A stretch of 40,784 nucleotides of DNA. Origin: a virus. Both the position numbers and the translations under genes were made by a program. Location of the stretch: positions 1 through 40,784 of the IMG/VR virus record IMGVR_UViG_3300009146_000023, one strand, 5' to 3'. The notes under the pieces were generated by a model that made no database searches, had not been told where the DNA came from, and saw only the letters and a list, made by a program, of their open reading frames with translations. Below are positions 1 through 40,784 of this stretch, in pieces (positions within the stretch are counted from its first letter, which is position 1; each line of letters opens with the position of its first letter).

Positions 1-123
1 CGCCCGAGACGACCAAAGACGAGGTGCCGGCATGAGCGGCCTCCTCACCATCCTCACGCACCCCGACTGGCCGCGCCTCCGCGCCCATCTACGGCTCGAG
101 ACCTATTCCCGCGATACGAACAG
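1..123. repeat. Terminal direct repeat, left copy
   Basis: The first 123 bases are identical to the last 123 bases (40662-40784). Because the repeat falls inside an ordinary coding gene, it is most simply an assembly overlap that shows the molecule is circular or circularly permuted, giving a unit genome of 40,661 bp. A true short packaged terminal repeat cannot be excluded from sequence alone. Confidence 0.95.
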
Positions 124-493
124 CCGAGGTGAACAGCGCCGCCGCATCGAAGTGCTGGCGCCCCAGAACCCAGCAACCCGGGAGTGGTTGCTGGATGTGC
201 TGGCGCCCTGCGTCCGGTGCGGCTTGCCCATGCATCCCATCCGGTCGCGCCGGAGTACGGGCTTTTACTACGCGGCGGCGTGCCCCCTCGACAAGAACGT
301 GGGGTGCTCGCGCAGTGGCGAAGCCTCCGACGAATACCGGCGGATCGTGGCGGACCTGGAGACGGCGCCGGTGGGGCCGGTCACGCCATCGCTCTTTGAC
401 GAGCCGCCGCGCCGGCTGACGCCCCACGAGCGGCACCAAGCCGCCGCCGATGCAGGTGTGGATACGTGGCAGGAATTTCGAGGGGAACGATAA
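32..493 (+). CDS. Hypothetical protein with cysteine pairs
   Basis: A 153-residue protein of unknown function. It has a CVRC pair at about residues 60-63 and further cysteines about 20-30 residues later (AACPLDKNVGC), which suggests a small zinc-binding fold in the middle. The ATG overlaps the TGA of the preceding zinc-ribbon gene (40478-40696) across the circular join, so it is translationally coupled and belongs to the rightward early operon. The last residues (RGER, stop) lie inside a 14-bp direct repeat that recurs at 1641-1654. Confidence 0.75.
   Translation: MSGLLTILTHPDWPRLRAHLRLETYSRDTNSRGEQRRRIEVLAPQNPATREWLLDVLAPCVRCGLPMHPIRSRRSTGFYYAAACPLDKNVGCSRSGEASDEYRRIVADLETAPVGPVTPSLFDEPPRRLTPHERHQAAADAGVDTWQEFRGER
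479..492. repeat. 14-bp direct repeat flanking an inserted cassette (left)
   Basis: CGAGGGGAACGATA here is identical to 1641-1654. This copy encodes the last residues of the preceding gene and supplies the ribosome-binding sequence (GAGGGG) of the next one. The two copies bracket the two A/T-richer genes between them. Confidence 0.8.
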
Positions 494-495
494 AT

Positions 496-1068
496 ATGGA
501 AGCTCTCGCCAAAAAGCCAAACGACACCATCGCCCGCCCCTTGCCCGTACTGGCGCGACTGATTCAAGAAGATTTGAAACACGCTGCGGCCGCCGCTGAA
601 AAAGCAGGCATGCCGTATTTCATCGCGGCCGGTGAAAAGCTTCTTGAAGCAAAAATACAATTGCCGCACGGTGAATTTATCGAATGGGCGGTGCGACATT
701 TCAGTCGGACACGTGGACAGTTGAATTACTACATGCGTCTTGCTCAAATGTCTTCGACCGAAGACATTTCATCGCTTGGCGATTTGCGCCGGCTCACGCA
801 GCCTTCATATCAACCCCGACCGAGCCATCAGGCGTGGCATGAACCCGTCAAGGAGGTTATCAATCGCGTTGATACCGAGACGTTGAATCTTCGGCGCGAC
901 GAATTGAAGCGCAGCGATGAACGGATCGCGCAACGGAAACTCGGGTTGCAGTTGATTGATATCGGCTACAAAGTGCTCGCGAAAACCCTACATCCAGACA
1001 AGGGCGGCTCACGGGACGCGATGGCGCGTCTCAATGCCGTACGGGACCGTCTCAAACAATGCGTCTAG
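496..1068 (+). CDS. DUF3102-like phage protein with a C-terminal J-domain-like HPD motif
   Basis: A 190-residue protein. The N-terminal half (a helical segment containing GEKLLEAK and HGEFIEWAVRHFSRTRGQLNYY) resembles the DUF3102-type phage proteins. The C-terminus carries helix-HPD-helix (YKVLAKTLHPDKGG, H166-P167-D168), the signature by which J domains stimulate Hsp70 ATPase. Only helices II and III of a J domain are evident, so co-chaperone activity is inference. The start at 496 is preferred over an in-frame ATG at 466 because GAGGGG lies upstream at good spacing and the earlier ATG would lie inside the previous gene. Base composition is visibly richer in A/T than its neighbours. Confidence 0.75.
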   Translation: MEALAKKPNDTIARPLPVLARLIQEDLKHAAAAAEKAGMPYFIAAGEKLLEAKIQLPHGEFIEWAVRHFSRTRGQLNYYMRLAQMSSTEDISSLGDLRRLTQPSYQPRPSHQAWHEPVKEVINRVDTETLNLRRDELKRSDERIAQRKLGLQLIDIGYKVLAKTLHPDKGGSRDAMARLNAVRDRLKQCV

Positions 1069-1083
1069 GAAAGGAATGGATCT

Positions 1084-1611
1084 ATGACAGCAACAGACGG
1101 CAAGGAACAAGAAGATTTTACGCTGACGCCTCCAGCGCGTTCCAAGCCAACGCTCACGCAAGTGGGGAATCGCTTCATGGCGTCCGATGCGCGCTTTCAT
1201 CCAGAATTGGCGGCGAAATACATCATTAATCACGGAGGTCGCGAACGTCGCTTGCCGATGGGGGAACTGGCGCGGGTGTTTTATGGCGGCAATACGCCAT
1301 CAAACAAGAAGCGGATTCGGCAGCGCATGTGGCGAATCAATTTCTTCGTCTTGCAGCGAGGATTTCTGTTGGTGGTCGAGATTGATCCGCGTCTCGGCGC
1401 GCAAAGCTGCAAAATTTACGACCCGCGATCCGTCGAAGACCAGCGATACGTTGATGACCGGCTGATGCGCATGAAGAACATCGGCATCCTGAAACAATCG
1501 CAATATTGCAAGGCTCTTGAATTGAAGCATGAACTAGATGCCACCGTGGCGGACGAGAGCAGTACATCTGTGGTGACAGGTGATGACGATGGCGTCAGTG
1601 CCGCTACGTGA
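1084..1611 (+). CDS. Hypothetical protein
   Basis: A 175-residue protein that I do not recognise. It has a basic central helix-rich part (about residues 55-85, SNKKRIRQRMWRINFF), a hydrophobic strand (GFLLVVEID), and an acidic, serine-rich tail. The shape could fit a winged-helix or other nucleic-acid-binding fold, but no motif decides this. It has an AAAGGA ribosome site upstream. Together with the preceding gene it forms an A/T-richer pair bounded by 14-bp direct repeats, so the two probably travel together. Confidence 0.7.
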   Translation: MTATDGKEQEDFTLTPPARSKPTLTQVGNRFMASDARFHPELAAKYIINHGGRERRLPMGELARVFYGGNTPSNKKRIRQRMWRINFFVLQRGFLLVVEIDPRLGAQSCKIYDPRSVEDQRYVDDRLMRMKNIGILKQSQYCKALELKHELDATVADESSTSVVTGDDDGVSAAT

Positions 1612-1640
1612 CCGCAGTTAAGGGACGGCTCGAAAAATAC

Positions 1641-1654
1641 CGAGGGGAACGATA
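1641..1654. repeat. 14-bp direct repeat flanking an inserted cassette (right)
   Basis: Identical to 479-492. Read in the same frame, it would again encode RGER followed by a stop (TAG here, TAA in the left copy). It therefore looks like the original 3' end of the gene at 32-493, displaced by an insertion of about 1.16 kb. Confidence 0.75.
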
Positions 1655-1713
1655 GAGGCGCAGCGTCGGCACCGTTCACCAACCATCAACCCGTGAGGGC
1701 AGACAGACACACC

Positions 1714-2418
1714 ATGACGAACAGCATTCGAGCAGTCGTGACCGCCAGCATGCTTCTCGCGGCCACTAGCGCCTCCGCCGACCCCGTAACGGTCGCGTCC
1801 TTCGCGGATCCGGGGGGGTCGAAGTTTATGAGCTACACCACGGACGGCACCAACGCGGGCACGACCTTCACGGGCGGGTATGACCTCCTGGGGTTGATCT
1901 TCAACATCATTGAGCCGATTGCCGCCAGTTATCCGAATGCCACGTTTACCTTCCCGACGCTGACCGCCACGGCCTTTCTTGAACCGATTCCTGGGGCAAC
2001 CCTGACACGGTTCAACGGCGGGCAGATTGACTTCTTCGACGCGCTCCTCAACCCGATTTTCCATATCGTGTTCGGGGCGGCGACCCTGACAGATCCGGGT
2101 GGGTCCATCGGCGGGAGCGTCCTGGCCCTGCAGGGGGTGAACCTGTTCCTGCCCAGCGGCGACCCGTACTTTGATCCGCAGGACTTCAGCTTCACGCTCA
2201 TTGGCCCTGAGCCGGGTGTCGCGGGCGGCCCGTCCACCGTGTCCGGGGCGCGAGCCTTGGCCCTGTCGTCTGGTACACCACAAAGCCTCTCATGGGGGTC
2301 ATCGTTCAATGCCAGTGCGGACCTGACGCAAGTGCCGGAGCCGGGGAGCATGTTCCTGCTCGGGACGGGACTCGTGGGCCTTGCCACGTCGGTTCGGCGG
2401 CGCCGGCAGAACGTCTAG
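1714..2418 (+). CDS. PEP-CTERM sorting-domain protein (secreted, exosortase substrate)
   Basis: A 234-residue exported protein. Residues 1-22 form a signal peptide (hydrophobic AVVTASMLLAA, cleavage after ASA). The body is low in charge and rich in G/T/P/F, consistent with a beta-rich extracellular domain. Residues 207-234 are a complete PEP-CTERM tripartite signal: VPEPG, a hydrophobic helix (MFLLGTGLVGLA), then RRRRQ. In known systems exosortase (EpsH/XrtA type) recognises this signal, and none is encoded here, so the host must supply it. Such genes are typical of bacterial chromosomes, not phages; this looks like a host-derived cargo gene expressed to alter the lysogen surface. ATG 1714 is chosen over the upstream in-frame GTG at 1693 because it places the signal peptide at the N-terminus. 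Confidence 0.88.
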   Translation: MTNSIRAVVTASMLLAATSASADPVTVASFADPGGSKFMSYTTDGTNAGTTFTGGYDLLGLIFNIIEPIAASYPNATFTFPTLTATAFLEPIPGATLTRFNGGQIDFFDALLNPIFHIVFGAATLTDPGGSIGGSVLALQGVNLFLPSGDPYFDPQDFSFTLIGPEPGVAGGPSTVSGARALALSSGTPQSLSWGSSFNASADLTQVPEPGSMFLLGTGLVGLATSVRRRRQNV

Positions 2419-2659
2419 AGCTGCATCCCGCGTGGACGGTTTGCCCTCGCTTTCCGGTCTGCGCTGGTCAACGACACGGTTCACAGGCCTGCCACCGTGT
2501 GCAGACAAGCGCAGGCCGCTGAGGGTGTCCGGTCGGGCGCTGCTGGAAATGGCGGCGGGTAACAGCCCTGGGAATTACCTGACGGCGGCCAAGAGGGCCT
2601 TGGCGACCACGACACGGGTAGATTGCACGGCTCCCGACTTTATGCGTGACGAGGACGCG

Positions 2660-3148
2660 ATGACCGACGCGCCAGACTTCCGCGAGACAGAGCGGTGTGA
2701 CGGCCGTTATCTAGTGCCACAGACCTCGCCGCCACGCGATGAACCCTTCGACGTGACGTATCGGTGCGCCCTTCCTCACGGCCATGACGGGCCGCACGGC
2801 GGGGTTTTAGGGCCGCATGGTCCGTTGACGTGGAAACAAGTCGCGCAACGGTTGGGAGAGGAACTGGCCTCAAGCGGTCCGGAGGGGTATTACGCATTCA
2901 AGCCCAATGCGTGGCTAACGTGGGCATTCGACGCTATCGCCTGCCTGCGTCAGCGTGCAGAGCAGGCCGAGAAGGACTACACCGAGGTTCGCGGTGCTCT
3001 CACTGATGCCATCCAGCGTGCGGAGCAGGCCGAACGGGAGCGGGACGAAGCTGTGAAGATGAATACGTGGTACGAGAAACGCTGCGCTTGGTATCAGGAC
3101 GAACAGGGCAACGCCGAGGCGCGGGTGACGGCGCTGGAGCAGGAGTAA
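2660..3148 (+). CDS. Hypothetical protein with C-terminal coiled coil
   Basis: A 162-residue protein. An N-terminal cysteine/histidine patch (CALPHGHDGPHGG) resembles a motif seen in many phage and actinobacterial small proteins, possibly metal-binding. The last third is a strongly charged coiled coil with repeated RAEQAE heptads. ATG 2660 has GAGG five bases upstream, and the earlier in-frame ATG at 2642 lacks a site. Two segments, at the start and at the very end, are identical at DNA level to the leftward 74-residue gene at 8696-8920, which points to exchange between the two loci. Confidence 0.7.
   Translation: MTDAPDFRETERCDGRYLVPQTSPPRDEPFDVTYRCALPHGHDGPHGGVLGPHGPLTWKQVAQRLGEELASSGPEGYYAFKPNAWLTWAFDAIACLRQRAEQAEKDYTEVRGALTDAIQRAEQAERERDEAVKMNTWYEKRCAWYQDEQGNAEARVTALEQE
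3111..3139 (+). repeat. 29-bp perfect inverted match to 8822-8850
   Basis: This 29-base segment encodes the EARVTALE end of the coiled coil and occurs in reverse complement, without a mismatch, at 8822-8850. A second shared segment of 19 bases (GACGCGCCAGACTTCCGCG) lies at 2666-2684 and in reverse complement at 8887-8905. Confidence 0.85.
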
Positions 3149-3152
3149 CGGG

Positions 3153-3428
3153 ATGACCCTGACGACCCATTGGCGACTGCGCCTGATCACCCGCGCGCGG
3201 CAGTTCAAGTACTGGCTCCGTGGGCAACGGTGCCGGTCGCTGGGGCACGAGTATCAAGTCATCCAACCCGTGGGGACCGGCCTGCGCTGTAGCCGCTGTG
3301 GGCGCGTCACGAACGGCTGGACGACCCGCACCATCACGGCGCCGCCGGTGTCGATGGCCGAGGTGCGGCAGCGGGCCAAGCGGGCGGTGACGGCGTTCCG
3401 GTCGCATCAGGACGGAGGCATGTCGTGA
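3153..3428 (+). CDS. Small basic protein with a CxxC pair
   Basis: A 91-residue, arginine-rich protein of unknown function with a zinc-knuckle-like centre (CRSLGHEY then CSRCG). A clear AGGAG site precedes the ATG, inside the end of the previous gene. Its TGA overlaps the GTG of the following recombination gene. Its position at the head of the recombination set suggests an accessory nucleic-acid role, but that is inference. Confidence 0.65.
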   Translation: MTLTTHWRLRLITRARQFKYWLRGQRCRSLGHEYQVIQPVGTGLRCSRCGRVTNGWTTRTITAPPVSMAEVRQRAKRAVTAFRSHQDGGMS

Positions 3429-4192
3429 CGAATGCGGTGCAGCAACTCGACGCGCGGCCAGAGACGGCCACGGCGCATACGATTGAATCGGCGCTCATCG
3501 GCGGCGACCTCTCGAAACTCTCCGTCAGTCAACGGCTGGCGTACTACAACCAGGTGTGTCAGTCACTCGGGCTGAATCCTCTCACGAAGCCCTTTGCCTA
3601 TATTCCACTCAACGGCAAGTTGACGCTCTACGCGCTCCGCGATTGCACGGACCAACTCCGCAAGATTCACAACGTCAGTGTCACGATTGTCGAGCGCGGC
3701 AAGTTCGAGGAGTCGGTCTATGTCGTGCGGGCGCATGCCGTGCTCACGACGGGTCGCACCGATGAAGCCTTGGGTGCGGTGCAGATTGCCGGGTTGAAAG
3801 GCGAGCCACTCGCCAATTCGTTGATGCGTGCGGAGACGAAAGCCAAGCGGCGGGTCACGCTCTCGATTTGCGGGTTGGGCTGGTTGGATGAGACCGAAGC
3901 CGAGACCTTACAGCACGAGCCGCGCGGGGTTCCGCTGGCGTCGGTGCGCGCCGAGACCGTGGATACCGCGACGGGTGAAATCGTGGAGGCCGAACCCGCG
4001 AAGCCCGAACCGCCGAAACCCGGGGGGTGGGACGATTGGTTTGACGACCTGACCGCGACGGCCGACGAGGGGATCAAAAAGCTCGAACTGACGTGGAAAA
4101 AGTCCAGCGTGGAGTATCGGCGCTATCTGACGACGCAGATGCCCGACCGCTGGGATGACCTCAAGAAGCACGCCGCGCAAGTGCCGGTATGA
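3425..4192 (+). CDS. Putative RecT/Bet-type single-strand annealing protein
   Basis: A 255-residue protein with the pattern of phage annealing proteins: an N-terminal helix followed by CQSLGLNPLTKPFAYIP, which matches the RecT/Bet-style LGLNPLTxE core, then an ALRDCTDQLRK helix and a conserved MRAETKAKRR segment. The C-terminal third is proline- and acid-rich before a final helical tail. It is a candidate partner of the YqaJ-type exonuclease encoded immediately downstream, with overlapping stop and start codons. That pairing is the classic two-component phage recombination arrangement. The start is a GTG with GGAGG upstream. Assignment to one annealing-protein superfamily is not settled by eye. 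Confidence 0.72.
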   Translation: MTNAVQQLDARPETATAHTIESALIGGDLSKLSVSQRLAYYNQVCQSLGLNPLTKPFAYIPLNGKLTLYALRDCTDQLRKIHNVSVTIVERGKFEESVYVVRAHAVLTTGRTDEALGAVQIAGLKGEPLANSLMRAETKAKRRVTLSICGLGWLDETEAETLQHEPRGVPLASVRAETVDTATGEIVEAEPAKPEPPKPGGWDDWFDDLTATADEGIKKLELTWKKSSVEYRRYLTTQMPDRWDDLKKHAAQVPV

Positions 4193-4857
4193 ACTTCACC
4201 ATCGTGGACGTAGAGCAGGGAAGCTCGGCATGGCATCAGGTGCGCGCGGGGCGTCTCACGGCCTCTCGTGCCGCCGATGTCGTGGCGACGTTGAAATCCG
4301 CGGCAGAACCCGCGGCCCGTCGTGATTACAGAATGCAACTTGTCGTTGAGCGGTTGACTTCGATGGCCCAGGACAACGGGTTCCAATCCCTCGACATGAA
4401 ACGCGGGACGGAACTTGAGCCCTTGGCGCGGGCCGCCTACGAAGCCCAGACCGGCACGATGGTCACGCAAGTCGGATTCTGTGCGCATACCGAGGTGATG
4501 GCCGGGGCGAGTCCTGACGGCGTGATTGATGACTTCGAGGGGCTGCTGGAATGCAAGGCGCCGCGGTCGGCCACGCATCTGCGCTATCTGCGAGACGGGC
4601 GCGTGCCGGCGGAATACGTGCCGCAGCTCACGGCGCAACTCTGGATCACGGGCGCCCAGTGGGTGGATTTCGTGAGCTACGACCCGTTGATGCCGGAGCC
4701 GTTACAGGTGTTTATGGTGCGCCACGCGCGGGACGATGACGCGATTGCGGCGTACGAGAAAAAGGCGCTCGCGTTCTTGGCTGAGGTTGACGCAGAAGTG
4801 GATGCCGTGCGGACGCTCATGGATTTGCCCGGGACGCTGGCGGTGGCCGTGGGCTGA
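4189..4857 (+). CDS. YqaJ/lambda-exonuclease-type recombinase nuclease
   Basis: A 222-residue nuclease of the PD-(D/E)XK YqaJ family. It begins with the family's characteristic SSAWHQVRAGRLTAS motif. The active site is visible as GASPDGVI (catalytic Asp) and LLECKAP (E-x-K), followed by YVPQLTAQLWIT, the conserved Q segment. Family members digest one strand of duplex DNA 5' to 3' and hand the exposed strand to an annealing protein, here the candidate just upstream. The ATG overlaps the previous TGA, and its own TGA overlaps the NinB start. Confidence 0.92.
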   Translation: MNFTIVDVEQGSSAWHQVRAGRLTASRAADVVATLKSAAEPAARRDYRMQLVVERLTSMAQDNGFQSLDMKRGTELEPLARAAYEAQTGTMVTQVGFCAHTEVMAGASPDGVIDDFEGLLECKAPRSATHLRYLRDGRVPAEYVPQLTAQLWITGAQWVDFVSYDPLMPEPLQVFMVRHARDDDAIAAYEKKALAFLAEVDAEVDAVRTLMDLPGTLAVAVG

Positions 4858-5342
4858 TGGATAAACCCATCATCACGACTGGTGTCGTCCGTGATGGAAA
4901 ACTCAAACTACGACACGCAGAACGGGTCAGCCGGGAACTGAAACACTGGACTCGCGATGCGGAAGTCACGGTCACGATTGCGAGAAAACGGGCCACGCGC
5001 AGTTTGGCGCAGAACGCGCTGTACTGGTCGGTATATGTCGAGGTGCTGTCGGAACACACGGGTTATTCGCCTGATGAAATTCACACGATTCTGAAAGCGA
5101 AGTTTCTGCCGAAGGCGTTGGCGCTGTGTAACGGCGATGGCGAGGTTCGCGACGAATTTGTGATTGGGTCTACGACGACGACGCTGAACAAAAACGAGTT
5201 TTCGGAATTTCTGAGAAATATCCAGCAGTGGGCGGCGGAAGAACTTGGCGTGGTGATTCCCGATCCGGTGGACGATGACGGCGATCCCAAAACCCGAACC
5301 GCGTATCGTGCAAAAGCTGAGGCGACGGGCGGCCACGGCTGA
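4857..5342 (+). CDS. ninB: NinB recombination protein
   Basis: A 161-residue protein matching lambda NinB (Orf). It has the RSLAQNALYWSVYVEVLSEH segment followed by YSPDEIHTILKAKFLP, and a C-terminal helix that ends the ssDNA-binding core. NinB binds single-stranded DNA and SSB and supports RecF-pathway-type loading in lambda recombination. It is the third member of a tightly overlapping recombination operon. Its 3' end overlaps the HNH gene start by 68 bases in another frame. Confidence 0.88.
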   Translation: MDKPIITTGVVRDGKLKLRHAERVSRELKHWTRDAEVTVTIARKRATRSLAQNALYWSVYVEVLSEHTGYSPDEIHTILKAKFLPKALALCNGDGEVRDEFVIGSTTTTLNKNEFSEFLRNIQQWAAEELGVVIPDPVDDDGDPKTRTAYRAKAEATGGHG

Positions 5343-5583
5343 CCACATCAAGCGCGTTCGCACGGCTGTCTGGAAGCGTGAGCGTGGGATGTGTCGGATC
5401 TGTCGGGTACGGCCAGCGAAGCACTTGCATCATTTGAAATTTCGGTCACAGGGGGGCGCACACTCGACGGCGAATACGTTGGCGGTTTGTGCGATAGACC
5501 ATCAGTTGCTCCACGCGCATCTCACACAGGTGCATGGGGCCAATGCCGACGGTGAATTGCGTTTCTCTGGGCGACCCCGATGA
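5275..5583 (+). CDS. HNH endonuclease, small
   Basis: A 102-residue HNH nuclease. The metal-binding frame is visible as CRIC, then HLHHLKFRSQGG (the catalytic H-H), an Asn in STANTLAVC, and DHQLLH. It fits the position of NinG-type or similar recombination nucleases after NinB, although the NinG-specific N-terminal zinc finger is not evident. It overlaps ninB at its start and the next HNH gene at its end (ATGA). Confidence 0.85.
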   Translation: MTAIPKPEPRIVQKLRRRAATADHIKRVRTAVWKRERGMCRICRVRPAKHLHHLKFRSQGGAHSTANTLAVCAIDHQLLHAHLTQVHGANADGELRFSGRPR

Positions 5584-6269
5584 TTGACCAGTTAGCCGAG
5601 GCAAGACCGTGCGAAGACTGCGCGACGATGTTTCGTCCCACAAAAGGAAATCTGCGACGTGGTTGGGGGCGCTTTTGTTCCCATGCCTGTTACTACCGTT
5701 GGCGGAAGCAGGACACCGCCGCCCGTCATGCGCGGGAGGGAACACCGAAAGCTTCCGTGCGCACACTGAAACCTGGAGACCCTATTCCGACTGGTACACC
5801 GCGACGGTATCGCAGTCAGCACGGATACATGGTTCTGCGGTGGAAGATTGGCAAGTATCAGTACGTGGAAGCGTATGAACATCGCGTAAAGCTCAATCTC
5901 CCTGAAGCCAGCGTGCATCATCGGAACGAAGTCAAAGACGACAACAGTGCGGAGAACCTGATTCCCTTGTCTCCGTCTGAACATGGTCGGCTTCATAATC
6001 CGAAACAACTCGACATTCAACTCGTGAGGCAACTCTATGAAGCTGGTGAGACGATGCCAGCACTAGCCGCACGATTTCAGGTCAACAGCGGCACGATTTC
6101 ACGGGCCATAGCTGAAGCGGGCGGACAAGGCCGGTCGCTCAGTTTAGCGGTGGACCTTGAGGCCGTGCGCCAACTCCGCGCGCAGGGCTTCGGTGCTCTA
6201 CGCATTGGCCGGCTCTTGAATGTTTCAACCAGTCGTATCAACAAGGCATTTCGGCAAGCGGGTCTGTAG
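5580..6269 (+). CDS. HNH homing-type endonuclease with zinc finger and two HTH units
   Basis: A 229-residue protein in three parts. First comes an N-terminal treble-clef-like finger (CEDC ... FCSHAC). Next is an HNH_3-type core (EHRVKLNL, VHHRNEVKDDNSAENLI, HGRLHN). Last are two tandem helix-turn-helix units (VRQLYEAGETMPALAARFQV and VRQLRAQGFGALRIGRLLNV). This is the architecture of free-standing phage homing endonucleases, where the HTH units give site specificity. Its N-terminal finger resembles those of the gene at 7807-8625. It overlaps the preceding HNH gene by four bases. Confidence 0.85.
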   Translation: MIDQLAEARPCEDCATMFRPTKGNLRRGWGRFCSHACYYRWRKQDTAARHAREGTPKASVRTLKPGDPIPTGTPRRYRSQHGYMVLRWKIGKYQYVEAYEHRVKLNLPEASVHHRNEVKDDNSAENLIPLSPSEHGRLHNPKQLDIQLVRQLYEAGETMPALAARFQVNSGTISRAIAEAGGQGRSLSLAVDLEAVRQLRAQGFGALRIGRLLNVSTSRINKAFRQAGL

Positions 6270-6274
6270 TTTCT

Positions 6275-7090
6275 ATGGCGTGGGTGAAGTTGGACGACCA
6301 AATCGGAAGACATGTGAAGTTCCTGCAAGCAGGTCCGGCCGCGGCGTGGCTATGGGTCTTGGCATTAGCCCATAGTCAGAGTCATCTCACGGATGGCTTT
6401 ATCGCCAATCTAGTACTGCCACTTCTGGGGATTCCGCGAGGGTATAAGGCGTTGGCCTCACGACTCGTGCAGGTGCATTTGTTTGACCATGCCGACGGAG
6501 GTTATCGAGTCCATGACTACCTGGACTACAACCCATGCCGCGCGGAAGTGCTCATCAAGCGGGAGGAAGACCAGCGGCGGAAGCGCAGCGGGAACGTGGC
6601 TGAATCCGAGGGGATTCCCATTGGACTCCCACCAGATTCCGACGGGATTCCGGTTGGATTCTCATCGGCATCCCGACGTCCCATCCCATCCCATCCCATC
6701 CCCTCCGGGGGGAGTACCCCCCTTACCCCCCGAAGTGGCAGTGGGCCGCTGCTGGAGCGGTTTGAGCTGTTTTGGGCCGCATATCCGCGCAAAACGGGCA
6801 AACGGGCGGCGTGGGCGGTGTGGCAACGGCTGAAACCCAACGAGGGCTTGACCGCCCAAATGCTCGCGGCGATTGTGATCCAGCGTGCCTCGCGGAGCTG
6901 GACGAAGGACGGCGGCGACTACATCCCGCATCCGAAGACGTGGCTTCATCAGGGCCGGTGGGAAGACGGGCCCGAGGCGGATCTGTTGGCGCTGAACCTC
7001 ACGAAGCACACGCAACAGGCCGCCGCGGTCACCGCGTTGTGGCTCGGACCCGTGGATCCATCAGGGCCGAAGAAGCTCGGGGACTCGTGA
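6275..7090 (+). CDS. Replication initiation protein, lambda O-like
   Basis: A 271-residue protein with a winged-helix-like N-terminal domain (about residues 1-95, MAWVKLDDQIGRHVKF onward) and a C-terminal domain (about 165-240) containing FWAAYPRKTGKRAAWAVW and YIPHPKTWLHQGRWED, a pattern common to phage replication initiators. The two are joined by a low-complexity Pro/Ser/Gly linker whose DNA is repetitive and hairpin-forming (6611-6740), as in lambda where the origin lies inside gene O. It is followed with GTGA overlap by a small gene in the position of a helicase loader. Confidence 0.8.
   Translation: MAWVKLDDQIGRHVKFLQAGPAAAWLWVLALAHSQSHLTDGFIANLVLPLLGIPRGYKALASRLVQVHLFDHADGGYRVHDYLDYNPCRAEVLIKREEDQRRKRSGNVAESEGIPIGLPPDSDGIPVGFSSASRRPIPSHPIPSGGSTPLTPRSGSGPLLERFELFWAAYPRKTGKRAAWAVWQRLKPNEGLTAQMLAAIVIQRASRSWTKDGGDYIPHPKTWLHQGRWEDGPEADLLALNLTKHTQQAAAVTALWLGPVDPSGPKKLGDS
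6611..6740 (+). other. Candidate replication origin inside the O-like gene
   Basis: Two 23-bp iteron-like copies start GGGATTCC at 6611-6633 and 6644-6666 (18 of 23 positions match, 33-bp period). They are followed by a CCCAT pentamer array at about 6681-6705 and by GGGGGGAGTACCCCCC, a perfect G6/C6 hairpin, at about 6717-6732. The arrangement mirrors the lambda origin: iterons and an unusual tract in the linker of the initiator gene. The function is inferred. Confidence 0.5.
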
Positions 7091-7590
7091 CGGACGGGGA
7101 CCGGCCGGCGTTCGCGCAGTGCATCAACCGGCTGGCGAAAGCCTTGCGGACACCCCTCGATGCGGCGGATTTCGAGGTGTATTTTCTGGCGCTCAGCGAC
7201 CTCAGCCTGTTCGCGGTGGAACGCGGGGCGCTCGAGCTGCAACGGACGCAGGTCAGTAAGACCGGGCAGAGCTTCTTTCCGACGACGGCGCAATGGCATC
7301 TGGCGGCGACGACGGCACACGAGGCGCTGATTCGGAATGCCTTGCCGCCGGCGCGGGAGGAGCCGTGGCACATAGAGTGCCCTGAGCGCAATCAAGTGCA
7401 TCCCGAAGGCTGTGGCGATACCGGCTGGCGCGAACGCATCTGCCGCCCTGGGGCCCGCTGTGGGTGTCGCCTGTACGCGAACCATGCGACGGCGGAACAT
7501 CCCTACACCGTGCCGTGTCCCTGCCGGGCGACGAATCGGACGTACCGGGCGCGGCACCACCTGCCGCCCGTCAGTGCGGAGTCCCGATGA
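7087..7590 (+). CDS. Putative helicase-loader-like protein with C-terminal cysteine cluster
   Basis: A 167-residue protein beginning at a GTG that overlaps the previous TGA. The N-terminal 85 residues (AFAQCINRLAKAL, DLSLFAVERGALELQRT, SFFPTTAQWHLAA) follow a helical pattern common in phage proteins encoded right after the initiator, where loaders of the replicative helicase are found. The C-terminal half holds about eight cysteines and several histidines, suggesting one or two zinc sites. The loader role is inference from position and pattern. Confidence 0.6.
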   Translation: MTDGDRPAFAQCINRLAKALRTPLDAADFEVYFLALSDLSLFAVERGALELQRTQVSKTGQSFFPTTAQWHLAATTAHEALIRNALPPAREEPWHIECPERNQVHPEGCGDTGWRERICRPGARCGCRLYANHATAEHPYTVPCPCRATNRTYRARHHLPPVSAESR

Positions 7591-7799
7591 GCGCCGACGC
7601 GAAGGTGTGGCCGGATGATGGTGAGGGATGGTTCTGGAAGGGCATTCATGATGGCCCGTGTCTGCGTGATGGACATAACGACGGTGACGCGCTGAACCAC
7701 ATCCTGGCCGATATCGAAGCGTGTATGCGGCACCCCTTGCGATGGGAAATCCGTCCGTATCCCGATGGGACGTTTGGGTTGGTCGGATTCCGCGCATGA
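7587..7799 (+). CDS. Small hypothetical protein
   Basis: A 70-residue acidic protein, start overlapping the previous TGA (ATGA). It is rich in Trp, Asp and Gly, with a C-terminal beta-like segment (WEIRPYPDGTFGLVGF). No family is recognised. Its coupling places it in the replication operon. Confidence 0.65.
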   Translation: MSADAKVWPDDGEGWFWKGIHDGPCLRDGHNDGDALNHILADIEACMRHPLRWEIRPYPDGTFGLVGFRA

Positions 7800-7806
7800 C
7801 GCGACG

Positions 7807-8625
7807 ATGGCTAGTGCGTGGATTCCGCCGCTGGTTCGCCTGTGCCAGATATGCGGGGTGGAGTTTCGCCTCTGGCCCTACGAACGCGGGGTCGCCAAAT
7901 TCTGTTCCCTGGCTTGTCGCTATCAAGGCCAGCGGACGCCACGCATCTGGCGGACGTGCCGGTGCTGTGGTCGTCAGTACGGGGCTACTAATGGCGGGCC
8001 AATCTTCTGTAGTCGGCCGTGTGCGGTTCAAGGTAAACGCCGCCGGCAACCGAAAAAACCACTACATCAGCGCTGTTTCGCATTTGTGCGCGAACCGCCG
8101 CATTATTCAGGACCGGACAGTCCCTCGTGGCACGGTGGCATGTCCACATGGATCTGTCGGCGCTGCGGGGTCTCGTTCACGCGGTACGCCCGCGCGCACA
8201 GCCAGCCGCGGGTCTTCTGTTCGGTCACCTGTGCTCGTTTGACGGGCTGGAGCGACGCGACGGACATGCGGGCCCGGTATGCGTTTGAGTACGAGGCGAT
8301 TGAACGGCTGCAAGCGCAGGGGTATCACTGCGTGCGCAGTGCCGGCAGTCGGGGAACCATTGATGTCCTAGCGATGTCGCCGGACTGCATCAAGATGATT
8401 CAGGTGAAAAGTACCAAGCGGCCGTATGCGCCGCAGACGGTACGCTGGCTTATGGATGCGGTGGAAGAACTCCAGACGTTGCCGCGGTGCCCGTCTACGG
8501 AGCCGTGGTTATGGCTGAAGGTGTTGCACGGGCCCTGGCTGGAGTGGTCTGTGAGAGATTGGCCGGTTGTGCGGAGTGAATTGCGTGACCAGATTCGGCG
8601 CGAAATTCAGGAGGGACTCTCATGA
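7807..8625 (+). CDS. Zinc-finger / Hjc-like Holliday junction nuclease fusion
   Basis: A 272-residue protein with two clear halves. Residues about 13-140 carry three treble-clef-like fingers of the form CxxC ... FCSxxC. Residues about 150-235 form a PD-(D/E)XK fold: EYEAIERLQAQGYHCVRS, then GTIDVLA (catalytic Asp) and IQVKS (Q-x-K), the layout of archaeal Hjc and related resolvases. Resolution of recombination or replication intermediates is the likely role, fitting the recombination genes upstream. The start at 7807 is the first ATG that leaves the first finger intact; no strong ribosome site is visible. The multiple fingers fused to this nuclease are unusual. Confidence 0.8.
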   Translation: MASAWIPPLVRLCQICGVEFRLWPYERGVAKFCSLACRYQGQRTPRIWRTCRCCGRQYGATNGGPIFCSRPCAVQGKRRRQPKKPLHQRCFAFVREPPHYSGPDSPSWHGGMSTWICRRCGVSFTRYARAHSQPRVFCSVTCARLTGWSDATDMRARYAFEYEAIERLQAQGYHCVRSAGSRGTIDVLAMSPDCIKMIQVKSTKRPYAPQTVRWLMDAVEELQTLPRCPSTEPWLWLKVLHGPWLEWSVRDWPVVRSELRDQIRREIQEGLS

Positions 8626-8699
8626 GGTTTCCCGACCGCTGCAAGGCGCCGCTGATTGAGATTCTGCGCTAGGCAGGGCGCGTCCGGGTGCGGGGTCAT
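8607..8699 (-). pseudogene. Possible remnant of a leftward cassette gene
   Basis: A third copy of the AGGTGACCCCATGACCCC start cassette opens a 30-residue reading frame whose N-terminus (MTPHPDAP) resembles that of the neighbouring 58-residue protein (MTPPPEAP). It then runs into the convergent nuclease gene and stops. It is probably a truncated paralogue, though it may still be translated. Confidence 0.3.
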
Positions 8700-8920
8700 G
8701 GGGTCACCTTCCCAAATAACTGCTGCACATATTCCGCGTCGAGTAGCGACCAGACCAGCACGCCCTGCCCGTTCCACGTTGGTGCTTCTGGCAGAATGGG
8801 AATGATGCGTGCCAACACTGTCTCCAGCGCCGTCACCCGCGCCTCGGCGTCGGCCAGTTGCTGCCTGAGTTGGGCAATCATCACGGCGCGGAAGTCTGGC
8901 GCGTCCTGGTGGTCAGTCAT
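8696..8920 (-). CDS. Small coiled-coil protein
   Basis: A 74-residue protein, last of three coupled leftward genes. The ATG at 8920 overlaps the TGA of the 58-residue gene. A leucine/alanine heptad region (IAQLRQQLADAEARVTALE) forms a coiled coil, followed by a W/Y-containing tail. Its start and coiled coil are near-identical in DNA to the rightward gene at 2660-3148. It ends in the residues VTP encoded by the shared start cassette. Confidence 0.65.
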   Translation of the reverse strand: MTDHQDAPDFRAVMIAQLRQQLADAEARVTALETVLARIIPILPEAPTWNGQGVLVWSLLDAEYVQQLFGKVTP

Positions 8921-9089
8921 CGCGTTTATCCTTGCGGCATGCGAAATGCTCAGGGCCATGCGGCGGGTGATCACCGTTCCAAAACCAGTCTTGTAGCCTG
9001 TGGTCGAGCAGCGCCCCGCAGGTAATACAGAATCGAGGGTCTAACTCGCCACGATGGTTAATGGCTGGCGCCTCCGGGGGCGGGGTCAT
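8913..9089 (-). CDS. Small zinc-binding protein
   Basis: A 58-residue protein with CITCGA and a later HP..HGPEHFAC, enough ligands for one zinc. Its ATG is the middle copy of the AGGTGACCCCATG cassette and overlaps the TGA of the DUF551 gene. Function unknown; support comes from coupling on both sides. Confidence 0.6.
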   Translation of the reverse strand: MTPPPEAPAINHRGELDPRFCITCGALLDHRLQDWFWNGDHPPHGPEHFACRKDKRDD

Positions 9090-9685
9090 GGGGTCACCTT
9101 CGGCGGATCAGGGAGGGGCATCCAGTGGGTTGGAGTCACGGTGATGGCATGTAGGAGCAGTTTTGACTTTGGACGCCACGCACCATTACGCCACCACACA
9201 TTAGAGACGCGCCCTTGGTATTCGTGGTACCCGTCTACCCGCCGCCCTGTCGCGCAGTAATCCGCGCAATAAAACGCGACGTCATCGTGTTCGCCCACAC
9301 ACCACAAATCGATAACGCTGTGGTGTCGTTTCGGTGCCGACTCTATCGGTTGCCAGATATTAGCCACGGCTTCGATATTCGCTATCGTGGGTGAGTCGAA
9401 CGCTCGCCGGATCGCCTGCTTTAACGGGGAATCCGCAAAAGGGGCAATGAGGCTCGAATCGGTGGATGAGTCCCCTCCAATCGCAAAACCGACAGACAAA
9501 GCCGATAAAGAGTCGTTCCATTTGTTCTGTCCTTCCAACTCCTCCACCCGCGTGGCGAGGGCGTCGAGTCTGTCTGCCGCTAGCAGGACATCCTTCTTGC
9601 TGATGAGCACGAGAAGGTCTCCGTGCATCACGGCTGCGGCTTCCGTGCGTAGTTCCTGTACCAGATTGCGATCCTCTGGGGTCAT
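9086..9685 (-). CDS. DUF551-containing phage protein
   Basis: A 199-residue protein. A helical N-terminus (residues about 1-60, AADRLDALATRVEELEGQ) leads to a C-terminal DUF551-type domain (about 110-199) with the family's WQPIESAPK opening and HWMPLPDPP ending. DUF551 proteins are common in tailed phages and have no established function. ATG 9685 is preferred because it lies in the GAGGTGACCCCATG cassette with excellent Shine-Dalgarno spacing; an in-frame upstream ATG exists without such a site. Confidence 0.75.
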   Translation of the reverse strand: MTPEDRNLVQELRTEAAAVMHGDLLVLISKKDVLLAADRLDALATRVEELEGQNKWNDSLSALSVGFAIGGDSSTDSSLIAPFADSPLKQAIRRAFDSPTIANIEAVANIWQPIESAPKRHHSVIDLWCVGEHDDVAFYCADYCATGRRVDGYHEYQGRVSNVWWRNGAWRPKSKLLLHAITVTPTHWMPLPDPPKVTP

Positions 9686-10138
9686 GGGGTCACCTCGGAC
9701 TGCTTGAGTAAAACGAGAATCAGCCTGCACTAAGGCGGTATCGTCTGATGTCATGGTGAAAATTCGCGTGCGCGCCACCCGGCGCGGTGCTACACTCCGC
9801 CGCATCATGCCCCGACGTGCCCACCCCGATAACAGCCTGCCCGACCCGCCGACACCGACCCAGCTCCCCGCGGAGCCTGACGTCCCAGAGGATGACGGGT
9901 GGTCGTCTCCGCGAAGCCATTCGGGTGCTCATCGCCCGGCTGGGCCCGTTGCGCGCCTTCTTCGTCTTCGTCAGCCCGAACGTCGGTCCCTCGACGGTGT
10001 CGGGATCGAGCTGGCCGCCGAGACGCTCGCGCTGCTCAAGGCGCACAAGCGCCATAATTCAAATCGACGCGGAAGGCCCAGGCGCGGCTCGAACGCACTC
10101 TTGACCCCCGCCGACGACGACTAACTCAACCGATTCGC
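9686..10138. other. Gap between leftward genes with only weak coding evidence
   Basis: Between the DUF551 gene and the 49-residue membrane gene there is no convincing leftward gene. The only candidate is the rightward frame at 9807-10124, which would run against the block. The sequence is GC-rich and proline-coding in several frames. Confidence 0.5.
9807..10124 (+). CDS. Doubtful hypothetical protein
   Basis: A 105-residue basic, proline-rich frame on the strand opposite to all neighbours. The N-terminus and C-terminus look protein-like, but the middle is arginine/serine-rich while another frame reads as a plausible helix (LREAIRVLIARLG). It may be a frameshifted gene or no gene at all. No ribosome site is evident. 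Confidence 0.3.
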   Translation: MPRRAHPDNSLPDPPTPTQLPAEPDVPEDDGWSSPRSHSGAHRPAGPVARLLRLRQPERRSLDGVGIELAAETLALLKAHKRHNSNRRGRPRRGSNALLTPADDD

Positions 10139-10288
10139 CTAGCGGTACCACCAGACGATTCCGACCAGCCACACCACGGCGACTGAGATGAGGAGACCGT
10201 CATGGGTGGGTTGGAGGCGTTCCAGCACGTACGCCAAGCCATAGAACAGCAGGGCGAGCGCCAGCCCGTACAGGGCAAGTATCAGCAT
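10139..10288 (-). CDS. Small membrane protein, two helices
   Basis: A 49-residue protein made of two hydrophobic segments (LILALYGLALALLFYGLAYVL and LLISVAVVWLVGIVWW) joined by a short polar loop, ending YR. A good GGAAGGA ribosome site precedes the ATG. Possible roles are a superinfection-exclusion or lysis-accessory peptide; nothing in the sequence decides. Confidence 0.6.
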   Translation of the reverse strand: MLILALYGLALALLFYGLAYVLERLQPTHDGLLISVAVVWLVGIVWWYR

Positions 10289-10307
10289 CTATTCGTTCCT
10301 TCCACAT

Positions 10308-10496
10308 TCAACCGATTTCGCTGGCGCGTGATTCCGGCTCCCGCTCCGCCGGGGTGTACTTCTTCCGGCTCTGCTGGACGTAGGCCGTCAGCAACCGCAA
10401 GACCATCTCGCGCATGCTGATTCCGTCGAGGGCCGCTTGGCTCTTGACCGCGCGGAACAGCTCGTCTGGAATCTCTTTGACAAACAACATTTTCAT
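10308..10496 (-). CDS. Ribbon-helix-helix DNA-binding protein
   Basis: A 62-residue Arc/MetJ-type protein: a short strand (KMLFVKEIP), helix A (DELFRAVKSQAALDG), and helix B (SMREMVLRLLTAYVQQS) with a basic tail. Such proteins act as dimeric repressors or antitoxins. No toxin gene is adjacent, so a regulator of the small leftward block is more likely. AATCGGTTG repeats flank the gene. Confidence 0.8.
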   Translation of the reverse strand: MKMLFVKEIPDELFRAVKSQAALDGISMREMVLRLLTAYVQQSRKKYTPAEREPESRASEIG

Positions 10497-10635
10497 AATG
10501 AGTTATCTTATCCTATTTCTGCCGTACGCACCACACGAGACTCAAACTCAACCGATTTTCCTGGGGTGACACTCAACCGATTTCAGCCGCCGGATCTCCC
10601 TAGGTGGGCGGAGTTGGCCGGAGGCGCGAACATGG

Positions 10636-10663
10636 GTGTAGGACTCGTGCCGCGGGCCTACAC
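10636..10663 (-). other. Inverted repeat between leftward genes
   Basis: GTGTAGG at 10636-10642 pairs with CCTACAC at 10657-10663 across a 14-base loop. It lies between the 47-residue membrane gene and the RHH gene; it could be an mRNA hairpin or weak terminator, as no T-run follows on the minus strand. Confidence 0.45.
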
Positions 10664-10690
10664 TAGTTTTCAGCCGTCTCTCCTCGGACG

Positions 10691-10834
10691 TTAGGATCTC
10701 CGCTGGTGGCGGGCTTTGAGCCAGTCCAGCCCGGCTCGTGTACCATCCCGCAGCAGCCACAACAGGACATCCAACACCAACAGGCTTGCCGCGATGCTGA
10801 GACCCCAACCAATAAGCCAGATCAGGGTGGTCAT
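10691..10834 (-). CDS. Small membrane protein
   Basis: A 47-residue protein with one long hydrophobic segment (LIWLIGWGLSIAASLLVLD then VLLWLL) and a positively charged C-terminus (KARHQRRS). The ATG overlaps the TGA of the preceding 71-residue gene. Function unknown; inner-membrane location with the basic tail in the cytoplasm is expected. Confidence 0.6.
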   Translation of the reverse strand: MTTLIWLIGWGLSIAASLLVLDVLLWLLRDGTRAGLDWLKARHQRRS

Positions 10835-11046
10835 GGCGCCAGCTCGCAGTGGTCAGCCCAATCAGCCAGCGCGGATTGCAGAGCGGCGACTGGGCCCGCT
10901 TTTGATAGATAGCGTTCGTGTTGCTGGCTTCGGCCGATGAGCCAGATCTCAGGCACGGCATGCACGGTGGCGCCGATTTGAAACGGTCGGGGTCGGTTGC
11001 GCGGATCTCGGCTGACCCAGGCGCACTGGGGGCAATTCGGAATCAT
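10831..11046 (-). CDS. Small hypothetical protein with CxxC start
   Basis: A 71-residue protein beginning MIPNCPQC, a single zinc-knuckle half, followed by a beta-like segment (ATVHAVPEIWLIG) and a C-terminal helix. A GGAG site lies upstream, immediately after one of the conserved intergenic hairpin elements. No family recognised. Confidence 0.6.
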   Translation of the reverse strand: MIPNCPQCAWVSRDPRNRPRPFQIGATVHAVPEIWLIGRSQQHERYLSKAGPVAALQSALADWADHCELAP

Positions 11047-11064
11047 GGTTTGGATCTCCGCTGG

Positions 11065-11140
11065 TGATGGGATGCGAGATAGCATCAGACCGCCCACAGG
11101 GGCCCGCAAGGGGCCCAGTGTGGGCAAGTGCTGCTGTCTC
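11065..11140 (-). other. Conserved intergenic hairpin element, copy A
   Basis: This begins at the stop of the 68-residue gene and ends before the ribosome site of the 71-residue gene. It has a perfect GCCCACA/TGTGGGC outer stem and a GGCCC/GGGCC inner stem (minus strand), then the shared GCATCCCATCAC tail. The flanks match copy B closely while the stem sequence differs. Confidence 0.7.
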
Positions 11141-11143
11141 GCC

Positions 11144-11350
11144 TTACCACGTCCTGACAATCTCCCTACGGCGTTTCCACAGCAGCGCGGCGCATGCCTC
11201 ACGAATGTCTGGTTCGTCATACAGTCGGTCTGAGGGACGGAACCGCATGCGCGCGCATTGGCTCAGCTTCCGGTAACCCTTGCTCCATTGGCCGGAGTGA
11301 TAGCGGCTCGCAACATAGTGGTAGGCGGCCACGATAGCGAAGCGGTCCAT
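11144..11350 (-). CDS. Small basic hypothetical protein
   Basis: A 68-residue basic protein rich in Arg and Tyr (AAYHYVASRYHSGQW, then CAALLWKRRREIVRTW). Its ATG shares a base with the TAA of the preceding gene (TAATG). It could bind nucleic acid; no family is recognised. Confidence 0.6.
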   Translation of the reverse strand: MDRFAIVAAYHYVASRYHSGQWSKGYRKLSQCARMRFRPSDRLYDEPDIREACAALLWKRRREIVRTW

Positions 11351-11556
11351 TAGCTCACCTGCCGTTCTGCGGGTTGGGTTGCGATCCGTTCCCGCTTCTT
11401 GACTGCGCGAAATGCCGTGTTCGATTCGTGGTCGCGATAGCAGCGAAGTTGAACGCGCGCGTCTTTCCATGTCTCCTCTGCTGTGACTGCTTCCCAGCCG
11501 TGGCAGTAGAGTCCTTGAATTTCCCAATAGTCTTTGGTCTTTCGGATGTAGGCCAT
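11350..11556 (-). CDS. Small hypothetical protein
   Basis: A 68-residue protein starting MAYIRKTKDYWEIQG, with a beta-hairpin-like N-terminus followed by a helix (TAEETWKDARVQLRCYRDH). The ATG at 11556 is used because the earlier in-frame ATG lies inside the conserved hairpin element. It is the first gene after hairpin copy B. Confidence 0.6.
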   Translation of the reverse strand: MAYIRKTKDYWEIQGLYCHGWEAVTAEETWKDARVQLRCYRDHESNTAFRAVKKRERIATQPAERQVS

Positions 11557-11571
11557 TGCTCGTGTCTTTCG

Positions 11572-11641
11572 TGTGATGGGGTGCAAAATGGCACCAGACC
11601 GCCCGCGAACCTTGAACGGCTCGTGGGCAAGTGCTGCCGTT
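11572..11641 (-). other. Conserved intergenic hairpin element, copy B
   Basis: It starts directly after the TAA of the 162-residue gene. It shares GCAGCACTTGCCCAC, GGGCGGTCTG and GCACCCCATCAC with copy A. The stem between GCCC and GGGC (about 11 pairs, one mismatch, one wobble) is built from different bases than in copy A, so pairing is kept while sequence changes. Confidence 0.7.
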
Positions 11642-12130
11642 TTACTCGTCGGTCTCAGTGTCTTCGGTGCGTTGACGAAGGAACGTCAGTACCTGGTCGA
11701 ACACTTCCTGTTTTTCAAACACTTGTCCCATCATCAGATTCTTGATGGTGTCGTCCGTCTGACCGTATTCCTTGACCGCTTCATCGACATACCACGCACG
11801 GTCGTTATGCGAGCCAAGCCAGTCGGTTAGTTCTGAGGTATAGATATCTGCTTCGAGACTGTTGCGAGCATCATCTAAACTGTCGTCACTGCCGTCTGAT
11901 TCCGCCATTAGATCCAGTACTTCGGCGATGCACTCATACCGGAAATCATCCGGCAGCATGCGCGCGTGGTCGTGGGCTTCCCGGCACAGGTCTTTGACCC
12001 ATTCCGGGGCATCATCTTTGGTCGTCATGATGGTGCGGGGTTTGTTCCCCTCGCGGTGGACGGTCTTTCGTGCGAGCCATCCGCGGGCTTCGGTGGCGAT
12101 GGTCGGCAGTGTGTGTGCTACGGTGTTCAT
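11642..12130 (-). CDS. Conserved acidic phage/plasmid protein
   Basis: A 162-residue acidic protein. Its core (APEWVKDLCREAHDHARMLP, then RYECIAEVLDLMAES, IYTSELTDWLGSHNDRAWYV, and LMMGQVFEKQEVF) matches a hypothetical family that I recall as common on phages and plasmids of Proteobacteria. No enzymatic motif is seen. It has an AAAGG site ahead of the ATG, preceded by hairpin element copy C. Confidence 0.7.
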   Translation of the reverse strand: MNTVAHTLPTIATEARGWLARKTVHREGNKPRTIMTTKDDAPEWVKDLCREAHDHARMLPDDFRYECIAEVLDLMAESDGSDDSLDDARNSLEADIYTSELTDWLGSHNDRAWYVDEAVKEYGQTDDTIKNLMMGQVFEKQEVFDQVLTFLRQRTEDTETDE

Positions 12131-12152
12131 GTCGTTCTTTACCTTTCGTGCT

Positions 12153-12220
12153 TGTGATGGGGTGCGAGGGTGGAATGAGATGGGCCCGTAGCAGACTCGC
12201 TCTCTGGTATGGGCCCGTGA
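12153..12220 (-). other. Conserved intergenic hairpin element, copy C
   Basis: Located right after the TAA of the 83-residue gene. GGGCCC arms enclose a loop with an AGAGAGCGAGTCT core. The downstream CGCACCCCATCAC tail matches copies A and B; the stem is different again. It is the most diverged copy. Confidence 0.6.
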
Positions 12221-12472
12221 TTACTTGGTGATGCCGATTTCGCCATGAACCGGATACACGGTGATGGCGAGTACTTCATTAGCCGCAGGTTGCAAAATGG
12301 CCCGTTTCTCCGCGTCCTGTAGGCTCGTGATGCCTTGAATGCTGGTCCCTAGGAAAAAGGTGGGGAGTTGCCGGGTGAATGTCCAGCCCTGTGCATCGGT
12401 GAGCGTCCGAGTTGCTTGGATGCCGTAATAGGTGGGCCAGTCGCCAATTTGAAACGGTGTTTGCTTCGTCAT
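12221..12472 (-). CDS. Hypothetical protein, first gene of the leftward block
   Basis: An 83-residue protein with beta-rich character (GWTFTRQLPTFFLG, EVLAITVYPVHGEIG). ATG 12472 has AGGAGA at ideal spacing; in-frame upstream starts lie in or near the promoter. It is read from the TTGACA promoter at 12520-12548. Function unknown. Confidence 0.65.
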   Translation of the reverse strand: MTKQTPFQIGDWPTYYGIQATRTLTDAQGWTFTRQLPTFFLGTSIQGITSLQDAEKRAILQPAANEVLAITVYPVHGEIGITK

Positions 12473-12519
12473 TGCGGTCTCCTGTTCGGTTGGCGTCATT
12501 GCCATCCCGACTAAAGACA

Positions 12520-12548
12520 AGATTATGCTAGCAAGTTAGCAATGTCAA
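12520..12548 (-). promoter_or_regulatory. Leftward sigma70-type promoter with operator-like repeats
   Basis: On the minus strand TTGACA (12548-12543) is followed after 17 bases by TAATCT, or after 15 bases by CATAAT. The spacer contains TTGCTA twice at 8-base spacing and GCTA...TAGC arms (12527-12540), suggesting control by a bound protein. It drives the leftward block. Confidence 0.7.
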
Positions 12549-12587
12549 GCCCTATCTGGACTTCCCTGAAAATAAATCCGTTTCCGC

Positions 12588-12616
12588 TTGATTGGGCCTA
12601 ATTCGGGGCGTATCGT
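12588..12616 (+). promoter_or_regulatory. Candidate rightward promoter, leaderless product
   Basis: TTGATT, 17 bases, TATCGT. The GTG of the HTH gene begins only six bases after the -10 element, so the transcript would start at or next to the start codon. The matches to consensus are moderate. Confidence 0.4.
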
Positions 12617-12622
12617 CGTCGC

Positions 12623-13060
12623 GTGTCCGTCTCATCAGAGCCGGAGCTGGCGGCCCCAAGCGCCATTCCGCCTCCGCGCTCTAAATTTCACAATCCTCTG
12701 ACGGCCGCCGAGTTAGAACAAATTGCTGAGCTGCGTCTCAATGGCTGGTCCGCCCCACGCATAGCCCGACGCCTCAAGCGTGACCATTCCACTATCTACG
12801 CCGCGCTCCAACGTCCACACGCCAGAGAACTCCTCGAACAAGCACTAGTACCAGCCGCCAAGTCCTGGATTGCCACGCTTAAGACAGCACCGAAAAGAAG
12901 TAATCACCTTCCCGCGAAGGATCTGCTGTTACATTTGGGCGTCATTAAGCCGATTTTGGCCGAAAATACGCCACAAATTGCAATTTCTGTCGGTCTGGTC
13001 TTGAATACCGCCGACGTGTCTCATAACGCGACACTCGACGCCAAGACCGAAAAACCCTAA
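12623..13060 (+). CDS. HTH protein, possible small terminase subunit
   Basis: A 145-residue protein. Residues about 24-62 are a homeodomain-like HTH (LTAAELEQIAELRLNGWSAP, then RIARRLKRDHSTIYAAL). The C-terminal part (SWIATLKTAPKR, HLPAKDLLLHLGVIKPI) follows a pattern found in phage HTH proteins near terminases. It could be the DNA-recognition subunit TerS or a late-gene regulator. It begins at a GTG with no ribosome site; the promoter just upstream suggests a leaderless message. It is divergent from the leftward block. Confidence 0.6.
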   Translation: MSVSSEPELAAPSAIPPPRSKFHNPLTAAELEQIAELRLNGWSAPRIARRLKRDHSTIYAALQRPHARELLEQALVPAAKSWIATLKTAPKRSNHLPAKDLLLHLGVIKPILAENTPQIAISVGLVLNTADVSHNATLDAKTEKP

Positions 13061-13562
13061 TAAATACGGGCTGTTTTTGGGAGTCCGACTAGTTAACGGA
13101 ATGCACCTTATCGGACGCACACACACAGCGAAAGTGGCCGATTCATTGGGGTTTCTCTCTACCTTTCGCCTCGGCTGAATCGTCAGTTAGAGGGATTTGC
13201 AAGCCGGTAAGTAGTCCTGCGAACAAGCGAAGGTGGCAAGGCAAGGGTGGAACCAGTGGTTATCCATAGGGTACGCAAGTGGTCTTTTCATTAAGGAATA
13301 TGCGTATTCGTTGTGAGAGGACGCGAGCCAGCGCCAGCGGCATAGGCGCGCCTTTCACGTCGAGCCAAAAACCCAACAAAAACGAAAATCCGGCGCACAA
13401 CCCAACCGGGGGCCCCACCCCCCCCGCCATGGCCACGGTGGTCGAATCAGGTATTTCGGGCTGTGCGTTTTTTGAGGTTACTCACACGGTGGCGAGAGCA
13501 GCTTTTTCCTAATATTTTTGCGAATTTTGACGAATCGAAACGTGTCAGTTTTCGGCCTCGCG
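13061..13562. other. Non-coding stretch before the terminase genes
   Basis: About 500 bases without a convincing gene. At its left end AAAAACCC...GGGCTGTTTTT (about 13050-13078) may be a weak terminator. There is one DnaA-box-like TTATCCATA (about 13260) and a GGGGGCCCC/C-run region at about 13410-13430. As the only sizeable gap beside the terminase, it is a reasonable place for a packaging (cos or pac) site; no cut site can be read directly. Confidence 0.5.
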
Positions 13563-13724
13563 ATGAGCGAATTTCCTAAGGTTTTTGAAAGTGATGTTGT
13601 GAAGCGGCGGGACGAGGACGACAAGCTGGACGATATGCCGTTGGCGGGGGCGGTGCTGGCGGTGTTCGGGGGGATCTGTCTGTGGGGCGTGGTGACCTGG
13701 GTGGTGTGGCGGTGGGGGCAGTAG
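13563..13724 (+). CDS. Small single-pass membrane protein
   Basis: A 53-residue protein: a charged N-terminus (VVKRRDEDDKLDD) and one hydrophobic helix (AGAVLAVFGGICLWGVVTWVVW) ending RWGQ. Its TAG is followed directly by the next ATG. A role in lysis or membrane association of packaging is possible but unsupported. Confidence 0.6.
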   Translation: MSEFPKVFESDVVKRRDEDDKLDDMPLAGAVLAVFGGICLWGVVTWVVWRWGQ

Positions 13725-14066
13725 ATGGCTGAGTTGAAGCGGGTCACGCCGCCGAACGACGACACCGACGACGAAACATTTGAGCTGGTCAGTCGCGAAG
13801 TCTCGGAACGGCTGTGTGGGCCTGGGCCTCGTGCGCTGTCGTCGCTCCATCAGGCGATTCTCGGCACGGCGGAGACGGGCGAGCGCGTGTTGGTCCGGAT
13901 TCGCGAGGCGCGCATGAAGCTCCTCCGCAGTTCTGTCCGCGAACTGGCGAAACGGCACGGACTCGAGGGGCACTGTCGCCGCACGATGGACGGCACGAGC
14001 CTGATTGTTTGGCTGGAGCGTCCTGCGGCTGAGACGCCGGCAGTTCCGACGCCCGAGGCATCCTAA
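13725..14066 (+). CDS. Hypothetical protein upstream of TerL
   Basis: A 113-residue protein with an acidic N-terminus and central helices (FELVSREVSERL, LVRIREARMKLLRSSVRELAK). It directly abuts both neighbours without intergenic bases. It is the alternative candidate for a small terminase subunit, given its position, but carries no recognisable HTH. Confidence 0.55.
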   Translation: MAELKRVTPPNDDTDDETFELVSREVSERLCGPGPRALSSLHQAILGTAETGERVLVRIREARMKLLRSSVRELAKRHGLEGHCRRTMDGTSLIVWLERPAAETPAVPTPEAS

Positions 14067-16679
14067 ATGGGCGGGATGGGGTCGGGGACACGGAAGCGGG
14101 GAACGTTACCGGGGGGCGGGACGTGGACGAGCACGCCGCCGAGTGGGCCGCCGAGTGGGACGGTGCCGTGTCACGGGGTCGCGGTCAAAGACAAGGCGGG
14201 CGTCGAGCAGATTTTGTATCAGCCCACGGCCAAGCAGCTCCAATTTCATTTGTGCCCGGCGCGCAACATTCTCTACGGCGGCGCGGTATCGGGCGGGAAA
14301 GCGGTTCGGCTGAGCACGCCGATACCGACGCCCACGGGCTATCGGACGATGGGCGAGTTGGCCGTGGGCGATACCGTCTTCGATGAACGGGGCCAACCCT
14401 GCACGGTGACCTGGAAGTCGGATCCGCATGTGGACCCATCGGGCACCTACCGGGTGACCTTTGATGACGAGTCCGTCATTGTGGCGGGTGGTGCGCACGA
14501 GTGGCACACCTGGACGTATGTCGAACGCGAGGCCCGGCGGAAACGCAGTGCGGAGGCCCGCGCGGAGCGCCGGACGTCTCGCGCGTCCCGCAGCTTGGGG
14601 AAACGGCCGGATGTGGCCGCACGGAATCGAGCCACGGCGGTCGGGTATGCCGCGGCGCCGGTGACGGGCACGATTCGGACAACGGCGGAGATTGCCGACA
14701 CGGTGTACATCACGCGCCCGGGGACGCACCATCGGACCACGAATCACGCGATTCCGCTGGCCGGCGCGTGGCAGTGTCCCGAGGCGGTGTTACCGCTCGA
14801 CCCCTATTGCTTGGGCGTGTGGTTAGGCGATGGGAGCGCCGGGGCCCGGCATATTACGACCGACGACCCGGAAGTGCTGGCCCCGTTTGAACGGGCGGGC
14901 TTCACCTGTGTGTTTCTCGGCCGCTACCGCTGGTCGATTCATGGGTTGACCCAACCCCTTCAGGCGGCGGGCGTCTGGAAAGACAAGCATGTGCCGACGG
15001 CCTATCTCTGGGCGTCGGCGGACCAACGATTGGCGCTCCTGCAAGGGTTGATGGATAGCGATGGCTGGTGTGACCCAGACGGGGGCTGTTCCTTTGGGAG
15101 TATGAATCGGGGCCTCGCCGAGGCCGTGCGCCACCTCGCGACGAGTCTCGGGTTGAAGCCGCATACGACTGCGCGACGGGCCCGTCTGAACGGCCGGGAC
15201 TATGGCGTGTTCTATCTGGTGTCGTGGACAGGACGGGTGCCGGTGTTTCGGCTCACCCGGAAAGCGGCCCGACTCCCCACGCACGCCACGCCGCGGCCCC
15301 AGCAGCGGTACATCACGGTGTGCGAGCGGATTTCCGATGAACCGCTCCAGTGCATCGAAGTCGATAGCCCCTCGCATGAGTACCTGGTGGGTGACGCGGG
15401 GATTCCCACCCATAACTCGCATGGACTCCGCTGGGATGCGCACATGGCGTGTCTGTCGGTGCCGGGGATTCGCGTCCTCATTCTTCGCCGCACGTTTCCC
15501 GAACTGCAAGACACGCATTTGGACCGGGTGGGCGTGGAAGCGTCGAAAATGGGCGCGGAGTACCTCAAGAGCGAGTATCGCGTCCGGTTTCCCAATGGGT
15601 CCGTGGAGCAGTACGGGCATTGTGGGGACGACACGGCGGTCTCGCGCTACCTCTCCACCGAGTACGAGCGGATTTACTTTGATGAACTCGTCACGTTTAC
15701 CTTTCGGCAGTTTGTGATGATTGGCTCTCGAGCGCGGAGCACGAAGCCCGGCTATATCCCCCGCGTCTTGGCGGCCACGAATCCGGGTGGCCCCCATGCC
15801 TCATGGGTCCGCGAGTGGTTCATCAATAAAAGCGTGGATGTGCGGGAGTATCCGACGTATCGGCCCGAGGATTACGCCTACATTCCGGCGACTCTCGATG
15901 ACAACCCGTACATTGATGCGGCGGTCTACGAGCATCGGTTGCAGATGCTCCCGCCGGCGTTACGGGAGGCGTATCGGTATGGCTCCTGGGACATTTTCGA
16001 GGGGCAGTACTTTAAGGAGTGGAAGGCCCGGGACCATGTACGGACGCTCGAGGAGATTCCCCGGGAGGCGACCCGGTTCCGGGCGCTGGACTGGGGGTAT
16101 CTGCGGCCGGGCGTCTGCTTGTGGTTTGTGATGCTGCCCGATGGCCACCTCTACATAGAGGAGGAGTACGTCTTCAGCGAGACCATTGCGTCGGAGGTGG
16201 CGCGGGAGATACGGCGCCGGAGCGCGGGGCTAAAGCTGGGCTATACGGTAGCCGACCCGGCGATGTGGATTCGGGAAGGCAGTTCCGGGGAAAGCATTGC
16301 CGAGACGTTCGCGCGGAGCGGCGTCCCGTTGCTCAAGGCGGATAACGCCCGGGTGGTCGGGTGGCAGCGATTGCGGCATTGGCTGGCGCCGGCCCCGGAT
16401 GGGACGCCCTGGCTGACGGTCTCGCCGCGTTGCGCCTATCTCATTCGGACGTTGCCCTCCTTATTAATGGACGCGCATAATCCCGAAGATTGCGATTCCG
16501 ATTCCGAGGATCACGCGGCGGATGCCTGTCGCTACGGGGTGCAGTCGAGGCCGCATCCGGCGGGCGCGGCGAGCCGACCCAAGGTGAAACCCGGGACGGC
16601 GGGGGCGCTGCTCGAGGCGCTGCGCCGGCCGGGCAAGCCGAAGGTCGGGTCCACGAATGCGCGACGGGCGGTGGCCTGA
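14067..16679 (+). CDS. terL: Terminase large subunit interrupted by an intein
   Basis: An 870-residue precursor giving a 498-residue ATPase/nuclease after splicing. The N-extein (1-78) ends GGAVSGGK and the C-extein (451-870) begins SHGLRWDAH, so joining restores a Walker A motif GGAVSGGKS. Walker B is IYFDE at 536-540. The C-terminal RNase H-like nuclease shows Asp in RALDWGYL (675), VADPAMW (730) and DHAADACRY (819). The protein packages DNA into the procapsid and cuts it, docking on the portal encoded just downstream. Residues 79-450 are the intein. Without splicing, the ATPase site would be split, so packaging depends on splicing. Confidence 0.93.
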   Translation: MGGMGSGTRKRGTLPGGGTWTSTPPSGPPSGTVPCHGVAVKDKAGVEQILYQPTAKQLQFHLCPARNILYGGAVSGGKAVRLSTPIPTPTGYRTMGELAVGDTVFDERGQPCTVTWKSDPHVDPSGTYRVTFDDESVIVAGGAHEWHTWTYVEREARRKRSAEARAERRTSRASRSLGKRPDVAARNRATAVGYAAAPVTGTIRTTAEIADTVYITRPGTHHRTTNHAIPLAGAWQCPEAVLPLDPYCLGVWLGDGSAGARHITTDDPEVLAPFERAGFTCVFLGRYRWSIHGLTQPLQAAGVWKDKHVPTAYLWASADQRLALLQGLMDSDGWCDPDGGCSFGSMNRGLAEAVRHLATSLGLKPHTTARRARLNGRDYGVFYLVSWTGRVPVFRLTRKAARLPTHATPRPQQRYITVCERISDEPLQCIEVDSPSHEYLVGDAGIPTHNSHGLRWDAHMACLSVPGIRVLILRRTFPELQDTHLDRVGVEASKMGAEYLKSEYRVRFPNGSVEQYGHCGDDTAVSRYLSTEYERIYFDELVTFTFRQFVMIGSRARSTKPGYIPRVLAATNPGGPHASWVREWFINKSVDVREYPTYRPEDYAYIPATLDDNPYIDAAVYEHRLQMLPPALREAYRYGSWDIFEGQYFKEWKARDHVRTLEEIPREATRFRALDWGYLRPGVCLWFVMLPDGHLYIEEEYVFSETIASEVAREIRRRSAGLKLGYTVADPAMWIREGSSGESIAETFARSGVPLLKADNARVVGWQRLRHWLAPAPDGTPWLTVSPRCAYLIRTLPSLLMDAHNPEDCDSDSEDHAADACRYGVQSRPHPAGAASRPKVKPGTAGALLEALRRPGKPKVGSTNARRAVA
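14301..15416 (+). mobile_element. Class 3 (WCT) intein with LAGLIDADG endonuclease in TerL
   Basis: A 372-residue element. It starts with Ala, not Cys or Ser (AVRLSTPIPTPTGY, block A), has block B GGAHEW with His 66 and Trp 68 (intein numbering), block F CIEVDSPSHEYLV with Cys 351, and block G IPTHN with Thr 370, His 371 and Asn 372, followed by Ser+1. The Trp-Cys-Thr triplet with a non-nucleophilic first residue is the diagnostic of class 3 inteins, in which the block F cysteine makes the first attack. Between the splicing halves lie two LAGLIDADG-type motifs (CLGVWLGDG and LLQGLMDSDG), so the element can probably home. Confidence 0.9.
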
Positions 16680-17026
16680 TGGGGCCGTTCCGTTACGGGC
16701 GCTGGGTCATCACGTTTCGGAACGTGCCGCCGGCCAATCGCTTGTCTTGGCCGCGGTGGTGGATTGCGATGACGCCCGAGGCGTCCCACCTCTGGGCTAG
16801 TTCCACGTTTGGCTCCTGCCGGCGGTATGCCGAACTGGAACCGCTGGATGACGCCCTCGCGCCCGGCTGGCCGACCTTGCCGTGGACGGAGGCGCAGGCC
16901 CGGGCGGTGACGCTCGCGGCGCTGACGGCGTTGATTGAGGCGTTGCAATCCGAGTCGATTACGGCGAATAGCGACGAGCCCCCACAACTTGAGGCGTGGG
17001 TGGATGAAGTCACCGAAGGAACCTAA
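16679..17026 (+). CDS. Hypothetical protein between terminase and portal
   Basis: A 115-residue protein, Trp-rich in the N-terminal half (YGRWVITFRN, PRWWIAMTPE), with a C-terminal helix (VTLAALTALIEALQSE) and acidic tail. It is coupled by TGATG to terL and by TAATG to the portal. Unrecognised; possibly a head-assembly accessory. Confidence 0.65.
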   Translation: MGPFRYGRWVITFRNVPPANRLSWPRWWIAMTPEASHLWASSTFGSCRRYAELEPLDDALAPGWPTLPWTEAQARAVTLAALTALIEALQSESITANSDEPPQLEAWVDEVTEGT

Positions 17027-19101
17027 TGGCTGTAGATATTCTCCCGTTGTCGTCCAGCGACCTCGCGCGGTGGCGGACCCGCATGGACCGCGCCCAGCGC
17101 GAATCGGATACCTACAAGAAAAGCTGGGAAAACAATCTGGACGCGTATCGCATGAAGGGGCTGCCGATTGCGCCCTTGGCCGATACCGCGCAGGTGCCCA
17201 AGGATTTCGCGAACGTCAATCAGAAGATTGCGCAGTTGTTCTTCGAGACGCCGGAGGTGCATATCACCCCCGATGCGCAACTCCTGGCCGGCAAGGAAGA
17301 CGCCGCGCTGATGTTCCAGTCCGTGCTCAACAAGAAGCTGGGGCCGAAGGGCGCCGATGTCAAACGCACGTTCGAGAAGATGCTGTTTGATGTCCTGTGC
17401 CCGGCGGGCATGGGCTGCTCCAAGATTGGGTACACGAACGTGGTGGCGGGGATGATTCCCGCGCCGATGGGCCCGCCGGCCCCCGTGATGGACCCGATGA
17501 CGGGGCAGCCGCAGGTGGACCCGCGGACGGGCCAGCCCGTGATGCAGCCGACGATGGTCGAGGTGCCCAACATCAAACGCGAAGAATGGTTCTGGACCCG
17601 CTTTTCCCCCTTGAAGCTGCTCGTGCCCCACGATTTTCGCGACAACGATTTCGACAAGGCGCCGTGGCTGGGGATGAAGGGCACCAAACCGCTCCGCGTG
17701 GCGAAGCGCGATTGGAACCTGCCCCCCGATTTCAAGAGCACGGTGGACATTGACAAGCATGTGCTCAACCCTGACCCCGAATCGCGTGGCGATGCGACGG
17801 AGGATCTGGTGGAGTACGTGGAGATTTGGTATCAGACCGCACTCTACGACGACGAGGTGCTGGATCCGCTCCGGTATCGGGTGCTCGTCCTGGTGGACGG
17901 GCTCGATGACGGGCCAGTGGAGCATCGCGATTCCCCGTATCAGAAGCTTGAGGAGGACGGCTTCGTGAATGAACGGGTCAGCATGATTGGCAATCCGATT
18001 CATATCCTCCAGATTCGGGATCTGGCGGATAGTGCCTATCAACCCTCCGACTGCCAGATCACGCGCACGCTCGTGCAGGAAGTAAACACGTTTCGGACGC
18101 AGCTCCTCCGGGTGCGCGATGCGAACCGGCCGCTGCGGATCTACGACGACCAGATGGACCCGGCCACGGTGGAGAAGATGGCGAACGGGGAGACGGGGAG
18201 TTACATCCCGGTCGCGAACTACGACCCCGCCCGGCCGCCCGTGATGGAAGTGACCAAGGCGACTCCGCTGCGCGAGAACTACACAAGCCAGCAGATTATC
18301 GAAGGGGACATCAACGAAGCGTGGGCGATGGGGCCGAGTCAACGGGGGATGCCGGAACAGAGCGATGCGACGGCGACCGAGATTCAGACGCGGACCAATA
18401 GCGCCTCGGTGCGGCTGGAGAAGGAACGCGCCGCGGTCATTGCCTGTTTCACGAAAGGCGTCGAGTCGAAGTTTGCGCCGCTCCTCGTCCAGTTCTTTGA
18501 CCCCACCGATGCGGTGGAGCTGTTGGGGCAGGACGGCACGCAACGCTGGATGCAGTGGGACAAGGATGCGATTTCCGTGCGGTGGGGCGTGACGGCGAAG
18601 CCCGATTCCGGCGTCTACCTCGATGCGGATACGGAGCGCCGGGTCGCAATGAACGGCTACAACTTCCTGCGGAAAGACCCGCGCGTGGAACCGGACGCGC
18701 TGTTGACCTGGACGATGCGGAAGATGGGGATGAACCCGCAGCAGATGTTGGCGCCGCCGGCGCCGCCCCCAGGCCCGCCGCCGCCCAATGTGAATGTGCG
18801 CGTGCTGATGGAGGATCTGATTGGCCCAGCGGCGCCCATCGCCCTCAAGATCCTGCAAAGCGCCGGATACGAACTCACGGATCAGGATTTGGCCGTCGTG
18901 CAGCAGTCGGCTGCCGCGCTCATGGCCCAGCAGGGGATTCTCTACCCGCCGCGTCCGCCCACGGCGCCGCCCCCAGGGCAACCGGGGCAGCCCCAGGCGC
19001 ACGGCGGGATGTCCGACCAGACCGACCTCTTGAATAAACATGCGGCGGAGGAAACCGGGGGGATGCCCGGGATGCCGGCGCAAGGACAGATGGTGCAGTG
19101 A
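17026..19101 (+). CDS. Portal protein
   Basis: A 691-residue protein in the portal position after terL. It has a long alpha/beta body (early WENNLDAYRMKG, then VNQKIAQLFFETP) and a helical stretch QGMPEQSDATATEIQT-like (RGMPEQSDATATEIQTRTN, about residues 443-461) followed by AAVIACFTKGVESKFAPL, typical of portals of short-tailed phages. The C-terminal 130 residues are proline/glutamine-rich, with APPAPPPGPPPP. It forms the dodecameric ring through which DNA enters. The TGA overlaps the next ATG. Confidence 0.85.
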   Translation: MAVDILPLSSSDLARWRTRMDRAQRESDTYKKSWENNLDAYRMKGLPIAPLADTAQVPKDFANVNQKIAQLFFETPEVHITPDAQLLAGKEDAALMFQSVLNKKLGPKGADVKRTFEKMLFDVLCPAGMGCSKIGYTNVVAGMIPAPMGPPAPVMDPMTGQPQVDPRTGQPVMQPTMVEVPNIKREEWFWTRFSPLKLLVPHDFRDNDFDKAPWLGMKGTKPLRVAKRDWNLPPDFKSTVDIDKHVLNPDPESRGDATEDLVEYVEIWYQTALYDDEVLDPLRYRVLVLVDGLDDGPVEHRDSPYQKLEEDGFVNERVSMIGNPIHILQIRDLADSAYQPSDCQITRTLVQEVNTFRTQLLRVRDANRPLRIYDDQMDPATVEKMANGETGSYIPVANYDPARPPVMEVTKATPLRENYTSQQIIEGDINEAWAMGPSQRGMPEQSDATATEIQTRTNSASVRLEKERAAVIACFTKGVESKFAPLLVQFFDPTDAVELLGQDGTQRWMQWDKDAISVRWGVTAKPDSGVYLDADTERRVAMNGYNFLRKDPRVEPDALLTWTMRKMGMNPQQMLAPPAPPPGPPPPNVNVRVLMEDLIGPAAPIALKILQSAGYELTDQDLAVVQQSAAALMAQQGILYPPRPPTAPPPGQPGQPQAHGGMSDQTDLLNKHAAEETGGMPGMPAQGQMVQ

Positions 19102-19280
19102 TGGAACGTCGAACCTTTCTGAGCGTGTTGGCCGCCGTGCCTATCGCGGCCTTAGCGGTGCAGAGGCGTATGGATGTGTTCGATGCGCCCGAGTTTGAGT
19201 GGAAATCTGACGGTGCCTGCTATTTTGCCGGGGCGGACGGGATTTATCTATTGGATGGTGAGGGATGTCGCAAAGTGTGA
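19101..19280 (+). CDS. Mini-protein with Tat-like signal peptide
   Basis: A 59-residue protein beginning MERRTFLSVLAAVPIAALAV: twin arginines followed by TFL and a hydrophobic core, closely resembling a twin-arginine export signal. The remaining 38 residues are a small acidic domain with two cysteines. If exported, it would be an envelope peptide; the signal could also act as a membrane anchor. Coupled to the portal stop by TGATG. Confidence 0.6.
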   Translation: MERRTFLSVLAAVPIAALAVQRRMDVFDAPEFEWKSDGACYFAGADGIYLLDGEGCRKV

Positions 19281-19534
19281 CGTGCGAAAAATGCGGTCAA
19301 ACGGTTGAAGTGGGCGATTGGCCCTACTGTCCCCACGCTCGTGGGTCCGCCACGGTCATCGGGGATGACATCCCGGGAGGGATGCTGATAACTAACCTTG
19401 GGCATGAGCCGGTGATGGTCTATTCTAAGTCGCAGATTTTGGCCGAAGCGTCCGCCCGCGGCCTGAAACCCTTTGTCCGTCATACGCCCGTGCCGGGGAC
19501 GGACAAGAGCCCTCACACGACACGCTGGATCTGA
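19265..19534 (+). CDS. Zinc-ribbon phage protein
   Basis: An 89-residue protein with CEKCG and CPH, forming a short zinc ribbon, followed by a conserved stretch (PGGMLITNLGHEPVMVYSK, then EASARGLKPFVRH) seen in many phage proteins encoded near the portal and capsid. Function unknown. It overlaps the previous gene by 16 bases and uses the local GGTGAGGG as ribosome site. Confidence 0.7.
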   Translation: MSQSVTCEKCGQTVEVGDWPYCPHARGSATVIGDDIPGGMLITNLGHEPVMVYSKSQILAEASARGLKPFVRHTPVPGTDKSPHTTRWI

Positions 19535-19536
19535 CG

Positions 19537-19707
19537 ATGAGACCTATCCTCTGTGACGCCTGCGGACGGTACACGGTAGGGGCGCTCATCTGTACCAAGT
19601 GTGGCGCGTGGATGCCCTTCCCACAAGAGCCAGTCAAACAAGTCACCTACGACATTGAGTGGGCCCACCGTCGTCTCCTTGATGCCGAACGGGACTCGAA
19701 GCCATGA
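19537..19707 (+). CDS. Small zinc-ribbon protein
   Basis: A 56-residue protein with a classical ribbon: CDACG then CTKCGAW, followed by a helix (IEWAHRRLLDAERD). Its TGA overlaps the next ATG. Second in a run of four short cysteine-rich genes. Confidence 0.6.
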   Translation: MRPILCDACGRYTVGALICTKCGAWMPFPQEPVKQVTYDIEWAHRRLLDAERDSKP

Positions 19708-19967
19708 GCTTGACCGAATTTCCCCCGCTCATCGGCCCCGATGGAGCCCTCCTCCTGAAGCCGACGCAGGTCTTGTCGCAGGAGGATGCCCATGTCTTGC
19801 GGGCCACAGAGCGGTTGCTGCGACGGCTCCGCCTCCGGTTCGCCATTCATTGCGACCGCTGCTATGAGCAGTGGAACTTTGCCGATGGGTGCAAGGGCGC
19901 CGACGAATCGAACGAGCGGACGTACGTGCTGGAGTGCCGGTGTACGCGGCGAGTGGCGCAGGGATGA
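19704..19967 (+). CDS. Small cysteine-rich protein
   Basis: An 87-residue protein: an N-terminal strand-like part, a basic helix (RATERLLRRLRLRFAIH) and a C-terminal zinc site made by CDRC, a later Cys and CRC. Coupled to both neighbours by ATGA overlaps. No family recognised. Confidence 0.6.
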   Translation: MSLTEFPPLIGPDGALLLKPTQVLSQEDAHVLRATERLLRRLRLRFAIHCDRCYEQWNFADGCKGADESNERTYVLECRCTRRVAQG

Positions 19968-20074
19968 AGGATTGTCCGCATACGGACCCGCGGACGCTCC
20001 CCAGTGGGCGCGTCATCTGTGCGAGTTGTGGCGCGATTTTAGTCCCGATGCCCGAACAGAGGATTCGACCATGA
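19964..20074 (+). CDS. 36-residue zinc-ribbon peptide
   Basis: A 36-residue peptide with C-P-H and CASCG ligands, start coupled to the previous TGA (ATGA). Its size is that of a bare zinc ribbon. It precedes a structured untranslated region and the intrinsic terminator. Confidence 0.5.
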   Translation: MKDCPHTDPRTLPSGRVICASCGAILVPMPEQRIRP

Positions 20075-20090
20075 GATAGCACGAGACTGA

Positions 20091-20154
20091 CGGTTTCCTA
20101 GCCTGCCGCTGATCCCGGCAGGCGAAAGGTTCGCAGACCCGCGGACGGGAAACT
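20091..20154 (+). ncRNA. Structured leader upstream of the capsid operon
   Basis: Three helices can be drawn: GGTTTCC (20092-20098) with GGGAAACT (20147-20154) as a closing stem, a perfect 8-bp hairpin GCCTGCCG/CGGCAGGC (20101-20123), and GGT/ACC (20128-20139). This three-way junction is followed 24 bases later by a strong terminator, an arrangement like an attenuator or riboswitch. No known aptamer was recognised. Confidence 0.45.
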
Positions 20155-20177
20155 GACAAGGGTCGCAGAAGTGTGAA

Positions 20178-20226
20178 GGTCATCTGCTCTAGGCGTGGGA
20201 TACGCGCCGGACAGATGGCCTTTTTT
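20178..20226 (+). terminator. Rho-independent terminator ahead of the scaffold gene
   Basis: The stem GGTCATCTG (20178-20186) with CAGATGGCC (20212-20220) has nine pairs including one G-T. A nested GGCG/CGCC occupies the loop. TTTTTT follows immediately. It ends the terminase-portal transcript or attenuates it into the capsid genes. Confidence 0.85.
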
Positions 20227-20279
20227 CTTTGTGCGCCCCCCTTTTCGCGGACGGGCCGCGACACCAACCCGGAGTGACC

Positions 20280-21197
20280 ATGACTGACGACCTGACGGAT
20301 ACCACGAGTGGCGACATCGGTTCAACGACATCCTTTGAAGATGCGTTGAATGCGGCGGCCCCGCCAGCCCCGCCCTCCTCTGACACGGCTCCCGCGGCGG
20401 CGGCGACACAGCCGGCCGATGTCCAGACGAGTGTTCCCAGTACCGAGCCGGGGCATCTGCCCTTCCCTCGACATAAGGAAATTCTGGAACACGCGCGCAC
20501 CGAGGCGCGCGAGGCCGCGATCCGTGAACAGCAAGAGGCATTCCGCCAGCAATACGGCTGGGTGCCTCATGCCGACGCGGATCCGCTGAACTGGCTGCAA
20601 CAGCAATTCGTCCCGCATCTGCTGAAGCATCCCCAGTACGCCCAGCAATACCGGACGTTCCTCGCGCAACAACTCGCCGGCTTGCGGCAATCCGCGCAGG
20701 CTGAGCAGGAACCGCAACCCGACCTCCAGGCGGAGAACGGGGCGCTCGTCTATTCGGCCCAGCAGCAACGCGCGTGGGCCGAGTGGAATACCCGGCAGAT
20801 CAAAGCCGAGTATGCGCGCGACATTGCGGACCTCAAGGCCGACAAGCAGGCCCGGGAGCAGTACGCCCAGCAACAGCAGGTGTACGCCCGGGTCGAGCAG
20901 GAAGCCTCTCGCATCCTCGGACGCCTCCAGACCTATCCCGGTTTCACGGAACACGAAGCCGAAATCACCGCGTTGTACGCCAGTGATCCGTCGTTGACGC
21001 CGGAGCAGGCGTACATCGAGGTGGTGATGCCGAAGTTTGCGCAGACCAGCGCCGGCCGAGTCCTGACCCAACTCACGGACAAAGCTCACGCGGGGACGGC
21101 GAATCCCAGCCGCGCGGGCAGCAGCACGCCGGGCGATTACAAAAAGATGGACCTCCCGGCGGTGTTCGCCGCATTAGCGCCACAACATGGGTTGTAG
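20280..21197 (+). CDS. Scaffolding-like protein
   Basis: A 305-residue protein with the properties of a capsid scaffold. It has an acidic/Ala/Pro-rich N-terminus, a long Gln/Ala/Glu-rich helical centre (about residues 85-220, EAREAAIREQQEAFRQQYG and ADKQAREQYAQQQQ), and a short C-terminal region with DYKKMDLPAVFAAL, the type of end that contacts the capsid protein. It lies between portal and capsid genes. GGAG precedes ATG 20280. Confidence 0.78.
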   Translation: MTDDLTDTTSGDIGSTTSFEDALNAAAPPAPPSSDTAPAAAATQPADVQTSVPSTEPGHLPFPRHKEILEHARTEAREAAIREQQEAFRQQYGWVPHADADPLNWLQQQFVPHLLKHPQYAQQYRTFLAQQLAGLRQSAQAEQEPQPDLQAENGALVYSAQQQRAWAEWNTRQIKAEYARDIADLKADKQAREQYAQQQQVYARVEQEASRILGRLQTYPGFTEHEAEITALYASDPSLTPEQAYIEVVMPKFAQTSAGRVLTQLTDKAHAGTANPSRAGSSTPGDYKKMDLPAVFAALAPQHGL

Positions 21198-21213
21198 GCG
21201 CGGAGTCTGACCT

Positions 21214-22188
21214 ATGGCTGATCCGAATCTCGGACAACTCGCCGCCTCCGTGTATGAGGCGCATTTCGGCACGAAGCCGGAAGACAACATCTTCAACAGT
21301 GAATGGCTCATCAACCGGCTCTCCAAGAACGCGAAGGAAGAAACGGACGGCGGCCGACTGATTGAAGACACGCTGGAGTATGCGGAGAACACGACGTTCC
21401 GCAGCTACGGCGAACTGGAAGAACTGGATACGACCCGCATCGACGTGTTCGACGCGGCGCAGTATCACTGGAAGATCATCGCCGGCACCGTCGTCTATTC
21501 CGACCTGGAGAAATTGCGGGCGGCGGCGGCCAACCGGAAGTTCGACGTGATTGCGGCCAAATTGGAGAACGGGAAGAACTCCCACATGGCCGTCATCAAC
21601 CGGCAGGCGCACAGCGACGGCACGGGGAACAGCGGCAAGAACATTGGGGGCACGACGCTCCTGATTTCGAGCACGCCAACCACGGGCACGGTGGGCACCA
21701 TCAGCCGCTCCGCGTTTTCCTTCTGGCGCAACCGGCAAGTCGTCGGGACCAAGAGCGCCAGCAACTTCGACAACCTCCGCTCCGCGATGACCACGCTCTA
21801 CAACCAGTGCAGCAGCGGCGCGTTTGCGGAGCATCCCACCTTCGGGTGGAGCAATCAGACCGTCTTCGAGGGGTACGAGGGACTCATGGCCCCGCTGGAG
21901 CGGTTCAGCAGCGACGACAAGAGCAAGAGCGCGGACCTGGGCTTCGAGAACTCCATCATTCAGTTCAAGGGCATGAAGCTCGCGTTTGATGAGGATGCCC
22001 CGGCCGGCGAGCTGCGGATGGCGAACAACAAGAACCTCAAGCTCCGGTATCTCAAGGGTGGCTGGAACAAGATGTATCCCGGCGTGGATCCGGCGAACCA
22101 GTTGTCCAACATCCACAAGCTCGCGTCATTCTGCAACCTGTCCACCAACAACTCCCGGCGCCTCGGCGTCGTGACTGCGATCACGTAG
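21214..22188 (+). CDS. Major capsid protein
   Basis: A 324-residue protein following the scaffold. The sequence has the features of an HK97-fold capsid protein: an N-terminal arm, RLIEDTLEYAENTTFRSYGE, DAAQYHWKIIAGTVVYSDLE (spine-helix-like), DNLRSAMTTLYNQC, and a C-terminal IQFKGMKLAFDEDAPAGELR segment followed by LKLRYLKGG. It should be the most abundant virion protein. The assignment rests on position, size and pattern. Confidence 0.85.
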   Translation: MADPNLGQLAASVYEAHFGTKPEDNIFNSEWLINRLSKNAKEETDGGRLIEDTLEYAENTTFRSYGELEELDTTRIDVFDAAQYHWKIIAGTVVYSDLEKLRAAAANRKFDVIAAKLENGKNSHMAVINRQAHSDGTGNSGKNIGGTTLLISSTPTTGTVGTISRSAFSFWRNRQVVGTKSASNFDNLRSAMTTLYNQCSSGAFAEHPTFGWSNQTVFEGYEGLMAPLERFSSDDKSKSADLGFENSIIQFKGMKLAFDEDAPAGELRMANNKNLKLRYLKGGWNKMYPGVDPANQLSNIHKLASFCNLSTNNSRRLGVVTAIT

Positions 22189-22199
22189 GAGACACCAAC

Positions 22200-22934
22200 A
22201 TGCCGCATCTTTCAGGCGCCGGCGCCGCGATTGGGCACACGGTGCTCTCCTCACGGACGAGTGCCGAACATGCCCTGGGGGCCAAGTACGAAACCAAAGA
22301 CGGTCGGACCTACCGCTACGTCAAAGCAGGTGCCACGCTCGTGGTGGGCAACATGCTGCAGGGGCCGGCGGAGAACACCGACCACGACACGTTGACCGTC
22401 GCGGCTGATGCCGCGCAGGGCGCGACACAGGTCACGCTCACGATGGGCGCGACCGGCGTGACGGCGAATGACTACGGCGGCGGGTATCTCCTCGTGGATA
22501 CCACGCCGGGGCTTGGCTACGCCTATCGCATCAGCAGCCATCCCACGGCGGCCAATGCGGCGCCGTGCGTGATCACGCTCGAACCGGAAGATGGCCTGCA
22601 AGTGGCGTTGACCGCGGCGGGCTCGAAATGCACGCTCGTGAGAAATCCGTACAACGGCGTCATTCAGACGCCGATTACGACGCTCACGGGGGCGTGTGTC
22701 GGCGCGGCGGTCTATCCGATTCCCAGCGGGGAGTACGGCTGGATTCAATCCGGGGGCGTGACCTCGGTGCTCATCGCCGGGACGCCCGGCGTGGGGCAAG
22801 CCGTCGTGGTGCCGGGCACCGTGGCGGGCTGCGTGGTGGTGGATGGCGCGACGGCGCCCACGGATGTCGTGGGTCGGATGCTCGTGACGGGTGTGGCCGG
22901 CAAGTGTCTGCCGGTTGCTTTGACCATTGACTGA
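22200..22934 (+). CDS. Head decoration-like protein
   Basis: A 244-residue, glycine/threonine/valine-rich beta protein placed right after the capsid gene. It shows GRTYRYVKAGATLVVGNMLQ near the N-terminus, the type of opening found in capsid-stabilising (DUF2190-like) proteins, and a repeated beta pattern thereafter. A decoration or cement protein is the best guess; it could be a surface protein with an Ig-like fold. Confidence 0.65.
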   Translation: MPHLSGAGAAIGHTVLSSRTSAEHALGAKYETKDGRTYRYVKAGATLVVGNMLQGPAENTDHDTLTVAADAAQGATQVTLTMGATGVTANDYGGGYLLVDTTPGLGYAYRISSHPTAANAAPCVITLEPEDGLQVALTAAGSKCTLVRNPYNGVIQTPITTLTGACVGAAVYPIPSGEYGWIQSGGVTSVLIAGTPGVGQAVVVPGTVAGCVVVDGATAPTDVVGRMLVTGVAGKCLPVALTID

Positions 22935-22943
22935 GTGAACTCC

Positions 22944-22971
22944 CGGGGGGTCGGGCCTCGGCCCCCCGTTT
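22944..22971 (+). terminator. Hairpin after the decoration gene
   Basis: CGGGGGG (22944-22950) pairs with CCCCCCG (22962-22968), followed by TTTCT. A stable stem with a poor T-run, it is probably a partial terminator or mRNA-stabilising end that sets capsid messages apart from the genes downstream. Confidence 0.6.
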
Positions 22972-22987
22972 CTGAAGGAACGTTTGT

Positions 22988-23686
22988 ATGAGCTTCGACC
23001 GAATCCGTGAGCGGGAAGCCGAACTTGAGCGCAAGGATCAGGACCGCCGGTTGACCGAAGCCGCGAAGGACGCGATTGCGGCGCAGAATCCGGTGCTCGA
23101 CACCATCAACAAGATGGTCGAGGTGATGACCGCTGACCGGCAGCAGAGCCAGAACGCGATGCTGCAAGCGCAACTCGACGCCATGAAGGCGCAGTACGAG
23201 CTGCAAGCCAAAGGGAATGCGGATGCGGTGCGCCGGTCCCTCCAGCCGAGTAACGACACGCATCCGGCCATCAGCGCCTACAGCTATCCCGAAGGGAACG
23301 TCTTGCGTCCGAAGCCCAAGCTGACGCGCGAATCGTATTGGGTCGGGCATCGCATCAGCGAAGACGAACTCAATCCACTAGAGATTGAGTTACTCAATCA
23401 GGTGAAGGCGGGCCGCTATCACGGCGGCAAGTGGCTCGTGAAGGAAAACACCGACGATACGGGCACGACACGCCGGGTCGAGGTGTGGTTTCCCACGAAG
23501 GATATTGACCATCGGATGGAAGTGCCGCACTCGGCGGATCCCGTGATGACGGGCATGGCGTTGATGCTCCAGGAGATGGTGACGGGGCAAGCCCCGGTCG
23601 CGAGTCTCGGCCCGCTCCATGCGCGCATTCAGGAACTCGAAGCGCAACTTGCGGTCAAGCAGGACATGGCGGCGCTCGCTGTCTGA
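22988..23686 (+). CDS. Virion-operon coiled-coil protein
   Basis: A 232-residue protein. Residues 1-75 are a charged coiled coil (RIREREAELERKDQDRRL). A middle domain (about 95-190) contains ESYWVGHRISEDELNPLEIE and KWLVKENTDDTGTTRRVEVW, followed by a helical tail. It seems a conserved structural-operon protein of short-tailed phages, function unknown to me. A GAAGGAA site precedes the ATG. Confidence 0.68.
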   Translation: MSFDRIREREAELERKDQDRRLTEAAKDAIAAQNPVLDTINKMVEVMTADRQQSQNAMLQAQLDAMKAQYELQAKGNADAVRRSLQPSNDTHPAISAYSYPEGNVLRPKPKLTRESYWVGHRISEDELNPLEIELLNQVKAGRYHGGKWLVKENTDDTGTTRRVEVWFPTKDIDHRMEVPHSADPVMTGMALMLQEMVTGQAPVASLGPLHARIQELEAQLAVKQDMAALAV

Positions 23687-23701
23687 GCCGGTGGAGGGTC
23701 G

Positions 23702-24661
23702 ATGACCCTGAGCGAGATTCTTCAGGCGGCGTACGCGAAGTTGAATTACGTCAGTGCGCCGCCCGCGGCGGTCACGACCCGGTTCACGCAATCCCTCAAT
23801 GCGTGGCATCGGCGCATCCTCGCGCAGCCGGGCATGGGCCTCGTGCGTGATGCGGTCTATACGCTGACCACGGTGGACGGCACGGCGGAGTATGCGCTCC
23901 CGCCCACGGTGGGCCGCCTCATCGGCATTACGCAGATCAGTCAAGGCATTCCGCTCGTGGAGCGGAGCCTGGATTGGTTCCGCCGGCATGACCCCCAACA
24001 GACGAGCATCGGCGCCCCGTCCTCGGTCTATATCCCTCTCGGCGAACGGCACGTTCAGGCGCAGCCCGCCGACGCCAGCGAACTCTTTGTGGACTCCACG
24101 AGCGCCAGCGATACGGGCACGGCGTTCTGCGACGTGACGCGCATCGGCGGCTATCCGCGTAGCCTGAGTGCCGTGATGACCGGCGCGACGGCGGTCAGTC
24201 TCGGGGCCGCGGCCGTGGATGCGATTTGGATTAACAAGTTCTATCTCTCGGTGCCGGCGGTCGGGACCGTCACGCTCCACGAAGACATCGAAGGCGGCGT
24301 CGAGTTGGCGCGGATTCCCATTGGGCAGACCTATGCGCGGTATCCGTGGATTCGGTTGTGGCCGACGCCGGCCGGCGAAGACTATGCGATTGATTACACG
24401 CGCACGCTCGTGGATCTGGTGAACGGCAGCGATGAACCCTTGTGGCCCGCAGACTTTCATTGGCTCCTCGTCGCGGCGATTGAGTACGAGGAATTTGTGA
24501 AGACCGATGACAGTCGAGCGCGCACGCGGTTGCAGGAAATCGACGCCGGGCTGCGGGATTTGAAATCGTGGCTGTTCAATCGCCCAGGGACGGTCTACGT
24601 GCCGGGGCAGCGCGAGCCGGGCCGGTCCTCGCTCGGCCCGTGGTTTCCGGCGGGCACCTAG
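23702..24661 (+). CDS. Head-tail adaptor-like protein
   Basis: A 319-residue protein starting with a helical bundle (MTLSEILQAAYAKLNYV, TRFTQSLNAWHRRILAQPG) and continuing with a beta domain (TLTTVDGTAEYALPPTVGRL). It ends in helices that contain FHWLLVAAIEYEEFVKTDDS and RLQEIDAGLRDLKSWL. This helix-beta insert-helix plan is that of ring-forming adaptors between portal and tail in short-tailed phages. It directly abuts the tail hub gene. Confidence 0.68.
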   Translation: MTLSEILQAAYAKLNYVSAPPAAVTTRFTQSLNAWHRRILAQPGMGLVRDAVYTLTTVDGTAEYALPPTVGRLIGITQISQGIPLVERSLDWFRRHDPQQTSIGAPSSVYIPLGERHVQAQPADASELFVDSTSASDTGTAFCDVTRIGGYPRSLSAVMTGATAVSLGAAAVDAIWINKFYLSVPAVGTVTLHEDIEGGVELARIPIGQTYARYPWIRLWPTPAGEDYAIDYTRTLVDLVNGSDEPLWPADFHWLLVAAIEYEEFVKTDDSRARTRLQEIDAGLRDLKSWLFNRPGTVYVPGQREPGRSSLGPWFPAGT

Positions 24662-26584
24662 ATGGGGCGGCAGTCCGAGACGGCGATTGCGATTCTGGAT
24701 GCGCGCGGGGGACGCAATGGGGGCGACCCGCCGCTGTCCTTGCCGGATACCCAGCTCGCTGAAGCGATGAACGTCGATTTTTGGGAAGGGACGCTCGCGC
24801 ACAAACGGCTCGGCGCCGAGGCCGTGAGTCTGACGTGCAGTAGTGGGGGCCCGTTCGCCTTGGTGGCGACGTTGCTCTCACATTTGCCCACGGCGGATCT
24901 GACGGCGTTGGAACTGTGGGCCTTCGATATCAGCGCCCAAGTCTTTCGGTTGGCGGCGTCTACGTCCTGGGTGGAACTCACGCCTAGCGATGCGATAGAG
25001 GCGCCGTATTACGACGTGACGGGGGCGAGCGCGCAGGGCTGGCTCTTTCTTTGTTACAACTCGGCCGTCAATCGCCTGCACGTCTGGGATGGAACGAGTC
25101 TCCGGCGCGTCGGCTTGAGCACCCCGGGGGCCGCGCCGACCTTGGCGACTATCGTCGGTTCGGGCCCGACGTTCACGCGCCATTACCGCGTGCGGTGGGC
25201 GCATATCGTGGGCGCGGACACGATACGGCGGTCTGAAGCGGGCGCGTCCGCCAGTCATTCCATCGCGGCACAGGTAGGCATCCGGGTCACGCGCCCCACG
25301 GCGGCCGGCGACGGGGAAACGCATTGGGAAGTCGAGTATGCGGAGGCGGCGCTCGGGCCGTGGTATCGCGCCGCGCAAGTCGCGATTGGGACGACGACGT
25401 ATGACGACACCGCGGCGCAGATAGACACGACGAATCTCACCGCCTCGGCGGGTGCGCATACGGCGCCGACCTCGTGGAAGTACATCGTGCATGACCAGGG
25501 GCGGCTCTTGGGCGCAGGGGCGTGGGAAACGCCGGGGCGCCACTCGCGGGTCTGGTTCACGGCGCAGCTCGGCTCCTCCGAGATGGGCGACCTCGAGCGC
25601 GTGCCGATGACGACGGATTTCCAGAACTGGGTGGATCTGGACGAGCACGATGGCGGGTTCATTACCGGCTTTGGCGGGCCAATGGACGGCGCGGTCTACG
25701 TGTTCAAGTACCGCCAGATTTGGAAACTGGTCCGCACGGGCAATGCGACGGCGCCGTATCGGCCCTATCCGCTGACAAAGGCGATTGGGTCCGTGCGGCA
25801 GCACGCCATCGTCATGGCGGAGGATGAACGGGGCAACCCGGCCATCTATTTCCTGAGCCATCGCGGGCCGATGCGCCTCGGCGGCGGCGGGCTCGAGTAT
25901 CTCGGCAACGACGTGGAAGACCTGTGGGAATCGTTCAACCCGGAAGCGACCCAGGTCACGGCGCACGGGTTGTACTACCCGGCGAAGCATCAGATTTGGT
26001 GGTGGATTACGCTCCTCGGCCAGAACGCACCCTCAATGAAGCTCGTCTTCGATGTGCGGTTGGGGCGCACGACGGCAGAGGGCGTGGGCATGGGCTGGAG
26101 TCAACACGCGGGACGCTCGGCGGCGACCTATACGGGGGTGCTCTTTGCGAACACGCTCGGCGCCACGATGTCCCGGGACTTGAAACCGTATGTCAGCACG
26201 CGGGACGCGGTGGCGATTCTGAAGTGCGACACGGGCACCGACGACAACGGCGAGACGTTTCAGGCGTACGTGACGACGGCGGCGCTCCCGATTGGGGGGC
26301 TGCTGCGGCAAGGGCAAGTCGGGCAACCCGTGCTCGTCGCGAATGCGGCGAGTGGCGTGTCGATTCAGGCCACGGTGAGTCGGGATTTCGGCGTCGAGAC
26401 GAAGACGGGGAGTGTCGTGTTGACGCCGGCCGGGAGTGAGTCGCGCGTGCTCCCGCAGTTTGAGGCGTTGGAGTTGGCGGGCGTGACGACGGTGCAATAC
26501 ACGATTGGGGATGCGGCGGCGGTGAATAACGCCTGGACGCTGGATGCCTTCGTGATTCCCTACACCGTGCAGGAGCCCCGATGA
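24662..26584 (+). CDS. Tail hub/nozzle-like beta-propeller protein
   Basis: A 640-residue, beta-rich protein. Repeated segments with aromatic-glycine patterns (LELWAFDISAQVFRL, GWLFLCYNSAVNRLHVWDG, AVYVFKYRQIWKLVRTG, HGLYYPAKHQIWWWITLLG) suggest a propeller, as in P22 gp10 and T7 gp12-type nozzle proteins. Position after the adaptor fits. It would form the tail tube in a short-tailed virion. The next gene overlaps its TGA. Confidence 0.65.
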   Translation: MGRQSETAIAILDARGGRNGGDPPLSLPDTQLAEAMNVDFWEGTLAHKRLGAEAVSLTCSSGGPFALVATLLSHLPTADLTALELWAFDISAQVFRLAASTSWVELTPSDAIEAPYYDVTGASAQGWLFLCYNSAVNRLHVWDGTSLRRVGLSTPGAAPTLATIVGSGPTFTRHYRVRWAHIVGADTIRRSEAGASASHSIAAQVGIRVTRPTAAGDGETHWEVEYAEAALGPWYRAAQVAIGTTTYDDTAAQIDTTNLTASAGAHTAPTSWKYIVHDQGRLLGAGAWETPGRHSRVWFTAQLGSSEMGDLERVPMTTDFQNWVDLDEHDGGFITGFGGPMDGAVYVFKYRQIWKLVRTGNATAPYRPYPLTKAIGSVRQHAIVMAEDERGNPAIYFLSHRGPMRLGGGGLEYLGNDVEDLWESFNPEATQVTAHGLYYPAKHQIWWWITLLGQNAPSMKLVFDVRLGRTTAEGVGMGWSQHAGRSAATYTGVLFANTLGATMSRDLKPYVSTRDAVAILKCDTGTDDNGETFQAYVTTAALPIGGLLRQGQVGQPVLVANAASGVSIQATVSRDFGVETKTGSVVLTPAGSESRVLPQFEALELAGVTTVQYTIGDAAAVNNAWTLDAFVIPYTVQEPR

Positions 26585-27069
26585 AACATCGGGAACAACT
26601 CGGGCGCCTGAGTATGCCGCTCGTGGATGAATTTGATGAGATGGAAAGTCTCGTCTCGACGTGGTTGCGGATGGAGCATCACGACGATGGCCGGCATAAA
26701 GCCATCAGTGTCGATGCCCTCACTCTCGGCGGCGCGTCGGTCATTGCCCCGTCCGCGATTCTGACGCCGGATGTGGTGACGAGCAATAAGAACAACTATG
26801 CGCCGGGGATTGCGGGCAAGCGCGTCGTGCGCAGCGCCACGAATGCGTCCCGCAACTTTACCGGATTGGAAGAAGGCACGGCGGGGCAAGTGCTGGATTG
26901 GTGGAACGTGGGCGCGCAGGACGAAGTGTTCATCCATGCGAGTAGTTCCTCAGACGCGCCGAAGCGGTTTCTGTGTCCCGGTAGCGTGGACTTCACGCTC
27001 AACGCCAATGACGGCATGACCCTCTGGCGCGACGGAACGAGCAACCGTTGGCGCATTCGCGAACGGTAA
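26581..27069 (+). CDS. Small virion protein
   Basis: A 162-residue protein with an N-terminal helix (EFDEMESLVSTWLRMEHHDDG), the short GGASVIAPSAILTPD, and a C-terminal beta domain (RFLCPGSVDFTLNANDGMTLWRDG, RWRIRE) typical of small fibre or tail-surface proteins. Coupled to the hub gene by four overlapping bases. Confidence 0.62.
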   Translation: MKHREQLGRLSMPLVDEFDEMESLVSTWLRMEHHDDGRHKAISVDALTLGGASVIAPSAILTPDVVTSNKNNYAPGIAGKRVVRSATNASRNFTGLEEGTAGQVLDWWNVGAQDEVFIHASSSSDAPKRFLCPGSVDFTLNANDGMTLWRDGTSNRWRIRER

Positions 27070-27075
27070 AGGACG

Positions 27076-28245
27076 ATGCCCACACTCACGGATAGTCCGA
27101 TGTATCGCACGTTGGCGCAACGGCTGCTGGGGGGCGGTGGCTTTCAACCGCCCGCGCCAGGGGCTCCGCCGCCCGCGCCCGTGGACGCCCCGTTGCAGCC
27201 GCACACGCCGGAGCCGGTCCCCCCCGTGGCGGCGACCCCGCCGCTGCCGCCGGATGGCAACACAGGGATTACGGGGGGGCTCCCGCCGGGGACGGTGCCG
27301 GTAGACCCGGCCGCGCCGCCGATGCCGAACCAGGATTTACCCGTGCCCCCGGCGCCGCCCGCGCCGAATCAAGAGGTGCCCGCGGCCCCCACGGTGCCGG
27401 AACCGCCGCCGCCTCCACCTCCACCTCCGCCGGTCGTACCGCCCGTGCCCGCGCCCGTCGATGAGGCCGCGCAACGGGCCGCGTTTGAACGGTTGATGCA
27501 GGCGTTGATGCAGAGCACGGGACAAGCGCCCGTCACGCCCGGCGTGCCGGCGGCGCTACCTGGGCCTCCGGTGGGTGTCCCCCCACCGCCGCCGGGGGCC
27601 GTGGCGCCGCCGAGTGGCCGCTTTGTCCAAGCGGGCCATTCCGGCAGTGCCCCGCCGGGATTCTCGAATACGAAATGGGACGACCCGAATCATCAGACGC
27701 CGAAATACATCTGGGGCCGGGCGATGAACGCGGCGCAAGGGGAACTCCAAAAACTGCGCGGCGATGAAGCGGGGTCGAAAGCGTTTCTCCAACAGCTCGC
27801 CACGGAACTGAAACCGCAATTCGAGAAGGCCGGCGCGGAAGTGCTCGAGATTTCCGGCGAAGGCATGATCATCGACATGCACGACGGCGGCGGCCCGCAT
27901 CACGTAGACCTCGCGCAGGACGTGGGCGGCAAGAACGCCACGCAGTGGCACACCCCCGATGACGATGCGAAGAAGCCGGGCCGCGGCGGGATGGGCGGCG
28001 GCGGTGTCGGGGCGGGCGCTGGTGGCGGCAATTTCCTGTCCATGCTCGCGCCGGGCCTCATGGCGGGGCAGGGCGGGAACTTCAGTCAAGCTGGACTCCT
28101 CGCGCAGCGGGCGCTTGGCGGCGGCTTCGGCGGCTTTGGGGCCGGCGGTGACGGCGCCAAGGGCGCGCAAGAGGGCACGAAGAAACAAGGGATGCGCGAA
28201 CTGTTGATGCAGCGCATGGGAGGCCGACGTGGCGCTACTCGCTAA
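27076..28245 (+). CDS. Proline-rich virion protein with a C-terminal glycine tail
   Basis: A 389-residue protein in three parts. Residues about 20-195 are an extreme proline linker (including PPPPPPPPPPVVPPVPAP). About 205-300 is a folded domain (NTKWDDPNHQTPKYIWGRAM, then EVLEISGEGMIIDMHDGGG). The end is glycine-rich with membrane-interacting character. Such proteins occur among internal or ejected virion proteins; no enzymatic motif is seen. It overlaps the next gene by 17 bases. Confidence 0.6.
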   Translation: MPTLTDSPMYRTLAQRLLGGGGFQPPAPGAPPPAPVDAPLQPHTPEPVPPVAATPPLPPDGNTGITGGLPPGTVPVDPAAPPMPNQDLPVPPAPPAPNQEVPAAPTVPEPPPPPPPPPPVVPPVPAPVDEAAQRAAFERLMQALMQSTGQAPVTPGVPAALPGPPVGVPPPPPGAVAPPSGRFVQAGHSGSAPPGFSNTKWDDPNHQTPKYIWGRAMNAAQGELQKLRGDEAGSKAFLQQLATELKPQFEKAGAEVLEISGEGMIIDMHDGGGPHHVDLAQDVGGKNATQWHTPDDDAKKPGRGGMGGGGVGAGAGGGNFLSMLAPGLMAGQGGNFSQAGLLAQRALGGGFGGFGAGGDGAKGAQEGTKKQGMRELLMQRMGGRRGATR

Positions 28246-29122
28246 TTCCGTCCAACCGAAACCGCTCCTCACGGCGCCCAAGCCGCTCGCAGCGCCGCTG
28301 GCGACGGCGAAGCCCTTGCCGGCCCCGTTGCCCGGCGCGAAGCCGTTACCCGAACCCGTGAAGGGCAACCTGCCCGTCCAGACGCCCGTAGCCCCGAAGC
28401 CGACTGCGCCGCGTCCCCCGAACATCGGGGCGCTGCAATCCGCGTTGGGGCAAGTGGCGCCCGGGTCATCCGCGCACACCGCGCTCACGAAGCAATTGGC
28501 GGCGGCGCAAGCGATGCCCGCGGCCCCTGGTACGGCGGCCCCGGGGAACATGCAGCAGATTTTCACGCAGCGGCTCAATGCCCTGATGAACCAGGATCCG
28601 AACGCGCTGACGGCGAATGACCCGCGCGTGCGCGACCAGATTGCCGCGGCCGACATGGGACTCACGCGCGCCAGCGAGCAACGGCAAGCGCAGCTCGCGG
28701 AACAGATGGCGACCGAAGGCTTAGGCGATTCCGGCGCGCTCCAGGCGGGGACCGAACGCGCGATGCAGGATCAGGGCGAAGCGTCCGCCGTGATGCGCTC
28801 GCAAATCATGGCGCAGCAACTCCAAGCGCAACGTGATCAGGTGATGCAGGCGTTGCAGCTCGGCGGCGCCACGCTGGACGCCGAGAAACAACGGGCACTC
28901 GCGAAGCAACTCGCCTCGATTGATGCGGCGATTCGTCGGCAGGGGCTCGATGTGCAGTCCAAGCTCGGACAGGGCCAACTCAATCTGGGCTTCTTCAATG
29001 CGCTCAATCAGGCGCAGCAGTACAAGCAGGGTCTTTCGCAAGCGAACCAGCATTTCTACGACACCCTCGGCTGGGACATGGGGAAATTCCAGACCATGTA
29101 CAACCAGGACTTGTACAAGTAA
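28229..29122 (+). CDS. Internal virion-like helical protein
   Basis: A 297-residue protein. A Pro/Ala/Lys repetitive N-terminus (about 1-65, repeats of KPLPAPLPGA type) is followed by a long helical region (about 105-270) rich in Gln and Ala (ASEQRQAQLAEQMATEGLGD, SQIMAQQLQAQRDQVMQ). Related helical proteins in short-tailed phages are ejected with DNA. The start is a GTG with GGGAGG upstream. Its TAA is in the same frame as the following gene. Confidence 0.62.
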   Translation: MALLANSVQPKPLLTAPKPLAAPLATAKPLPAPLPGAKPLPEPVKGNLPVQTPVAPKPTAPRPPNIGALQSALGQVAPGSSAHTALTKQLAAAQAMPAAPGTAAPGNMQQIFTQRLNALMNQDPNALTANDPRVRDQIAAADMGLTRASEQRQAQLAEQMATEGLGDSGALQAGTERAMQDQGEASAVMRSQIMAQQLQAQRDQVMQALQLGGATLDAEKQRALAKQLASIDAAIRRQGLDVQSKLGQGQLNLGFFNALNQAQQYKQGLSQANQHFYDTLGWDMGKFQTMYNQDLYK

Positions 29123-29140
29123 AGGAAGGCGGGTAGCTCT

Positions 29141-30097
29141 ACGGGGTTCTGGTCATCGTTCGGCAAAATCCTCGGGCCCGCGGCGGCGATTGCGGGGGCC
29201 CCGTTTACCGGAGGGGCGACCCTCGCGGCCTTACCGGCCATGCTCGGGAATGCCGGCGGCATCATCAACGGGATTACGGGCGGGGCGGCTGGCGCGGGCC
29301 AAGCGGCGGGCGGCGCGGCCGAAGGACGGCTCGCGGCCAATCAGCAGCAGATTGAACGCGACCGGACGAGTGCCGGCGTCTACAACACGCAGCAGCAAGC
29401 CCTCCTCGACAGCATCCGCGGCGAAAACCAGGGTGCGACTGATGTCGGGCAGTTAGACCTCGGGGCCGACCGCAACATGGCGGACCTCTACGCCACACGG
29501 CAACGGGCGCAACTCGATGCGTTGATTGCCGGCGACCAGTCGATGCGGGATCAGGCGCGGATTGACCTAGACCGGAAGCAATTTGCGCTGGACGCGCCGA
29601 CGACGCTCACGGATCAAGCCGTCCGCGCCGACCGGCTCGGCAATGCGATGCCGCTCACGCTCAGTCATCCGCGGGCGGTGATTCCCGGGATGAGTGGCGG
29701 CTATACGCCCTCCGATGAACTCCGCTCGGGCATGAAAGACATGCTCACGGAACGGTTGGCACAGGCGAAGGCCGGGCCGCAGTTTGACCCGTTGACGCAG
29801 ACCGATTTCAAGGGCGGCCTCCTCGACGCGCCGACGCCGACGTATCAGCGGCCGACCCTCCAGGGCTACGAGAATGCGCTCTTGACCCCGCCTGCGCAGA
29901 CCCCGCCAGAAGAAGCCGGGTTCTGGGAAGACCTCGGCGGTGGGATGGGCACGGCCGGTGGGATTCTCGGGGGCGTGCTCGGGGGCATCAATGCGATGCG
30001 GCGCCCGCCCGTGACGACACCGCCCTACAACCCTGCCCCCGCGGCTGCGTACCCACCGCCGGGCTTTACCGGCTTTCTGCCGCCAACCCGGTTTTGA
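29141..30097 (+). CDS. Virion protein whose start codon appears to be ACG
   Basis: About 318 residues. The protein-like sequence begins GFWSSFGKILGPAAAIAGAP, a typical N-terminus for phage internal proteins, and continues into a glycine-rich hydrophobic stretch and helical middle. The first in-frame ATG is 99 bases further on (29240) inside this conserved-looking part. The codon that should be ATG, just before GFWSSF and downstream of AGGAAGG, reads ACG. The frame is open back to the TAA of the previous gene, with no ATG, GTG or TTG. It may use ACG, start at 29240, be read through, or contain a mutation. Confidence 0.6.
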   Translation, partial: TGFWSSFGKILGPAAAIAGAPFTGGATLAALPAMLGNAGGIINGITGGAAGAGQAAGGAAEGRLAANQQQIERDRTSAGVYNTQQQALLDSIRGENQGATDVGQLDLGADRNMADLYATRQRAQLDALIAGDQSMRDQARIDLDRKQFALDAPTTLTDQAVRADRLGNAMPLTLSHPRAVIPGMSGGYTPSDELRSGMKDMLTERLAQAKAGPQFDPLTQTDFKGGLLDAPTPTYQRPTLQGYENALLTPPAQTPPEEAGFWEDLGGGMGTAGGILGGVLGGINAMRRPPVTTPPYNPAPAAAYPPPGFTGFLPPTRF

Positions 30098-30105
30098 GGT
30101 GAGCG

Positions 30106-31179
30106 ATGGGCCTGTATAACGTCGGGTTTGCGGGGCGCGCGGGTGGCGAGTTTGCTGAGCGCCAGATGGAGCAGATTCTTAAGCAACGCATGTTTGAGGA
30201 AGAACAGGCGCGCATGCGAGCCGCGCAGGAGCAACAGGCCGCGGCCGAACAGCAGCGCATGACGTTGGACCGTGAGCGGTTCAGCGAAGGGAAGCGCCAG
30301 TTTGAGGTGGGTGAAGCCCGTTTGACGGCCGCTGACGCTGCCGACCAAGCTGCCAAGGATGCGGCGGAGCGTCGATGGTTTGAAAACATCTCGCAGATGT
30401 CCAACCCGGCCCAGCAGCGATTCGCGGAAGCACGGCATGCCGGCGTGGAAGGTGGCGATGTCCACGACTACGAACTGCCTGACGTGCATGCCGCAGAACT
30501 CGAAGCGGCCAGCCAAGCCGAACTGGATAAAGCGGCGGCCTTAGCCGACATTCAGGGCCGGTTTAACGCGAAGTGGCGGGAACCGCGGCAAGGGCCGGCG
30601 GATAGTCCGATATGGGTGACGCGCAACGGTAAGACCTTGCGCATTCGGGAATCGGAGTATCAGCCGGGCGATGAACCGTACTCAGCCGCAGCCGGGCAAG
30701 AAGGATCAATTCCGGCCACCTTAAAAGAACGGGTGGCGGGGGCCCGCGCGAGCGTCGGCAATTTAGACCGCCTCGAAACGATGATGGGCGACTCGAAGAA
30801 GAACATCCCGTCCTTGATTGGTCCCGGGTCGGGGCGTCTCAACATCCTTGGGCAAAAGATCCCGGGCATTCCGGTCAACGAAGACTTTGCCAGTTTCGCC
30901 GCTGAAACGGCCACGCTCAAGAACGCCATCATCAAAGCGGTCACGGGCGCGCAGATGTCTGAGCCGGAAGCCGCGCGCATCATGCAGCAGATTCCCGATG
31001 TCACGGACAAGCCGGAAGTCTGGGCCGAAAAGGCCCGAACGACGCGCCAGAACATCATCGACCTCGAACGGGAAATCTATCGCGTGAGCGGCGTGCCGCT
31101 GCCGGAACGGACGGGACGGACGCCAACGACAGGCCAATCTAAACCAACACCTACTGACCCGCTTGGACTGAGACGCTAA
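30106..31179 (+). CDS. Internal virion-like coiled-coil protein
   Basis: A 357-residue protein. The first 110 residues are a long charged coiled coil (RQMEQILKQRMFEEEQARMR ...). The second half holds a helical domain (VGNLDRLETMMGDSKKNIPS, FASFAAETATLKNAIIKAVT, SEPEAARIMQQIPDVTDKPE) resembling those found in ejected or internal phage proteins. GGTGAGCG precedes the ATG. Abuts the next gene directly. Confidence 0.62.
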   Translation: MGLYNVGFAGRAGGEFAERQMEQILKQRMFEEEQARMRAAQEQQAAAEQQRMTLDRERFSEGKRQFEVGEARLTAADAADQAAKDAAERRWFENISQMSNPAQQRFAEARHAGVEGGDVHDYELPDVHAAELEAASQAELDKAAALADIQGRFNAKWREPRQGPADSPIWVTRNGKTLRIRESEYQPGDEPYSAAAGQEGSIPATLKERVAGARASVGNLDRLETMMGDSKKNIPSLIGPGSGRLNILGQKIPGIPVNEDFASFAAETATLKNAIIKAVTGAQMSEPEAARIMQQIPDVTDKPEVWAEKARTTRQNIIDLEREIYRVSGVPLPERTGRTPTTGQSKPTPTDPLGLRR

Positions 31180-32820
31180 ATGCCTGGTCAACTGGCTACG
31201 CTCATTCGCTCGAAATATCCCGGGGCGTATGACGATTTGGATGACGCCACGCTGGAAGCGCAGGTACTGGCCAAGTATCCCGAGTACAAAGACCTCACTG
31301 AGTCGAAGACAGACACGGCGGCACCCAAAGTGGATCCTCGGTCGCAGGTGCGCTTGTTCGGCGGCGACGGGGATGAGTCGCTGGGCACGACCATCGGCCG
31401 GGCCGTCCGTGACTCGCCCATCGGGATGCTCGGGACGGCGGGCGAAAAACTGTACGGCGCGTTCAAGGCGCATCCGGTGGAATCGTTGGCGACAGCCGGG
31501 GCGCTCGCCGCGGTGCCCCTCACGGGTGGTGCCTCGGCGGGATTGCTGCCCGCCATCGCTGCCGCCGGTCTGGGTGGGGCCGGCGGGGCAGGACTCGGCA
31601 TCATCAAGCGCCAGCTCGATACGGGCGTGCCTGAGCGCCCGTTGGATGTGGCCCAGGAGATGGCGACCCAAGGCGCCTATCAGGCAGCCGGCGAAGGGGC
31701 GGGGGGGCTTGTGGCTCGTGGCGCCACCGCCTTGGCGCCGAAGATTTACGGCGCGGCGCTCGGCGCGTCCAAAACCTTGCGGACCAAACTGCCGAATCTC
31801 GTGCAGCGTGGCTTGGACGAAGGATTAGCGATTACCAAGCGCGGCGGGGAACAGGCGTTAGAACTAATGATGGCCTCGAAAGCGAAGGCTGACGAGTTGG
31901 TCGCCGCCGCGGAAGCCGCCGGCAGGTTTCCCCGCATCAAGGCGCGCGAAGTGACCAAGGGATTCAAGGAACTCAAACCCCCGAAAGGCAGCGGGTCGCC
32001 AGAGGTGGCGCCGAAACTGGCGGAGAAGGCCCGACAGATTCGCGCCGAGTTGACGCCCCCGCCTGCGCTGCCGAATATCACGGAGGCCACGCTACGTCAC
32101 CCACGCATCCCCCCTGTGGTTGAATCCGGGGACGAAGCGTTTCTGCGGGCACAGGCCGAACTCGGGCCACTCGCGCGGAATGTGCCGCAGTCGGTGTTTC
32201 GTCCGTCCGCTAGCGAGGTTCGCGCCGCTGCCGAACTCGGGCCTACCGCTGTCACGATTCCGCGCTCGGTGTTGAATCCGCCGCCGGTTCCGCGTGAGCC
32301 CATTACGTTTGTGTCTGAGCGGGTTGTGCCTCCACGAAAGCCCGCCGGGTTATCCGGGAAGGAAAGCGCCACGCTCGTGCGTCGGCTCGAGCAAGAAGCC
32401 GATGCGGCGTTTGCGGCGGAGCGGAAGGGCGGAGCGGTCGCCGGTCTTGAACCCCAGATGAAGAAGGCGATGGCCGAAGGCATCCGCGAAGCGCAAGTGA
32501 CCCGTGTCGGTCAACCCTTGAAGGATGCCAATCAACGCACGCGGGAGTTGTATGGGCTAGCCGATGCCATTACGGACACCGCGACCAAGCCGCGACAACT
32601 CCACAACTTGATGAGCGGCGTGATTGGCGGCGGCAGCTTTGCCGCCACGGGTGACCCGAAGGCCCTCCTCGCGGGCTTGGCCTACCGCGGGTTGCTGTCT
32701 CCGGCGGTGATGTCCCACGGTGCGATTGGCTTGAGCCAGTTAGGGAAGACCGAACTCGCGCAACTCCTACGGGCCTCGCTGCTCGCGAAACTCGCCGCCA
32801 CGTCGCAGGGCAAACCATGA
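31180..32820 (+). CDS. Internal virion / DNA-injection-like protein
   Basis: A 546-residue protein. An N-terminal module (residues about 1-40, LIRSKYPGAYDDLDDATLEA) is typical of large phage internal proteins. Residues about 95-145 are glycine/alanine-rich and membrane-like (AGALAAVPLTGGASAGLLPA ... GLGGAGGAGLG), and a second hydrophobic stretch lies near the C-terminus (SGVIGGGSFAATGDPKALLA). The middle is helical and basic. It is probably carried in the head and inserted into the host envelope at DNA entry. Confidence 0.62.
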   Translation: MPGQLATLIRSKYPGAYDDLDDATLEAQVLAKYPEYKDLTESKTDTAAPKVDPRSQVRLFGGDGDESLGTTIGRAVRDSPIGMLGTAGEKLYGAFKAHPVESLATAGALAAVPLTGGASAGLLPAIAAAGLGGAGGAGLGIIKRQLDTGVPERPLDVAQEMATQGAYQAAGEGAGGLVARGATALAPKIYGAALGASKTLRTKLPNLVQRGLDEGLAITKRGGEQALELMMASKAKADELVAAAEAAGRFPRIKAREVTKGFKELKPPKGSGSPEVAPKLAEKARQIRAELTPPPALPNITEATLRHPRIPPVVESGDEAFLRAQAELGPLARNVPQSVFRPSASEVRAAAELGPTAVTIPRSVLNPPPVPREPITFVSERVVPPRKPAGLSGKESATLVRRLEQEADAAFAAERKGGAVAGLEPQMKKAMAEGIREAQVTRVGQPLKDANQRTRELYGLADAITDTATKPRQLHNLMSGVIGGGSFAATGDPKALLAGLAYRGLLSPAVMSHGAIGLSQLGKTELAQLLRASLLAKLAATSQGKP

Positions 32821-33041
32821 CTGATGACCCAGAGGATGCACGGACCATCGTGGATGACGGCGTGACATACGAAGTCGTGTGGTCGGGATCCTTATCTCGG
32901 CAGAACGTCTGCACGGGCCTCTCGTCGCCCTACCTGCAACGGCGGGAACGGGTGGTGGGCTGGGCGGTGTCGCAGGACGACGACCGCAACAAACGGGGAC
33001 GCCCGCCCCGGCTCCCGGTCCTCGCGCTTGTCTCGCCATGA
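32817..33041 (+). CDS. Small hypothetical protein
   Basis: A 74-residue protein linking two large virion genes, coupled by ATGA at both ends. The N-terminal half is a plausible beta unit (DDGVTYEVVWSGSL, YLQRRERVVGWAV); the C-terminal part is basic. Unrecognised. Confidence 0.5.
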   Translation: MTDDPEDARTIVDDGVTYEVVWSGSLSRQNVCTGLSSPYLQRRERVVGWAVSQDDDRNKRGRPPRLPVLALVSP

Positions 33042-35254
33042 TTGTGCAGACCCTCGGCAAAGGCACGGCGCCGGATGTGTGTGCGCTGACGGGCGACCGG
33101 CTCGGCGTCGTCTACGCCGAACAGACCGGGCCGCGCACCGAAGGGCGGTGTGTGTTCCAGGTGCATGACGCGGCGCTGCGGCGCCTCGGCAACCCGGTCA
33201 TCCTGCCGGGTAGCACGACGGTGAACTGCTATCCGCGGGTGCGGGTCATCAACGGCTTGATCTACGTGGCCTATGTGACGACGGGGCCGGAGACGGCGTG
33301 GCTCTGGCGGGAAGATACCGGCACGGCGGTGCGCCTCGGCCCGGCCGGGGGGATGCGCCCGCTCGCCTTCGGGTCCGAATCCGTCTATCGCGTGGATCAG
33401 CAGCAGCCCGTGCGCACGGTCTGGGAACACACGCTCCTCGGCACGCCCACCCCGGCGGCCACGCGGCAAAGCTCCCAAGGACTCGCGCGGGTCGAGGAGG
33501 ACGGCACGCTCGTCTGGGCCGAAGATGCGTCGTTACATGGACTCTGGGCCTGCCAAGTGGCGCAGGTCGGGGATCTGACCGTGCTCGAGAACGGCGATGA
33601 CGGGCTCGTGGTGTCCATCACGCCACAGGTCGGATCGCTGCAAGCGTTGGTGGGCCAAGCCGCGCATGATCCGCGGGCCGTGGGCTTGTCGGACGGCAGT
33701 TTTGTTTTCGCGACTGCGGGCGTGCCGCATGGCCCCCGGTTGGTGCGCGTCTCGGTAGACGACATTGCGCACCAACCCCCGCCCACCGTGGCGCCCTTTG
33801 CACAACCGCTGTTCAGCGGCTCCGCGGGCGTCTACTGGACCGGCGGCACGGAGCGGGCCGCGGGCACCTGCACGCTGGTAGATGCGGCGTATCCCGAACT
33901 CGCCACGGCGCTCCAGCACTACCACTCCATCCTGGTAGACGGCTACGACGCCTCCATTGCCGGTGCGGCCCCGCATTGGGACCGCGTACGCGCGGTGGTG
34001 GTCTTCTGCGAAACGAGTCAAGCCCGGTTGCAGACGCTCGTGGATGAGGCGGTGTCATCCATGTTGGCGCACCATCTGCCGCGTCGGCCCGTGTTGGTCT
34101 ACCGCGGCCGGAACGACTGGCAGGTCTCGGCCACGTCGCCCGATGCCGTCTGGTATGGCGTGGAAATCTATCCCGACCCCCGGGAGGGACGGGATCAGGT
34201 GGAGCGCCGCATTGCGCGCGCCGTGGCGGCCCTCCCGCCCGGGGCGCCCCTCGTCGCGATGTGTGCGACCTATGACCGACGCGGCAGTTATACGAACCTG
34301 GGCAAGCTCGCCACGTTGCATCGGGTCTATGCCGAGACCGTGGCGTCCTTCGGGGCCCGGGGGCGCGGCGTACTCTTCTGGCATTTCACGGATGAAGGCG
34401 CGTCCCGCGGCGCGTGCAGCTTGGCGCTCGACGAACCTGGGTTGTTGTCGTGGCAAGACGCCATCGTGCGGGCGGCCGGTGTGGCCCCGCCAATAGTCAC
34501 CATTCCCTCCGAAGGAGGCCCCGCCGTGCCGACGTTTGAAAACATGTACGACGAGTTGATGGCGCTCTCGAAGACCTCTGCGAACTGGCAGCAGGCCATC
34601 AATCCCGCGGTGAGTGAAGCGGAACGGCTCGAAGGCTGTGAAGCCTTCATGAACGAGTGCGCATGGTGCTTCAACGATGACGCGAACGTGGCGCCGGGGG
34701 CCCCGAACTCCTACGGCAAGTTGTGGCGCGGGGCGAAACGGTACTCCGACGATTGCATTGCCATCATCGCCAGCGACGGCGTGCTCTACGAGAACGATTT
34801 GGTCACGAATGGTGGCGGCACGGACGCCAAGTTGAAGTGGGGCACCCCCACGCTGAGTAAGTGGGCGTTCCACAACCCCACGGATCCGTACGGCGACACC
34901 CCTGTGGAACCGGGCCCCGAACCGCAACCGCCGACTGGCGGAGGAGACGACGACGTGCATTACGCCATCAACGAAGACCTCACCTCACGCGCCCTGGATG
35001 AACTCGATGCGCTGAACCAGAAGCACTGGCATGTCGAACGGGCGCCGAATCCGAGTATCAGCCGCTACATCTTCGGCAGCTACGAGCCGAACATGCAGGC
35101 CGAACTCTCGAAGATTGGGCACCTCCCCGGCGATCCCGCCGTGTGGGAAAAGATGCACGACGAGTCGGTCTACAAGTTCACGCAGTTGTTGTACAGCGAC
35201 CATCACGGCGCGACGGTCCCGGGAGAGCCGGTGCCTGCGCCGGACCCCCAGTAG
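33038..35254 (+). CDS. Tail spike-like protein with propeller and glycosidase-like domains
   Basis: A 738-residue protein. Residues about 1-275 look like a beta-propeller (repeated LGVVYAEQTG, GLIYVAYVTTG, TLVWAEDASLHGLW and GSFVFATAG strands). About 285-485 resemble a TIM-barrel glycoside hydrolase (YHSILVDGYDASIAGA, VRAVVVFCETSQ, PVLVYRGRNDW, DAVWYGVEIYPD, APLVAMCATYD, GVLFWHFTDEGASRG). A C-terminal region adds a helical/beta unit and an acidic stretch. Such layouts fit a receptor-binding or capsule-depolymerising spike. The catalytic residues cannot be assigned with confidence. ATG 33038 overlaps the previous TGA. Confidence 0.65.
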   Translation: MIVQTLGKGTAPDVCALTGDRLGVVYAEQTGPRTEGRCVFQVHDAALRRLGNPVILPGSTTVNCYPRVRVINGLIYVAYVTTGPETAWLWREDTGTAVRLGPAGGMRPLAFGSESVYRVDQQQPVRTVWEHTLLGTPTPAATRQSSQGLARVEEDGTLVWAEDASLHGLWACQVAQVGDLTVLENGDDGLVVSITPQVGSLQALVGQAAHDPRAVGLSDGSFVFATAGVPHGPRLVRVSVDDIAHQPPPTVAPFAQPLFSGSAGVYWTGGTERAAGTCTLVDAAYPELATALQHYHSILVDGYDASIAGAAPHWDRVRAVVVFCETSQARLQTLVDEAVSSMLAHHLPRRPVLVYRGRNDWQVSATSPDAVWYGVEIYPDPREGRDQVERRIARAVAALPPGAPLVAMCATYDRRGSYTNLGKLATLHRVYAETVASFGARGRGVLFWHFTDEGASRGACSLALDEPGLLSWQDAIVRAAGVAPPIVTIPSEGGPAVPTFENMYDELMALSKTSANWQQAINPAVSEAERLEGCEAFMNECAWCFNDDANVAPGAPNSYGKLWRGAKRYSDDCIAIIASDGVLYENDLVTNGGGTDAKLKWGTPTLSKWAFHNPTDPYGDTPVEPGPEPQPPTGGGDDDVHYAINEDLTSRALDELDALNQKHWHVERAPNPSISRYIFGSYEPNMQAELSKIGHLPGDPAVWEKMHDESVYKFTQLLYSDHHGATVPGEPVPAPDPQ

Positions 35255-35298
35255 CCCCACCGCAAGAAAGTTTTGGCGGGCCGCTCAGAGCGGTGGGG
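35255..35298 (+). promoter_or_regulatory. Hairpin sequestering the next start codon
   Basis: CCCCACCGC (35255-35263, directly after the spike stop) pairs perfectly with GCGGTGGGG (35290-35298). The 3' arm contains the GTG (35293-35295) that is the best start for the following gene, so folding would hide it from ribosomes. Confidence 0.6.
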
Positions 35299-36072
35299 CG
35301 TCAGATACATAACGACGGCGGGCCGGTCCTCTCGGCGTGGGTCACGGCGTTTCCGCTGGCGGGACTCGTGGCGCATGGGCGCGAAGGTGACGTGATCCGG
35401 TTTCTCGACTGGATGCAGGGGGAAGGGTTCACGGGCGGGCGCGTCTTGTCGTGCTGGGGCTATACCGGCAACGAGTCGCTGCGGTTCACGCCGCAAGAAG
35501 GACTCGCGGCGTTGCCGCGGACGCTGGAGCTGTTCAAGGAGCGCGGGATGTACGGGATGCCGGTGGGCCTCGTAGACACGACGAAGTGGAACATCGACTG
35601 GCCCGCGCATCTGCGGAAGGTTGGGGACATTTGCGCGGCGGCGGGCATGCCGCTCGAATCGGCCCAGGAAGTCCCGCACGAGACCCAGCACGACGATGCG
35701 GGCGACTGGGCGACGGCGTACAAGCCGCCAGCCGGCGTGCTCTACTGCCAAGGCTCCGTGCATGCCGCGAATGATTGCAGCAAGGCGTTAGCCGGCGGCG
35801 GCTTCATCTGCTCGCATGTGTTGCGGAAGGTAGATCAGGTGCCGCGCCATCACAAAGTCGCGGATACGTTCCATCCGATGGGGAAGCCGTTCATCAGCAT
35901 GGAACCCGACAAGGGCATGGACGTGGCGACCTGGTACAACGTCGGCAAAACGTGTCGGAGTCGCGAGATGGGCTGCTGTTTCCACGGCAGCGGCGTGCTC
36001 TACGGGCAGGTGCCCACGGGGCAGGAACTCGACGGCGCTCGCGCGATGCTGCGCGGATTGCGAGGACAGTGA
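35293..36072 (+). CDS. Glycoside hydrolase-like (TIM-barrel) protein
   Basis: A 259-residue protein with alternating helix-strand units: VIRFLDWMQGEGFTGGRVLS, TLELFKERGMYGMPVGLVDT, HLRKVGDICAAAGMPLESAQ, PPAGVLYCQGSVHAAND, GKPFISMEPDKGMDVA. This reads as a small TIM barrel of a glycosidase-like clan. It may be the peptidoglycan- or capsule-degrading enzyme of the phage, since no other lysis enzyme was seen and a holin-like gene follows with TGATG overlap. The start at GTG 35293 preserves the first strand, but it sits within a strong hairpin. Confidence 0.55.
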   Translation: MGRQIHNDGGPVLSAWVTAFPLAGLVAHGREGDVIRFLDWMQGEGFTGGRVLSCWGYTGNESLRFTPQEGLAALPRTLELFKERGMYGMPVGLVDTTKWNIDWPAHLRKVGDICAAAGMPLESAQEVPHETQHDDAGDWATAYKPPAGVLYCQGSVHAANDCSKALAGGGFICSHVLRKVDQVPRHHKVADTFHPMGKPFISMEPDKGMDVATWYNVGKTCRSREMGCCFHGSGVLYGQVPTGQELDGARAMLRGLRGQ

Positions 36073-36269
36073 TGAGCCTACTGGGTCTCTTGGTGTTCCT
36101 GATTGTGATTGGCTTAATGTTCTGGGTAGTACGCCAACTGTCGGGCGCCTTCGGGATTCCCCAGCCCATTGTCACGGTCATCTATGTGGTGCTCGTGATC
36201 ATCTGTGTCTTGTACTTGCTTCAGGCGCTCGGGATGTCGGGCAGCTTGGGGGATATTCGCATCAGATAA
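36072..36269 (+). CDS. Holin-like membrane protein
   Basis: A 65-residue protein with two hydrophobic helices (LLGLLVFLIVIGLMFWVV, then VTVIYVVLVIICVLYLLQAL) separated by a short turn with GIPQP, and a short C-terminal tail. Size and topology fit a class II holin, although charge at the C-terminus is low. Coupled to the glycosidase-like gene, which strengthens a lysis role. Confidence 0.6.
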   Translation: MSLLGLLVFLIVIGLMFWVVRQLSGAFGIPQPIVTVIYVVLVIICVLYLLQALGMSGSLGDIRIR

Positions 36270-36280
36270 CAGGAGGACCG

Positions 36281-36649
36281 ATGAGCAATCCCTACGGCGC
36301 CGATGTGACCGGCGCGATCTACGATGGGCCGACCGCGTGTGTGGTGAAGTTTGTAAAGATTGATACGACTGGAGGGGCACCACAGGTGCTTCCTGCGGTG
36401 GCAGGAAAAAAGATTCGCGTGCTGTCGTATGTGATCGTGGCGCCAAGTGCGACCTCTGTCCGATGGCGTGACACGTTAGAAGGGTATCATTCAGGGATGA
36501 TTGTATTTACCGCTGGTGGACAGGGGATTTCAGCCCCATATTGTCCTGTCGGTCATTTTGAGACCGTCGTCGGTGCAGTATTGTGGTTGGAGTCTTCCCC
36601 CGCAGTGACAATAAGCGGACACCTTACCTATATCGAGGTGTCAGCGTGA
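36281..36649 (+). CDS. Small beta-rich virion protein
   Basis: A 122-residue protein with a regular beta pattern (CVVKFVKIDTTGGAPQVLPA, KKIRVLSYVIVAPSATSVRW, HFETVVGAVLWLESSPAVTI). This resembles small head-fibre or tail-accessory proteins found with distal-tail genes. AGGAGG precedes the ATG. It overlaps the LamG gene. Confidence 0.6.
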   Translation: MSNPYGADVTGAIYDGPTACVVKFVKIDTTGGAPQVLPAVAGKKIRVLSYVIVAPSATSVRWRDTLEGYHSGMIVFTAGGQGISAPYCPVGHFETVVGAVLWLESSPAVTISGHLTYIEVSA

Positions 36650-37311
36650 GTTACGCGAGCACGGTGCTCGCGGACGGGGCTTCCAACCACTGGCCGTTGA
36701 ACGAGCCGAGTGGCACGACGGCGGTGGATGTCATCGGGGGCAAGAACGGCGCCATCAGTGGTGGCGTGACGCTGAATCAGGCGGGCATCGCGGGCGGCAA
36801 GGCGATGACGTTCAACGGGACGACGGGCAAGATTGCGACCTCATCACTCACGGTGTCGAACCCCAGTACGGTAGAAGTGTGGGTGAAGACATCCGCGCCG
36901 GGTTTTTATCAGCCGTTTTTTTCGACAAGGACAACTGGCGCCACAGGGCAAGTCGTGTTCATGGGTATTAATCCGAGTGGGCAGGTCTTCATAAACACGG
37001 CGACCGGTGCCCTTGGACTTGCCGTGATTACGGATGGCGCTTGGCATCACGTTGTTGTCGTGATCACAGGTGTCGGGGATCTCACGTTATATGTGAATGG
37101 CGTGCTCGACCCGTCTGGGGAGGTGGCTGGGGCACCAACCAGTACGGGCGTCGTGAGCATTGGATGGGATCAACAAGATGGGCTGTTCTGGACCGGCCTG
37201 ATTGATGAAGTTGCGATTTATCCGCTAGCGCTCACGCCCGCGCAGATTCTCGCGCACTACCAGCTCGGGGCCGGCGGCGGCGGGGGCGGGCTCCTCTTGG
37301 GCGTCGGGTAG
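36646..37311 (+). CDS. LamG/concanavalin-like lectin domain protein
   Basis: A 221-residue protein. Nearly all of it (about residues 8-205) is a Laminin-G-like jelly roll: HWPLNEPSGTTAVDVIGGKN, AMTFNGTTGKIA, STVEVWVKTSAP, AWHHVVVVITGVGDLTLYVN and WTGLIDEVAIYPLALTPAQI, the last being the usual DEVAIY ending. A glycine run (GGGGGG) closes the protein. It would bind surface polysaccharide, as an adhesin on the virion. It starts at a GTG overlapping the previous stop. Confidence 0.85.
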   Translation: MSYASTVLADGASNHWPLNEPSGTTAVDVIGGKNGAISGGVTLNQAGIAGGKAMTFNGTTGKIATSSLTVSNPSTVEVWVKTSAPGFYQPFFSTRTTGATGQVVFMGINPSGQVFINTATGALGLAVITDGAWHHVVVVITGVGDLTLYVNGVLDPSGEVAGAPTSTGVVSIGWDQQDGLFWTGLIDEVAIYPLALTPAQILAHYQLGAGGGGGGLLLGVG

Positions 37312-37336
37312 AATTAGGGGTGAAACCGGGGTGGGC

Positions 37337-37586
37337 GTTGGGCTGAACGTTGGGCTGAGAGACGGAAGCGATTTAGAATCAACGTGATAGGCGAACGGAA
37401 TCCGGTTTCCTAAACCGAGGGCCGCAGGTTCAAGTCCTGCCGGGCGCGCCACTTTTTCCTCAGTAATTTCAAGTAAAATCGCGGTTTCTTCGCCTCGGCT
37501 GCCCAACGGCCTGCCCAAAAGTCACTCTCAAAAAGTCCAGGAAATTCCAACTTCGTCGGATCCATGTTGGGCAGAATGTTGGGCAG
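37337..37586. other. attP: attP: arm-type sites around a tRNA-derived core
   Basis: GTTGGGC(A/T)G-type 9-mers occur in three pairs, each with 12-bp period: 37337-37345 and 37349-37357 (plus strand, GTTGGGCTG), 37499-37507 and 37511-37519 (minus strand, the second ending differently by one base), and 37566-37574 and 37578-37586 (plus strand, GTTGGGCAG). They flank the tRNA-like core at 37402-37451, as expected for arm-binding sites of a tyrosine integrase. Confidence 0.8.
37402..37451 (+). other. 3' half of a tRNA-Arg(CCT) as attachment core
   Basis: From the anticodon arm to CCA: anticodon loop TTCCTAA (anticodon CCT, 37409-37411), T arm GCAGG-TTCAAGT-CCTGC (37424-37440), acceptor strand CGGGCGC, discriminator G, and CCA at 37449-37451. 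The 5' half is missing, so it is not a gene; it would rebuild the host tRNA on integration. Confidence 0.85.
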
Positions 37587-37657
37587 CATGTCTGCGAGAG
37601 AGCATCGGTCCACGGGACCGAGGGCCGCAGGTTGGACCCACGTTGGCCTGTGGGTCT

Positions 37658-38797
37658 TCACTCGGTGGGCTCCTTCTGTGCCGCCGCTCGAGCCTTCTTC
37701 ATGGCCGCGTCAGCGACCCGGGCAGCCTGCACCTTCCTGGCCGCCGCTAGCATCGCGGTCGGGACTGCGGCCAAGGCATATCGCTGCGTCGTGCGACCGT
37801 CCTGGTGTCGCATCATGTGCTGGGTCATTTTCATGTCGCCGGTTTTCTCGAGCAGGTCGGTCGCATAGCTATGGCGTAAGTCGTACGGCCGGGCCCCGCT
37901 CACGTCGAGTTTCTGACAAGCGCGCTGGAACGATTTCCACATCGCGGATTGCGAGAACTTTCCCCAACAGTTCAACGCGATGAACTGTTGGAAGGCCATC
38001 ACGCCTTCATCAAACAAGGGCACCGTGCGCCCCGTCGTGCCTTTGCCCTTCCGCCGGCCTTTCACGAACATCGTGCGCGCCGCCAGATTCAGTTCGTGTG
38101 GCTCGAGCCGCATCAGCTCCTTATGCGCGAGTCCCGTCGTGTGGATGACGCGCAAGCGAGCCTTCGTCTGTGACGCCTTCGGCCTCGTGCCTTTCCCTTG
38201 GCCGGTCGGGCGTCCGCGGTCTGGCATGGCGGCCAGAATCTCCTCGATGTCTGCCTCGGGGAGTGCGCGGGGGATCAGATCCCGGTCGGGCAGTAAGGGG
38301 ACATCTCGTAGAGGATTGGGCGCTTGCTTCCCATCTAACACCGTCCAGACGTTACTCAGCGAGCGGAGCCGGTTGTTGATGGTGTTCGGGGCGAGCAGCC
38401 GGCGAGCCAGCGGATCAGTCGGCGTGGGCGCCGGGTCGCCGTGAAGGCGCCACTGTTCCACTTGGATGCGAATATCCACAGAGGTAATCGTGGCGCGGCG
38501 CTGATGCCCGAAGATCGCGACCCACAACCCGATGTGATGCGCGCGGTCCTTGAAGGTGGTCATGGCGGCCTTGGCTTTCAGGTACTGCTCCGCATCGGCG
38601 GCAAAGGTGCCGGTCATGGGCTTCGCGTGACGGGTGCGCTGCCGCGCCGCTTCATCCTTGCGCCAGTCCTGCCGTTCTTTGTACGTGGAGCTGAGCGGAA
38701 AGACGGTGCGGAAGGGCATGCCACGGACGTTCACGCGGACTTCGTAGCCCGTGCCGTGTCGGCGGACGCCCGGGCCCAGTGAGGGTGTCTTGTTCAT
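37658..38797 (-). CDS. int: Tyrosine integrase
   Basis: A 379-residue tyrosine recombinase. It has an N-terminal arm-binding region (YEVRVNVRGMPFRTVFPL), a core-binding helical domain (YLKAKAAMTTFKDRAHH ... NTINNRLRSLSNVW), and a catalytic domain with VKGRRKGKG (lysine hairpin), YDLRHSYATD (Arg 308), RHQDGRTTQRY (His 331, nucleophile Tyr 340). The usual first catalytic arginine after TG is absent: the motif reads TGLAHKELMRL. Similar variants exist in some phage integrases. The start is one base after the stop of brnA. It should catalyse integration at the adjacent attP. Confidence 0.9.
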   Translation of the reverse strand: MNKTPSLGPGVRRHGTGYEVRVNVRGMPFRTVFPLSSTYKERQDWRKDEAARQRTRHAKPMTGTFAADAEQYLKAKAAMTTFKDRAHHIGLWVAIFGHQRRATITSVDIRIQVEQWRLHGDPAPTPTDPLARRLLAPNTINNRLRSLSNVWTVLDGKQAPNPLRDVPLLPDRDLIPRALPEADIEEILAAMPDRGRPTGQGKGTRPKASQTKARLRVIHTTGLAHKELMRLEPHELNLAARTMFVKGRRKGKGTTGRTVPLFDEGVMAFQQFIALNCWGKFSQSAMWKSFQRACQKLDVSGARPYDLRHSYATDLLEKTGDMKMTQHMMRHQDGRTTQRYALAAVPTAMLAAARKVQAARVADAAMKKARAAAQKEPTE

Positions 38798-38798
38798 C

Positions 38799-39092
38799 TC
38801 AGCTCGCCTGTTTGATGTGCGTCGTCAGTACTTCATGGATGAGGGTCTGATAGCCCATCTGCCGGCGGCGGGCTTCCTTGCGGAATGCCGTCAGTAATTT
38901 CTGGTCGAGGCGAATCGCGATGATGGTGCGCGGCTTGTCCCCTAACGGTGGGCGGCCGACACGACGCATCGCCTTGAGCTGGGCGGGTGATGCCTCGGGG
39001 ATGTCCGAGAAATCAATCTGGCTGTCGGGTGGTTGCGCGCTCGCGGCGACTCGCCGGCCGCGCGCTGATGATGCGGATCGTTTCTTTGCCAT
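38799..39092 (-). CDS. brnA: BrnA-like antitoxin
   Basis: A 97-residue basic protein. A flexible N-terminus (MAKKRSASSARGRRVA, SQIDFSDIPE, typical of BrnA) precedes a ribbon-helix-helix (RTIIAIRLDQKLLTAFRKEA, then RRRQMGYQTLIHEVLTTHIK). BrnA neutralises BrnT and represses the operon. It overlaps the brnT 3' end by 80 bases. Its TGA is separated from the integrase ATG by a single base, so antitoxin and integrase are co-translated. Confidence 0.87.
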   Translation of the reverse strand: MAKKRSASSARGRRVAASAQPPDSQIDFSDIPEASPAQLKAMRRVGRPPLGDKPRTIIAIRLDQKLLTAFRKEARRRQMGYQTLIHEVLTTHIKQAS

Positions 39093-39300
39093 CGCTAGAC
39101 CTCCGTGGGGTGTAGGCAACCGTGAGGATGCGCCCGTTGGTGCTGGTGCCATAGCGCAGTCGCCGGGCTTCAAAGATGGAGTGGGCCAAGTCTGGCGCGT
39201 CCACGCCGGACGGGTCGCCAAAGACGGTCGCGGCCTCCTCGAAGGAGACGCCGTGTTTCGCCTGATTGGCCGCCGCCTTCTGCGCATCCCACTCGAACAC
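39013..39300 (-). CDS. brnT: BrnT-like toxin (ribonuclease)
   Basis: A 95-residue protein matching BrnT: FEWDAQKAAANQAKHGVSFE, ATVFGDPSGVDAPD, GRILTVAYTPR, IRIISARPASRRER. BrnT is a RelE-fold toxin that cleaves RNA. The GTG at 39300 lies nine bases after a -10 element, so the message would be almost leaderless. A TTG at 39339 gives a longer frame but lies in the -35 element. In a prophage it could stabilise lysogeny. Confidence 0.87.
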   Translation of the reverse strand: MFEWDAQKAAANQAKHGVSFEEAATVFGDPSGVDAPDLAHSIFEARRLRYGTSTNGRILTVAYTPRRSSDGKETIRIISARPASRRERATTRQPD

Positions 39301-39309
39301 CTGAATTAA

Positions 39310-39339
39310 AGTATATACGGAGTATATACGATACGTCAA
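39310..39339 (-). promoter_or_regulatory. brnT promoter and BrnA operator
   Basis: On the minus strand TTGACG (39339-39334), 18 bases, TATACT (39315-39310). The spacer and -10 contain two copies of the palindrome GTATATAC separated by TCC, which is a direct and inverted repeat suited to a ribbon-helix-helix dimer pair. Autorepression by BrnA is the likely control. Confidence 0.8.
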
Positions 39340-39391
39340 GCGGGGGCGGAAGACGTAAAGGGAACGCGGTTGGGGTCGGTGGTTGCCGGGG

Positions 39392-39529
39392 CTAGGTGCA
39401 GGCGCACACCCAGAGCAGGGCCTGGGCCAGTTTCTGGACGAGCTTGAGGATGTTCGCCAGATCCGCGGTGGACAATTGCTCGAGGAGGGTGACGAGTTCG
39501 GTCAGTAGTGCCCGGCGAGCGGCATCCAT
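39392..39529 (-). CDS. Small leucine-rich helical protein
   Basis: A 45-residue peptide that is one long amphipathic helix (RALLTELVTLLEQLSTAD, LANILKLVQKLAQALLW). AAGGGG lies 10-15 bases before the ATG. It lies between the repressor and the brnT promoter. Unknown role; possibly a membrane-binding or oligomerising peptide. Confidence 0.45.
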   Translation of the reverse strand: MDAARRALLTELVTLLEQLSTADLANILKLVQKLAQALLWVCACT

Positions 39530-39595
39530 GTCCCACGCCCCTTGTCTGACGCGCTGGAAGTCCGCACCGCCGCCGCCTACGAAAACTCGCTGCGA

Positions 39596-40000
39596 CTATC
39601 CGGGGGAACGCTTGCGTCCGAGAGTGAGACGCTCGACCAGCGTCACGATGGCTAGGCGGGTGTCGTCATCGGCTGGGGTATCCAGTAAATCCCACACCCG
39701 GAACAACCGTCTTGTATACGGATCTGACCGGAGGGGTGTTTCAGGCGCGGCGGCGGGGTCGGCCGGAAGATACCCGTAGAGTTCGGGGAGGGAGCGGTCT
39801 AACGCGGCGGCAATGCGGGCCAAGGTGTCCTGCCGCATGGACTCGCCTTGTTCAATGCGCCGGATGGTGTCTTTGTTTAAGCCTGCGGCCCGCTGGCCTA
39901 ATTGGGTTTGGGTCAGGCCCTTGGCTTCGCGCAACTTCCGCACGACATCCCCAAGGTGAAACATGGGCCCCGGCCCAGCTTGCCACGGCGGATCTGCCAT
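39596..40000 (-). CDS. XRE-family phage repressor
   Basis: A 134-residue protein. An N-terminal Cro/CI-type HTH (VVRKLREAKGLTQTQLGQRA, then DTIRRIEQGESMRQDTL and ARIAAALDRSLPELYGYLP) is followed by a short helical C-terminal part, with no peptidase domain of the LexA type visible. It is the likely lysogeny repressor. ATG 40000 lies 11 bases after the -10 TATATT, so the message has a leader of only a few bases, like lambda cI from PRM. An alternative ATG exists at 39964. Three AGTCT-bearing sites lie upstream. Confidence 0.82.
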   Translation of the reverse strand: MADPPWQAGPGPMFHLGDVVRKLREAKGLTQTQLGQRAAGLNKDTIRRIEQGESMRQDTLARIAAALDRSLPELYGYLPADPAAAPETPLRSDPYTRRLFRVWDLLDTPADDDTRLAIVTLVERLTLGRKRSPG

Positions 40001-40011
40001 CGTCAAGCTCA

Positions 40012-40040
40012 AATATAGGGTCGCAGTCTCAAAAAGTCCA
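40012..40040 (-). promoter_or_regulatory. Repressor promoter
   Basis: On the minus strand TGGACT (40040-40035), exactly 17 bases, TATATT (40017-40012). The transcript should begin about four bases before the repressor ATG. Confidence 0.65.
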
Positions 40041-40072
40041 CTTTAGTCTTATTTTACGTAATGGTAAGTCTT
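40024..40072. promoter_or_regulatory. Operator-like AGTCT repeats in the control region
   Basis: AGTCT occurs at 40025-40029, 40045-40049 and 40067-40071 (the last two within T(T/A)AGTCTT), spaced by 20 and 22 bases, i.e. two helical turns. They lie upstream of and overlap the repressor promoter. Confidence 0.5.
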
Positions 40073-40120
40073 TTGAATACAGCTAATTACAGATTTTTTG
40101 CGTTTTTGATCAGAAGAAGG

Positions 40121-40149
40121 TTGACTTTGGTCGCGCCTTGGTCGTATTC
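40121..40149 (+). promoter_or_regulatory. Candidate early rightward promoter
   Basis: TTGACT (40121-40126) is followed 17-18 bases later by GTATTC/TATTCC, a weak -10 element. The excisionase-like gene starts 30 bases further on with its own GGAGGG site. TTGGTCG is repeated within the spacer and could bind a regulator. Confidence 0.45.
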
Positions 40150-40178
40150 CTGACTCTCTGAGAACGTCGCGGAGGGTC

Positions 40179-40481
40179 ATGGTGGAGAAACCTGACGCGG
40201 CCGACACGCATCCGCCGATGCGCGTGTGGGCCGGCATGCCGGTGGATGCGATTCCGCATCGGCTGAACGCGAAAGAGGCGTACACACTTCTCGGCGTCAG
40301 CCGGGCGATGTTCTTCCGGCTGCTCGCAGAAAAGAAGATTGGCCAAGCGGTGGGGCCCGTGCCGGAGCTGCTGCCGCGCATCGGGGCCCCGCACTACAAG
40401 GGCCTGTGGTTTCGCGCGTACTTTGCCGGCGAGTTGGACCGGCCGCATTTTTTCGGTAAAGCCCGGGGGGTGCCGGCATGA
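40179..40481 (+). CDS. Excisionase/Cro-like HTH protein
   Basis: A 100-residue protein with a winged-helix-like HTH (LNAKEAYTLLGVSRAMFFRL, then LAEKKIGQAVGPVPELLPRI), the pattern of excisionase/AlpA-type DNA-binding proteins. It is the first rightward gene, opposite the repressor, as Cro or Xis would be. A GGAGGG site precedes the ATG. Confidence 0.65.
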   Translation: MVEKPDAADTHPPMRVWAGMPVDAIPHRLNAKEAYTLLGVSRAMFFRLLAEKKIGQAVGPVPELLPRIGAPHYKGLWFRAYFAGELDRPHFFGKARGVPA

Positions 40482-40696
40482 CGCGCCTCGCCAGCCAGCA
40501 AACGTCGATGTGGGTGCATTGTCGGCGCTGTCGCACCGAATGGGAAGTGCGGTTGCCGCTGCCGATGCCGTTAGACCGGGCGATCCGGGTCATCCGCGGG
40601 GCCACCGCCACGGGCTGTCCCACCTGCGGGGCGCACGGGCCGGACGTGCTCTGTGGGCAGACGCCCGAGACGACCAAAGACGAGGTGCCGGCATGA
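40478..40696 (+). CDS. Small zinc-ribbon protein
   Basis: A 72-residue protein with CRRC and CPTC separated by 28 residues, a zinc ribbon with a beta segment (WEVRLPLPMPLDRAIRVI). Coupled by ATGA to the genes on both sides. Function unknown. Confidence 0.65.
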   Translation: MTRLASQQTSMWVHCRRCRTEWEVRLPLPMPLDRAIRVIRGATATGCPTCGAHGPDVLCGQTPETTKDEVPA

Positions 40697-40784
40697 GCGG
40701 CCTCCTCACCATCCTCACGCACCCCGACTGGCCGCGCCTCCGCGCCCATCTACGGCTCGAGACCTATTCCCGCGATACGAACAG
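40662..40784. repeat. Terminal direct repeat, right copy
   Basis: Identical to 1-123. The gene whose ATG lies at 40693 is the same as the one at 32-493, cut by the end of the window (first 30 codons present). Confidence 0.95.
40693..40784 (+). CDS. Partial copy of the gene at 32-493
   Basis: The 5' end of the cysteine-pair hypothetical protein, duplicated by the terminal overlap and truncated by the end of the window. It proves that the operon continues from 40696 into position 32. Confidence 0.9.
   Translation, partial: MSGLLTILTHPDWPRLRAHLRLETYSRDTN

Follow-up and report, generated by a model that had tools for sequence, protein, structure and literature searches.

What does a phage do with a protein tagged for sorting to the surface of its host when the phage genome encodes no enzyme to read the tag? 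The question is raised by the gene at positions 1714-2418 of the window, i.e., the whole 40,784-nt stretch of DNA analyzed here (IMG/VR record IMGVR_UViG_3300009146_000023). In Gram-negative bacteria, the PEP-CTERM tag routes proteins to the slime-covered surface, and an exosortase reads the tag. Phages are also known for morons, stand-alone cargo genes that are dispensable for virion assembly. We propose, with a probability of roughly 0.6, that the gene is a moron: the host's exosortase would process its product, which would alter the envelope or exopolysaccharide (EPS) of the cell during infection or lysogeny.

An exosortase substrate in a phage that encodes no exosortase

Translation gave a product of 234 aa and agreed with the ORF boundaries of an earlier, sequence-only reading of this DNA; a GTG at 1693, seven codons upstream, is a possible alternative start.

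1714-2418 (+): gene for a predicted secreted PEP-CTERM protein (exosortase substrate), 234 aa
1714-1779 (+): N-terminal signal peptide MTNSIRAVVTASMLLAATSASA as predicted by eye and by hydropathy, with the cleavage site behind AXA
2332-2406 (+): PEP-CTERM domain (VPEPG, helix, RRRR), residues 207-231, over the cut-offs of TIGR02595 and PF07589

The signal peptide that the sequence-only reading had claimed is typical by eye, with a short basic n-region, a hydrophobic core (Kyte-Doolittle peak 1.54) and an AXA site ahead of DP, and it stands as a prediction. The C-terminus, VPEPGSMFLLGTGLVGLATSVRRRRQNV, consists of the PEP motif, a hydrophobic helix (Kyte-Doolittle peak 1.78) and RRRR, so that the sorting signal is intact, as had been stated. 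The protein scored 26.3 bits against TIGR02595 (curated cut-off 16) over residues 207-231 and 30.3 bits against PF07589 (curated cut-off 20.7), and a PF07589 scan of the whole record returned a single match, at 2329-2400 (34.6 bits, E 1.3e-9). With both curated cut-offs passed, the assignment as a PEP-CTERM substrate holds. A match by chance, though conceivable for a lone 24-residue signal, appears unlikely because the apparent export signal and the tag sit at the correct ends of one intact, phage-like ORF.

The exosortase models TIGR02602 and PF09721 found no match in the phage, which bears out the earlier statement that the enzyme is not encoded there. Since the phage has no exosortase, the enzyme would have to come from the host if the tag works, and we infer that the host has one. 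Given an exosortase-positive host, processing of the protein by the host's enzyme is very likely.

Searches with the body of the protein (residues 24-205) detected no homolog among GenBank phages or plasmids, in IMG/VR, or in 150 genomes from a single order of Pseudomonadota, and a scan of genome contigs with the 234-aa protein gave only matches to the tag, all in Burkholderiales. A weak match to the body (G500/L144) was discounted, as two stop codons lie within it. The PHROG search was likewise without a match, and single-sequence AlphaFold2 yielded a pLDDT of 34 and no usable structure. The best NCBIfam match was NF033554, the model of PepA-type flocculation proteins (PMC9850573), aligned over residues 28-231; the 35.6 bits, which probably come mostly from the tag, are far under the cut-off of 80, and the protein is not a member of that family. 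It adds a new member to the known domain family of PEP-CTERM proteins.

A closed, probably temperate phage genome

The remaining landmarks of the window are those of a phage.

1-123: end repeat, first copy, identical to 40662-40784
40662-40784: end repeat, second copy, identical to 1-123
4189-4857 (+): YqaJ/lambda-type exonuclease of the downstream recombination module (PF09588, phrog_149)
14067-16679 (+): terminase large subunit (TerL) with a probable intein
21214-22188 (+): major head protein (phrog_9953)
37403-37451 (+): attP candidate, matching the 3' half of tRNA-Arg(CCT), about 0.2 kb beyond the stop codon of the integrase gene
37658-38797 (-): tyrosine integrase (PF00589)
39596-40012 (-): Cro/CI-type HTH protein, repressor candidate (PF13560, PF01381)

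The 123-bp exact end repeat closes the contig to a 40,661-bp circle, and the window is a complete phage genome, which also encodes NinB, HNH and replication-initiation proteins. Because the contig is closed, the PEP-CTERM gene does not lie at a ragged, possibly chimeric end. Rightward genes begin at about 40179, cross the contig ends and continue into the PEP-CTERM gene and, beyond it, the recombination module.

We consider the phage probably temperate because it has an integrase, a typical tRNA-type attP and a Cro/CI-like repressor candidate. In the attP candidate, the last 49 bases agree with the tRNA-Arg of another contig (L010) at 47 positions, and the two mismatches compensate each other as a base pair of the anticodon stem; the tRNA-Arg(CCT) sequence of the site ends CGGTTTCCTAAACCGAGGGCCGCAGGTTCAAGTCCTGCCGGGCGCGCCA. 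A 17-bp piece of it (37414-37430) is repeated exactly 203 bp away, at 37617-37633 between attP and the integrase, and is possibly a second or relic core site. Within 3 mismatches, the corresponding attB was absent from 398 genomes across Pseudomonadota, a search pattern run without a positive control, and its absence argues for a host from another phylum or an unsampled group. Two attB matches in IMG/VR were rejected as leads to the host, being other viral contigs with a tRNA-Arg gene of their own.

Several further features were noted along the genome. In TerL, an insert at the ATP-binding loop (residues about 80-450) contains a LAGLIDADG homing endonuclease domain and is a probable intein; it starts near AVRLSTPIPTPTGYRTMGELAVGD, after YGGAVSGGK, and ends HN|S. 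Proteins of other phages that match this region carry the annotations DnaB-like helicase, Cas4-family exonuclease and DarB-like. The head protein has relatives at 25-30% identity in the Myxococcus phages Mx8 and Mx9 and in a Bradyrhizobium phage. A laminin-G/concanavalin-like lectin domain at 36646-37311, which ends the structural module, belongs to a candidate receptor-binding or decoration protein. Adjoining the integrase, 38799-39287 (-) encodes a BrnA/CopG-type antitoxin domain, with a candidate partner toxin at about 39013-39339 (-).

Close relatives of the phage in the collection were limited to one 7.9-kb fragment (L001), which matches 5.3 kb of the structural region at 95.8% identity and does not extend to the PEP-CTERM locus. 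Two other contigs (L002 and L003) have only the exonuclease in common with the window, at 51-53% identity, and carry no PEP-CTERM gene.

The immediate surroundings of the gene are as follows.

474-492 (+): 19-bp direct repeat (89%), left copy, bounding a lower-GC block
1636-1654 (+): 19-bp direct repeat (89%), right copy, bounding the same block
1612-1713: gap of 102 bp before the gene, no sigma-70 promoter, sigma-54-like site 7/11
2419-2641: gap of 223 bp after the gene, the largest of 31 same-strand gaps measured

The block between the repeats (about 500-1611 within window positions 474-1654; 52-56% GC) holds a DUF3102-like gene and a gene of no known kind, and it has the look of a single insertion immediately ahead of the PEP-CTERM gene. 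Such a block immediately upstream would be a ground for suspecting a chimeric assembly or host DNA beside the phage. However, the contig closes on itself, phage genes stand on either side of the PEP-CTERM gene, and the gene's codon use and GC agree with the phage and differ from the lower-GC block. An artefact is therefore very improbable, and the sequence-only reading was right to place the gene in a phage.

The two flanking gaps are among the four largest of the 31 same-strand junctions, whose median is 3 bp, and they set the gene apart as a separate unit amid phage genes, as expected of a moron. This anatomy is moron-like, and it also resembles that of cellular PEP-CTERM genes, which mostly form single-gene operons behind large non-coding stretches (PMC1569441). 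No match to the sigma-70 consensus, which may not be that of the host, was found upstream of the gene. The best sigma-54 site (7 of 11 positions) was equaled in 45% of random 350-bp stretches from other phage loci; in Proteobacteria, such a site lies upstream of 99 of 167 PEP-CTERM genes, where it is not required, and it was not seen outside that group (PMC1569441). Downstream, a GC-rich hairpin was predicted in 2419-2540 (z about -2), and no T-tract terminator was found.

The position of the gene also bears on when its product would act. The gene reads rightward, on the strand opposite the repressor candidate, and its neighbors are early and recombination genes. This arrangement would suit a protein made early in the lytic cycle that bars a second phage from the surface or prevents infected cells from losing EPS. 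The rarity of integrases in other PEP-CTERM-bearing viral contigs (3 of the 22 searched among the matches listed) points the same way, albeit weakly, as many of those contigs may be fragments. On the other hand, the gaps on either side suggest that the gene forms its own transcription unit, and lysis may outpace export, cleavage and EPS assembly. A lytic-cycle role differs from the moron explanation only in timing, being a variant of it with an overlapping probability, and we regard it as a serious possibility at somewhat below even odds. The lysogenic conversion that had been suggested for this gene gains from the phage being probably temperate, and as a general rule for such genes it is weakened because so few of the other contigs encode an integrase.

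PEP-CTERM genes in other viral contigs

IMG/VR was searched with the pattern VPEPG-gap-RRR, which gave at least 120 stretches, followed by a translation filter, and 23 further contigs among the matches listed were tested as whole records. The PF07589 cut-off was passed by 21 of the 22 other contigs searched among the matches listed. TerL (phrog_2) was found in 13 of the 23 PEP-CTERM-bearing contigs among the matches listed; as phrog_2 also matched in 11 of 14 cellular genomes used as a control, gene order is the better evidence. In one contig (L138), a DNA helicase gene is followed by two PEP-CTERM genes, TerL and portal; in others the order is head protein, PEP-CTERM and TerL (L134), portal, TerL, PEP-CTERM and replication-O (L135), two PEP-CTERM genes, TerL and portal (L133), or portal, TerL and PEP-CTERM (L132). 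The flanks in L140-L143 are less informative. With this order amid phage modules, the PEP-CTERM genes of at least five contigs (L132-L135 and L138) are placed within phage genomes rather than in host flanks. Judged by these gene contents, unrelated environmental phages also bear PEP-CTERM genes.

The nearness of some of these genes to TerL, portal or head genes could suggest a structural or tail-associated virion protein that bears the motif by accident. A signal peptide and a membrane anchor are unsuited to cytoplasmic virion assembly, however, and the window's gene is far from the structural module and without a PHROG match, which makes a virion component scarcely credible.

Neither exosortase model (TIGR02602, PF09721) matched in any of the 23 further contigs among the matches listed. 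This is expected either way because a host has one exosortase gene among many PEP-CTERM genes, and the absence of the enzyme from the contigs alone gives no argument for selection. A substrate unaccompanied by its enzyme in 24 of 24 records would also suit a decoy that jams the host exosortase or competes for it, with the result that host PEP-CTERM proteins miss the EPS layer and lysis or exit becomes easier, and tandem copies in several phages would increase the dose. Yet the tag is canonical, with the PEP motif and the basic end unaltered, and the phage families conserve bodies of roughly 200 aa, for which a decoy would have no need; we consider a decoy quite improbable.

Phage-borne PEP-CTERM families reach 44-73% identity across different contigs, and their pairs have dN of about 0.24-0.5 against dS of 1.1-2.0 (Nei-Gojobori), with dS near saturation. 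These ratios would imply purifying selection and a retained function, over a history that may include time in hosts as well as in phages. Different PEP-CTERM genes stand in tandem pairs in five viral contigs (L133, L136, L137, L138 and L139), several of them beside TerL, with varying combinations of families. Four of the phage-borne families were compared with isolated phages and found no match there. NF033554 was among the best matches for several of the other phage-borne proteins. A homology, suspected by eye, between the body of the window's protein and the phage-borne proteins of L041, L087 and L051 was rejected (hhalign 14.5, with shuffles scoring up to 19.5). The sequence-only reading had advised looking for the gene in related phages; no relative of the body turned up, and PEP-CTERM genes of other families were found in unrelated phages. 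As the window's protein and those families have only the tag in common, the window's gene looks like an independent acquisition.

It could also be a neutral or transient hitchhiker, a captured host gene that is perhaps translated and exported and is of no benefit to the phage. PEP-CTERM genes are numerous and diverse in the bacteria that bear them, making chance capture easy (PMC1569441), and with no relative of the body found, selection on the window's gene has no comparison. Against this, the ORF is intact with phage-like codon use, and such genes recur independently in other phages, in families under apparent purifying selection and in tandem pairs. A hitchhiker is, in our view, unlikely.

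Proposed role and relation to known systems

As a moron product, the protein would be exported by Sec through its predicted signal peptide and would stay anchored in the inner membrane through its C-terminal helix and RRRR stop. A host-supplied exosortase would then recognize the tag and cleave at PEP, and the cleaved protein would pass to the outer surface or the EPS layer. There, it may mask receptors or retain exopolysaccharide on the cell, to the possible benefit of the phage, and the changed surface could limit superinfection or favor aggregation of lysogens; effects in lytic infection are also possible. Blocking of superinfection, which the sequence-only reading had offered as an example, is a plausible candidate role, though one that we rate as rather unlikely to be the actual one. 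The literature has exosortases taking part in the trafficking of PEP-CTERM proteins to the cell exterior. Overexpression of PepA decreased soluble polymer, increased bound polymer and restored flocculation (PMC9850573), and an exosortase mutant lost EPS-to-surface adhesion and biofilm (PMC12188702).

The window's protein resembles those of the PEP-CTERM/exosortase (EpsH) system (Haft 2006, PMC1569441) in its predicted signal peptide, its PEP motif with transmembrane helix and basic cluster, its body of little homology in a family of diverse bodies, and its lone gene with non-coding flanks. Unlike in that system, the gene is phage-borne and single, with no exosortase in the genome and no sigma-54 site. 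A hot-spring virome study listed 13 viral genes with a C-terminal exosortase-interaction domain (TIGR03118) as transfers (PMC11003980). Those are likewise cellular exosortase-tag proteins in viral contigs; their mention there is a single sentence with the function unstated, and with neither genomic context nor a test for exosortases.

Phage surface proteins that exclude superinfecting phages include the lipoproteins Llp of T5 and Ltp of TP-J34. The window's protein is similar in being a predicted exported phage protein in the host envelope that is proposed to alter the access of other phages. In contrast to these lipoproteins, it would need a host C-terminal sorting enzyme. Our full-text literature search, which lay mostly outside subscription journals, found no paper that treats PEP-CTERM genes in phages as a phenomenon. 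Surface modification encoded by phages is a known theme; what is new is PEP-CTERM cargo that recurs across phages without its enzyme.

Because unrelated environmental phages also bear such genes, it is probable that phages use the sorting machinery of their hosts to remodel the cell surface. More tentatively, and at less than even odds, orphan exosortase substrates may be a widespread, selected phage cargo of one or two genes that rebuilds the EPS-bound surface of environmental Gram-negative hosts, in unrelated lineages that perhaps include strictly lytic phages. Bacteria of soil, sediment and sludge are rich in exosortase substrates, most of which are without a known function; a phage that carries the substrate alone implies a pay-off from altering the EPS-bound surface of its host, and one gene with one host enzyme offers a genetically simple handle on what PEP-CTERM proteins do. 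The hosts of such phages are predicted to be exosortase-positive, which would aid the assignment of hosts to environmental phages, and phages are predicted to be able to influence flocculation and biofilm traits. If the cargo is indeed widespread, the exosortase pathway would be a battleground between phages and their hosts.

Follow-up and report, generated by a model that had tools for sequence, protein, structure and literature searches.

The large terminase subunit (TerL) gene in the viral DNA analysed here, a stretch of 40,784 nucleotides referred to as the window, raises the question of what kind of segment splits its Walker A motif, YGGAVSGGK/S, exactly at the Lys/Ser bond. The reading frame at 14067-16679 was identified as TerL by matches to PHROG families 979, 15, and 2, all of them large terminase subunits; a Pfam Terminase_3 match (E 1.5e-4) fell under the family cut-off. 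Translation of positions 14301-15416 gave 372 residues without a stop, from AVRLSTPIPT to GIPTHN, lying within a single 870-residue frame between NILYGGAVSGGK and SHGLRWDAHM. The segment has Ala at position 1, and so lacks a Cys, Ser, or Thr nucleophile there, and ends in Asn372 followed by Ser+1. The evidence described below makes it almost certain that the segment is a full-length class 3 intein, with a LAGLIDADG endonuclease inserted in its HINT domain, located at the Walker A Lys/Ser bond of TerL.

Features of the intein-containing TerL gene, with positions numbered in the window
Feature	Position	Strand	Evidence or remark
TerL precursor gene, 870 aa (N-extein + intein + C-extein)	14067..16679	+	single ORF
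N-extein, 78 aa, C-terminal end NILYGGAVSGGK (Walker A through Lys)	14067..14300	+	aligned with the uninterrupted Walker A motif in L002
Class 3 intein, 372 aa, Ala1...His371-Asn372	14301..15416	+	TerL residues 79-450; profile, alignments, AlphaFold model
Block B His66-Glu67-Trp68 (catalytic His and WCT Trp)	14496..14504	+	88/88; counterparts in MchDnaB1: His65/Trp67
Block C LAGLIDADG motif LGVWLGDG, intein residues 171-178 (Asp177)	14811..14834	+	Asp177 in 83/88
Block E LAGLIDADG motif LLQGLMDSDGW, intein residues 246-256 (Asp254)	15036..15068	+	Asp254 in 87/88
Block F Cys351, predicted initiating nucleophile	15351..15353	+	88/88; aligned with block F Cys of 6rix/6bs8
Block G Thr370-His371-Asn372	15408..15416	+	Thr370 and Asn372 in 88/88; His371 in 85/88
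Ser+1, predicted second nucleophile (Walker A Ser)	15417..15419	+	+1 residue in relatives: Ser 44/88, Thr 44/88
C-extein, 420 aa, remaining ATPase and nuclease domain of TerL	15417..16679	+	60% identity to L002/L003

The ends of the segment were examined with a profile that combined 39 other inteins of viral origin, the window's own sequence being excluded. All positions of this profile (1-367 of 367) matched TerL ORF residues 79-450, precisely the boundaries proposed, with 429 bits and an E value of 6e-127 for a nominal million sequences. Because the match spans the entire profile, the ends are fixed by independent sequences and not by eye alone, and the placement of a 372-residue element precisely at the Lys/Ser bond, as proposed in a sequence-only reading of this DNA, was exact. 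Among general domain models, Pfam LAGLIDADG_3 exceeded its cut-off on the block E region, NCBIfam gave only weak matches at the endonuclease level, and a Hom_end_hint search (own record) returned no match, as did the controls.

Class 3 inteins are defined by a WCT motif comprising Trp at B:12, Cys at F:4, and Thr at G:5 (PMC5050341), a motif confined to this class (PMC7664689), and their splicing mechanism and catalytic triad have been published (PMC7664689, PMC5222942). When compared with solved structures by phmmer, the intein matched MchDnaB1 (6rix, 6riy) and MsmDnaB1 (6bs8) at 1.5e-18 to 2.5e-15, and in these alignments Trp68, Cys351, and Thr370 were paired with the WCT residues of the class 3 DnaB1 inteins 6rix and 6bs8. 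The catalytic set reported for MchDnaB1, Cys124-His65-Thr143 plus Trp67 (PMC7664689), corresponds to Cys351, His66, Thr370, and Trp68 of the window intein, which thus possesses the class 3 WCT set along with the catalytic His two residues N-terminal of the Trp. The class 3 assignment made earlier from Ala1, Trp68, Cys351, and Thr370 was borne out, since all four aligned in class 3 positions; the alignments could have moved the first residue or the block F Cys, and both stayed in place.

Structural modeling agreed with this assignment. AlphaFold2, provided with an alignment of 40 inteins (the window intein plus viral-contig sequences), yielded an intein model with a mean pLDDT of 94.3 and a pTM of 0.90. 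Foldseek comparison of the model retrieved the class 3 DnaB inteins 6bs8, 6rix, and 6riy with TMt of 0.78-0.84, consistent with a HINT fold, and also PI-SceI, which combines HINT and LAGLIDADG domains (TMq 0.64-0.70), and I-DmoI-type endonucleases. The LAGLIDADG helices occupied residues 168-177 and 240-254 of the model. Both LAGLIDADG motifs had been described as retained, and their acidic residues, Asp177 and Asp254, are indeed intact.

We placed the intein among its relatives with a viral-contig scan that used ten class 3 inteins as queries and returned at least 570 confirmed matches; a search by the window intein alone had found one locus, and the wider set needed an alignment query. The 88 inteins analysed consist of the best 80 of these at least 570 viral-contig matches, phage records, and the window intein, a sample picked by class 3 likeness from which class 1 use of the site cannot be read. 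His66, Trp68, Cys351, Thr370, and Asn372 were present in every member of this sample. In contrast to the sequence-only reading, which took class 3 inteins to be a small group, at least 570 were confirmed in one viral scan, and all 88 examined carried the His, Trp, Cys, and Thr residues. Position 1 was variable (Ala in 44, Leu in 15, Gly in 9, Met in 8, and others in the remainder), which indicates that it is not the nucleophile in this group. The residue preceding the intein was Lys in 83 of the 88, and 29-31 inteins, including that of the window and depending on the pattern used, reside in a P-loop of the GGxxGGGK type. About 30 TerLs with the GGxxGGGK[ST] motif therefore have class 3 inteins at the same Lys/Ser or Lys/Thr bond, and the window intein is not new in kind. 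Five of the surveyed loci (L016, L015, L001, L027, and L028) encode TerL or terminase-like proteins with the class 3 residues in inteins that start with Leu or Val rather than Ala. A TerL of the same family in L167 (ORF from 367) has an intact Walker A motif and two other inteins of class 1 type that start with Cys, with the junctions KYQ/CFKTGTEIL...VSGQ/SAEF and GIGH/CVPFGDVL...LSGN/SWVKK.

Intein-free relatives were found among viral contigs. The TerLs of L002 and L003 are 60% identical to that of the window over the C-extein and have an uninterrupted Walker A motif, GGAAGGGKSHAIRW; the spliced window TerL aligned with L002 at 59% identity over 461 residues, gapless at the junction. A contiguous Walker A motif was present in 80 of 80 sampled TerL relatives (loci from the TerL alignment search), a count that used a widened pattern, with L101, outside that pattern, reading GGAAGGAKS. 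Alignment to intact TerL showed that the spliced protein has Walker A, Walker B, and the nuclease-domain acidic residues, and that the conserved TerL Asp and Glu columns are retained in the C-extein.

Three other readings of the segment were weighed. Since the reading frame is continuous through it, the segment could in principle be a regular domain inserted in TerLs of this family, but the 59-60% identical relatives and the 80 of 80 sampled members have contiguous Walker A motifs, confirming its expected absence from close TerL relatives, and the same segment also occurs in unrelated proteins, such as a DnaB-like helicase and a Cas4-like exonuclease. The empty-site relatives refute this interpretation, to which we assign a negligible probability. 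The combination of Ala1 and Ser+1 is as compatible with a class 2 intein, in which there is no position-1 nucleophile and Ser+1 directly attacks the N-terminal junction, as it is with class 3. We ruled out class 2, however, because the full WCT set, restricted to class 3 (PMC7664689), is present together with the catalytic His, as in 88 of 88 examined inteins; this alternative is accordingly very improbable.

Loss of splicing through degeneration of the intein, with terL then either dead or rescued by N- and C-terminal cleavage only, was given slightly more weight than class 2 and is likewise quite unlikely. Such decay has precedent in class 3, as the Arth_1007 intein of Arthrobacter FB24 has been described as a pseudogene (PMC3196547), but in the window the splicing residues are all intact, neither a stop nor a frameshift is present, and the conserved TerL residues occur in both extein halves. 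We therefore retained the assignment as a full-length class 3 intein at the Walker A Lys/Ser bond.

Splicing of such an intein would be expected to start with activation of Cys351 by His66, after which an attack by Cys351 on the peptide bond between Lys and Ala1 would produce an intein-held branched thioester. The N-extein would then pass to Ser+1, cyclisation of Asn372 would release the intein, and ligation of the exteins (...GGAVSGGKS...) would yield an active packaging ATPase with its P-loop restored. From the residues present we infer that the intein splices, and its location in the P-loop suggests that DNA packaging would depend on that reaction. If the endonuclease is active, terL alleles without the intein would be cleaved during co-infection and would receive a copy of it; the intact LAGLIDADG acids point to probable continued mobility. 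Conditional splicing, for example by oxidation of the block F Cys, could make the element a switch that times DNA packaging rather than a parasite only, and the stress-sensitive mycobacterial DnaB intein offers a precedent (PMC6195587); we consider this extension improbable, though less so than the alternatives above.

The homing site was compared with the nearest empty site, that of L002, which shares 27 of 40 bases with the window junction (12/20 and 15/20 per side). Published endonuclease pairs show empty-site matches of 75% and 100% (PMC5050341), and in light of these values the L002-type site may not be a target of the window endonuclease. A search of a phage collection with the first 25 kb of the window found no near-identical phage DNA that would supply a close allele lacking the intein or point to a host. 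A genome scan with the C-extein alignment detected only distant TerLs, the best being 37-42% identical and located in Clostridia/Oscillospiraceae MAGs.

The GC content of the intein, 0.66 (0.78 at third positions), matches that of the exteins (0.64-0.67 and 0.79-0.81), so its composition gives no hint that it arrived very recently. It sits on a long branch (1.08) of the 88-intein tree with no well-supported sister. TerL inteins of the GGxxGGGK-type P-loop cluster in this tree (11 changes versus 25.9 in shuffles), yet do not form one clade. Intein similarity to the window correlated with TerL similarity over 75 loci (rho 0.67), versus a rho of 0.08 within 26 related TerLs, where intein identity (∼37-46%) was generally greater than TerL identity (∼21-37%). 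The clustering and the identity pattern fit movement of inteins among TerL genes, although the data are too noisy to prove it and provide no date.

Comparison with characterized inteins places the element among familiar ones. MchDnaB1 (6rix) and MsmDnaB1 (6bs8) share with it the HINT fold, the His, Trp, block F Cys, and block G Thr residues, a position 1 without a nucleophile, and a C-terminal THN, whereas they are mini-inteins without an endonuclease and reside in a replicative helicase rather than in TerL. Kelley et al. (2016) described mycobacteriophage TerL inteins, several of class 3; the two commonest, TerL1-a and TerL1-b, lie in the Walker A region, as does the window intein, with TerL1-a at Lys/Thr (PMC5050341). 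In that study, splicing in a reporter was demonstrated for five terminase inteins and cleavage of an intein-free allele for two, including TerL1-b; TerL1-b of Baka did both (PMC5050341). Mycobacteriophage TerL1 is of Terminase_1 type, in contrast to the GGxxGGGK[ST] type of the window, and sequence identity is low. The TerL intein of L011 (Constella, cluster J-like) has the class 3 residues and, judging from identical match coordinates rather than an alignment, is probably Baka TerL1-b. Two annotated phages, Microcystis phage Mwe-JY05 (L007) and Gordonia phage YungMoney (L008), have TerL inteins of class 3 with Ala1, LAGLIDADG motifs, and insertion at the Walker A Lys/Ser bond; these inteins are 38-42% identical to the window intein, but the TerLs belong to other lineages. 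The likewise annotated Thiohalocapsa phage LS06-2018-MD04 has the same class 3 arrangement at Lys/Ser but with Leu1. Three uncultivated viral contigs known from metagenomes only (L017, L027, and L028) have the TerL insertion at GGxxG[GC]GK/S, with TerLs 27-37% and inteins 43-46% identical to those of the window; Leu occupies position 1 in L027 and L028.

Other genes of the phage were also noted. A 241-residue protein encoded at 1693-2418 (+), near phage recombination genes, begins with a segment resembling a signal peptide and carries at its C-terminus a PEP-CTERM sorting signal (Pfam PF07589, 4e-7), which is of bacterial exosortase type. It had no relatives in the phage collection or viral contigs, and it hints at an exosortase-bearing host. 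An HNH/HTH endonuclease gene is located at 5580-6269 (+), and the product of 7765-8625 (+) combines weak HNH matches with an archaeal-type Hjc resolvase domain. When the larger ORFs of the structural region (17026-19101 and 20229-35254, +) were scanned against PHROG, the only matches were a major head protein (21214-22188) and a virion-protein-like ORF (36583-37311); the phage is distant from known ones.

The window intein is thus an element of a known kind, present here in a further phage lineage, and changes no established view. As a clean and complete case, it extends the pattern in which class 3 inteins recur at the P-loop Lys/Ser or Lys/Thr bond of phage packaging ATPases, and the survey, in which the class 3 group is large in uncultivated phages, helps in choosing natural class 3 inteins and homing sites.
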